A stretch of 38,367 bases of DNA, taken from a virus. A model generated the notes under the pieces. The model saw only the letters and a program-made list of their open reading frames with translations. It searched no databases and was not told the DNA's origin. The position numbers were made by a program, and so were the translations under genes. This document shows positions 1 to 38,367 of the stretch, piece after piece. The DNA is taken from positions 1 to 38,367 of IMG/VR virus record IMGVR_UViG_3300005264_000061, one strand, 5' to 3'. Every line of letters begins with the position of its first letter. Position 1 is the stretch's first letter.

Positions 1-18
1 GTTTTAAATTATTAAAAC

Positions 19-47
19 TTGACATCATGTTAAATTCAGTATATACT
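19..47 (+). promoter_or_regulatory. Early sigma70-type promoter P1
   Basis: A TTGACA box (19-24) and a TATACT box (42-47) are separated by exactly 17 bp, close to the bacterial sigma70 consensus. It is followed by a GGGAGA-like sequence near 65-70 but no start codon, so it looks like an extra upstream copy of the next promoter. Confidence 0.85.
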
Positions 48-89
48 CTTTACATAATCAAACAGGGAGAAAATACTTTATAATAAAAC

Positions 90-118
90 TTGACATCATG
101 TTAAATCCAGTATATACT
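90..118 (+). promoter_or_regulatory. Early sigma70-type promoter P2
   Basis: TTGACA (90-95), 17 bp spacer, TATACT (113-118). The surrounding 50 bases repeat those of P1 with one difference in the spacer and a period of 71 bp. The leader leads into AAAGGAG and the ATG at 151, so this promoter most directly serves the DUF932 gene. Confidence 0.88.
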
Positions 119-150
119 CTTTACATAATCAATCATAAAGGAGATAAAAA

Positions 151-1005
151 ATGACAACATCACTTACAACAGTAACAAAAAATTATACACCAGCCAAAAA
201 TATGAACCCATTCTTTGAGGTAACAAGATGTCCTCTTAAAACAACTTTTAATGGTGTCGAAAAAGAAGTTGCAAGAGATGCTCTTTTTTCTCCTACTGGT
301 GATCTTTTGGGAATAGTATCACCAAAATATAAACTGGTAAAGAATCAAGAAGTTGTTAATACTTTTGATGAATTTTTCTCTGGACTTAATGTGGCATCAG
401 TAACAGATAAAGTTAATCAGACTGGTGGAAAATGGATGCGAGAATATATTCTGAATGATGATAAATATGTTGCAACTGTTGGCAAAAATAAAGATACACT
501 GAAAACAAAAATTACTATTTATAATGGATATGATGGAAAAACTTCTGTTGGAATGAACTTTTCAGCATGGCGTCAAATATGTAGTAATGGTATGTTTGGT
601 TGGAAAAAACTTATTGGTAGAAAATTTAGCCATTTCACTAATGACATTTTGGGATATCTTGGAGCAGCAGTTGATACTGGTTTTAATGAAATGCAGACAA
701 ATTTTAATACATGGGAAAAATGGAGTGAAATTCCACATACTGAAAAACAATTTCAGGGTTTCATTGATGATAGAGAATATCTGTCAGATAAACAAAAAAA
801 GGAATATAAAGGTCTTTATCTTCCTATTATGAACAAATATAAAGAATCTGAAACACTTTGGGGTTCTTATAATGTTTTGACTTCAATTGGTACTCATTAT
901 GTATCATCAAGAAATAAAGATGTTGCTAATGACTTTTCTAATGGTTATAGAACAATTTCAAGAGTAACTAATGATTTTTATAATGATAATAAAGTAGCCG
1001 CTTAA
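151..1005 (+). CDS. DUF932-family phage/plasmid protein
   Basis: A 284-residue protein that resembles the DUF932 family found in phages and plasmids. Family-like features are the N-terminal stretch with LLGIVSPKYKLVKNQEV (about residues 52-68), the GKTSVGMNFSAWRQICSNGM region (about 130-149) and the C-terminal segment. The family has no settled biochemical role. The start is supported by AAAGGAG nine bases upstream. Two tandem strong promoters precede it and two hairpins follow it, so it is probably an abundant early monocistronic product. No signal peptide or membrane segment is seen. Family confidence is good; function is unknown. Confidence 0.75.
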   Translation: MTTSLTTVTKNYTPAKNMNPFFEVTRCPLKTTFNGVEKEVARDALFSPTGDLLGIVSPKYKLVKNQEVVNTFDEFFSGLNVASVTDKVNQTGGKWMREYILNDDKYVATVGKNKDTLKTKITIYNGYDGKTSVGMNFSAWRQICSNGMFGWKKLIGRKFSHFTNDILGYLGAAVDTGFNEMQTNFNTWEKWSEIPHTEKQFQGFIDDREYLSDKQKKEYKGLYLPIMNKYKESETLWGSYNVLTSIGTHYVSSRNKDVANDFSNGYRTISRVTNDFYNDNKVAA

Positions 1006-1068
1006 GTGAAGGGTAAACCCATCACTCTGAATTCATACAAGATCTTAAAAAAATCTTGTATGAATTCA
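1005..1068 (+). terminator. Double hairpin after the DUF932 gene
   Basis: Two stem-loops follow the stop codon. The first (1005-1026) pairs AGTGA.GGG with CCC.TCACT around TAAA. The second has a perfect stem of about 16 bp, 1028-1043 against 1053-1068, with a 9-base A-rich loop. There is no T-run after it, so it may be a processing or mRNA-stabilising structure rather than a classical intrinsic terminator. Confidence 0.5.
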
Positions 1069-1084
1069 TACAAAACATTATTAA

Positions 1085-1381
1085 ATGGGAAAAAATAATA
1101 AAATGCCAAAATATCGAATAAAAGGTGCTCTTTCTGGTGGATTTGGTGGATGTAAAAATAAAGATTGGGTATATATCAATGCAAAAAATGATGAAAAGGC
1201 ATGTGAAGAAGCCTGGTTACTAGCATGTGAAGAATATTATATGTATGATGGCACAAATGGTATTCTTAGCATTGGTGAAATAATGGAAAATGAAGAAATA
1301 ATGGAAGATGAAGCAATAAAATATTGGTATGAACAACGTGAATTCTGGTTAGATTATGAATACGAAAAAGTAAAAAAATGA
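1085..1381 (+). CDS. Hypothetical acidic phage protein
   Basis: A 98-residue protein of no family I recognise. The N-terminus is basic with a GALSGGFGGCKNKDW patch (about residues 14-28); the rest is acidic and rich in E, W and Y (EEAWLLACEEYYMYDG). The ATG at 1085 has no Shine-Dalgarno; the ATG at 1103, which follows GGGAAAA, would give a product six residues shorter. The stop overlaps the next start (ATGA at 1378-1381), indicating translational coupling. It lies early in the cluster after the DUF932 gene. Confidence 0.65.
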   Translation: MGKNNKMPKYRIKGALSGGFGGCKNKDWVYINAKNDEKACEEAWLLACEEYYMYDGTNGILSIGEIMENEEIMEDEAIKYWYEQREFWLDYEYEKVKK

Positions 1382-1593
1382 ATAAAATAATTGATACAAA
1401 AGTAGAAGAATTATTGGATCCATCATTAAGTTGTTTTAGTGGTGAAGATGGTGGAATAACATTTGTTAAATTAAAAATATTATTAACAATATTTTGTGAA
1501 CGTTCTGATAAAGGTGATAATAAGGCAAAAGATGCCTTGAATATTATAATAAAATTTAATAAGTTAATTAAACTTGCAAATGAAATGCTTTAA
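1378..1593 (+). CDS. Small hypothetical phage protein
   Basis: A 71-residue protein with no recognised domain. It has a mixed N-terminal half and a helical, lysine/asparagine-rich C-terminal half (about residues 33-71). It begins inside the stop codon of the preceding gene (ATGA), so it is probably translated by coupling. The following gene has its own ribosome site. Function unknown; the tight spacing and same-strand context support it being real. Confidence 0.6.
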   Translation: MNKIIDTKVEELLDPSLSCFSGEDGGITFVKLKILLTIFCERSDKGDNKAKDALNIIIKFNKLIKLANEML

Positions 1594-1610
1594 CAAGGAG
1601 AATAATAAAT

Positions 1611-1790
1611 ATGTATAGAGAATTAACCATTGATTGTGTAATTGATACTATAAAACTTATTGAAAGCAAATATGAAGATGGATTGATTAATAATATTGAT
1701 TTTATTATTCGTACTAAAAATATCTGTCAAGAATATATTGATCAAGAAATGATAATTGCTAAGAACGTATTAGAACAATTAAGTGATTAA
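1611..1790 (+). CDS. Small hypothetical protein, 59 aa
   Basis: A 59-codon frame from ATG 1611 to TAA 1790, preceded by AAGGAG at 1595-1600, a strong ribosome site. The product starts MYRELTIDCVIDTIK and ends KNVLEQLSD; it looks helical and mildly acidic. No family is recognised. It ends three bases before the next early promoter. Confidence 0.6.
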   Translation: MYRELTIDCVIDTIKLIESKYEDGLINNIDFIIRTKNICQEYIDQEMIIAKNVLEQLSD

Positions 1791-1792
1791 TC

Positions 1793-1821
1793 TTGACATC
1801 ATATTAAATCCAGTGTATAAT
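1793..1821 (+). promoter_or_regulatory. Early sigma70-type promoter P3
   Basis: TTGACA (1793-1798), 17 bp, TATAAT (1816-1821). The spacer TCATATTAAATCCAGTG is nearly the same as in P1 and P2, and the leader down to the ATG at 1855 also matches that of P2 (ATAAT.AATCAT..A.GGAGATAAAAA). It therefore belongs to one family of early promoter-leader cassettes. Confidence 0.88.
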
Positions 1822-1854
1822 TTTTATATAATTAATCATTAAGAGGAGATAAAA

Positions 1855-2184
1855 ATGTCAAAATATACTGATAGAATGGATGATTCAGTTAAAATTTCTT
1901 TACACGAACAAGGATGTATTAGAAACCCTAAAAACAATAAGACTATTATGATGGTGTTTCATCATTTTAAAGGAAGACATGTAGCAGTATCAACTTATAT
2001 TGATGCATCTGATGTCATAGATGCTTTGGTTGAAATAAATGAAATAGATTCTGGATTTTTTGATTTTATTGGTGAAACTATTGATGATGCAGTTGATAGT
2101 ATTAATAGTGATTATTTAAGTCATTATATTTCTGCATTGAATGATTGGAATGGATGGTTTAATAATAATTTAATGTATAGTTAA
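1855..2184 (+). CDS. Hypothetical early protein, 109 aa
   Basis: A 109-residue acidic protein expressed from its own strong early promoter (P3) with GAGGAGA upstream of the ATG. The middle reads like a small alpha/beta domain (MVFHHFKGRHVAVSTYIDASDVIDALVEI, here split: MVFHHFKGRHVAV then STYIDASDVIDALVEI, about residues 31-60), followed by an acidic helix and a C-terminus rich in N, W and Y. No family is recognised. Strong promoter and small size suit an early host-takeover protein, but that is only inference. Confidence 0.65.
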   Translation: MSKYTDRMDDSVKISLHEQGCIRNPKNNKTIMMVFHHFKGRHVAVSTYIDASDVIDALVEINEIDSGFFDFIGETIDDAVDSINSDYLSHYISALNDWNGWFNNNLMYS

Positions 2185-2192
2185 GTACTTGC

Positions 2193-2340
2193 CTGGGCAA
2201 AAAAGTAGACTAATTATATTAAAAAAAAAATATATAATAATAACAATAGGTTATAAAATTATGGTATTTTAATTAATTATAATTAGTCTCTGGCTGGGCA
2301 AAAAAGTAGACTAATTATATTAAAAAAAATATATAATATT
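2193..2340 (+). repeat. Direct repeat pair with an inverted arm between copies
   Basis: A segment beginning CTGGGCAAAAAAGTAGACTA occurs at 2193-2239 and again at 2294-2340 (period 101 bp), differing mainly in the length of an A-run. Between the copies, 2278-2289 is a perfect 12-base reverse complement of AGACTAATTATA in copy 1 (2207-2218) and in copy 2 (2308-2319), so two mutually exclusive hairpins can form. Copy 2 runs straight into the next start codon. No gene lies in 2185-2340. Confidence 0.8.
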
Positions 2341-2736
2341 ATGAAAAAACTTGAATTTGTAAGATTTGGTGGATTATCACTTGTCAACTATAAAAAGTTG
2401 TATAAACAAGATTCATTTCATAGTCCACCATGTAAAAGAGGTATCTATGCCTTTATATTTCCTTATATAGAAGATTTTTTGTGGGTATGGAAGGTTAATA
2501 GTGATGGTAATTATAAAAAAAATATTAATAAATATCATAGAAAAAATAGAAGGAAATTTAAATATAACGGTAATATTTGGTGTCATTTTATTGATGAAGC
2601 TATATCAGAAGGATGTAATATAGAAATTAAAAAAGATTGGGTAAAGGTTCATACAGATGATTTAAATAAATTATTGGCAATGGTTAAACATTCTGATAGA
2701 TTATCTATAAAACATAATTATTTAATAGAAATATAA
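2341..2736 (+). CDS. Hypothetical phage protein, 131 aa
   Basis: A 131-residue basic protein. The segment SFHSPPCKRGIYAFIFPYIE (about residues 26-45) and the later RRKFKYNGNIWCHFIDEA (about 65-82) resemble a widespread phage protein of unknown function. Its ATG directly follows the second copy of the 101-bp repeat and has no Shine-Dalgarno, so its translation may depend on that leader. The next gene starts 3 bases after its stop. No enzyme motif is seen. Confidence 0.65.
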   Translation: MKKLEFVRFGGLSLVNYKKLYKQDSFHSPPCKRGIYAFIFPYIEDFLWVWKVNSDGNYKKNINKYHRKNRRKFKYNGNIWCHFIDEAISEGCNIEIKKDWVKVHTDDLNKLLAMVKHSDRLSIKHNYLIEI

Positions 2737-2738
2737 AA

Positions 2739-3179
2739 ATGATGAAACATTGTAATAGATGTGATAAATTATATTATATAAATAATGAAAATAAAAATGA
2801 AAATTATTGTTCAGAAGATTGTGAATATATAATTGATTTAGAAAATGATTTATATGGAACAGAAATGAAAAATAATGAGTATAAAAACCTTATTGATATT
2901 CTTGAAGAAGATCTTGAAAAATCCAGAAATGAAATTATATTTTTGAAAAAAGAAATTAAAGAAATAGCAAATGATTTTAAAAAAACAATTGATATTTATA
3001 ACGATGAAATAAATGAAATAATTAATGATGATACATATAGAAGAAATACAGAAAAACATAAAGTACCATCAGGTGAAATTATATGTCCTCATTGTTTAGT
3101 TGGTGTAAGTGGTATTTTTTATGATGGTCCATTTTGTGGATGGTGTGGTAAACATTTTTGGGACAAAGTAGAGGATTAA
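2739..3179 (+). CDS. Two-zinc-ribbon protein with coiled coil
   Basis: A 146-residue protein with a Cys cluster at each end: CNRC...CSEDC (about residues 5-28) and CPHC...CGWC (about 119-138), both typical of structural zinc sites. The middle (about 30-110) is a long E/K/N/I-rich segment expected to form a coiled coil. A role in protein or nucleic-acid binding is possible, but no specific family is recognised. Two adjacent ATGs (2739, 2742) are possible starts. It sits two bases after the stop of the previous gene. Confidence 0.65.
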   Translation: MMKHCNRCDKLYYINNENKNENYCSEDCEYIIDLENDLYGTEMKNNEYKNLIDILEEDLEKSRNEIIFLKKEIKEIANDFKKTIDIYNDEINEIINDDTYRRNTEKHKVPSGEIICPHCLVGVSGIFYDGPFCGWCGKHFWDKVED

Positions 3180-3248
3180 AAAAAACTATCAAATAATTGA
3201 AGAAGATGATATTTTTAAATCTTAATAATTTATATTAAAGGAATAATT

Positions 3249-3446
3249 ATGAAATATATTCAGTCAGAAATTGTATATAAAAAAAAAGATAATAGCTGGA
3301 TTCAAAGAAATATAATACAAAATAATAATAATAATTTAAATTCTTACCAAAGAAATTATTTGCATTGTTGTCTTGATGAATGGATAGATAATGCTAATGG
3401 TTCGGGATGTTTTTATCTGAAAGATAGTGATTTTTTTATAAAATAA
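3249..3446 (+). CDS. Small hypothetical protein, 65 aa
   Basis: A 65-residue protein with a poly-asparagine patch (about residues 26-31) and a C-terminal part with HCCLDEWIDNANGSGCFYL. The upstream AAAGGAATAATTATG gives a reasonable ribosome site. No family is recognised. A sigma70-type promoter lies just after its stop, so it ends this small operon. Confidence 0.55.
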   Translation: MKYIQSEIVYKKKDNSWIQRNIIQNNNNNLNSYQRNYLHCCLDEWIDNANGSGCFYLKDSDFFIK

Positions 3447-3451
3447 AAAAG

Positions 3452-3479
3452 TTGACAAAATGTTACCAATTGTTATATT
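3452..3479 (+). promoter_or_regulatory. Sigma70-type promoter before the 3.5-kb noncoding region
   Basis: TTGACA (3452-3457) is followed by TATATT at 3474-3479 with a 16 bp spacer (TATTAT at 3476-3481 gives 18 bp). A transcript would start near 3487 and first meet the large inverted repeat at 3541-3680, with no gene until 3862. Its spacer differs from the P1-P4 family. Confidence 0.6.
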
Positions 3480-3540
3480 ATAAAAATAGAGGTAAATAAT
3501 ATTTAATTTGTTTAAATAAGATGTTATAATGAAATTTAAA

Positions 3541-3680
3541 TAGTTTAGGGGTTCTCCTTCTTACAGGAAAAGTTTTAAAGAGGATGTGTTGACCGAAGTA
3601 AAAGTTAGTAAATGTAAAAGTTAAAAGTTAGTTAATGTAAGAAGATAATTAATAATAAACTAAGAAGGAGAACCAAACTA
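3541..3680 (+). ncRNA. Candidate structured RNA with a long closing stem
   Basis: The left arm 3541-3563 (TAGTTT, AGG bulge, GGTTCTCCTTCTTA) is complementary to 3661-3680 (TAAGAAGGAGAACC, AAACTA): 14 plus 6 paired bases around a 97-base interior. CTTCTTAC at 3557-3564 can instead pair with GTAAGAAG at 3637-3644. The interior has a degenerate repeat of AAAAGTTAG..AATGTAA. The left arm contains CTCCTT (anti-Shine-Dalgarno-like) and the right arm AAGGAG. No ATG-led frame of useful length is present. It may be a small RNA or a long leader; no known family is recognised. Confidence 0.45.
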
Positions 3681-3861
3681 TAAAATATTATTACTATTAC
3701 TATTATCAAAAATATCATAAACATTATGATTCTTATCTAATCACAATCATTAAGACAATAAATTTCTAATTGCAAAAATAAATTATTTAGTGAAAATTTT
3801 CTATCAGTGCTAGTTTAAATCATGTCATCTGTATCAATAAAAATTTACATAAGGTAAGTAT
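3681..3861. other. AT-rich noncoding stretch before the methyltransferase
   Basis: No gene is visible. It has a small perfect hairpin, ATCATAA against TTATGAT near 3714-3730 with a 3-base loop, but no T-run after it. The end (ATAAGGTAAG) supplies a weak ribosome site for the gene at 3862. With 3447-3680 this makes a gene-free region of about 415 bases. Confidence 0.6.
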
Positions 3862-4692
3862 ATGAAATATAATGAAGTTTTATTAGGTGATTGCTTTGAT
3901 ACTATTAAAACTCTTGATGATGAATCAATTGATTTAATAGTAACGTCACCACCATATGCAGATATTAAAAGTTATGGTAAACAAGTTAATGTATTACATC
4001 CTGACAATTATAATACTTGGATAATGCCATTATTTATTGAAATGTATAGAGTACTTAAAAAATCAGGTTCTATTATCTGGAATATAGGTGATAGAGTGAT
4101 TAAAAAACAAAGACATCCATTTGCATTAGAGTTACCTGCCAGAGTTGTAAATGAAACAAAATTAAAGTTTTATGATAGATATTTTTGGAATAAACCTGGT
4201 ATCCCAAATGGTAATAAGAAAAGATTAAATAACTTTACAGAATTTATATATCATTTTGTTAAAGATATTGATAACATTAAATTTAATATGGACAATGTTA
4301 GAGAAAACTATAAAGAAATTAGTAAAAAACGTTACAAAAGTAAAATGAATTTTTATAAAACAAATGAAAATGGTATTAAAGAAATGGTTTCACAAAAGAT
4401 AAAATCGTTAAATCCAAAAGGAAAAACACCAGAAGGTTTATTTACTTTTCCAAATAATTCAAATACTAAAGGTAATAAACATCCAGCACCTTTTTCTATT
4501 GATTTGCCTTTATGGTTTATTAAGGCATTGACTGATGATGGTGATATAGTACTTGATACTTTTATGGGTTCAGGAACAACAGCAGAAGCAGCAATGATAT
4601 TAAATAGAAAATGGATAGGACTTGAAATCAATAAAGAATATCTACCAATGATTAAAAATCGGACATTCAAACCAATTAATTTATTTTTATAA
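3862..4692 (+). CDS. Beta-class DNA methyltransferase (N4-cytosine or N6-adenine)
   Basis: A 276-residue SAM-dependent DNA methyltransferase. The catalytic motif TSPPY lies at residues 28-32, preceding the SAM-binding motif DTFMGSGTT (about 232-240), which is the beta-class order. The SPPY form is most common in N4-cytosine enzymes, though some N6-adenine enzymes share it. Between them is a target-recognition part rich in K and N (about 110-190). No restriction gene is adjacent, so it is probably an orphan enzyme that protects phage DNA from host restriction or marks it. The 27 bases that end this gene and lead into the next recur at 5189-5215. Confidence 0.88.
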   Translation: MKYNEVLLGDCFDTIKTLDDESIDLIVTSPPYADIKSYGKQVNVLHPDNYNTWIMPLFIEMYRVLKKSGSIIWNIGDRVIKKQRHPFALELPARVVNETKLKFYDRYFWNKPGIPNGNKKRLNNFTEFIYHFVKDIDNIKFNMDNVRENYKEISKKRYKSKMNFYKTNENGIKEMVSQKIKSLNPKGKTPEGLFTFPNNSNTKGNKHPAPFSIDLPLWFIKALTDDGDIVLDTFMGSGTTAEAAMILNRKWIGLEINKEYLPMIKNRTFKPINLFL

Positions 4693-4702
4693 TAAAGGAA
4701 AT

Positions 4703-4822
4703 ATGAAAATGATTAATGACGAAATGGAAAAAGTTTATAATAAAGTTTTAAAATATGTATCAATTAAAAGAGAAAAAGATTCAGAATATATTAGATTAAA
4801 AAAGATATATGGAAACATTTGA
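4703..4822 (+). CDS. Small hypothetical protein, 39 aa
   Basis: A 39-codon frame (ATG 4703, TGA 4820-4822) after AAAGGAAAT. The product, MKMINDEMEKVYNKVLKYVS at its start, is helical and charged. Its stop codon is inside the -35 box of the next promoter. No family is recognised. Confidence 0.45.
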   Translation: MKMINDEMEKVYNKVLKYVSIKREKDSEYIRLKKIYGNI

Positions 4823-4847
4823 CATGATATTAAAAATAGTATATACT
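4819..4847 (+). promoter_or_regulatory. Early sigma70-type promoter P4
   Basis: TTGACA (4819-4824), 17 bp, TATACT (4842-4847), leader with AAAGGAGAA before the ATG at 4876. The boxes and parts of the spacer match P1-P3. A similar leader without the promoter boxes recurs at about 5070-5100. Confidence 0.88.
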
Positions 4848-4875
4848 CTTTATATAACTTAAAGGAGAATATCTT

Positions 4876-5046
4876 ATGGATAAAATTGATACTTTAAAAA
4901 AATCATTAGAAATTTTTGATAAATTAGATTTAATGACAGTAATCAAAAAATCAGGATTTGCTGAAAAATTAAATCAAGAATTAGATTTAATGACAGTAAT
5001 CAAAAAATCAGGATTTGCTGAAAAAAAAAGTAGTATCATAAATTAA
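4876..5046 (+). CDS. Small protein built on a 19-residue tandem duplication
   Basis: A 56-residue protein from a strong promoter (P4) and ribosome site. The peptide LDLMTVIKKSGFAEK occurs twice (about residues 17-31 and 36-50). At DNA level the two copies (4922-4968, 4979-5025) are identical over 47 bases with a 57-bp period, so the duplication is recent and frame-preserving. No family is recognised; the length is probably variable between relatives. Confidence 0.55.
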   Translation: MDKIDTLKKSLEIFDKLDLMTVIKKSGFAEKLNQELDLMTVIKKSGFAEKKSSIIN

Positions 5047-5097
5047 AAAATACAATTAGAAATATTAAATTCTTTATATAACTCAAAGGAGAATACT

Positions 5098-5181
5098 ATG
5101 AGCCAATGTGATACATGTGGATGTGATCAAGATGTAACAGTAATTGATCAAATAGTCAATATTTTTGTAAAGATTCTATAA
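5098..5181 (+). CDS. Cys-containing micro-protein, 27 aa
   Basis: A 27-codon frame with a good ribosome site (AAAGGAGAATACT before ATG 5098). It has a CDTCGC cluster at residues 4-9. The leader closely resembles that of the gene at 4876, as though the leader had been copied without its promoter. Its reality depends mainly on that ribosome site. Confidence 0.4.
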   Translation: MSQCDTCGCDQDVTVIDQIVNIFVKIL

Positions 5182-5184
5182 ATA
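5177..5184 (+). promoter_or_regulatory. Possible late promoter (TATAAATA)
   Basis: An exact TATAAATA lies at 5177-5184, overlapping a stop codon and 62 bases before the ATG at 5246. In so AT-rich a sequence one such match can be chance, and the neighbourhood is otherwise early-type. Confidence 0.25.
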
Positions 5185-5188
5185 TAGA

Positions 5189-5253
5189 AATTTATTTTTA
5201 TAATAAAGGAAATATAAAAAATGACTATTAAAGGAAATATAAAAAATGACTGT
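5189..5253 (+). repeat. Copied leader with 25-bp tandem duplication of a start site
   Basis: Bases 5189-5215 are identical over 27 bases to 4678-4704, the end of the methyltransferase gene and its trailer. A 25-bp unit (AAAGGAAATAT...ATGACT) is then repeated in tandem at 5204-5228 and 5229-5253, giving two ribosome sites and two ATGs (5221 and 5246). The first ATG opens only an 11-codon frame that closes at 5256. Confidence 0.8.
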
Positions 5254-5491
5254 TAAATGTAGTGTTGGTAATAACAATTTTGATATTCAATGTGATATTG
5301 ATAATGGTAATCCAAAACATTCTGCATCAATAAATGATATAGAATTAAGATTATGTTTTGATTCAAGAAAAAATCAATGTCCTTATGCTGTTTGTATTGA
5401 TATTAATACAAAATATCTTAATGTAAATCAGTGTTTTTGTGCATATAGATTAAAAAATGATATAAGGAATACTAATGATTGTATTAGATAA
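5246..5491 (+). CDS. Cys-rich hypothetical protein, 81 aa
   Basis: An 81-residue protein with eight Cys, including CPYAVC (about residues 50-55) and CFC (about 68-70), in a mixed beta-like chain; the pattern may bind metal. The start at 5246 is the second of two duplicated start sites; an 11-codon upstream frame from 5221 overlaps it in another frame and could tune its translation. It overlaps the helicase gene by 17 bases, suggesting coupled expression. No family is recognised. Confidence 0.6.
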   Translation: MTVKCSVGNNNFDIQCDIDNGNPKHSASINDIELRLCFDSRKNQCPYAVCIDINTKYLNVNQCFCAYRLKNDIRNTNDCIR

Positions 5492-6656
5492 GCAACAGAA
5501 AATAATGCATGATACTATGATTGATTGGTATACTTCAAAAAATAGAGATCCATATATAGTTTGTTCTGGATATGCAGGTACAGGTAAAACAACTATTCTT
5601 GGTGAAGTATTAAAATCTTTTAATGATATTAATGTTAGAGTATCATGTGCAACATTTACTGGAAAAGCAAGTCATGTTCTAATTAATAAAATAGTTGGAT
5701 GTCCATTTGATTATTGTGGAACTATTCATGGATTAATATATAAACCAAAAATAAATTCAAAAACAGGAGAACTTGAAGGATTTATTAAGAATGGTTATAA
5801 TGAAATAGATACAGATCTTATTATTATTGATGAATGTTCCATGGTTGATGAAGAAATTTTCAAAGATCTTTTATATTTTAATGTTCCAATTATTTTTATA
5901 GGTGATAATGCCCAATTACCACCAGTATCAAATAAACGATTTGATATTTTTGATGATATAACATATCAATTAACTAAAATTCATAGACAGGCAGAAGAAT
6001 CTATGATTATTCAATTATCTATGATGGTTAGAAATGGTGAAACAATTGAACAAGGACATGGTGATGATTGTGCAAGAATTGATTGGTATGAAGACAAAGA
6101 TGCCAGAAGTTATATTTATGACCATAATCCTTATGATGATGAAATTATTTTATGTGGTATGAATAAAACAAGGTTAAGATTAAATAAAATTATTAGAAAA
6201 TGTCAAAATAGAACTAATCCTTCACCATATAAAGGGGATAAAGTTGTTTGTTTACAAAATAATCATAATTTAGGTGTAATGAATGGACAACTTGGTTTTA
6301 TAGATAATATATATCCATTCACTGATTATGCTTATGAAATGGATATGACATTTACTAATAAAACAAGACATTGTGTATATTCGCATGGTTTTAATAAAAT
6401 TAATCAAGATAGTTATTGGAAAATAGCCAGATCTTTTGGTTGTAAATCTGATCTTGAACAATATAAGTACAAAAAACTTGATAATTTTGATTATGGTTAT
6501 GCATTATCTGTTCATAAGAGTCAAGGGTCACAATGGGACAGTGTTATATTAATTAATGAACGAAATTCATATCAGTCAGACAGTGATTATAGAAAATGGT
6601 TATATACAGGTATTACAAGAGCAGAAAGGAAATTAATTATTATAGATAATTTTTAA
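5475..6656 (+). CDS. dda: Dda/RecD-like superfamily 1 DNA helicase
   Basis: A 393-residue SF1B helicase. Seen motifs are Walker A GYAGTGKTT (32-40), the Walker B DECSMVDEE, motif III GDNAQLPPV, and the C-terminal UvrD_C_2-type block YALSVHKSQGSQWDSV followed by LYTGITRAERKLII. Such 5'-3' helicases act in T4-type replication initiation, fork restart and recombination, consistent with T4 Dda (439 aa); this one is slightly shorter. The start overlaps the end of the preceding Cys-rich gene and is coupled to it. The role as Dda is inferred from motif set, length and phage type; a generic AAA/RecD-like label is the safe alternative. Confidence 0.85.
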   Translation: MIVLDKQQKIMHDTMIDWYTSKNRDPYIVCSGYAGTGKTTILGEVLKSFNDINVRVSCATFTGKASHVLINKIVGCPFDYCGTIHGLIYKPKINSKTGELEGFIKNGYNEIDTDLIIIDECSMVDEEIFKDLLYFNVPIIFIGDNAQLPPVSNKRFDIFDDITYQLTKIHRQAEESMIIQLSMMVRNGETIEQGHGDDCARIDWYEDKDARSYIYDHNPYDDEIILCGMNKTRLRLNKIIRKCQNRTNPSPYKGDKVVCLQNNHNLGVMNGQLGFIDNIYPFTDYAYEMDMTFTNKTRHCVYSHGFNKINQDSYWKIARSFGCKSDLEQYKYKKLDNFDYGYALSVHKSQGSQWDSVILINERNSYQSDSDYRKWLYTGITRAERKLIIIDNF

Positions 6657-6666
6657 GGAACGAAAA

Positions 6667-6837
6667 ATGAAATGTTGTATATGGATAGATGATGATTGTG
6701 CAAATGTTAAAGAATATATTGACAATGATATATTAAAATGTTATTGTACTAAACAAAATGATTGTAATGATTTTGATCCTATATGGACTGATAAAGATGC
6801 ATTTAATGCTATAAAAGAATATATGGAGAATAATTAA
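6667..6837 (+). CDS. Small Cys-rich hypothetical protein, 56 aa
   Basis: A 56-residue frame right after the helicase (AAGGAACGAAAAATG). It has CC at residues 3-4 and further Cys at about 11, 25, 27 and 33, with an acidic remainder. Its TAA overlaps the next ATG by one base (TAATG). No family is recognised; possible small metal-binding protein. Confidence 0.55.
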   Translation: MKCCIWIDDDCANVKEYIDNDILKCYCTKQNDCNDFDPIWTDKDAFNAIKEYMENN

Positions 6838-7151
6838 TGTCTTGTAAATATTGTAAGAATAAAGAAATAAAAACAAGATTTTGTTCACATTGTGGAGAAC
6901 AACTTATATCTGATGATATTAAAATTATTCCTGGAAAAATTTATTTTTATTCATCTAAAGAAATTAATACTGATATGGTTGACAGTATTGAAGAAAAATA
7001 TAATATTACATTGTCAGATTATCTTGTAAATAGATTAATTTATCTTGGTAATGAAATTGATTTTGACTATGAAATTAATATTGAAACAGAAGAAGTTAAG
7101 ATTATTAATATTTGTGGAATAGATGTATCAGATAAAGGTATAGAAATATGA
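6837..7151 (+). CDS. Zinc-ribbon protein, 104 aa
   Basis: Begins with an N-terminal zinc ribbon: Cys 3, 6, 16 and 19 (CKYC...CSHC) with a GEQL tail typical of double-zinc-ribbon/zinc-hook ends. The remaining 80 residues are acidic and beta-like with no recognised domain. It is coupled to its neighbours at both ends (TAATG in front, ATGA at 7148-7151 behind), so it is probably co-translated with the macro-domain protein. Function unknown. Confidence 0.65.
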   Translation: MSCKYCKNKEIKTRFCSHCGEQLISDDIKIIPGKIYFYSSKEINTDMVDSIEEKYNITLSDYLVNRLIYLGNEIDFDYEINIETEEVKIINICGIDVSDKGIEI

Positions 7152-7600
7152 AAATAATATCAGGTGATTTAATTAAAATGGGTTTAACTGGTGATTTTGA
7201 TGTGATTGTTCATGGATGTAATTGCTTTCATACTATGGGTGGTGGTATAGCATTAACTATAAAAAAAGTATTTCCTTCTGCCTTTCAGGCAGATAAACAG
7301 ACTGAATATGGTGATGAAAATAAACTAGGTACATATTCAGATACTATTATTAATAATAATGGTCATTATCTTGTAGTATTAAATGCATATACTCAATATA
7401 ATTATGGTGGTAATGGTGTAAATGTTAATTATGATGCAATTGAAAAGGTATTTAAACAAATAGCAAAAGATTTTAATGGTTTAAGAATCGGTTATCCAAA
7501 AATTGGATGTGGACTTGCTGGTGGTGATTGGGCAATTGTATCTGATATAATTAATAAATCTCTTCAATATCAAAATCATACTTTAGTAGAGTTTAAATAG
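7148..7600 (+). CDS. Macro-domain (ADP-ribose-binding) protein
   Basis: A 150-residue stand-alone macro domain. The N-terminal ISGDLI strand, the ADP-ribose loop VIVHGCNCFHTMGGGIAL (about residues 17-34) and the second loop GYPKIGCGLAGGDW (about 116-129) are all present, as in Appr-1''-p processing phosphatases. Such proteins bind or hydrolyse ADP-ribose derivatives; here it may recycle ADP-ribose phosphate, remove ADP-ribosylation, or blunt NAD-based host defence. The fold is well supported; the substrate is inference. It starts inside the stop codon of the zinc-ribbon gene. Confidence 0.88.
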   Translation: MKIISGDLIKMGLTGDFDVIVHGCNCFHTMGGGIALTIKKVFPSAFQADKQTEYGDENKLGTYSDTIINNNGHYLVVLNAYTQYNYGGNGVNVNYDAIEKVFKQIAKDFNGLRIGYPKIGCGLAGGDWAIVSDIINKSLQYQNHTLVEFK

Positions 7601-7636
7601 TTGTAAAGGTTTATTTTATCTAAAAGGAGAAATGAA

Positions 7637-7762
7637 ATGGAAGTTATAGAAATTAAAGAACAAAAAGATGGGTCGGCAATAGTAGAACTTGATATTACAG
7701 AAGAAGAAAAAAACTTGTTAATAAATGTAGGATTTAATACAATCAATATTTATAACATTTAA
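7637..7762 (+). CDS. Small acidic phage protein, 41 aa
   Basis: A 41-residue protein (ATG 7637; AAAGGAGA upstream) starting MEVIEIKEQKDGSAIVELDI, followed by TEEEKNLLINVGF. The pattern of a two-strand start and acidic helix resembles a small protein I recall from many phages; function unknown. Its last codons lie in the first copy of a 57-base direct repeat, so its C-terminus (NIYNI) may have been altered by that duplication. An ATG five bases earlier opens only five codons. Confidence 0.6.
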   Translation: MEVIEIKEQKDGSAIVELDITEEEKNLLINVGFNTINIYNI

Positions 7763-7914
7763 GTATCATATTCTCTCAGGCAAGTAGCTAAAGTTCTTTT
7801 AATAATAAAATTTATAATGATACTCAAATGTTATTATATAATAATTTCAATAACTTACAATATTTATAAAATTTAAGTATCATATTCTCTCAGGCAAGTA
7901 GCTAAAGTTCTTTT
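7744..7914. repeat. 57-bp direct repeat pair between convergent genes
   Basis: Bases 7744-7800 and 7858-7914 match at 56 of 57 positions (C/A at 7756 vs 7870), with exactly 57 bases between them. Copy 1 holds the end of the 41-aa plus-strand gene; copy 2 holds the last codons of the minus-strand phoH-like gene. ATGATACT at 7817-7824 in the spacer is the reverse complement of AGTATCAT in both copies (7762-7769, 7876-7883), giving alternative hairpins. The motif CAGGCAAGTAG is shared. The layout resembles that at 2193-2340. Confidence 0.85.
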
Positions 7915-8516
7915 TTAATGACTAAATCTGCTATTGGTCCTCTTGAATGTTTACCTTTTAATACAATATGTGCATATTCAGGTTCATCCAGAAATTTTTT
8001 AACCATCCAATTCATACCATTATTATTTTTACTTAAATACTTATTATCTATTTGTTCAATATCGCCAGTACAAATACATTTAACGTTATTACCCATTCTT
8101 GATAAAACAGTTCTTAATTCTAGTCTTGAAATATTTTGAACTTCATCAATAATGACCACAGCATCTTCAATATCAACACCTCTCAAAAAATTAATTGGTA
8201 TCATTTCAATATATTTACTATTAAAATTATTTGAGTCTTGATGCCATAATTTATTTGCTTGTCTTAATTTATGAAGTTTGTTTAATAGTTTTACAATAGG
8301 TTTAAAATATGGTTCCATTTTTTCGTCTATGTTACCAGGTAAGTATCCTAATTCTTGTCCTATTTCTATATTTGGTTTAATTATAATAATACGTTTATGT
8401 TTTTTCTTTTGAAAGACTAATTTAAGTGCAGCAGCAATTGATATATATGTTTTTCCATATCCTGGACCACCTTGTATAGTGACAATGTTAATTTTATTAT
8501 TATCAAGTAACATCAT
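7902..8516 (-). CDS. PhoH-like ATPase domain protein
   Basis: A 204-residue P-loop ATPase of the PhoH family. Walker A GGPGYGKT lies at 16-23, the family motif KPNIEIGQELGYLPG at 47-61, Walker B VVIIDE at 120-125, and GDIEQID near 156-162. PhoH proteins bind RNA/DNA and are common in phages with unclear function; in PhoH2 they act as RNA helicases joined to an N-terminal PIN ribonuclease. Here the upstream gene encodes that PIN domain separately, overlapping by four bases. The conserved PhoH lead-in before the P-loop (PRN..Q..A-type) is missing, and the protein begins at MMLLDNN. The stop codon lies in the 57-bp repeat. Confidence 0.85.
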   Translation of the reverse strand: MMLLDNNKINIVTIQGGPGYGKTYISIAAALKLVFQKKKHKRIIIIKPNIEIGQELGYLPGNIDEKMEPYFKPIVKLLNKLHKLRQANKLWHQDSNNFNSKYIEMIPINFLRGVDIEDAVVIIDEVQNISRLELRTVLSRMGNNVKCICTGDIEQIDNKYLSKNNNGMNWMVKKFLDEPEYAHIVLKGKHSRGPIADLVIKKEL

Positions 8517-8944
8517 TTTATCAGATCATTATCATAGTTATCTATAAATCCAGTATATATTTCTGATTCTGTTTTAAAAGGTATAGATTTTATATATTCT
8601 TGAGAAGTTATTTCTTTTTTATATGCTTTAAATCGTAATAATTTATCATTTGTTATTAATATAGGTTTATCAATTTTTGAATTTATAATATTATTTAATA
8701 TAATATTATCAGGTGAATTTCCAACAATATCACCAAAAATAGTAATATCATTTTTAAATGTGTTTAAACTAGAGACAACATCTTTAATTTGTTGTCTTAA
8801 ATGTGGTTTTCTTTTTAATTTATCAATTTCATCGATTACAATTTCAGGAATAAAAATATTATTTTCATTGCCATTTATTAATATTTTTATACAATTTGGA
8901 TCATCAATTAAAATATTAGTATCAATTATATAATTTTTTTTCAT
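8513..8944 (-). CDS. PIN-domain protein (PhoH2 N-terminal half)
   Basis: A 143-residue PIN-domain nuclease. The start has IIDTNILIDDP with Asp 8, the middle IPEIVIDEIDKLKR (about 32-45), and later ILITNDKLLRFKA, the usual acidic active-site order. The tail ESEIYTGFID resembles the start of the linker found in PIN-PhoH fusions. PIN domains cut single-stranded RNA. It overlaps the PhoH-like gene by ATGA, so the two are translated together and probably form one RNA-processing unit. It could be a natural split or a decayed fusion with the linker lost. Confidence 0.8.
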   Translation of the reverse strand: MKKNYIIDTNILIDDPNCIKILINGNENNIFIPEIVIDEIDKLKRKPHLRQQIKDVVSSLNTFKNDITIFGDIVGNSPDNIILNNIINSKIDKPILITNDKLLRFKAYKKEITSQEYIKSIPFKTESEIYTGFIDNYDNDLIK

Positions 8945-8979
8945 TAAAGTTCCTTCATTAAAGGTTAAATTTAAACTGA

Positions 8980-9462
8980 CTAAGTATTTTGGTTCTCCTT
9001 TTTATCATTTATTATATTAAGTAAGCTTTCTCTATCAGCCACAATAAGATTATTTGTAATTTGTGATTCTGATGTTTTTTTAACACCTAATGCTTCTTTA
9101 ATTGCTACTTCTCTTTCTTTAAGTTCTAATACTTTATTTTTATATTCAAGTTCATCCATATGAACATTTGAGCCAACTATAGATGAAGATGCAGTTGTTA
9201 CTGCATTTATCATTTGGGCAGAAACTTCATACATTCTAGCACTTCCACCATTTTCTATTTCACCTTCTATTTTATCAAGTAATCTATTAGCACGATCAAT
9301 ATTATTTAATATAATATTATCTGGATCATTTTTTAAATTTTCAGGTAATTGTTCTACAATATCATTTTCTGATGGTAATGTGGATGTGGATATATTAAAC
9401 ATTTTTTGTAATTTAGTATTATTGATTTGATTATCTGCTTTGTCTTCATTATATTTTGTCAT
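8980..9462 (-). CDS. Possible small terminase subunit (gp16-like)
   Basis: A 160-residue acidic, helical protein. The central part (NGGSARMYEVSAQMINAVTT, about residues 76-95, then a charged helix with KVLELKEREVAIKEALG, about 113-129) resembles the coiled-coil region of T4-type small terminases, where R.YEV..Q.I..V is typical. Small terminases recognise DNA and regulate the packaging motor. It starts at 9462 with AGGAGTTATG-type spacing and is read from the late promoter on the minus strand at 9495-9502. No large terminase is in the window. A generic helical protein is the alternative. Confidence 0.45.
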   Translation of the reverse strand: MTKYNEDKADNQINNTKLQKMFNISTSTLPSENDIVEQLPENLKNDPDNIILNNIDRANRLLDKIEGEIENGGSARMYEVSAQMINAVTTASSSIVGSNVHMDELEYKNKVLELKEREVAIKEALGVKKTSESQITNNLIVADRESLLNIINDKKENQNT

Positions 9463-9490
9463 AACATAACTCCTTTTTTATACATATTCA

Positions 9491-9512
9491 TTTCTATTTA
9501 TATAAATAGAAA
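9491..9512. promoter_or_regulatory. Palindromic divergent late promoter
   Basis: These 22 bases form a perfect palindrome. The plus strand reads TATAAATA at 9501-9508 and the minus strand reads TATAAATA at 9502-9495, sharing two bases. TATAAATA is the T4-type late promoter element used with gp55. Each faces a start codon 33-37 bases away: the minus gene at 9462 and the plus gene at 9545. Confidence 0.75.
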
Positions 9513-9544
9513 TAAATGATAAACAATATTAAATGGAGTTGAAA

Positions 9545-10075
9545 ATGGAATTTAATTATCGTAATAATATTCAAAGTAATCAGTTAAATGAATCTAATGT
9601 AATAAAAATTTTTAAAGATCTTAAAAAAATGAGTAATAATAAGGTTAAAACCATTTTAAAAGATAGTTTTAAAAAGTTTTCGGATATGTTGATACAAAAT
9701 AATCTTGAATCACAATTTTTAAATATATTTAATAAACATTTTAAAACAAATTATAAATCACTTAAACAAGTAAATAGTCTAAAAGAATCAATATTAAATG
9801 AAGATTTTAAGAATTTTTTAAAATTTTGGAAAAGTGAGACATATCCAGCATTGGCCATATTTCCTACTTTACAAATATGGTTTCAAATAGATAAATTATT
9901 AGATGGTGTTGGTCTTATGGATTTAGATTGGAAAAAAATTGCTATATATGGTGTCTTATGGATCATTATTGTTACTGGTCAACATATGATACTTTTTAAC
10001 AAATGGAAAAAAGAAAATAAAGAAGAATGGGAAGCCGAAGGTAAACCAGGTATTTTTAAAAGTGGTGTAAAATGA
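9545..10075 (+). CDS. Late membrane-associated protein, 176 aa
   Basis: Start 9545 is preferred to 9533 because GGAG (9536-9539) sits five bases before it. Residues 1-80 are polar and lysine-rich; after that two hydrophobic segments (around YPALAIFPTLQIWF and IAIYGVLWIIIVTGQHMILF) suggest a membrane hairpin, with a charged C-terminus. The first 16 residues end in QLNE, an (L)-x-E site like those following the putative capsid-targeting peptides, though the rest of the tag is weak. It overlaps the next gene by ATGA. First gene of the rightward late region; function unknown. Confidence 0.6.
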   Translation: MEFNYRNNIQSNQLNESNVIKIFKDLKKMSNNKVKTILKDSFKKFSDMLIQNNLESQFLNIFNKHFKTNYKSLKQVNSLKESILNEDFKNFLKFWKSETYPALAIFPTLQIWFQIDKLLDGVGLMDLDWKKIAIYGVLWIIIVTGQHMILFNKWKKENKEEWEAEGKPGIFKSGVK

Positions 10076-10845
10076 GATTTAAACAATATCTTAATGATCA
10101 GCAAATAGAAGATATAGATATATCATATGATGTATATTGTGATGCTATTGATAAAATTATGGAAAATAATCTTGATGAAAGTTTATTTGATGGTATTAAA
10201 AATATTAAAGGTTCAATTGTAAAAGTTTTTACTGATTTAAAAGATACTATTAAAGAATTATCAAATCAGTTTAAATTAAGTATTAAAGATATTGTAATAG
10301 CATTTAAACAAAGAGATGTTTTTATGTTATTAAAAACAATTGGATTTAAGATAAAAGTATTATTTAAAAGTATCAATGCATTAACTAAAGCTGTTAGAGG
10401 TGGATTATTTTCTATTTTTGCAGAAATATCTAATTCAGGTATTATGAAAAAAATCAAATCAGGTACTATGAAAATTGATGATTTTCTTAATAAATATCCA
10501 AAATTAAAAAAGATTAGTGGTATAGTTATTGCTGGATTACTTCTTTATATGTGGTTAAATATGACATTTATAGGTGATCTTGATTATGATTTTAATTTTT
10601 TAGATATATCTAATGCCTTAAAGGGTTCATTTTCAATAACAGATTTATTTCTTAGTCCATCTGGAATTATGTTAATATCATTATTTGCTACAGGTTCAGG
10701 ATTAGGTATATCTGTTCCTTGGTTGGGGGCATCATTATATAATTTTACATTAGCTATTGTGTATACTGGATTTATAAAAAATAGATCAAAAGGTATAAAT
10801 ATAATAAGTATAAAGAACAAAATAAAAAGTTTTAAATTAAAATAG
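10072..10845 (+). CDS. Tagged late membrane protein, 257 aa
   Basis: Begins with the tag MRFKQYLND shared by many genes at 34-37 kb. Residues 30-150 are amphipathic and lysine-rich; then come hydrophobic stretches ISGIVIAGLLLYMWLNMTF (about 146-164) and FLSPSGIMLISLFATG (about 198-213), and a further one ending ALAIVYTGF-like near 228-236. Similar proteins occur in late regions of T4-like phages from memory, with no known function. With the preceding gene it may form a virion or membrane component delivered at infection; this is inference. Start coupled by ATGA. Confidence 0.6.
   Translation: MRFKQYLNDQQIEDIDISYDVYCDAIDKIMENNLDESLFDGIKNIKGSIVKVFTDLKDTIKELSNQFKLSIKDIVIAFKQRDVFMLLKTIGFKIKVLFKSINALTKAVRGGLFSIFAEISNSGIMKKIKSGTMKIDDFLNKYPKLKKISGIVIAGLLLYMWLNMTFIGDLDYDFNFLDISNALKGSFSITDLFLSPSGIMLISLFATGSGLGISVPWLGASLYNFTLAIVYTGFIKNRSKGINIISIKNKIKSFKLK
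10794..10801 (+). promoter_or_regulatory. Candidate late promoter inside the preceding gene
   Basis: TATAAATA in the context GGTATAAATATA, the same as at 16519-16530, lies 56 bases before the ATG at 10857. It is inside coding sequence, so chance cannot be excluded. Confidence 0.4.
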
Positions 10846-10856
10846 GAGAAATCAAA

Positions 10857-11087
10857 ATGGGTGAATTTACAGATTATAGAATGGATGAACAAAATAAAAA
10901 GATACTTGATATATTAGAAGCCAAAGGTGATGGTAAAAAATATGAAGCATTTTTTAAAAAAATGCTTAAAAAATATGGTGTTACTGAGCCTGATCAATTG
11001 AGTACAGAAAAAAAGAAAAAGTTTTTTAAAGAGATTGAAGATGGTTGGACTACAGAAGATCCAAAAACTAATGATAAGGATGAATAA
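10857..11087 (+). CDS. Conserved small late phage protein, 76 aa
   Basis: A 76-residue highly charged protein (AGGAGAAATCAAAATG start). The core KYEAFFKKMLKKYGVTEPDQ followed by L..EKKKKFFKEIEDGW (about residues 28-65) resembles a small helical protein repeated across T4-like phage genomes near structural genes, of unknown function. No Cys and no hydrophobic segments. Its TAA overlaps the next ATG (TAATG). Confidence 0.6.
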   Translation: MGEFTDYRMDEQNKKILDILEAKGDGKKYEAFFKKMLKKYGVTEPDQLSTEKKKKFFKEIEDGWTTEDPKTNDKDE

Positions 11088-11593
11088 TGGGACAAAATAA
11101 ATTAAAAGATTATTTGTTGTTAGAAGGTGATGTAGAAGAAATTGAAGAAAGATATTCAAATTTCTTTGAAGTAGTTGGTATACTTTTTGATTCTCTTGAG
11201 TTTGATGTTATATCAGATGATACACATGAAATGTTAGATGATTTAATTGATAAAGTTATTGATATTATATTATCACTTGGTGATGAGGAATTCGATAAAG
11301 ATACAAATAGAGCTTTTATGAAAGTAGTCACTATGCTTGATCTTGATCAAGAAATATCAGAAGGACTTACAGTTAAATCTAGAAAAGTAAATTCTGGAAG
11401 AAAAAGATCAAGTGCATCAAAAATTACAGGTGCTGAAAAACTTAAATATTTAAAACGATTAAAAAAGAATCGTAAGAAATATAAAAAGTCAGCATCATTA
11501 AGAAGACAAACTAAAAGACAACAAAAAAAATATAAAAAAACTGCTGGTGCAAAAAGAGCTAAACAAAAATATAATACTTTTAATAAAAAATAA
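11087..11593 (+). CDS. Tagged protein with strongly basic tail
   Basis: 168 residues in three parts: an N-terminal tag-like LKDYLLLE (residues 5-12, ending in L-x-E), an acidic helical middle (about 13-110), and a C-terminal 60 residues packed with K and R (LKYLKRLKKNRKKYKKSASL and similar). The tail suggests DNA or RNA binding. The arrangement suits an internal head protein targeted to the prohead core, cleaved, and bound to packaged DNA; a core/scaffold component is an alternative. Coupled by TAATG at both ends. Confidence 0.55.
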   Translation: MGQNKLKDYLLLEGDVEEIEERYSNFFEVVGILFDSLEFDVISDDTHEMLDDLIDKVIDIILSLGDEEFDKDTNRAFMKVVTMLDLDQEISEGLTVKSRKVNSGRKRSSASKITGAEKLKYLKRLKKNRKKYKKSASLRRQTKRQQKKYKKTAGAKRAKQKYNTFNKK

Positions 11594-12105
11594 TGAGTAC
11601 TTTAAATTTAAATAAATCTAACTCAACTAATTATCAATTAATATTTCCATTATTACCTACAGAAATATTTTATGAGAAGTCAAAAGATTTTTCATTAAAT
11701 GTTTTTGGTACTATTATACCATCAATATCGTTAAATGTTCAAGAACAATCATGGCAGGGTAATAAAGGATTTACTGATGATGGTGATATAACATTTGGCC
11801 AATGGACAGTAGAATTTTCAGTTGATTCAAAATTTAATAATTGGAAAGTTTTATATAAATGGATGATGATGATTCATAATAATTCTAATTCTCCTGGTTT
11901 TGTAGGACAAAAAGAAAAAACTATTGATGCATCATTATATATAATGAATAATTGGCGACAAAAAGCTATGATGTTACGATTTAAAAATATATGGCCTAGT
12001 GAATTGGGTGATGTGACTTTTTCTAAAAGAGAAGGTATGGAAGATTTATATTCTCAAATAACATTTTCTTATGACAAATATGATTTATATGAAGATATAG
12101 TATAA
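11593..12105 (+). CDS. Tail-tube-fold protein (gp19-like, divergent)
   Basis: A 170-residue protein whose core, from FGTIIPSISLNVQEQSWQG through FGQWTVEFSVDSKFNNWKVL to a late YSQITFSYDKYDL, follows the tail-tube pattern (strand with IPS/LPS, WQG, then a W-T-V-F strand, NW..L.KW helix, and a closing beta strand). It is the most divergent of three tube-like proteins in 3.5 kb. It may be a tube-terminator, completion or specialised tube protein. It starts within the stop of the previous gene and is followed by a late promoter for the sheath. Confidence 0.65.
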   Translation: MSTLNLNKSNSTNYQLIFPLLPTEIFYEKSKDFSLNVFGTIIPSISLNVQEQSWQGNKGFTDDGDITFGQWTVEFSVDSKFNNWKVLYKWMMMIHNNSNSPGFVGQKEKTIDASLYIMNNWRQKAMMLRFKNIWPSELGDVTFSKREGMEDLYSQITFSYDKYDLYEDIV

Positions 12106-12196
12106 CTGATTAAAATTGTAAAAATTAAAACATACCTAATTGTGGATATAATGAACTAAAATGTTAGTAAATAAATTATAAATTGTAGTAAAGATA

Positions 12197-12204
12197 TATA
12201 AATA
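12197..12204 (+). promoter_or_regulatory. Late promoter of the sheath gene
   Basis: TATAAATA lies in the 164-base intergenic region, 65 bases before the sheath ATG, which has its own AAGGAGAAAAAA ribosome site. Its position fits a T4-type late promoter. Nothing else is seen in 12106-12269. Confidence 0.65.
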
Positions 12205-12269
12205 ATAATGCTTGAGTTATAATGTAATAATTCAATAATACTAAAATTAAAAATTAAGGAGAAAAAATT

Positions 12270-13427
12270 ATGGCGTTCTATATGAGCCCGTTAGTTCATG
12301 TCAAAGAAACGGATTTAAGTATAACAATACCTGCAGTTGCTACATCAATAGGTGTTTGTATACTTAGAAATACTTATAAAGGTCAAGAACTTAAACAAGG
12401 ATTTGTAACAAATGAAGATGAATTAATTAATAAATTTGGTGAACCAACTAATGATGCACATTGTTATCAAGATATGTTATCTGCAGCTGGTTTTCTTAAA
12501 TATGGTAGAAATCTTTATGTAACAAGAGTTATAGCAGAAGATTCAACATTTGCTGGTGTTAAAATTATGCCTGATGGTCAAGGTGAAGTTTTTTCACCAT
12601 CTTATACTTTACAAGATTTGGCCAGTGAAGATCCTGATGCCTTTGCCACTGATGTAATTGTAAATGATAATAATCCATTATGGTTTATTGCTTCTTCAAG
12701 GGGTAGTTGGGGTAATAAAATTAGAATATCTTTACTTGATAAAAGTTCTCAAACTCAAATGTTATCTGGTGGTCTTGATAATTGGGATACATACCCATTA
12801 TTTACTTCACTTGATATGCCAATTGAAGATGATTATTCTTTTTTGATTGCAATTGAAGAAAAAGAACAGGGTGAAGAACTTTGGACATTAAAAGAAACAT
12901 TTGAAGTATCAACTAAAGAAAAGGCAATTGATAATCAAGGTATAACAAAGTTTGTTGAAAATGTTATAAATCAAAGATCTCAATTAGTAAGATGTACCAT
13001 TAAAGATGATGAAATTGATGAAACATGGAGTATTGGAACAGCTACACCTGTAAGACTTGAAGGTGGAATTATGGGTTCAATGGGTGTTACTGATGCAGAT
13101 ATTATGGATGCTCTTGATCTTTATTCTAACCCAGAAGAAATTGATGTTAGTATGTTTATTGATTCCAATAAATCACTTGAAGTTAAAAAATATATGAATC
13201 AGATTTGTGAAAAAAGAATGGATTGTATGGCATTACTTGATTGTGAATATGATTTAGTTGTTAATAATAGAGGTAATGAAACTACTGATCTTAAAGATTG
13301 GAGACGTGGAATTAATCTTTTTGCATCTGGTAATAATCTTAATATCAATACATCATATAGTGCTGTATATGGTAATTGGATTGAAGTATATGATAGATAT
13401 AATAGAAAATATAGTAACAAGTGTTAG
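12270..13427 (+). CDS. Contractile tail sheath protein, N-terminal part (gp18-like)
   Basis: A 385-residue frame covering the first part of a T4 gp18-type sheath: the N-terminal MSPLVHVKETDLS, the IGVCILRNTYKGQE strand, GFLKYGRNLYVTRV, and SSRGSWGNKIRISL are typical. It stays sheath-like to NWIEVYDRYNRKY (up to about 13412), then reads SNKC and a TAG. The conserved segment expected next, which in T4 gp18 runs from RWVPMAGDIAG through ARTD to the NRGQ region (about 34 residues), is absent. Reading resumes in another frame at 13414. The gene therefore looks broken by a deletion of about 100-110 bases, unless this is an assembly error. Confidence 0.85.
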   Translation: MAFYMSPLVHVKETDLSITIPAVATSIGVCILRNTYKGQELKQGFVTNEDELINKFGEPTNDAHCYQDMLSAAGFLKYGRNLYVTRVIAEDSTFAGVKIMPDGQGEVFSPSYTLQDLASEDPDAFATDVIVNDNNPLWFIASSRGSWGNKIRISLLDKSSQTQMLSGGLDNWDTYPLFTSLDMPIEDDYSFLIAIEEKEQGEELWTLKETFEVSTKEKAIDNQGITKFVENVINQRSQLVRCTIKDDEIDETWSIGTATPVRLEGGIMGSMGVTDADIMDALDLYSNPEEIDVSMFIDSNKSLEVKKYMNQICEKRMDCMALLDCEYDLVVNNRGNETTDLKDWRRGINLFASGNNLNINTSYSAVYGNWIEVYDRYNRKYSNKC

Positions 13428-13905
13428 ACGTTTAGCTTGGAATCCAGATTTAGGTAAAAGAGATATTCTTTATAAAAATGGTATTAATCCAATAGTATCT
13501 TTTGCAGGACAGGGCAAAGTTATTTGGGGTCAAAAAACAATGCTCGATAAATCATCAGCATTTAATAGAGTAAATGTTAGAAGACTTTTTATTGTACTGG
13601 AAAAGGCAATATCTACAGCATCTAAATATTTCTTATTTGAACCAAATGATGAAGCAACAAGAGAAAGTATGATTGCAATGATTAATCCTTTTCTAAGAGA
13701 TGTTAAAGGTAGAAGAGGTATTTATGATTTTAAAGTAGTATGTGACAGTACAAATAATTCACCTGAAAGAATTGATAGAAACGAAATGTGGGTATCATTA
13801 TATATTAAACCTACAAGAACTGCCGAATTTATTGTATTGAATTTCATTGCAATGAAAACTGGTGCTTCTTTTAGTGAAGCTGCAGCAATTATGGGTGAAA
13901 TATAA
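13414..13905 (+). pseudogene. Tail sheath protein, C-terminal part, out of frame
   Basis: From about 13414 the frame +1 relative to the N-terminal part encodes the rest of the sheath: VRRLAWNPDLGKRDILYKNG, INPIVSFAGQGKVIWGQKT, FNRVNVRRLF, and the C-terminal FDRNE-like IDRNEMWVSLYIKPTRTAEF and NFIAMKTGASF. These match the polymerised core of T4 gp18 closely, so this is sheath sequence and not a separate gene. No ribosome site precedes it. As written, this protein would not be made joined to its N-terminal part. The size of the lost segment should be 2 modulo 3. Confidence 0.8.
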
Positions 13906-13918
13906 TATAATTAATATA

Positions 13919-13947
13919 AGAGAGTAAATATAATTTTACTCTCTTTG
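13919..13947 (+). terminator. Intrinsic terminator after the sheath gene
   Basis: AGAGAGTAAA (13919-13928) pairs perfectly with TTTACTCTCT (13935-13944) over 10 bp, with a 6-base loop and a short T-run (TT G). It sits 14 bases after the sheath stop and 15 before the next gene. Confidence 0.65.
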
Positions 13948-13961
13948 ATAAGGATAAAATA

Positions 13962-14468
13962 ATGCCAGATAGATTTAGTTTAGACCAATTAGTTAGCGAA
14001 TATAATGATTTTGCACGATCATATTTGTTCGAATTGGTACTTCCAACAGGTAAAAATTTTAAACCAAATCATACTTATTTGGTTAAATCGACAGCATTAC
14101 CAACATCTACAATGGGTATCATTGAAGCAGATTTTCAAGGTAATAAATATAAGCTTGCAGGTACACAAGAATTTAGTGATTTTACTGTCAGTTTTAGATC
14201 GGATATTGCTGATGATATTAGAAAACTTTTTCTTACATGGATGAATGATTTTACTCATAACCCAGAAGATAATGTACATGGCTCACCATTGGATTATATG
14301 GAAGATATAACATTAAAACATAAAGATGGTTTAGGCTCAACTATTTTAACATATAACTTAATAAAGGCATTTCCTTCTGTAATTGGTGAAATAACATTAG
14401 ATTATGGAAATAAAGAAATTGCATCTTTTGATGTGACATTTGCTTATCAATATCATACAGTATTATAA
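13962..14468 (+). CDS. Tail tube protein, paralog 1 (gp19-like)
   Basis: A 168-residue T4 gp19-type tail tube protein. It starts with a helix and DFARSYLFELVLP, then STALPTSTMG, FQGNKYKLAGTQEF, a LFLTWMNDF helix region, and ends with GNKEIASFDVTFAYQYHTVL. Tube proteins stack in hexameric rings inside the sheath. It lies directly after the sheath gene, as in T4 (18-19). A second, clearly related tube gene follows 27 bases after the stop. Expected length for gp19 is about 163, so this is complete. Confidence 0.85.
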   Translation: MPDRFSLDQLVSEYNDFARSYLFELVLPTGKNFKPNHTYLVKSTALPTSTMGIIEADFQGNKYKLAGTQEFSDFTVSFRSDIADDIRKLFLTWMNDFTHNPEDNVHGSPLDYMEDITLKHKDGLGSTILTYNLIKAFPSVIGEITLDYGNKEIASFDVTFAYQYHTVL

Positions 14469-14471
14469 ATA
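14464..14471 (+). promoter_or_regulatory. Late promoter of tube paralog 2
   Basis: TATAAATA overlaps the stop codon of tube paralog 1. The following leader (AAACAAAAAAGGAGAAAAA) is nearly the same as the leader after the late promoter at 15987, which supports a real promoter-leader cassette. Confidence 0.65.
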
Positions 14472-14495
14472 AAACAAAAAAGGAGAAAAAAAATA

Positions 14496-15011
14496 ATGGT
14501 AGATTTCAATTTAGATGGGTTTAAAACAACTTATAAAGATTTTGCAAGAAGTTACTTGTTTGAGTGTAAACTTGGTAACAGTTCTTATTGGACAGATAAA
14601 AATGCATATCAAGTTAAAACCACATCATTACCATCAACAACAATTGATGAAGTTACTGCTGATTGGCAAGGACATAAATATAAACTAGCTTCAACACCTA
14701 CATATGATGATTTTACTATGACTTTTAATATGGCAATTGACGGCGAACTTAGAAAAAAATTCTTAACTTGGTCTGTGTTTCTTAATGATCCAATGTCAAA
14801 TTTACATGGTGTTGTTGATAACGCATCTGGAAGTTATTTTTCAGATATAACATTAAAACAATTAGATGGATTAGGTGCAGCTTTTCATGAATATAGACTT
14901 GATTCTGCATGGCCTAAAACAGTTGGTGAGGTTTCTTTAGATTATTCAAATAAAGAAATTGCATCTTTTGATGTAACATTTGCTTATCAATATCACGAAA
15001 TTATTCAATAA
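14496..15011 (+). CDS. Tail tube protein, paralog 2 (gp19-like)
   Basis: A 171-residue paralog of the previous gene with the same landmarks: DFARSYLFECKL, TTSLPSTTIDEV, WQGHKYKLASTP, KKFLTWSVFL, and C-terminal NKEIASFDVTFAYQYHEII. Most of the chain differs from paralog 1, but the last 47 bases of shared coding (14948-14994 against 14408-14454) differ at one position only. AAAGGAGAAAAAAAATA precedes the ATG. Two tube genes may give a mixed tube or one may form a special ring; which is the major tube protein is not decided by the sequence. Confidence 0.85.
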   Translation: MVDFNLDGFKTTYKDFARSYLFECKLGNSSYWTDKNAYQVKTTSLPSTTIDEVTADWQGHKYKLASTPTYDDFTMTFNMAIDGELRKKFLTWSVFLNDPMSNLHGVVDNASGSYFSDITLKQLDGLGAAFHEYRLDSAWPKTVGEVSLDYSNKEIASFDVTFAYQYHEIIQ

Positions 15012-15035
15012 TAAATAATCTGTAAAGGAGTTAAT

Positions 15036-15785
15036 ATGTCAATTAATATTAAAGATTATGTTAATAGTTATGAGTTTGATTGCGTACTTCCAGGAACTAA
15101 TGAAGTAATAAATTTCAAACCTATAACAACAGGGCAATTAAAAAAAATGTTGCCTTACGAAAATGAGAGCAATATTCTTTTGGTTGAACAATTACTAGAT
15201 AATCTCATTTCAACTTGTGTCTTATCGGAAGGTTTTGATATTAATAGTTTATATCTTCAAGATAGATTTTTCTTACTTCTAGAAATTAGAAAAAAATCTA
15301 AAGGTGAAATATATAAATTTACTTATAATTGTCCTAAATGTAAAACACAAACACCTGTAGAAATAGATCTTAATAATCTTGATGTTGTTAAAAAAAGTGA
15401 TAATAATAAACCATTTGAACTTAATGATAAAATGTCATTTGATATGGATAATATTACAAGAGGTGAACAAAAAAAATGTTACGATATAGTAGAAAAAATG
15501 AACATCGAAAATGAACATTTGAAACAAGCCGAAATCGCAACTTACATGTATGCCATGGCAATGAAAACTTTTCATACACCAGACGGAGATATAGATGATG
15601 TGTCTATTGAAGATAAAGTTGATTTAATAGATAATCAATTACAAGATCAACAATATAAAGACTTTACATCTTGGTTTATCAAAAATGACTTTGGAGTGAA
15701 ATTTAAATTTGATTTTAATTGTAATAATCCTGATTGTGGTAATACAGAAGAATTAATGATACCTATATCAAATTTTTTCGTCTAA
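15036..15785 (+). CDS. gp26-like baseplate hub / tail assembly protein
   Basis: A 249-residue protein resembling the T4 gp26 baseplate hub family. The N-terminal part FKPITTGQLKKMLPYENES followed by LLVEQLLDNLI is typical; a zinc-ribbon-like pair lies within it, CPKC (about residues 105-108) and CNNPDC (about 230-235). It ends with a canonical -1 slippery heptamer A-AAT-TTT three codons before the stop, in the place where other tailed phages have a frameshift that makes a long tail-assembly chaperone. AAAGGAG precedes the ATG. In T4, gp26 helps assemble the hub; a chaperone for the tape measure is an attractive alternative. Confidence 0.75.
   Translation: MSINIKDYVNSYEFDCVLPGTNEVINFKPITTGQLKKMLPYENESNILLVEQLLDNLISTCVLSEGFDINSLYLQDRFFLLLEIRKKSKGEIYKFTYNCPKCKTQTPVEIDLNNLDVVKKSDNNKPFELNDKMSFDMDNITRGEQKKCYDIVEKMNIENEHLKQAEIATYMYAMAMKTFHTPDGDIDDVSIEDKVDLIDNQLQDQQYKDFTSWFIKNDFGVKFKFDFNCNNPDCGNTEELMIPISNFFV
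15770..15776 (+). other. -1 programmed frameshift site AAATTTT
   Basis: The heptamer is in phase X XXY YYZ with the gp26-like gene: tcA AAT TTT, followed by TTC GTC TAA. A shift back by one base reads AAA TTT TTT CGT CTA and continues without a stop to 15973. Confidence 0.6.
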
Positions 15786-15973
15786 TTAATCTGTTAGTGG
15801 GTGATGTTAGTTTAAATGGTATAATTGAAGAACAATATTACTTATCTAAAATGTGTAATGTGAGCTATAGCGAAACTGAAAATATGGCAGACTTTGAAAG
15901 ATTTATATTAGTCTCATTATTGATGAAAGATTTAAAAGAAGAAGAAAAGGCTTTAAAAAAAAATAAAAATTAA
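15770..15973 (+). CDS. Short downstream tail-assembly frame, likely a -1 extension
   Basis: The -1 frame from the slippery site encodes about 67 residues: FFRLINLLVGDVSLN at the join, then EEQYYLSKMCNVSYSETENM, DFERFILVSLLMKDLKEEE and a lysine-rich end. The E.YYL...N.SY....M..FER pattern resembles short proteins found between hub and tape measure genes in other T4-like phages, in the place of T4 gene 51. There is no ribosome site or ATG near its 5' end; GTG at 15797 or a late ATG at 15851 are the only internal starts. Expression as a frameshift fusion is therefore the best guess. Confidence 0.55.
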   Translation, partial: KFFRLINLLVGDVSLNGIIEEQYYLSKMCNVSYSETENMADFERFILVSLLMKDLKEEEKALKKNKN

Positions 15974-15986
15974 TAAAGATTTTTAT

Positions 15987-15994
15987 TATAAATA
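15987..15994 (+). promoter_or_regulatory. Late promoter before the 16-kb tagged gene
   Basis: TATAAATA, 22 bases before the ATG at 16017. The leader AAACAAAAATAAAGGAGAAAAA copies that at 14472-14490 almost exactly. Confidence 0.65.
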
Positions 15995-16016
15995 AAACAA
16001 AAATAAAGGAGAAAAA

Positions 16017-16460
16017 ATGAAGATAATAGACAAAATAAACAAATATTTAAATGAAAATAGTATTAATATTAATAATACTATTAATGAAGAATATCAATGG
16101 GATGTTCAAGATGATTTTTTAGAACTTTTGTCAAAAATAGATCCTGAAAGCTGGGAAAAATATACCGATTGGGAAGGTGTTACTGGTAATAAACCAAGAG
16201 CAACTACAAGAATATTAAACAAAGTTGCAGTTATAATAAATAATATTGACAAATTATTATTAAAAGCAAGTATGAATATAGATAATTTATCTATATCAAA
16301 ACAAAATAATATATTAAAAAAAGAAATTGATAAATATATTAATAAAAACAAAAATAAAAGTGAAGTTAATAAGGATTTTTATAAGGTATATTCAAAAAGT
16401 AAAAATGCATTTTTATATGTGAGTAGATTTAAAGATGAACTTGATTTTTATGGTAGATAA
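16017..16460 (+). CDS. Tagged protein, 147 aa, of unknown function
   Basis: Begins MKIIDKINKYLNEN, very like the micro-gene at 25624 (MKTIDKLNKYLNEK) and ending in the L-N-E cleavage-type site shared by the putative capsid-targeting peptides. The body has a folded-looking part (residues 28-65, with SWEKYTDWEGV) and a helical lysine/asparagine-rich part (66-147). It has its own late promoter and ribosome site. It stands among tail genes but, if the tag is functional, it would be carried in the head. Confidence 0.6.
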   Translation: MKIIDKINKYLNENSININNTINEEYQWDVQDDFLELLSKIDPESWEKYTDWEGVTGNKPRATTRILNKVAVIINNIDKLLLKASMNIDNLSISKQNNILKKEIDKYINKNKNKSEVNKDFYKVYSKSKNAFLYVSRFKDELDFYGR

Positions 16461-16514
16461 ATTATTTTAAAAAAACCTACTTAGTAATTAAAGCTAATGG
16501 ATTTGAAATAGTCT

Positions 16515-16557
16515 AAAGGGTATAAATATACATAATAGTATATTTATACCCTTTTTT
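16515..16557 (+). terminator. Terminator-like hairpin containing late promoter boxes
   Basis: A perfect 17-bp stem, 16515-16531 against 16538-16554, with a 6-base loop (ATAATA) and the arm ending CCCTTTTTT-like then GTT. It could end transcription of the tagged gene. The same stem carries TATAAATA on the plus strand (16521-16528) and, in the other arm, on the minus strand (16541-16548). Confidence 0.65.
16521..16528 (+). promoter_or_regulatory. Late promoter of the tape measure gene
   Basis: TATAAATA in the left arm of the hairpin, 48 bases before the ATG at 16576. A transcript starting some 6-10 bases downstream would begin in or near the loop and so would carry only the right arm. Confidence 0.6.
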
Positions 16558-16575
16558 GTTAAGGTAAGGAGTGAC

Positions 16576-19500
16576 ATGTCAACTAATCGAGAAAAATTAA
16601 TATTTGTTCAACAAACTATGTTTAATAATGAACATATTCAAGTTCAAATGAGTCAACATCCTAGTATAGCAATTTTATTGCGATCAATTAAACCAAATAA
16701 AACATTAAATAACTTAAATGATCAAGATCTTACTAAGGTTATTATTGATTTTATTAATGGTATTCAAAAAGAAGTAGACGATGGAAATATAAATCCAGTT
16801 GACGCTCAAGAAGTATCCGATATCATTACAAATTTTATGAATATAGAAAATGAACAATTGGGTCTTACTTCTCCACCTGAACCTAGAATACCATCAGCCA
16901 AATTAATTACTCCAAATATTCCAGTATCAAATAAAACTGAAAAAACATCTAAAACTTTATCTGAAGAACCAGTTGAAGAACCAGTTGAAGAAAATATCAC
17001 AATAACTGGAACTAAAGCAGATTTTACACCAAATATACCAATAATGGAATCAGAAGAACCAATACAAGAAAATAAACAAAATAATAAAATGTTTGAAGGT
17101 ATTTTTCAAGAAATGGTCTCTGGTATCAACCAAATTAATGAACATCTTGCATCTCAAATAGAAATGTCAAAAGAAGAAGAAAAAGAAAACGATAGACAAG
17201 ATGCTATTAAACCTAAAGAAGAAAAAAGTAATATATTTGGTGGATTAACTGCTGGACTTGTTGGTATGGGTGGTATTATTGGTGGACTAACAAAATTTGT
17301 ACCACTATTTTTTGGATCATTATTAAGTATTGTAGGTGTTCTTGGTGCTGTATCTATTATAACAGGACAAATTAAATTTGAAGATATTATAGCAGGATTT
17401 GAACATCTATATCAAGAAGTTAAACCAAGTCTTATAAAAATAAGTGATTCACTTAATAAAGTGTTAGAATCTTTAATGCCAGTATTTCAAAAATTATTTG
17501 TAGCTCTTGAAAGTAGTTTAATAGTTACTTTTGACTGGTTGGCAAATACTATAAATAATATAATACCATATATAACAAATGGTATAGATTCATTAGCCAA
17601 TGGTACACCTGGATTAATGAATACTTTTAAAAATGCCTTTGGTATAGTGTGGGAAATAGCAAAAAATGTTGGTAGTGTGATGATGAATATAGGTAATATA
17701 TTATTACCAGTTGTTACTTTTCTTGGAACATTAATAATACCAACTTTAAAAGTATTTGAAATTATAACTTCTGCTTTGTCAGGTTTAATACAAATGCCTA
17801 TTAATTTTACTCCATTCTTTTTAATGCCTATGATGTTAACGAATATAGGACAAAAATTAAGTACTTTTAATAATTTAATAGGTAGTGTATCAGGTGTTAT
17901 TGTTAAAGGAATTAAGAGTATTGGTGGTATTTGGACAAATCTTTTAACAATTATTCAAGGATCAGATGATTTGACAGGTGGTGCACAAAGAGCATCAAAA
18001 ATATTTAGTACTATGGGTGAATATTTTTCAACACTAACTAATTTTGGTTCAACTATGATTGGATGGTTAAGTAAAATACCCATGATTGGACAATATTTTG
18101 TGGGTATTGGTGAAATGGCAGCTGGTGCTATTAATGCAGTTAAAGGTTTTGGTTCAATGTTAAAGTTTATACCAAATTTATTTGCAAAATTAGCATGGCC
18201 TTTGACTATTTTTATGGGTGTAATTGATTTCATTAAAGGATTTGTATCAACAGAAGGAACATTTTTAGAAAAAATTAAGGCTGGATTTGGTGAATTATTA
18301 TTAGGCTTTGTCGAATTACCTATGACTATTTTAAATTGGGGTATTACTAAAATAGGTAATATATTATCTGGTATTGGATTTGGTGAAACAGCAAAAATGT
18401 TTGCCAATGTTATATTTGCACCAATAATGGGTATTGTTAATTTTATTAAAGGGTTTACATCATCAGAAGGTGGGTTTTGGACAAAATTAACAGATGGATT
18501 TACTTCTGCATTTATGGGGTTTATTGAATTACCTTTAAAAGTTTTAAAATGGGTTATGGAAAAGGCAAAATCCTTACTTTCAAAAGTTCCTTTAATTGGT
18601 GGGTTATTTGAAAGTGAAGAACAAAAAAATATTGAAAAATCAAATGAAATTAATGCCAAAATTAATGAACTTGAATTAAAAATGAACAAAGCTGATTCTG
18701 AAAAAGATCATGGAAAATTTTGGGATGCTACACATACATCAAAAGAAGAATATGCTAGTGAAATTGCAAAATTAAAAGAAGAAAAATTTAATTTAGAGAA
18801 AAAGAAAACTGTGGGTGAAGGACTTCTTGATACAAAATCTATTAAGTCAGAAGAAGAAAATATATATCAAAGTAATAAAGAAAATCTAACAAAGTTGGCT
18901 ATTGATTATAATATTGCCAAAGATAATGCTACAATAGCACATCAAAATCTTATAGACTTTAGAAAAGATAAAAAAATAAATCCTGAATTTACTAAATGGG
19001 AAACATTTGACTTTGGTTTTATTGATACACCAAAACCAGCAAGATATTTAGATGACAATTTTAATAAACAAGATGAAATTTTATCAAATGAAAATAGAAA
19101 AGCAGAAAGTATTAAAAAGAAGGCTTTCCAAAACTATAAAGATGAAAAAATTGGTTTTAATGATAATGATAGAAATAGAAAGTCAAAAGAACTTATAAGA
19201 AGTTATAAATACTCTAAATATTATTATGATCAAAAAGGTGAAGATGTAGATGATGGTACTGTAAGGTCATGGAATAGCAAAGATAGAGATAATGCAGATA
19301 AAATTTTAGAAAAAGAAGCTATTGTAGATGCATTACAAGGTATAACACATACAAAAGAAGATGGGATTGATATACCTGAAGCATTAATAGAAACACAAGA
19401 TACAAAAATAGAAACATCAAAAGTTATTATTGAACCAAAGAATATAAACATCCCAACAAACCCAAATCCAAATATTCCAGTAGTTGATATAGTGAATGTT

Positions 19501-20676
19501 CAACAAGAACAACCAAGTGTTAGTACAGCAACAGATATGGTTGATATAGAAGGTGCATCTACAGGTGGTATTATATCAGATACAGGACTTGTTAATGTTC
19601 ATGCAGGTGAAGTAATTGGACCTCTTGATCAAGTAAGAAATATGATCCAAACAGAAAATATTAATGAAATGGGTCAATTGATGTCTCAACAAAGAAAAAT
19701 AACATTACCACCACCACAAGAAACATCTTTAATGGATAAAATCATTAATATGTTTAAATCTTTTGATACTAGTAAAATGGTTGAAGGGTTTAAATCTATA
19801 ATTCCTTTTGGTGATAAAATAGTATCTGATGCACAAAATTTATTTAGTATTCAGTCAGAAAAAATACAAAAAGAAAATAAACAAACATCTATGATTAATA
19901 ATGTTGTTGATAAGTTTACTTTTGGTAATGAAATATCTGATGTACAAAATTTACTTAATATTCAATCAAAAGGAGATAAACAAACATCTATTGTTGATAA
20001 ATTTTCTTTTGGTGATAAAATAGTATCTGATGCACAAAATTTACTTAATATTCAATCAAAAGGAGATAAACAAACATCTATTGTTGATAAGTTTTCTTTT
20101 GGTAATGAAATAGTATCAGGTAAGAATTTACTTGATGTTGATAATAGTAAAATGGTTAATGTATTTAAAAAGTTTACTTTTGGTGATGAAATAGTATCAG
20201 GTATTCAAAATTTACTTAGTGTTGTTAATAATAGTAAAATGGTTGAAGGGTTTAAAAAGTTTACTTTTGGTGATGAAATAGTATCAGGTAAGAATTTACT
20301 TAATATTCAATCAGATGAACAAAAAATATTTAACAGTCATCAATTAGATGGTACAATAATTGATAGGCAATTATCTAAAAATATTGATACTGAGCCAAGA
20401 TTTAATACTAAAAATATTAATAATATATCATCAAATATATTAACTACTAAAATGGAACAACAAAATCAAAGGGATCAGATGCTAGGATGGAATAATAATA
20501 TCTTAGAAAGAGGACAAAGTAATATGGTTAATAGTATAAAATCATTACAAGATACAACTAAAGAATCTAATAATTTTTCATCATATATTGAAAATAATAG
20601 TCAAAGTTCAAGTGATCAAATACCGACTGATATTGAGAATCTTGGTATCTTTTTAACTAATACATCATGGGTGTAA
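16576..20676 (+). CDS. Tail tape measure protein (gp29 counterpart)
   Basis: The largest gene, 1366 residues. The N-terminal 220 residues are polar with duplicated EEPVEEPVEE. From about 220 to 680 come many hydrophobic, glycine-rich segments with an internal repeat (MGVIDFIKGFVSTEGTF and MGIVNFIKGFTSSEGGF, each followed by an ELP.....W segment), as expected for a tape measure that also forms or passes a membrane channel. Residues 690-960 are charged coiled coil. The tape-measure motif GGIISDTGLVNVHAGEVIGP lies near 995. The C-terminal third has about six short tandem repeats. Length sets the tail length; at 1366 aa it is much longer than T4 gp29 (590 aa). Confidence 0.85.
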   Translation: MSTNREKLIFVQQTMFNNEHIQVQMSQHPSIAILLRSIKPNKTLNNLNDQDLTKVIIDFINGIQKEVDDGNINPVDAQEVSDIITNFMNIENEQLGLTSPPEPRIPSAKLITPNIPVSNKTEKTSKTLSEEPVEEPVEENITITGTKADFTPNIPIMESEEPIQENKQNNKMFEGIFQEMVSGINQINEHLASQIEMSKEEEKENDRQDAIKPKEEKSNIFGGLTAGLVGMGGIIGGLTKFVPLFFGSLLSIVGVLGAVSIITGQIKFEDIIAGFEHLYQEVKPSLIKISDSLNKVLESLMPVFQKLFVALESSLIVTFDWLANTINNIIPYITNGIDSLANGTPGLMNTFKNAFGIVWEIAKNVGSVMMNIGNILLPVVTFLGTLIIPTLKVFEIITSALSGLIQMPINFTPFFLMPMMLTNIGQKLSTFNNLIGSVSGVIVKGIKSIGGIWTNLLTIIQGSDDLTGGAQRASKIFSTMGEYFSTLTNFGSTMIGWLSKIPMIGQYFVGIGEMAAGAINAVKGFGSMLKFIPNLFAKLAWPLTIFMGVIDFIKGFVSTEGTFLEKIKAGFGELLLGFVELPMTILNWGITKIGNILSGIGFGETAKMFANVIFAPIMGIVNFIKGFTSSEGGFWTKLTDGFTSAFMGFIELPLKVLKWVMEKAKSLLSKVPLIGGLFESEEQKNIEKSNEINAKINELELKMNKADSEKDHGKFWDATHTSKEEYASEIAKLKEEKFNLEKKKTVGEGLLDTKSIKSEEENIYQSNKENLTKLAIDYNIAKDNATIAHQNLIDFRKDKKINPEFTKWETFDFGFIDTPKPARYLDDNFNKQDEILSNENRKAESIKKKAFQNYKDEKIGFNDNDRNRKSKELIRSYKYSKYYYDQKGEDVDDGTVRSWNSKDRDNADKILEKEAIVDALQGITHTKEDGIDIPEALIETQDTKIETSKVIIEPKNINIPTNPNPNIPVVDIVNVQQEQPSVSTATDMVDIEGASTGGIISDTGLVNVHAGEVIGPLDQVRNMIQTENINEMGQLMSQQRKITLPPPQETSLMDKIINMFKSFDTSKMVEGFKSIIPFGDKIVSDAQNLFSIQSEKIQKENKQTSMINNVVDKFTFGNEISDVQNLLNIQSKGDKQTSIVDKFSFGDKIVSDAQNLLNIQSKGDKQTSIVDKFSFGNEIVSGKNLLDVDNSKMVNVFKKFTFGDEIVSGIQNLLSVVNNSKMVEGFKKFTFGDEIVSGKNLLNIQSDEQKIFNSHQLDGTIIDRQLSKNIDTEPRFNTKNINNISSNILTTKMEQQNQRDQMLGWNNNILERGQSNMVNSIKSLQDTTKESNNFSSYIENNSQSSSDQIPTDIENLGIFLTNTSWV
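19771..20320 (+). repeat. Tandem coding repeats in the tape measure C-terminus
   Basis: Variants of KFSFGDKIVSDAQNLLNIQS occur about six times, in two subtypes: one with (S/V)KGDKQTSIVD between units and one with NNSKMVEGFKK. Some neighbouring DNA copies are identical over more than 60 bases (around 19961-20030 and 20035-20100), so copy number has changed recently. Confidence 0.85.
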
Positions 20677-20679
20677 ATT

Positions 20680-21366
20680 ATGAGATATCCTATAAGTAAT
20701 GTTCCATTTGGTTTAGATGGTAAAGACACTTTAAGAATAGTTCTTCAACCAAGAAAAGTTGAAAGTCAAAATGGTATGATAGCTAATAAAGATAGTATTA
20801 TAGCACCTATAACTGGTACACCAATGGAATTTGTGGCACCTTATAATTTTCAAGAAGACATACAACATTCATGGGAAAATTATGATTCTATGGCGACGAA
20901 TTTAGCTCAAAAGTTTACTGGTGCATCTAAGAAATTAGGTAGTGCTGAAAATTTAGCTAAGAGTGTAAAAAATAATGATAAAAGTTTAATGTCAACTGCT
21001 GGTGGTAGTGTAGTGACTAAGAAACTTGATACACCATTAACATTTAAAGATTCAAATAGGCGACAATTAACGTTTTTATTTATGTTAGCTGATCAAGGTG
21101 ATCCTGAAAATGATGTATTTGTGCCTGTTAGGACATTACAACAAATGTCGTGTGCAGAAAACAAAAAATTACTTGATTTTGAATTTCCAAATATATTTGA
21201 AGTATATTCTAAACCATCAGATTTAATATATATTGAATATGCTGCATTAACATCAGTACAGCCTTCATGGTATGGTCCATATAGAAATGGATGGCCTACT
21301 AAATGTGAATTAACAGTTACATTTAAAGACTTATTGCCATTATATCAACAATCATTTTCAAGATAA
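20680..21366 (+). CDS. Baseplate tube-initiator protein (gp48/gp54-like)
   Basis: A 228-residue protein placed directly after the tape measure, as T4 genes 48 and 54. The C-terminal half has a tube-like pattern: RRQLTFLFMLADQGDPENDV, a helix with VRTLQQMSCA, and the closing WPTKCELTVTFKDLLPLYQQ, typical of the tail-tube initiator/baseplate-tube junction. It would cap the hub and start tube polymerisation. Only one such gene is seen here while T4 has two; it may do both jobs. Start is 3 bases after the tape measure stop. Confidence 0.7.
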   Translation: MRYPISNVPFGLDGKDTLRIVLQPRKVESQNGMIANKDSIIAPITGTPMEFVAPYNFQEDIQHSWENYDSMATNLAQKFTGASKKLGSAENLAKSVKNNDKSLMSTAGGSVVTKKLDTPLTFKDSNRRQLTFLFMLADQGDPENDVFVPVRTLQQMSCAENKKLLDFEFPNIFEVYSKPSDLIYIEYAALTSVQPSWYGPYRNGWPTKCELTVTFKDLLPLYQQSFSR

Positions 21367-21375
21367 GAGGTTATA

Positions 21376-21756
21376 ATGATAGAAATAATACAATCAAAAA
21401 TCAAAAATGATGTGATTGTCACTGGGTTACAATCAAGTTCAAGACTTCATATGTTTAATATATTAAAAAATGACAAATCAGAATATTATCTTAATATATT
21501 TAAAAATTTTACGATGCCTGATTATATTAAAAATAATGATAATCTTTTTGATATATATGTAGTTGATAATGATGACTGGTGGGATAATATATCTGCTCAT
21601 TTTTATGATGAATCTACTTTATGGTGGTTGATATGTTATTCAAATGATGTAAAAAACCCATTTGAAGAGATTTATCCAGGTATGATACTTAAAATATATA
21701 AGAAGATATATTATTATGAAATAATTCAAGAACTTAAAAGGATATATAAATTATAA
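21376..21756 (+). CDS. Baseplate wedge protein gp53-like
   Basis: A 126-residue protein with the gp53 features: FKNFTMPDY near 50, then DDWWDNISAHFYDESTLWWL (about residues 70-89), and GMILKIYK (about 104-111) close to a LysM-like end. gp53 joins wedge and hub in T4 baseplates; T4 gp53 is 196 aa, so this version is shorter. It overlaps the next gene by one base (TAATG). Confidence 0.7.
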   Translation: MIEIIQSKIKNDVIVTGLQSSSRLHMFNILKNDKSEYYLNIFKNFTMPDYIKNNDNLFDIYVVDNDDWWDNISAHFYDESTLWWLICYSNDVKNPFEEIYPGMILKIYKKIYYYEIIQELKRIYKL

Positions 21757-22997
21757 TGTCAGGTGATCTTAAAAATGTATTAGATGTAACATTAACAGAT
21801 AAAGATGGTATAGAATATTCAATAAATACCTCTTCAATAAATACATTGTATTTTATTGAGGATATTTATTCATTTTGTATGACAGGAAAATTATCATTTG
21901 TTGATGAAGGTGGTTTATTAGAAACTGGTAATATTTGGGGCTGGGATGCAGAAAAGATAACTATTACTTATGGTATACCAGAAGAATCTAGTGATATAAT
22001 CAAAGTTTATAAAATTTATAAACTGGAAAAAATGTTACCACAAGCTGGTCATCAATTAGAAAGAGAAAATATTATTGAAATGATACTTGTATCTGAATCT
22101 TTTTATAAATGGCATTATCATTATTATAGTAGATCATTTAAAGATATGAAAGTAACTGATATATTAACACATATTATAGAAAATATGGTAGGAGAAGAGT
22201 TTTATCCACAAACTTTTGAGGTATGTAATGAAACTATACCATATTTTTATACTGGATTAAGAACACCTGCAGAGAATTTCAAATATTTAATGCAAAGAAT
22301 AACAGGTATAGAAACTGGACTACCAGGATATGTATGTTATGAAAACATTTGGGGTTTTCATTTATATTCATTACCAAAATATTTGAATCCGTCACTATCA
22401 GTAATACCACCATTATCTGATAATGTTATATATAGATTTGCATCTGAAAGTCCTTGGTTATATAATAAAGTAATATCATTTGAACGTAATGGTATTGATA
22501 ATAGTGCTAGACAACAAATTGGTGGTGGTTATAAAATGGGTTATGATATCAAACGAAAGAAAAATTTTAAAACATATTACTCATATACAGAAGAATTAAG
22601 TAAGTTTGAAAATTGTTTATTTGGAAAATCTGATTATCCTATATTTGATTTTGATATAAATAGTGGACAAGAAAAATATGAAAAAACTGGTGAAGATGAT
22701 GAAACCTTTCTTCAAAATATAATAGATAATAACTGGTTAAAACAATATACCAAACAACAATTAATATCTATTTATGTAAAAGGTATACAAGTAAGATATT
22801 GTGGTGGTCATCCATTAGGTAGTACTATTGAAGTAAATTGGCCATCAACTACAAAAGGTAAACCAAATAAAAATCTTGACGGTAAATATTTTGTTAAGTC
22901 TATTATTCATTATTTTTATAAAGAATATCAACCATTTTATAACCAAAAATTGATTGCAATGAAAAATGCATATGATGATATATATGTAAAGGAGTAA
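21756..22997 (+). CDS. Baseplate hub protein gp27-like
   Basis: A 413-residue protein in the position and length of T4 gp27 (391 aa), just before the OB-fold spike gene. The opening beta strands (YFIEDIYSFCMTGKLSFVDE), the middle AENFKYLMQRITGIETGLPG and the C-terminal LGSTIEVNWPSTTKGKP fit the phage-hub/VgrG-N fold. It forms a trimeric torus linking the spike to the tail tube. The gene ends with TAATAA and is followed by the spike gene. Confidence 0.75.
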   Translation: MSGDLKNVLDVTLTDKDGIEYSINTSSINTLYFIEDIYSFCMTGKLSFVDEGGLLETGNIWGWDAEKITITYGIPEESSDIIKVYKIYKLEKMLPQAGHQLERENIIEMILVSESFYKWHYHYYSRSFKDMKVTDILTHIIENMVGEEFYPQTFEVCNETIPYFYTGLRTPAENFKYLMQRITGIETGLPGYVCYENIWGFHLYSLPKYLNPSLSVIPPLSDNVIYRFASESPWLYNKVISFERNGIDNSARQQIGGGYKMGYDIKRKKNFKTYYSYTEELSKFENCLFGKSDYPIFDFDINSGQEKYEKTGEDDETFLQNIIDNNWLKQYTKQQLISIYVKGIQVRYCGGHPLGSTIEVNWPSTTKGKPNKNLDGKYFVKSIIHYFYKEYQPFYNQKLIAMKNAYDDIYVKE

Positions 22998-23004
22998 TAA
23001 TAAA

Positions 23005-24000
23005 ATGGGAATGAATAACAAATTGTCAGATATGTCACCAAAAGATAGTAAACTTAACGGATTTTATAGAGGTATTGTAGAAGATAGAAATGATCCTGAA
23101 AAACTTGGAAGAGTAAGAGTAAGAGTTTTTGGTGTACATACAGATGTGAAAATTCAAACACCAACAGAAGGTATACCAACTGATCATTTACCATGGGCAG
23201 AAGCTGTTACTAGTAGTATTGAAGGTGGAATTAATGGTTTTGGTTTATGGTCTGTACCATTACAGGGTAGTCAGGTTTTAATATTTTTTGAAGAAGGTAA
23301 TATGATGAAACCTAGATATATGGCATCATTACCTGGTATACCAGAAGAATCAAGTAAAGGCAAAAGTAATATAGGATTTTTCGATCCAGATGAATATTAT
23401 CCAATAGCATCAAAAGTACCACCACATGAACCTACACAGGCTGGCGAAAACGATATTAATAAATTAGCATTAAATGAAAGTATTAGCGATACTATTGTTA
23501 AAAGTAAAACTGATAAAAAAGATAAATCAATAGAAAAAGCAGATAATAATACATGGGATGAACCAGATCCTTATTATGCCGCAGAATATCCAGATAATAT
23601 AGTATTAGCAACACATAGTGGTATAACAATAGAACTAGATAATACAAAAGGTTCAGAACGATTGCATGTTTATCATCCATCAAATACATATATTGAAATA
23701 TCTAAAGATGGTGATATGGTAATCAGAAATGCAAAAGATAAATTTGAAGTAGTTGATAATAATAAAAAAGTTCATATTATGGGAAATCATGATGATACTA
23801 TAGATAAAAATAAAACTCATTACGTTAAAATGGACCAAACAGAAAAAATTGGTATAAATAAAAAAGAAGTAGTTGGATTAAATAAAGATGTGAGAGTACA
23901 TGCGGAAGAAGTAAAACGTGTAACTCAAAATTATAACTTAAATGCAAAAATTATAAGATTGAATTGCACACAATCAGAACCAAATGTACCAAATTTATAA
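23005..24000 (+). CDS. Central spike protein with gp5/VgrG OB-fold
   Basis: A 331-residue protein. The OB-fold is clear: FYRGIVEDRNDPEKLGRVRV then RVFGVHTD (about residues 21-48), LPWAEAVTSS and GFGLWSVPLQGSQVLIFFEE (about 82-101). There is no lysozyme domain as in T4 gp5; a polar linker (about 140-190) leads to a beta-stranded C-terminal part with repeated short strands (about 195-325), expected to be a triple beta-helix spike stem. The tip is probably the PAAR protein two genes on. Cell-wall hydrolysis, if any, is supplied elsewhere. Confidence 0.8.
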   Translation: MGMNNKLSDMSPKDSKLNGFYRGIVEDRNDPEKLGRVRVRVFGVHTDVKIQTPTEGIPTDHLPWAEAVTSSIEGGINGFGLWSVPLQGSQVLIFFEEGNMMKPRYMASLPGIPEESSKGKSNIGFFDPDEYYPIASKVPPHEPTQAGENDINKLALNESISDTIVKSKTDKKDKSIEKADNNTWDEPDPYYAAEYPDNIVLATHSGITIELDNTKGSERLHVYHPSNTYIEISKDGDMVIRNAKDKFEVVDNNKKVHIMGNHDDTIDKNKTHYVKMDQTEKIGINKKEVVGLNKDVRVHAEEVKRVTQNYNLNAKIIRLNCTQSEPNVPNL

Positions 24001-24014
24001 AAAAGGAGTAAATT

Positions 24015-24878
24015 ATGGCAAAATGTCCGTATATGAATAAAATGTTTATTGATAAAGATCATCTTTTGAGTGATTTAGAATATACTGTTCTTTCAAATAC
24101 ACAATTTAAAACAGATCTACCACAAAATAATATAGAAATGTTTTTATTAAAAGACCCAACCAATGCACCATATTTACCATTTTATATGATGTATCCAGAT
24201 TGTATAGAAGAACAATGTCAAATTTGGGATAGTGTAAATGGTAGATGTGGTAATAAAGTAAGTGATACAATTAAAGAACCATCTAATGAAAATAACAATC
24301 TTTTAACTATGTTAGAAGAAGTTATTGGTAAAAAAGTAAATAGAGATGCAGGTAAAAGTATAGTAAGTTATCTCAATTCAATTTTTGGTATTGAAGGTGA
24401 AAAAGATGGTAGTTTACTTACGTATTTACAAAATATAGTTGGTGATAGTTATGAAAAATCAACTGCAGAAGGTACAGGTAGCTCATTATTAAGAGAATTA
24501 AATCATATGCATAGTGCTCATTGGCACCCAGAAGAACATAAATGTGAAGAAATACCTGTTCTTTGTGGAACATCAGTAAGTGGTCTTGGTGGTTTTGGAA
24601 CACCATATGCAACTGTTTTAATTGCAGAATATATGGGGCGACAAGATTTAGATGCTAATGATTTCATTTATGGATTTCATTTTATGATAGAAGATAGTGA
24701 AACAAAACCTTTAATGCTAAAAGCTATAGAAGCAGCTCCAGAATGGATAGATCCTGTTATTAAAATATCTTGGGAATCTATTCTTGAATGGTCAATAGAT
24801 AGAGAAAATATTATTGATCCATTAATACCATATAAACCATATAATCCAAATGATCCATTACATCCAATAGTACCATAA
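24015..24878 (+). CDS. Baseplate-associated Cys-cluster protein, 287 aa
   Basis: Lies between the spike and PAAR genes with AAAGGAGTAAATTATG. The N-terminus has Cys 4 (CPYMN) and the cluster DCIEEQCQIWDSVNGRCG (about residues 63-80), a four-Cys pattern that recurs in baseplate/spike-associated phage proteins from memory and probably binds a metal. The middle (90-160) is helical; a HMHSAHWHPEEHKCEE stretch (about 164-179) is rich in His and could bind metal; the end is proline-rich. No enzyme is recognised. Probably structural. Confidence 0.55.
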   Translation: MAKCPYMNKMFIDKDHLLSDLEYTVLSNTQFKTDLPQNNIEMFLLKDPTNAPYLPFYMMYPDCIEEQCQIWDSVNGRCGNKVSDTIKEPSNENNNLLTMLEEVIGKKVNRDAGKSIVSYLNSIFGIEGEKDGSLLTYLQNIVGDSYEKSTAEGTGSSLLRELNHMHSAHWHPEEHKCEEIPVLCGTSVSGLGGFGTPYATVLIAEYMGRQDLDANDFIYGFHFMIEDSETKPLMLKAIEAAPEWIDPVIKISWESILEWSIDRENIIDPLIPYKPYNPNDPLHPIVP

Positions 24879-24887
24879 AGGAGAATT

Positions 24888-25229
24888 ATGACTGATAGAG
24901 GACAAAATAGAATTACAGATATTACATTAGGTATTTGAGATCATGGGTTACCTTGTTGTCCACATTTATGAACAGGGATAAGAATCACTGGGTCCAGTGA
25001 TACCATGGTAAATACAGAAGGAAGTTCAGATTTAAGAGCTAGTAGAGCACCTAGAGATATTGCAGTACATAATTGTCCACATTGTGGTATAAATATGTGT
25101 ATATGTGGTAGTCCAAATGTCCATATTAACGATTTAAGAGCACATAGAATATATGATTGTGAAACAGAATTTTGCGGTGTTGGTATATCTGTTACTGGCT
25201 CACCAAATGTTAAAACTAATTCTTACTAA
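24888..25229 (+). CDS. PAAR-like spike-tip protein with two in-frame TGA codons
   Basis: A single frame of 114 codons starts at ATG 24888 after AAAGGAGAATT and ends at TAA 25229. It is interrupted only by TGA at 24936-24938 and 24969-24971. Read through, it gives three PAAR-like repeats: DHGLPCCPHL.TGIRITGSS, NCPHCGINMCICGSPNVHIN and FCGVGISVTGSPNV. Cys/His-rich PAAR proteins bind a metal and sharpen the tip of the central spike. Without readthrough only a 74-residue part from ATG 25005 could be made, with no ribosome site and no first repeat. It could be a nonsense-bearing gene, a readthrough gene, or evidence of TGA recoding (Trp, Cys or Gly all fit). Confidence 0.7.
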
Positions 25230-25240
25230 GGAAAAATATA

Positions 25241-25621
25241 ATGACATGGGCTGACATAGATATAAATTTAGAAAAACAGCATAATGGGGATATTAAAAAA
25301 GATATTAATATTGATGCCATTATTAATAGTATTACTAATATTTTTCAAACTTTTCAAGGATCAAGACGTATGATACCATCTTTTGCTATGCCTACATATG
25401 GTGTGTTATTTGAACAAATTGATGATACAACACTTGATAATTTAAAACATCTCATGTTAAGCGCTATTGATATGTGGGAAGATAGAATTTATATTAAAAA
25501 ACTTGATGTAACACCAAATTATGATAATCATCAACTTGATATAAATCTTGATTTTAGATTAAAACATGATGTAGAAGATAAAATTTATAATATTAATAAA
25601 ACAATGGTTATGAAAGGATAA
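25241..25621 (+). CDS. Baseplate wedge protein gp25-like
   Basis: A 126-residue gp25/lysozyme-like baseplate protein (T4 gp25 is 132 aa). The hallmark is FQGSRRMIPSFAMPTYGVLF (about residues 38-57) followed by LKHLMLSAIDMWEDRI and a C-terminal strand pair. gp25 nucleates sheath polymerisation at the baseplate periphery. It precedes gp6, as in many contractile systems. Confidence 0.85.
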   Translation: MTWADIDINLEKQHNGDIKKDINIDAIINSITNIFQTFQGSRRMIPSFAMPTYGVLFEQIDDTTLDNLKHLMLSAIDMWEDRIYIKKLDVTPNYDNHQLDINLDFRLKHDVEDKIYNINKTMVMKG

Positions 25622-25623
25622 AA

Positions 25624-25722
25624 ATGAAAACAATAGACAAATTAAATAAATATCTCAATGAAAAAATTAAAGAATATACTGATCATTTTGGTGACAGATT
25701 ACAAGTTATTGAAAAATGGTAA
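25624..25722 (+). CDS. Micro-gene consisting mostly of the targeting tag
   Basis: A 32-codon frame beginning two bases after the gp25 stop. Product: MKTIDKLNKYLNE, then about 19 residues ending VIEKW. The first 13 residues match the start of the 16017 protein at 11 positions, and end in L-N-E. It looks like a capsid-targeting peptide with almost no cargo. The ribosome site (AAAGGATAAAA) is good. Confidence 0.5.
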   Translation: MKTIDKLNKYLNEKIKEYTDHFGDRLQVIEKW

Positions 25723-25749
25723 CGATCAATATGATATATGGAGTAATAT

Positions 25750-27582
25750 ATGAGTAACGAAATACATTTAACACCAGATTATACTAATGCCGATTTCCTT
25801 AATATGAAGGATAAGCTTATTAATTTGATGAGACATGATGACACATTTAAAGACTTTAACTTTGAAGGTGCCAATATTACAATGTTAATTGAATTAGTTA
25901 GTTATTTGGGTGATTTAACAACATTTTATACTAACGAAGTAGCAAAAAATATTTATCCTGATACATCAAATTTATATGAAACAACTCATTCACTCGTAAA
26001 TCAAAGAGGTTATCAACCAAATGGATATATTTCAGCAGAAGTAGATGTAAAAATAACTGTTAAACGTTGGAATGAAGATCAAACCATCGAATATTATAAA
26101 GAAGGTGATCAATTATATATCCCAGCATGGTTTTCCATTGATACAGAACAAACTAATATTGACGGCAATAATATTTTTTACTCAACTACTCAAAATCATA
26201 CAATAACATTACCAATGTCAGGCAATATTGATGAATACTCATTTGTTATACCATTTAAACAAGGTAAATATTTTACAGGAATATATGGTGGCGATGATAT
26301 TATAGATGGCTCAATTGTTTTACCATTTAAAAATACTGACATGGGTATATATCCATATGATGAAAATCAACAATCTTTAATTGTATATGTTAATGAAGAA
26401 CCATGGATAAGAGTAAATGATTTTTATGATAACTTATCAGGTATCGAATTAAATGATAATGTATATAAACTAATATATGATAAGTATGAAAAATATCAAA
26501 TACAATTTTCATCTGCTAGAAATATGCCTGATGCCAAATCAAGAATTAGAATAGTATTAATAGAATCATTTGGTGATAAAGGAACTCTTGGTGCAAATCT
26601 TATGTCAAAAGATTATGGCGGTGGAATATTAAGAAAAAATGTTCCTATATTGATTGATAGAAATTTTCAAATAATAGATACCCCATTTTTAAAAAACCTA
26701 ACCAAAGATCTTGAATTAATTGGTGATCAATTTAAATATACTAATGAAGAATCATCAATATATGGTTCTTCACCTGAAACATATGAACAAATTAAAACAT
26801 ATTCTAAAAAATTAGTTAATACTCAATACAGAAATGTTACTAAAACAGATTATATTGCAGACCTTGAAAGAAGATCAGATATAATTAAGGCAAATGTATG
26901 GGGAGAACAAGAAGAAAATTATTATAATACTATTAACTATAATAAAGTATATATATCACTTATACCAAAAAATTGGGGTACAGGTTCAATATCTACAAGT
27001 GGTAGAGAATGGATTGACCCAATGGTACCAGATATAACACAAACTATTCAAATACCTATAGAAATTAGTGATATATATATAAATGATGTTAAAACATATA
27101 TAGAACCAAGAAAAATTATGTCAACATATGAAACATTTGTTTTACCAGATTTGGTATATTTTAAATTTGAAATAGGTATCTTACCTAAGCGTATGTATAA
27201 TTTTAATACTATTGTAAAAGATGTTGAATCAAAATTGGCATATTACTTTACTGATTTAAATAGAGAATTTAACGAAACTATTGATTTTAGATCTATTCAT
27301 AATTATATATTAGATACAACTATAATATCACCTGATAATAATTTTTCTAATATAAGAGGTATTAATAATTTTATATTTAGAGATATTGCTTTATATTCAA
27401 GTGTATCAAATCAAAATGATCCTATGAATATTTTTCAATTTAATGAAAATGATGATTTTCCAATGTTTACAGTTAATGAATTTGAAAGTAGGTACGATAA
27501 TTTATTAAAACCTATTAAACTTGGATTAAATCAATTTCCAGTACTTGCACCTGATATGTGCATTTATGTTAATGAAGGGTAA
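25750..27582 (+). CDS. Baseplate wedge protein gp6-like (J family)
   Basis: A 610-residue protein in the place of T4 gp6 (660 aa), after gp25. The N-terminal region TPDYTNADFLNMKDKLINLM, then FNFEGANITMLIELVSYLGD and the TTHSLVNQRGYQPNGYISAE segment match the gp6/Baseplate_J start; a later ERRSDIIKANVWGEQEE (about residues 372-388) is the J-type core. It dimerises to form the iris ring around the hub. The start has GGAGTAATATATG spacing. Confidence 0.8.
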   Translation: MSNEIHLTPDYTNADFLNMKDKLINLMRHDDTFKDFNFEGANITMLIELVSYLGDLTTFYTNEVAKNIYPDTSNLYETTHSLVNQRGYQPNGYISAEVDVKITVKRWNEDQTIEYYKEGDQLYIPAWFSIDTEQTNIDGNNIFYSTTQNHTITLPMSGNIDEYSFVIPFKQGKYFTGIYGGDDIIDGSIVLPFKNTDMGIYPYDENQQSLIVYVNEEPWIRVNDFYDNLSGIELNDNVYKLIYDKYEKYQIQFSSARNMPDAKSRIRIVLIESFGDKGTLGANLMSKDYGGGILRKNVPILIDRNFQIIDTPFLKNLTKDLELIGDQFKYTNEESSIYGSSPETYEQIKTYSKKLVNTQYRNVTKTDYIADLERRSDIIKANVWGEQEENYYNTINYNKVYISLIPKNWGTGSISTSGREWIDPMVPDITQTIQIPIEISDIYINDVKTYIEPRKIMSTYETFVLPDLVYFKFEIGILPKRMYNFNTIVKDVESKLAYYFTDLNREFNETIDFRSIHNYILDTTIISPDNNFSNIRGINNFIFRDIALYSSVSNQNDPMNIFQFNENDDFPMFTVNEFESRYDNLLKPIKLGLNQFPVLAPDMCIYVNEG

Positions 27583-27587
27583 TTTAA

Positions 27588-29915
27588 ATGCCAAAATTTA
27601 CAGATCCAGCATATTTTTTACTAGATCATTATCTTGATACAGTAAATCAACAAACAGAAGATGATATTAAATCCCGTGTTGAAAATCTTTGGCCTGTTAT
27701 ATTTACTGATATAGAAATTATTACTGAGTGGAAAGATTATAATAATGTAGTTTGGAATTTTGAATATGAAACAGTTGAAGGATCATATTCAAATAAACAA
27801 GTAAATTATCTTTATGGTGAATCAATGCTAATTGGTGCAAACAAAGGTATTATTGCATCTGGTGGCAGAATTATTGATCTATATGTAAAAGATCCAGATT
27901 ATGGTTATAGAGAAATTCATGTTACACCACCTTGGAACGAATACGCTGATGGTAATTTTTTTAAATTTCATAAACATATCACTTTACCATATCAATATGG
28001 TAGCACATTAACAGAAACTATATCAGGCAACAATTATTATTTTAATATATTTACACCATTAGTTACCTTTGACCCTGATGATATAATAGGAAAAGAAGTA
28101 TATTTTAGAAAAGATAGTGAATTTCATACATGGCTATTAAATTATGCTAAAGATTTTTTTGAAGAAAAATGGGAACAAGAATTTATTATAAGAAATTATG
28201 TCAATACAGATAAACAATTTTTATACTTTGGTAAAATATATCATAGATATGAAGATGAATATCATATAGAATTTTATGGTATGAAAGATTTTATTGAAAG
28301 AGCTGTACCATATCATCAAAGAACACCTAATTTTAAACAATTTATAAACATTCAATATGATAGAGTATATCAAGAAACATTTAATTTATTGAAAAATATA
28401 TGGTCAATGATTGATCCATTTGAAGTAGATGAAAAATTTCTTGGTTATTTATCAAGATTTTATAATATTAATATTGATAATCAAATAATAGATATACAAA
28501 ATCAAAGAGAATTTATTAGAGAAATGTCAAATTATTTGAGACGTAAAGGTGGTTATAGTTCATATTTTGCTGCTTGGAAAGTACTAACACAAGGAACTAA
28601 AAATGAATTAAAAATATATGAAAAATGGGTACCAAGTAATACATCACCTACATCACCTTTATCTAGTGATAATTATGTAGACGTTCTTTATACAAATCAT
28701 TATAACAATACAAATACTTTCCCATTATCTGGTAATATTGATGATTGGATACTTTCAACACATTATAAAATTCAAATAGATTTATCAACTGAACCAATTG
28801 AATATGAGAAAATATTAACTAAAGGAACAATTGAAAGTTTAATTGAACAATGGGAAATGATGCGACCTGTAAATAAAGTATCTGAATATGAAATTTTAAT
28901 TAAACCAGTTGCAGATTTAACTGGTTATTTTAAAAGCTTATATCCTGGTAATCAAGAAAAATATAATACTAATATATTAAGTAAAGTTTATAAATTTTCA
29001 ATAACAGTAAATAATGCATTTATTCAAATTTTTGGTGGTGGTGGTACATCATTTAATATTCCACATAATCTTAATTCTAATCATTTATTTATAAGATGTT
29101 ATACAAATACTTTTGAAGAAATTATACCAAGTGATGTAATATTTATTGATGATGATTTGATAAATATAGTATTTGCAGAACCTATAAGTGGGTTTGTGTT
29201 AATTAAAAAACCAGATTTGTCAATAACACAAATTGCAAATATTACCGATACATGGGTTATTAAACATTCATTTAATGAAGAAAAATTATATATTGAATTT
29301 AATCAAGACAATGAAAAATTATATTCAGGTGATTTACAATTAATTGATGAGGAATTTTTTAGTACAGATTTAAAAAGAGGTACAGCAAATATATCACCAC
29401 CAGATATGCTATATATACAAGAATTACCAAGTAATGAATGGCATATTGAACATAATTTAGGATATAAAGGATTGCTTATTAGTTGTTATGATATAAATAA
29501 TAAAGAGATTATACCAGAAGATATAAACTTTATTGATATAAATAATTGTATAATAAAATTTGAAGAAAATATACAAGGTCATGCCATTTTGGTTACTGTA
29601 GGTAGTCCATTATTTGTTGATCACTTGATTGAAGATGGCAATTTACCTTATTATAAAGTAAGTTCTACAATAGATAAATTTGATACTTTTGATTACGAAG
29701 GAAGAATAACTGAAACTAACGAAACAAATGATCATCTTTATATTACTATTGACTTACCACAATTAAGGGAACTAACTATTCGAGAAATTAAAATCTTCAA
29801 TGATGACGGTACTATTTTATTTTATACAGAATGTGGAGAAATTTTTAAACCTATGAATGTAAAAATGAAGATTATATATAAAATTAACAAATACATCACA
29901 GAGGGGAGTTCATAA
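27588..29915 (+). CDS. Baseplate wedge protein with P2 gpI-like domain and beta repeats
   Basis: A 775-residue protein combining an N-terminal baseplate part, a P2 gpI/gp7-like middle (MIDPFEVDEKFLGYLSRFYN then REFIREMSNYLRRKGGYSSY, about residues 278-330), and a C-terminal set of about three beta modules of the W.I.HN..... type (such as EWHIEHNLGYKGLLISCYD and NNKEIIPEDINFID). These modules recur in the next two genes. It probably replaces T4 gp7 and anchors the fibres. The start is 6 bases after the gp6 stop. The last residues overlap the next ATG. Confidence 0.7.
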   Translation: MPKFTDPAYFLLDHYLDTVNQQTEDDIKSRVENLWPVIFTDIEIITEWKDYNNVVWNFEYETVEGSYSNKQVNYLYGESMLIGANKGIIASGGRIIDLYVKDPDYGYREIHVTPPWNEYADGNFFKFHKHITLPYQYGSTLTETISGNNYYFNIFTPLVTFDPDDIIGKEVYFRKDSEFHTWLLNYAKDFFEEKWEQEFIIRNYVNTDKQFLYFGKIYHRYEDEYHIEFYGMKDFIERAVPYHQRTPNFKQFINIQYDRVYQETFNLLKNIWSMIDPFEVDEKFLGYLSRFYNINIDNQIIDIQNQREFIREMSNYLRRKGGYSSYFAAWKVLTQGTKNELKIYEKWVPSNTSPTSPLSSDNYVDVLYTNHYNNTNTFPLSGNIDDWILSTHYKIQIDLSTEPIEYEKILTKGTIESLIEQWEMMRPVNKVSEYEILIKPVADLTGYFKSLYPGNQEKYNTNILSKVYKFSITVNNAFIQIFGGGGTSFNIPHNLNSNHLFIRCYTNTFEEIIPSDVIFIDDDLINIVFAEPISGFVLIKKPDLSITQIANITDTWVIKHSFNEEKLYIEFNQDNEKLYSGDLQLIDEEFFSTDLKRGTANISPPDMLYIQELPSNEWHIEHNLGYKGLLISCYDINNKEIIPEDINFIDINNCIIKFEENIQGHAILVTVGSPLFVDHLIEDGNLPYYKVSSTIDKFDTFDYEGRITETNETNDHLYITIDLPQLRELTIREIKIFNDDGTILFYTECGEIFKPMNVKMKIIYKINKYITEGSS

Positions 29916-31549
29916 TGTCAAGGTTTCATTATTGGCAATTTCTGATTAATAAAGAAGGTCAACCTATACCTGATGCAAATATTAATGTGTATCTTGCAGG
30001 AACAGATACATCAGCTTACGTATATTTTGATGAATTTGGTTCAAATACTTCAAATGAAGAACCACAAGTCATTACTAATAATATGGGGTATTTTGAATTT
30101 TGGGTGGCTGACGCTTCTGAAGCATATGGATATCAGAAAGGACAAAAATTCAAAATAGAATGGGAGAAACCAGGAGTAGCTTTAGGCAAAATTGATTGGG
30201 TTGATATCTTTCCTCATGTAGTAGAAGTAGACGAAACTGACGTTACATCAACGGCAAAAAATAAAGTAATTTCAAATAAACTAGCTTATAGATGGGAAGA
30301 ACATAAAAATTCAACACTTCAAAATGATGGATTTCCTATTCATGGTATAGAAGCTGTTAATGAAGTTGATGAAGATATTTTTCCAAATAAAGTAATATCA
30401 AATAAACTAGCTAAAAAATGGGATAGTCATTCTACATTTTCATTTGAAACGTCTGCAACGTCTGCAACAGCTGCACATGATTTACAACCAATAAATATTA
30501 ACAGTCAAGATACAATATTTAATAAATTAATTAATAATAAGATATTGTTTGATATTAATGAATCAATTATTACTATTAATGAACTTCTTGAATCAGGAAT
30601 TGGCAATGCAGGTAATATCTTTATATCACATTCTTTAAGTGATACATGGATATTAACACATAATTTTGGTGTTAAATATGTTGCAGTAACAATTTTTGGT
30701 ACTGATGATTTAGAAATTAAACCAAAATCTATTGAATTGACTAATTTGAATACTGTAACAGTATTATTTGATGAATCAATTGAAGGTTATGCTGTTATTA
30801 CCGGAAATGTAGTAGAAGGTGGTCCAAGTATACCACCTTTTGTTATTGAAGGTGATCATGGTAGTTTAACTGGTTTAGGTTCTGATGATCATACAATATA
30901 TCCATTAGTTAATGGATCAAGAGGTTTTACTAATCCAATTAGTGGTTCGATGCCAATTAGTGGAGATCATTTAACAACTAAAGAATACGTTGATTATGAA
31001 ATTAATAATATATTAATTGATCATTCAAGATTATCTAATCCATCTATAGGTGATGATCATTTACAATATATTCATATTGATAGTAGAAGAGGTTTTACTA
31101 ATCCAATTATTGGTAAATCACCTATAGAATTTAATCATTTGGCAACTAAAGAATATGTTGATAATAATACTATATTATCACATACTGATTTACAAAATAA
31201 AGATTATGATGATCATTTACAATATATTCATATTGATGGTAGAAGAGGGTTTACACATAATATATCAGGTATAATACCTATAGCACCAACACATTTAGTA
31301 ACTAAAGAATATGTTGATCAAAATATAGTATCAAAATATGATATTAATATATCATCATGGGATTTCAATGGTATAAATTATTTTAAAAATATTAATCATA
31401 ATTTAAGTGAAAATTATCCAATAGTAATGATATGGGATCAAATATCTAGAGAAATAATTAATCCTATTAAAATAGAATCAATTGATGATAATAATATCAT
31501 TATTACAGTATCTACAAATAATAATATGATCATTAAAGTGAGGACATAA
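29915..31549 (+). CDS. Fibre-connector protein with Ig-like N-terminus
   Basis: A 544-residue protein. The N-terminal 90 residues (KEGQPIPDANINVYLAGTDT and later FEFWVAD) look like a carboxypeptidase-regulatory/Ig-like domain found in baseplate-to-fibre connectors. One W-I-L-T-H-N beta module lies at about 235-300, followed by three fibre repeats with the pattern (S/G)DDHLQYIHID.RRGFT...P....HL.TKEYVD (about 315-475), and a last degenerate module. The DDH.QY motif is a tail-fibre signature. It starts within the preceding stop codon. Confidence 0.65.
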   Translation: MSRFHYWQFLINKEGQPIPDANINVYLAGTDTSAYVYFDEFGSNTSNEEPQVITNNMGYFEFWVADASEAYGYQKGQKFKIEWEKPGVALGKIDWVDIFPHVVEVDETDVTSTAKNKVISNKLAYRWEEHKNSTLQNDGFPIHGIEAVNEVDEDIFPNKVISNKLAKKWDSHSTFSFETSATSATAAHDLQPININSQDTIFNKLINNKILFDINESIITINELLESGIGNAGNIFISHSLSDTWILTHNFGVKYVAVTIFGTDDLEIKPKSIELTNLNTVTVLFDESIEGYAVITGNVVEGGPSIPPFVIEGDHGSLTGLGSDDHTIYPLVNGSRGFTNPISGSMPISGDHLTTKEYVDYEINNILIDHSRLSNPSIGDDHLQYIHIDSRRGFTNPIIGKSPIEFNHLATKEYVDNNTILSHTDLQNKDYDDHLQYIHIDGRRGFTHNISGIIPIAPTHLVTKEYVDQNIVSKYDINISSWDFNGINYFKNINHNLSENYPIVMIWDQISREIINPIKIESIDDNNIIITVSTNNNMIIKVRT

Positions 31550-31923
31550 TGAGATTTAAAAAATATCTGATTAAAAATTCCAGTATACAAATTTTTAGAT
31601 CATTACAAATTAAACTTGTAGAAAAAAAAACTAACCATATCCAAGTCGTTGATTTTATTGAAAAAAATTATAATTTATCTGGACAAATAAAAGTTTTATT
31701 AAATAAGTCAAATTGTCAATTAAAAAATATGTATAAAGGAAAATATAAATTTGATTTGTGTTTAGATGAAGGCATATTACCTGATAATATAATAAGAATA
31801 GATAATAAAAAAATTAAATTAATAAAAAAAGAATGGTATAAAGTAAATAGTGATTTAGCTAAAATACAAAACCAATTTGAAAATTATTTACAACAAAGGG
31901 CAAATAATAATGAAAAAATATAA
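31549..31923 (+). CDS. Tagged protein, 124 aa, of unknown function
   Basis: Starts MRFKKYLIKN, the shared tag, coupled to the end of the fibre-connector gene (TAATG). An L-V-E site follows at about residues 26-28. The rest (VVDFIEKNYNLSGQIKVLLN, KGKYKFDLCLDEGILPDNII) looks like a small alpha/beta protein with no recognised family. It stands between two fibre genes. It overlaps the next micro-gene by 14 bases. Confidence 0.55.
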   Translation: MRFKKYLIKNSSIQIFRSLQIKLVEKKTNHIQVVDFIEKNYNLSGQIKVLLNKSNCQLKNMYKGKYKFDLCLDEGILPDNIIRIDNKKIKLIKKEWYKVNSDLAKIQNQFENYLQQRANNNEKI

Positions 31924-32017
31924 TAAAAATCATATTTGTTCATTAAATGAATCATCTAGTGTTGACACAAATAAATTTTGTAAAATTGTCATGAATATGC
32001 CTGGATACGGAGAATAA
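31910..32017 (+). CDS. Micro-gene with targeting-like start, 35 aa
   Basis: A 35-codon frame with AAAGGG upstream of ATG 31910. It reads MKKYNKNHICSLNES, ending the first part in L-N-E, followed by about 20 polar residues. It resembles the micro-gene at 25624 in size and design. It overlaps the end of the previous gene in another frame. Confidence 0.4.
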   Translation: MKKYNKNHICSLNESSSVDTNKFCKIVMNMPGYGE

Positions 32018-32055
32018 AATGATAATTTATAAGATAATGTATAGAGAGGACAAAT

Positions 32056-34323
32056 ATGATTACACCAAGTAGAGTATTTGCTGCTATTAATATTCATGGT
32101 GGTAGTGACAAATCACTGGATTCAATACCTTCTAATTTGATCAAAAATGGTGATTTTGCAATTGTTCAAGATGAAAGTAATATATACTTCTATGTTTGTG
32201 ATGCAGATTCTAATTTACCAGAAAATATTCCTTACATTGTAGAACCAGATGATTTAAATGCAGGCGGAATAACAAGTTATAAAAGATGGCATCTTGTTTC
32301 AACTAAATATTTTGTTGACGATATAATACAAACTAACGGTAGTTATATCAAAACAAGCAAAATTAAAGCTATTGAAAACGAAGGATTAAAATTTATATCA
32401 TCTGATGGTATTACTATAACATTAACTCCTGATGGAAAATTAAATACATATAAAATAATAGCAAATGATCAAGTAACAGTTAATACAGACGGAAGAAGAC
32501 CACCTTTTATTATAGATTCATCTTTATTAGTTGAAAATTTAAATGCAGATAAATTAGATGGTTATCACGCTGATAGATTTATATTAAAAGATGGTTCTAT
32601 ACCATTTACTGGTACAGTTCAAGGTGTTGATCCTGTTAATGACCAAGATTTGACAACTAAACAATGGACAGAAGAATATATTCTTCAAATAGAAAATACA
32701 ATATATTCATATGTTGATGACGCTATTGCAGCTATAGATGTAAATGTTGACTTGTCAGGTATAGAAAATACAATAAATTCACATCTTAGTACATCAAGTG
32801 ATGACCATTTACAATATATCCATATAGATGGTAGAAGAAATTTTATTAATCCTATTGGTGGTGTTACACCTACAACATCAAATCATTTTACTACAAAAAA
32901 TTATGTGGATGTTGCAATATCATCAATTATAACTAGTCATAGTAATTTAACAAATCTTGATAATGATGATCACGAACATTATTCTCATATTGATGCAAGA
33001 CGTGGGTTTATTAATCCAGTTGAAGGTAAAACACCTATTACTGACTTTCATTTGGCAACTAAAGAATATGTTGATGAAAGAATAGCTGGTATATTTAATA
33101 CTAAAAAACTCCAAATTCATACTTTTGACCATAATACTACTGAATGGGTTATTAATCATAATTTTGGTAATAAATATATTGTAGTAGACTTTTACGATAA
33201 ATTTGATAATAAACAAATTAAACCAGATTCTTTAATACTAGTTAATGACGATACGGCTATAGCAACATTTATAAATGGAACAAAAGGTTATGCAGTTGTT
33301 ACAGGATTAACTGAACATTATAACCATACAAATAGTCAAACTTGGATAGTAGAACATTCATTTTCTTCTAAAGAAGTTATATTTAATATATTTAATAATA
33401 ATAATGAAGAAATATTTCCAGATACTACTACTATAATTGATAATACACATATTGCATTTACATTTTCTTCACCAGAACAAGGGTATGCTGTACTTTCAAA
33501 TGATATTATTGTTTATCATTTTTCAACTCCAGCACTTGAATGGCATATTTTTCATACATTTAATAATAAAAATTTACTAGCTAATTGTTTTACAGATAGT
33601 AATATAGAAATAATTCCAGATAATATAGAAGCAACTGATGATAATACATTACTTTTAACTTTCCATGATCCAAAATCAGGATATGTTGTTGTTTCAGGTA
33701 GCGAGGCAATTATACTTGATCCAGGTATGTTTATTATTAATCATAATCATTTGAGAAATCTTGATAACGATGATCATATACAATATAGTTTAGTTGATGG
33801 CACAAGAGGATATACAGGCACAATTGCTGGTATATATCCAGTTGCAGATGAACATTTAACAACTAAACAATATGTGGATGATGAAATATTATCAGCCATC
33901 GGTAATGTTATTGTTGATCATAGTGGTTTATCTGGATTGGACAATGATGATCATACACAATATATTCTAGTTGATGGCACAAGAGGTTTTACTGATGTTA
34001 TTGAAGGTGTCCATCCTACACAAGCATTTCATTTAACAACTAAACAATATGTTGATTCTGTTGTTAATGCATCTTCAAGTGTAGCTCAAAGAGGCGTTAT
34101 ACCATTAGTTCAAAATGCAGATAATATTACTGTTCATTTAACAACATCATTATCATCTGATTATTCAATAGAATTAACTATTGAAAATACTATAGATATA
34201 AATCCATCCATATATAGTTTCATGATAGTAAGAAAAACAACTACTGAATTTGATGTTATATTTAGTGGTTATATTGATAGTAATAATTATAATTTGAATT
34301 ATACAGTACACCCAATAAATTAA
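32056..34323 (+). CDS. Tail fibre protein, 755 aa
   Basis: The N-terminal 160 residues are mixed (MITPSRVFAAINIHGGSDKS), then LNADKLDGYHADRFILKDGS (about 167-186), a fibre-shaft motif. Four fibre repeats of the DDH..Y...D..R.F......P....H.TTK.YVD type follow (two at about 250-345, two at about 560-680), separated by three W.I.H.F beta modules (about 350-555). The end is a short beta-rich head. It is likely the receptor-binding or proximal fibre. AGAGAGGACAAAT precedes the ATG. No chaperone gene is recognised. Confidence 0.75.
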   Translation: MITPSRVFAAINIHGGSDKSLDSIPSNLIKNGDFAIVQDESNIYFYVCDADSNLPENIPYIVEPDDLNAGGITSYKRWHLVSTKYFVDDIIQTNGSYIKTSKIKAIENEGLKFISSDGITITLTPDGKLNTYKIIANDQVTVNTDGRRPPFIIDSSLLVENLNADKLDGYHADRFILKDGSIPFTGTVQGVDPVNDQDLTTKQWTEEYILQIENTIYSYVDDAIAAIDVNVDLSGIENTINSHLSTSSDDHLQYIHIDGRRNFINPIGGVTPTTSNHFTTKNYVDVAISSIITSHSNLTNLDNDDHEHYSHIDARRGFINPVEGKTPITDFHLATKEYVDERIAGIFNTKKLQIHTFDHNTTEWVINHNFGNKYIVVDFYDKFDNKQIKPDSLILVNDDTAIATFINGTKGYAVVTGLTEHYNHTNSQTWIVEHSFSSKEVIFNIFNNNNEEIFPDTTTIIDNTHIAFTFSSPEQGYAVLSNDIIVYHFSTPALEWHIFHTFNNKNLLANCFTDSNIEIIPDNIEATDDNTLLLTFHDPKSGYVVVSGSEAIILDPGMFIINHNHLRNLDNDDHIQYSLVDGTRGYTGTIAGIYPVADEHLTTKQYVDDEILSAIGNVIVDHSGLSGLDNDDHTQYILVDGTRGFTDVIEGVHPTQAFHLTTKQYVDSVVNASSSVAQRGVIPLVQNADNITVHLTTSLSSDYSIELTIENTIDINPSIYSFMIVRKTTTEFDVIFSGYIDSNNYNLNYTVHPIN

Positions 34324-34335
34324 AGGAATATTTAA

Positions 34336-34938
34336 ATGAGATTTAAAAAATATATAAATGAAAGTAAACAAAAATGGCCAGATAATAAAATTATTAATGT
34401 GTTATCTAAAGGTCTTGATTACGACGATGTGTTTAGTCAAATAGCAATGAGTTTAAGAAATTATAATAAGATTGATACATTTGATAAAATTTATCTCCAA
34501 AAAAATAATAATAAATTGATGGATGAATTATGGTATAGAACAGCAAGTGCTATTGAAAAAAGTGAAAGATTTGATCCTAAATTTATGAAAACTTTAAAAA
34601 AAAATTTCTATTCACTTGAAAAAACTTTATTTAAAGATTATAAAAAAATAGATAATTTTTATACTACTCAAAAAAATTTACTTGAAGGTAAAGTAACAAC
34701 TTTTGATATGAAAAAGTTAAAATATTTTAGTTCAGATACTATTAAAAAATTTCTAAATTCTATAGATTGGCGAAATAAAAGAATTTCTCAAGATAATAAT
34801 ATTGTAGGTGGAACACAAAAAGATACACGACTTTTTATTAAAGCATTGATAAAAGCAGATAAATTATCTACTAAAGAATTGGGATTCGGTGAAACAAAAG
34901 AACAAACACATGATTATAAATATTTGAATAGTATTTAA
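34336..34938 (+). CDS. Tagged protein, 200 aa, of unknown function
   Basis: Starts MRFKKYINES: the tag followed at once by I-N-E, the cleavage-type site. The remainder is helical and lysine-rich with no recognised family (ELWYRTASAIEKSERFDPKF near 70-89 is the best folded-looking part). First gene of the tagged cluster after the tail fibre; AAGGAATATTTAAATG start. It overlaps the next gene by TAATG. Confidence 0.6.
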   Translation: MRFKKYINESKQKWPDNKIINVLSKGLDYDDVFSQIAMSLRNYNKIDTFDKIYLQKNNNKLMDELWYRTASAIEKSERFDPKFMKTLKKNFYSLEKTLFKDYKKIDNFYTTQKNLLEGKVTTFDMKKLKYFSSDTIKKFLNSIDWRNKRISQDNNIVGGTQKDTRLFIKALIKADKLSTKELGFGETKEQTHDYKYLNSI

Positions 34939-35504
34939 TGTCAAGATTTAAAAAATATTTGATTATGGAAATGAGTATTGCACATGCAGCAACATTCGCA
35001 GCCAAAAAACATCAAGGACAATACAGAAAATCATCTGGTGCACCATATATTGTTCATCCTAGAGGTGTGTTTAAAATATTAAAAGATATTAAAATAAAAG
35101 ATAATCAAGTATTAATTAGTGCATATCTACATGATACAATCGAAGATACTAAAACATCATATAATGAAATTAAAAATGAATTTTCAAAAGAAGTAGCTGA
35201 TATGGTTAAACAGTTAACCAATGATAAAAAAGAAATCTTGAAGGTTGGAAAACCAGAATATTTATTAAATAAAATGATAAAAATGTCTGATGGTAGTTTG
35301 ATAATTAAACTTGCTGATAGATTACAAAATGTAAGTGATATCATGTTATCTAGTCATAAATTTGCAGAAAAAATGTGGTCACAAACATATTATATACTTA
35401 AAAGATTAAAAACAGAAAGAGTTCTTACACAAAATCATAAAAAACTTATTAGAAGAATATTTAAAATATTAGAAAAATACAAATCATTGGAGTTGAAAAA
35501 ATGA
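34938..35504 (+). CDS. Tagged (p)ppGpp hydrolase (SpoT/MESH1-type HD domain)
   Basis: A 188-residue HD-domain hydrolase of the SpoT/MESH1 type. All key motifs are seen: AAKKHQGQYRKSSGAPYIVHP with His 40, ISAYLHDTIEDT with His 65-Asp 66 and Glu 69-Asp 70, FSKEVADMVKQLT, and IKLADRLQN with Asp 127 and Asn 131. The enzyme removes the 3'-pyrophosphate of (p)ppGpp; no synthetase domain is present. The first 11 residues, MSRFKKYLIME, are the tag plus an I-x-E site, and the HD fold starts right after it. It is coupled on both sides (TAATG, ATGA). Delivery with the DNA would let it suppress stringent response at once; that step is inference. Confidence 0.85.
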   Translation: MSRFKKYLIMEMSIAHAATFAAKKHQGQYRKSSGAPYIVHPRGVFKILKDIKIKDNQVLISAYLHDTIEDTKTSYNEIKNEFSKEVADMVKQLTNDKKEILKVGKPEYLLNKMIKMSDGSLIIKLADRLQNVSDIMLSSHKFAEKMWSQTYYILKRLKTERVLTQNHKKLIRRIFKILEKYKSLELKK

Positions 35505-35641
35505 GATTTAAAAAATATTTGAGTGATATGAAAAAATGTCCAAAAGGTGAACAATGGTGTAATAAAAGTAAAAAATGTGTTCCTATTGGTTCCGGTAATA
35601 GAGATGGCGAAAGAAAAGGGAGATTTAAAAATGAGATTTAA
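35501..35641 (+). CDS. Tagged Cys-motif mini-protein, 46 aa
   Basis: A 46-codon frame beginning in the stop of the hydrolase gene (ATGA) and overlapping the next start by 11 bases. It reads MRFKKYLSDMKK, then CPKGEQWCNKSKKCVPIG with three Cys (13, 20, 26), and a basic G-rich end. The CP.G..W.....KCVPIG pattern resembles a short motif I recall from other phage virion proteins. No L/I-x-E site follows the tag. Confidence 0.5.
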   Translation: MRFKKYLSDMKKCPKGEQWCNKSKKCVPIGSGNRDGERKGRFKNEI

Positions 35642-36455
35642 AAAATATCTTTTAAATGAAAAAACTGCCAGAATTGGTGCAGATGTAGATATGATATATA
35701 AATTATCTTTTTTAAAATATGAAAAAATTTTTAAAAAAGATGATCTTCAATTGTTTATAAAAGAAATTCAATCTACCAATAATATCGGTAATGGACAGTT
35801 TATTTTTAATACATTTAACTCTTCTATTTTAAAATCAAGAGATTGCAGGATGGCTCATGATATTAATCCTATTAATATACAATGTGGTTTATTAAATGGA
35901 AATTTTTATAGACCAATAGATAAAATGATTCAAATATCATTAAATATGAGTGCTACAAATATATTAATAATGCATAAAATAAAAAATATTGATGATTTAT
36001 CAAAAGTTATAAAAAATTCTGATATATTGGAAAGAATACAGTCTGAATTTGATGGTAAAAGTATAAAAGGATCAATTTATCATGAATTGTCACACTGGAT
36101 AGATGATTCAAAACATAATTTTCATATTACTAAAATGATCAAAAAAGCATCAGAATTACAATCTACTGATATTATGAAAAAAGATGGTAGTGTTGTATTC
36201 ACTGATTATGAAATAGAGGCACAAGTTCATGCTATTAAACAATTAAAAAGAGAATTTAATAAATCTTGGGATTTCATAACATGGAATGATATAATACAAT
36301 TTAAACCATCTTTTGATGTGATTAAAAATCAATTAAAACAATCAAAACCAATTGTTCAAAAAAATTATTATCAAAGATTAATTAAAAGACTTAATAGAGA
36401 AAAATTATTGGGCAAATTAATGCAAAAAACATTTAAAAAATATATGTTACAATAA
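35631..36455 (+). CDS. Tagged zinc metallopeptidase (HELSH)
   Basis: A 274-residue protein. The start at 35631 is chosen over the upstream GTG at 35547 because AAAGGGAG lies before it and because it restores the shared tag MRFKKYLLNE, ending in L-N-E. HELSH at 151-155, in GSIYHELSHWIDD, is a canonical HExxH zinc site, and EIEAQVHAIKQL (about 198-209) could supply the third ligand (Glu). No signal peptide or membrane segment. The substrate is unknown: host protein, phage protein or cell-wall-linked peptide. Its DNA start overlaps the previous micro-gene. Confidence 0.7.
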   Translation: MRFKKYLLNEKTARIGADVDMIYKLSFLKYEKIFKKDDLQLFIKEIQSTNNIGNGQFIFNTFNSSILKSRDCRMAHDINPINIQCGLLNGNFYRPIDKMIQISLNMSATNILIMHKIKNIDDLSKVIKNSDILERIQSEFDGKSIKGSIYHELSHWIDDSKHNFHITKMIKKASELQSTDIMKKDGSVVFTDYEIEAQVHAIKQLKREFNKSWDFITWNDIIQFKPSFDVIKNQLKQSKPIVQKNYYQRLIKRLNREKLLGKLMQKTFKKYMLQ

Positions 36456-36469
36456 ATATAGGTAAATTT

Positions 36470-36667
36470 ATGAAATTAAAAAAATATTTAAATAATATTA
36501 ATGAAAGAAAACATTTTATGATGATATATTCAAAAGAAATGGAATCACTTGACGATGCATTTAATGCTATATCTTCTATTAAAATGGAAGATAGATATCT
36601 TCAAAAAAAATTAAATAGTATTAAAATAAATATTAAATATATACAAGGTCTATTAAGAAAGGTATAA
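36470..36667 (+). CDS. Tagged mini-protein, 65 aa
   Basis: Starts MKLKKYLNNINER: a tag variant followed by I-N-E at residues 10-12. The remaining 50 residues are a charged, helical segment (MESLDDAFNAISSIKMEDRY). No family is recognised. TAGGTAAATTTATG gives a weak ribosome site; the gene starts 14 bases after the metallopeptidase stop. Confidence 0.55.
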   Translation: MKLKKYLNNINERKHFMMIYSKEMESLDDAFNAISSIKMEDRYLQKKLNSIKINIKYIQGLLRKV

Positions 36668-36671
36668 CTTA

Positions 36672-36998
36672 ATGAAGTTTAAACAATTTTTATATAAACA
36701 AAAAGTAATAAATGAAATAGAGAATATAAATAAATGTATAATATTAAATGATTTTCAAATGGAATTATTTGAAATATTTCTTAATGAAAAAACTAATGTT
36801 AAAGTAAATACTAATATTATTAAAATAGCTATTAAATTTCTTACAAAAAAATTTGGATTAAAAGAAGAAGATTTTACTTATATTGGGTTCACTGATTTAT
36901 CATTAATAAAAAAAGGTGCAAAATTATTACAATTTAATATTATTAATCCAAATCATAAATCATATAAAAGTACTGTAGCTTTTAAATACGGATTATAA
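36672..36998 (+). CDS. Tagged protein, 108 aa, of unknown function
   Basis: Starts MKFKQFLYKQKVINEIEN: a tag variant with I-N-E at residues 13-15. The rest is a small alpha/beta-like chain (FQMELFEIFLNEKTNVKV, KKFGLKEEDFTYIGFTDL) with no recognised family. AAAGGTATAACTTAATG precedes it, only four bases after the previous stop. Confidence 0.55.
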   Translation: MKFKQFLYKQKVINEIENINKCIILNDFQMELFEIFLNEKTNVKVNTNIIKIAIKFLTKKFGLKEEDFTYIGFTDLSLIKKGAKLLQFNIINPNHKSYKSTVAFKYGL

Positions 36999-37016
36999 TT
37001 TTTTAAGGATATTATA

Positions 37017-37517
37017 ATGAGATTTAAAAAATATTTAAATATGTATGAAATACCTATTACTGATGGTTTAAATGAAGTTACTGTCGTTGGTGATGTATCA
37101 GTTGATTTTCGAGTACCAAAAATTAATAAAGAAAAATATAGAAAATTAAACAAACGAACTAATAGAATGAAAAATTTTAAAAAAGTTAAATATTATAAAA
37201 CTAATATTAAACCAGAAGATAGATCATTCAAAAATTTACCAAGATATAAAGGTACAAATAAACCAATATGTAGATTTCAAGATTGGTTATGTTTAGAAAC
37301 TGATTCTGAATATACTAAAAAAGGTGCTAGTGGTGGTAAAGCAGCTAATGGGAAATATTATGGATATAGTCATAGGGCTGTATTTGGATTTGCACCTGGA
37401 CAAGAAATAAAAAAAGGACATATAGCTATTAAAAAAGGAAGACAATTACCATATAAAATAAAAAATGATGCCGATGCCAAATGGCACGCTATAGAATTTT
37501 CAAGACAAGTAAGTTAA
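37017..37517 (+). CDS. Tagged basic protein, 166 aa
   Basis: Starts MRFKKYLNMYE; an L-N-E site follows at about residues 19-21 (DGLNEV). Residues 35-75 are strongly basic. The C-terminal part (SGGKAANGKYYGYSHRAVFG, then FAPGQEIKKGHIAI and AKWHAIEFSRQVS) resembles a conserved phage domain of unknown function that I recall from other large phages. AAGGATATTATAATG start. Last gene of the tagged cluster. Confidence 0.6.
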   Translation: MRFKKYLNMYEIPITDGLNEVTVVGDVSVDFRVPKINKEKYRKLNKRTNRMKNFKKVKYYKTNIKPEDRSFKNLPRYKGTNKPICRFQDWLCLETDSEYTKKGASGGKAANGKYYGYSHRAVFGFAPGQEIKKGHIAIKKGRQLPYKIKNDADAKWHAIEFSRQVS

Positions 37518-37521
37518 ATAA

Positions 37522-37550
37522 TTGATTTTAAATGATAATTGTAGTATAAT
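37522..37550 (+). promoter_or_regulatory. Sigma70-type promoter before the late sigma gene
   Basis: TTGATT (37522-37527), 17 bp, TATAAT (37545-37550), in the gap after the tagged cluster. It would let the late sigma factor be made by host-type polymerase before late transcription begins. Confidence 0.6.
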
Positions 37551-37571
37551 TTATAATAGGAAAAAATATAA

Positions 37572-37631
37572 ATGTCTCAAAAATTTACATACAATTATGT
37601 TAAAAATTTTTTAAAATGTGGGAGTATATAA
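37572..37631 (+). CDS. Leader micro-gene before the late sigma gene, 19 aa
   Basis: A 19-codon frame (MSQKFTYNYVKNFLKCGSI) with AGGAAAAAATATAA before its ATG; its TAA overlaps the next ATG (TAATG). It may be a tiny protein or a coupling leader for the sigma gene. Confidence 0.35.
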   Translation: MSQKFTYNYVKNFLKCGSI

Positions 37632-38074
37632 TGAAATATATAAAAAATAGTGATTTAATACCAGAACTGGAAAAAATGAAAGCAAATGATAATATCATTT
37701 CAGAAGAATTGGCAGAAATGTTTTATTTAATTGCAAAAAATTTAAGTAATAAAAGTAATTTTATAAGTTATACATGGAAAAACGATATGATACAAGAAAG
37801 TATTTTAACATGTGTAAAATATATAAAGAATTTTGATTTAGAAAAAAGCCAAAACCCTTTTGCTTATATAACAACAATTTGTAGTCATTCTTTTATTGCT
37901 TTTATTAAAAAACAGAAAAAACATTCTCATATTAAAGATGTTTGTTATAAAGAAATATCAAGATTAGAAGAACAAAAAAATATTTGGATAAATAAAAGTA
38001 TAGATTATACAATATTAGTTGATAAAAAGAAAAAAAGGAAAAATAAAAATGTCAAAAATGAAGGATTATATTAA
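37631..38074 (+). CDS. 55: Late-transcription sigma factor gp55
   Basis: A 147-residue protein matching T4 gp55, the sigma-like factor that directs host RNA polymerase to TATAAATA late promoters with the sliding clamp. Seen motifs: ISEELAEMFYLIAKNLSNKS, FISYTWKNDMIQESILTCVK, and NPFAYITTICSHSFIAFIKK, the sigma region 2-like core, followed by KKHSHIKDVCYKE. The start at 37631 is chosen over 37616 because GGGAG lies at 37620-37624. T4 gp55 is 185 aa, so this is a shorter version. Several TATAAATA boxes in this window fit its action. It overlaps the next gene by 26 bases. Confidence 0.88.
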   Translation: MKYIKNSDLIPELEKMKANDNIISEELAEMFYLIAKNLSNKSNFISYTWKNDMIQESILTCVKYIKNFDLEKSQNPFAYITTICSHSFIAFIKKQKKHSHIKDVCYKEISRLEEQKNIWINKSIDYTILVDKKKKRKNKNVKNEGLY

Positions 38075-38367
38075 AAATTCATATAAAGGTATTAATTTAT
38101 ATGCACCAAGTGACTTTTGGGAAATGTCAAATGAAGAAATAAGTAAAATTTCAAATGGTTGTGGTGCAGCCGGTGCAGCAATAGATTATGTTCCAGATAC
38201 AATTTACGGATTAAATATATCACCAGCTTGTGATATTCATGATTATGGGTATTATCGTGGTGGAACAATTAATGATAAATATATTGATGATTTATTTTTG
38301 CTAATTAATACTATGGAAATTATTAAAGAAAAAACAAATTGGAAACTTTTAAAAATTTTAAGACTCA
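38049..38367 (+). CDS. Phospholipase A2-like protein (partial, cut by window end)
   Basis: At least 106 residues, running off the window. SNGCGAAGAAIDYVPDTIYG leads to CDIHDYGYYRGG (residues 61-72), the C..HD..Y core of the phospholipase A2 fold (His 64, Asp 65), followed by a second helix (KYIDDLFLLINTM). It overlaps the end of the late sigma gene by 26 bases in another frame. The start MSKMKDYIKNS is loosely like the tag (M-K-x-Y-I) but lacks an L/I-x-E site. Phospholipid cleavage could help entry or lysis. Activity is inferred from motif only. Confidence 0.65.
   Translation, partial: MSKMKDYIKNSYKGINLYAPSDFWEMSNEEISKISNGCGAAGAAIDYVPDTIYGLNISPACDIHDYGYYRGGTINDKYIDDLFLLINTMEIIKEKTNWKLLKILRL

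Follow-up and report, generated by a model that had tools for sequence, protein, structure and literature searches.

Unrelated phage proteins share an N-terminal start resembling the T4 capsid-targeting propeptide

Results

The window analysed here is the whole 38,367-nt stretch of virus record IMGVR_UViG_3300005264_000061 (about 25% GC), which carries tail genes only, without head genes and without gp21 or a core gene. Nine of its 51 predicted proteins begin with M(S)[RK][FL]K[KQ][YF][LI], hereafter the tag, each from an ATG with an open frame, and seven of the nine genes are consecutive and co-directional (Table 1). With the simple gene caller used, gene counts should be read as estimates, and some of the starts may be misplaced. 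For the gene at 35631 the mechanical reading frame opens at an upstream GTG (35547), but the ATG at 35631 has a GGGAG ribosome site and is the likely start. The T4 late promoter TATAAATA matches the window at 24 sites, against an expectation of 23, and was uninformative on late expression.

Table 1. Tagged genes, related starts and neighbouring genes in the window. Genes are named in the text by their first coordinate; a slash marks the putative cut position.
Positions	Strand	Feature	N-terminus	Remarks
10072..10845	+	tagged gene	MRFKQYLND...	257 aa; hydrophobic segments; Asp at cut position
10857..11087	+	small protein	...ILDILE/AKGD	relative L008 reads MNKIVKKIDVYLKE/AKGD
11087..11593	+	related start	MGQNKLKDYLLLE/GD...	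168 aa; Lys/Arg-rich C-terminus
16017..16460	+	related start	MKIIDKINKYLNE/N	longer tag form
25624..25722	+	related start	MKTIDKLNKYLNE/KIKEY...	32-aa frame, mostly tag; gene status uncertain
31549..31923	+	tagged gene	MRFKKYLIKNSS...	124 aa; left flank of putative cargo island
34336..34938	+	tagged, putative cargo	MRFKKYINE/S	200 aa; no known family
34938..35504	+	tagged, putative cargo	MSRFKKYLIME/MSIAHAATF...	MESH1/SpoT-type small alarmone hydrolase (HD_4)
35501..35641	+	tagged, putative cargo	MRFKKYLSD	46 aa; Cys-rich (CPKGEQWCNKSKKCVP)
35631..36455	+	tagged, putative cargo	MRFKKYLLNE/K	274 aa; HELSH zinc-protease-like motif; no family match
36470..36667	+	tagged, putative cargo	MKLKKYLNNINE/R	65 aa
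36672..36998	+	tagged, putative cargo	MKFKQFLYKQKVINE/I	108 aa
37017..37517	+	tagged, putative cargo	MRFKKYLNMYEIPITDGLNE/V	166 aa; C-terminal part matches Pfam Tad6
37616..38074	+	late sigma factor, gp55-type (PHROG 234)		right flank of putative cargo island
38049..38367	+	related start	MSKMKDYI...	frame cut by window end

An earlier note on this DNA had claimed a shared N-terminal tag, a run of seven consecutive tagged genes and unrelated sequences downstream, and all three claims hold. The nine starts are real, the exact pattern appeared in none of 2000 shufflings of residues 2-40 of the window proteins, and past the tag the nine proteins are unrelated in sequence. Furthermore, BLAST sorts 173 proteins with a tag start into 103 families, ruling out a single gene family spread by duplication. 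The whole-fragment scan that the note had proposed, run in six frames with a looser pattern, adds the gene at 38049, which it had not listed, and otherwise only one 11-codon out-of-frame stretch. Three of the four starts that it had called related (11087, 16017 and 25624) carry a longer version of the core; the fourth, at 31910, is weak.

The protein encoded at 34938 matches PF13328 (E 2.5e-16), has the HDxxED motif and aligns with MESH1 (3nr1; E 5.7e-21) from residue 14 onwards, and its untagged phage homologues start at the point corresponding to the end of the tag. The protein encoded at 37017 matches PF25188 (Tad6, a type I Thoeris inhibitor; E 2.7e-10, 40.9 bits against a curated cut-off of 27) over profile positions 70-145 of 145 only; we call it Thoeris-inhibitor-like from this similarity, and inhibitory activity is merely inferred. 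HExxH motifs among tagged genes (4/127, against 6/676) are suggestive only, and the CGxxG...CDIHDYGY stretch encoded at 38049 resembles a phospholipase A2 site by motif alone, its PF09056 score (14.8 bits) lying below the 29.4 cut-off. For the 35631, gp55 and 37017 proteins, searches of viral_contigs and genome_contigs gave no direct relatives, and single-sequence AlphaFold models of 35631 (pLDDT 39) and 37017 (pLDDT 31) were unusable.

The tag is associated with a potential cleavage site. An [IL]xE motif with its end between residues 5 and 20 is present in 6/9 tagged and 8/42 untagged window genes (Fisher P = 0.008), and its placement in the tagged genes is non-random by residue shuffling (P = 0.0005). 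The distance varies: the first site lies at residue 25 in 31549 and at residue 31 in 10072, and 35501 has none. At the cut position itself, Asp replaces Glu in 10072 (YLND) and 35501 (YLSD).

The T4 internal proteins IPII and IPIII start with MKTYQEFIAE/A, and MRFKKYLxE has a spacing identical to this T4 capsid-targeting sequence (CTS), with Phe aligning to Tyr4 and Tyr to Phe7. In T4 IPIII mutants, targeting was assigned to residues 4 and 7 and processing to residues 8 and 10, where Asp at position 10 blocked processing and left targeting intact (PMC9026906). The tag matches all these critical positions (aromatic/hydrophobic at 4, aromatic at 7, Ile/Leu at 8, Glu at 10) and satisfies the criterion of targeting residues 4 and 7 within an N-terminal propeptide of about 10-19 residues. 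By analogy, the 10072 and 35501 tags, with Asp at the cut position, may escape processing.

Relatives with head genes were sought via gp23, yielding a clade of 16 loci, none of them shown to be the same virus. Two relatives collinear with the window, 100.9 and 161.6 kb long, encode a T4-type gp21 protease and gp23; the collinearity of these two, G010 and G015, extends over sheath (46% and 41%), gp6, hub and gp55. Protease (PF03420) and gp23 (PF07068) are both present in the same eight tag-bearing records, namely this pair and six others, and accompany the tag in records that cover a head region. The gp21-like protease and core genes that the earlier note had wanted checked are missing from the 38-kb fragment; gp21 and gp23 are found in its collinear relatives, from which their presence in this phage is inferred. 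Contigs found through the sheath gave no protease match, but these contigs either are short or possibly do not reach the head region, and the result is no evidence of absence.

At the position of the T4 gp23 maturation site (Glu65, FLTE/A), the relatives' gp23 reads YLTE/T, WLQE/A, FLAE/A, LITE/A or MLTE/A, and further clade members have YLNE/A, YINE/S, YLME/S, FLME/T, WLME/T or YLVE/A. The motif [YFW]LxE at the gp23 maturation position is the same as that ending the tag.

The tag is far more abundant in the relatives than expected, with about 27 tagged genes in G015 (27/296 against 0.93 expected), 13/193 against 0.78 in G013 and 8/69 against 0.31 in G014. The pattern [hydrophobic]xx[YFWH][LIM]xE occurs in residues 1-20 of 36 G015 proteins (2.0 shuffled; 3 in residues 21-40) and 13 G010 proteins (0.8 shuffled; 0 in residues 21-40), and the tag is also rare after internal Met. 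Together, the shuffles and the internal-Met and residues 21-40 controls rule out chance or AT-rich bias as its source. In roughly half of the relatives' tags YLxE keeps a fixed spacing, and an alignment of 91 tagged proteins, a set selected by the motif itself, gives the consensus MxFKxYLxE and almost nothing beyond it.

Judged by sequence comparison, the tag has been grafted: domains that bear it here also exist without it. Besides the alarmone hydrolase, a DnaJ-type protein is tagged in Nitratidesulfovibrio phage SRB7757 (MKSFKEYISE/A), Variovorax phage V45v66 (MNRYESYLRE/V) and contigs, and lacks the tag in Lw1 and Phynn. Tagged genes are also exchanged at particular positions: between the homologues of 9533 and 11087, relatives hold other tagged genes unrelated to 10072, such as a 185-aa protein in L008 (MRFEQYINE/K) and a 101-aa protein in L004 (MRIEDKIEKYLNE/A). 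The 34336-37517 gene set is not shared with relatives, and in G010 the gp55 homologue lies 64 bp from the homologue of 31549. The latter retains a tag-like start in both G010 (MRLIKYL) and G015 (MKFRDYL). Four relatives keep the tag-like start of 11087 (e.g., MTDKFKEYM.., MMKDFKSFMLSE and NNFKDYMFE), a possible prohead-core or DNA-binding internal protein. In the small protein encoded at 10857, [IL]xE is preserved between the window and L008, and the remaining N-terminus is divergent.

Discussion

The sequences themselves show a shared tag that matches the mapped T4 CTS positions, its grafting onto other domains, exchange at slots and, in collinear relatives, a protease together with matching gp23 sites. 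From this we infer, with a probability of roughly 0.85, that the common N-terminus serves as a capsid-targeting propeptide of the T4 type on an expanded, exchangeable virion cargo; that the proteins are packaged, cut and injected, and what they do, is likewise inferred. The capsid-targeting interpretation of the earlier note gains support from independent comparisons that might have gone against it: the IPIII positions, the gp23-site motif, the protease in relatives, codon variation and grafting. Small tagged genes between the gp20, gp21 and gp23 genes of relatives, where core genes 67, 68 and 22 are located in T4, also favour this reading. Against it, the window's own protease and gp23 site are unseen because the fragment has no head gene, the [IL]xE distance is variable, and three of the nine tagged genes lack a site within 20 residues. 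We found no virion proteomics for any phage with the exact tag.

Mechanistically, the N-terminal half of the tag (M-R/K-F/L-K-x-Y/F) would bind the prohead core during its formation and pull the tagged protein inside. After shell closure, the gp21-family protease would cut behind [L/I]-x-E, freeing the mature protein among the DNA. Cargo and genome would then enter the next host together, the cargo acting before any phage gene is expressed. A wide range of unrelated proteins carries the tag in this phage, and still more so in its relatives: an alarmone hydrolase, a DnaJ-type protein, zinc-protease-like and Thoeris-inhibitor-like proteins and many unknown ones, which are exchanged at particular genome slots.

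The tag might instead direct proteins to the prohead core as scaffold or head-morphogenesis helpers that are consumed in assembly and never delivered, which we consider unlikely as an account of most tagged proteins. In its favour, small tagged proteins are found among gp20-gp21-gp22-gp23 in G010, G014, G015, G028 and G029. The gp21 protein itself begins MKLIREFI.. in several relatives, gene 11087, whose product has a Lys-rich tail, is conserved in relatives, and in T4 assembly is followed by the fragmentation of gp22 and gp67 (PMC5694885). However, the 34336-37517 set is not common to the relatives, slot contents differ between them, and the alarmone hydrolase and the HExxH motif represent enzyme-like domains with no known assembly role. 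Since most of the cargo has no recognisable function, some tagged proteins could still be core-building parts and not injected effectors.

Very doubtful is an address elsewhere, for example at the host membrane, in the tail or in a replication compartment. Membrane binding would be possible for an N-terminus that is short, basic and amphipathic, and the tagged genes of the window have tail genes as neighbours, but the tag ends in the gp23 maturation-site motif, occurs together with head genes and a T4-type protease, agrees with the CTS positions of T4, and shows no excess in other T4-type head-region contigs sampled by gp23 (5/857 genes against 9 shuffled). Scarcely credible is a signal at the DNA or RNA level (a translation operator, late promoter or recombination element) that overlaps the start codon, with the peptide as by-product: six of the nine tagged window genes share the identical DNA ATG(TCA)AGATTTAAAAAATAT, but few synonymous codons are expected at this GC content, upstream sequences differ from gene to gene, cultured-phage orthologues keep the protein pattern with different residues, and in G015 the Arg, Leu, Tyr and Glu codons of the tag vary at constant residues, which argues for selection on the protein and disfavours a DNA-level element.

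The capsid-targeting reading places the tag beside the CTS of T4 IPI, IPII, IPIII and Alt, which is cut by gp21 and has the same aromatic/hydrophobic residue, +3 aromatic, +4 Ile/Leu and +6 Glu. As with the T4 internal proteins, downstream sequences are unrelated, the cargo varies between phages, and gp21 and gp23 are present (here in relatives). T4 loads three small internal proteins via the CTS, each blocking a different restriction enzyme. IPI-III are Type IV restriction inhibitors (PMC12373910). Unlike T4, the tag here reads MRFKKYLxE and not MKTYQEFIAE, one relative's genome holds about 27 tagged genes and not three, Asp occupies the cut position of some tags, and this clade's cargo includes recognisable enzymes and chaperone-type domains. 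SPN3US and phiKZ-like giant phages carry ejection proteins in the head that are cut by a prohead protease, similar to the proposed cargo (PMC5694885), but several of their propeptides exceed 100 residues with no shared nine-residue tag, and their protease and capsid are much more distant. In Flavobacterium phage immuto, which has T4-type head genes, several near-head genes share short starts (MKKSQLR.II+E.L; M..NFDLKKFLVENKLT), but these sequences differ from the tag, and no packaging data for immuto were found.

As far as sequence allows us to say, a large, exchangeable collection of enzymes and small proteins thus probably enters the cell along with the DNA of this uncultured T4-like phage. 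We lean, with some reserve, towards the broader view that a T4-like clade has made the CTS a general portable loading signal, swapped at cargo slots and readable from sequence alone, by which each virion would bring in dozens of host-takeover and counter-defence proteins. It would amount to an address label on a far larger and more varied protein set than that of T4, with nearly all functions unknown. Such a sequence-readable label would allow direct listing of the proteins that uncultured phages carry in before gene expression, and the listed cargo would be candidate anti-defence and host-takeover factors. The natural series of CTS variants would also be usable for packaging proteins into phage heads.

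A shared protein start followed by a cleavage-type motif

An earlier note had described a common N-terminal start on nine genes of the window, seven of them consecutive. This start, M(S)[RK][FL]K[KQ][YF][LI], is present on nine predicted proteins (gene starts were picked by a simple rule), and the pattern arose 0 times in 2000 shuffles. The (L/I)-x-E said to follow most tags was borne out for six of the nine, where an [IL]xE ends within residues 5-20 (at residues 9, 10, 11, 12, 15 and 20), as against 8 of the 42 other genes (P = 0.008); the other three lack it in that range, two of them carrying YLND and YLSD instead. T4 IPII and IPIII start with MKTYQEFIAE|A and IPI with MKTFKEF...TITE|A (| marks the cut), and the tag-to-[IL]xE distance varies in the window much as it does between IPI and IPII/IPIII. 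MRFKKYLxE keeps the IPIII spacing, but with one residue fewer ahead of the first aromatic. Targeting of IPIII is set by residues 4 and 7 and processing by residues 8 and 10, where Asp at 10 blocks processing and spares targeting (PMC9026906); by this analogy, the YLND and YLSD proteins are predicted to be packaged yet uncut at this site.

Most window tags are written with identical, AT-rich codons, on which alone the shared start could be a DNA signal. However, in G015, a collinear tag-bearing contig, the same residues are encoded differently (AGA/CGA, TTT/TTC, TTA/CTA/CTC/CTG/TTG, TAT/TAC, GAA/GAG), and orthologous DnaJ-type proteins of cultured phages start MKSFKEYISE|A and MNRYESYLRE|V, both of which speak against a signal in the DNA.

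Features of the window and its relatives
Genome	Position	Feature
Window	4876-5046	Small frame with internal direct repeat, LDLMTVIKKSGFAEK twice
Window	7148-7600	Resembles macrodomain protein (MKIISGDLIKMGLTGDFDVIVHGCNCFHTMGGGIA), by eye only
Window	7902-8944 (-)	PhoH-type protein in two overlapping genes, PIN-like part 8513-8944 and ATPase part 7902-8516, jointly matching single family PHROG 2765
Window	12270-13905	Tail sheath, 385 aa, then apparent frame shift, continuing in frame of ORF 13258-13905; 575-580 aa in relatives
Window	27588-34323	Fibre-type proteins, several with repeated blocks HNFGNKYIVVxxYDxxxxxIxPDS and DDHxQYxxxDGxRGFTxPIxGxxP, also in G010 and G015
Window	34336-37517	Seven consecutive tagged genes
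Window	9533-11087 slot	Tagged 10072
L008	same slot	MRFEQYINE, 185 aa
L004	same slot	MRIEDKIEKYLNE, 101 aa
G015	near 49-55, 92-95, 110-116, 125-127, 136, 141-148 kb	Tagged-gene clusters

Protease and capsid site in tag-bearing relatives

The window is a linear virus record of 38,367 bases and about 25% GC; a search with its bases 30000-38000 turned up no close match in 50,697 phage records. The window encodes tail genes of the T4 superfamily (sheath, three tube-type proteins, baseplate hub, spike, gp25 and gp6 wedge proteins), a small-terminase-like gene and a gp55-type late sigma factor. Whether the sheath break is a real frameshift, an assembly error or a programmed event is not resolved.

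Scanning IMG/VR DNA for M[RS]FKKYLxE-type starts yielded 28 contigs, many with 3-9 tagged genes nearby. The gp21-like protease of the earlier proposal could not be placed in the window, which has no head genes, but the T4-type family PF03420 occurs in 8 of 22 tag-bearing records, the same 8 that carry gp23 (PF07068); records with neither are mostly short fragments. Protease and capsid site evidence is borrowed from relatives with 41-46% sheath identity. Two of the eight, G010 and G015, match the window collinearly in sheath, tubes, hub, spike, gp25, gp6, fibre-type genes, the 31549 protein and gp55, and have small tagged or YLxE-starting genes between gp21 and gp23. In G015, 27 of 296 genes (our own calls) are tagged, against 0.93 expected by shuffling. 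Three gp21 (prohead protease) genes, L082:18180, L075:16456 and L086:4623, themselves start MKLLREFI, MKLIKEYI and MKLIREFI, close to the cargo tag and consistent with a suggested targeting propeptide of gp21's own.

T4 gp23 is known to be cleaved at Glu65 (FLTE|A), a position that was checked. The sequences aligned there are YLTE|T, WLQE|A, FLAE|A, LITE|A, VFTE|A and MLTE|A in relatives, and in additional members of the G010 clade gp23 mostly shows [YFW][LIMF]xE|[AST]; the tag end and the clade's gp23 cut-position sequence are the same motif. Consensus statements on the tag were built on motif-selected sequences, although selection of the short tags did not demand the Glu, which 39 of 71 have at the exact YLxE spacing. 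In the G010 clade the tag occurs on 17 of 292 genes around gp23, against 3 in a shuffle, whereas 64 other T4-type head loci gave no tag excess (5 of 857; 9 in a shuffle), and expanded tag use is therefore specific to this clade. Near the T4-type head genes of Flavobacterium phage immuto 2-6A (L108) are two other shared-start families, M..NFDLKKFLVENKLT and MKK.QLR.II.+.L, possibly lineage-specific capsid-targeting tags.

Grafted tags and exchange of the proposed cargo

A Pfam scan of 91 tagged proteins named few: HD_4, DnaJ, cupin, ferritin-like/rubrerythrin, M78-like, Tad6 and several DUFs. Window cargo includes a Tad6-type protein (matched in its C-terminal part only), a HELSH-containing protein without family match, a protein with a sub-threshold phospholipase-A2-like match, truncated where the window ends, and the 34938 product, a MESH1/SpoT-type alarmone hydrolase. 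All examined phage homologues of the last lack the tag, that of Vibrio phage pv27 beginning near the residue just after LIME|. DnaJ-type proteins are tagged in some phages; in Straboviridae (L111, L112, L115, L116) untagged ones start with MINE or MITE immediately before the domain, an IxE that is either a tag relic or coincidence.

The tagged genes filling the 9533-11087 slot in close relatives are mutually unrelated. Between the 31549 homologue and gp55, G010 has 64 bp, G015 three fibre-type paralogues without any tagged gene, and the window one fibre-type gene and seven tagged genes; from these three genomes only, the interval looks like a cargo island.

Packaging, cutting and injection of the tagged proteins are not demonstrated from sequence and need experiment. 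T4 IPI-III inhibit GmrSD restriction enzymes, a different one each (PMC12373910). That T4-like phages can carry varied proteins by means of the capsid-targeting sequence had been proposed in earlier reviews (PMC9026906; PMC3012670), so the principle is already known; new here are the scale, a consensus that differs, cargo of enzyme type and the exchange at slots.
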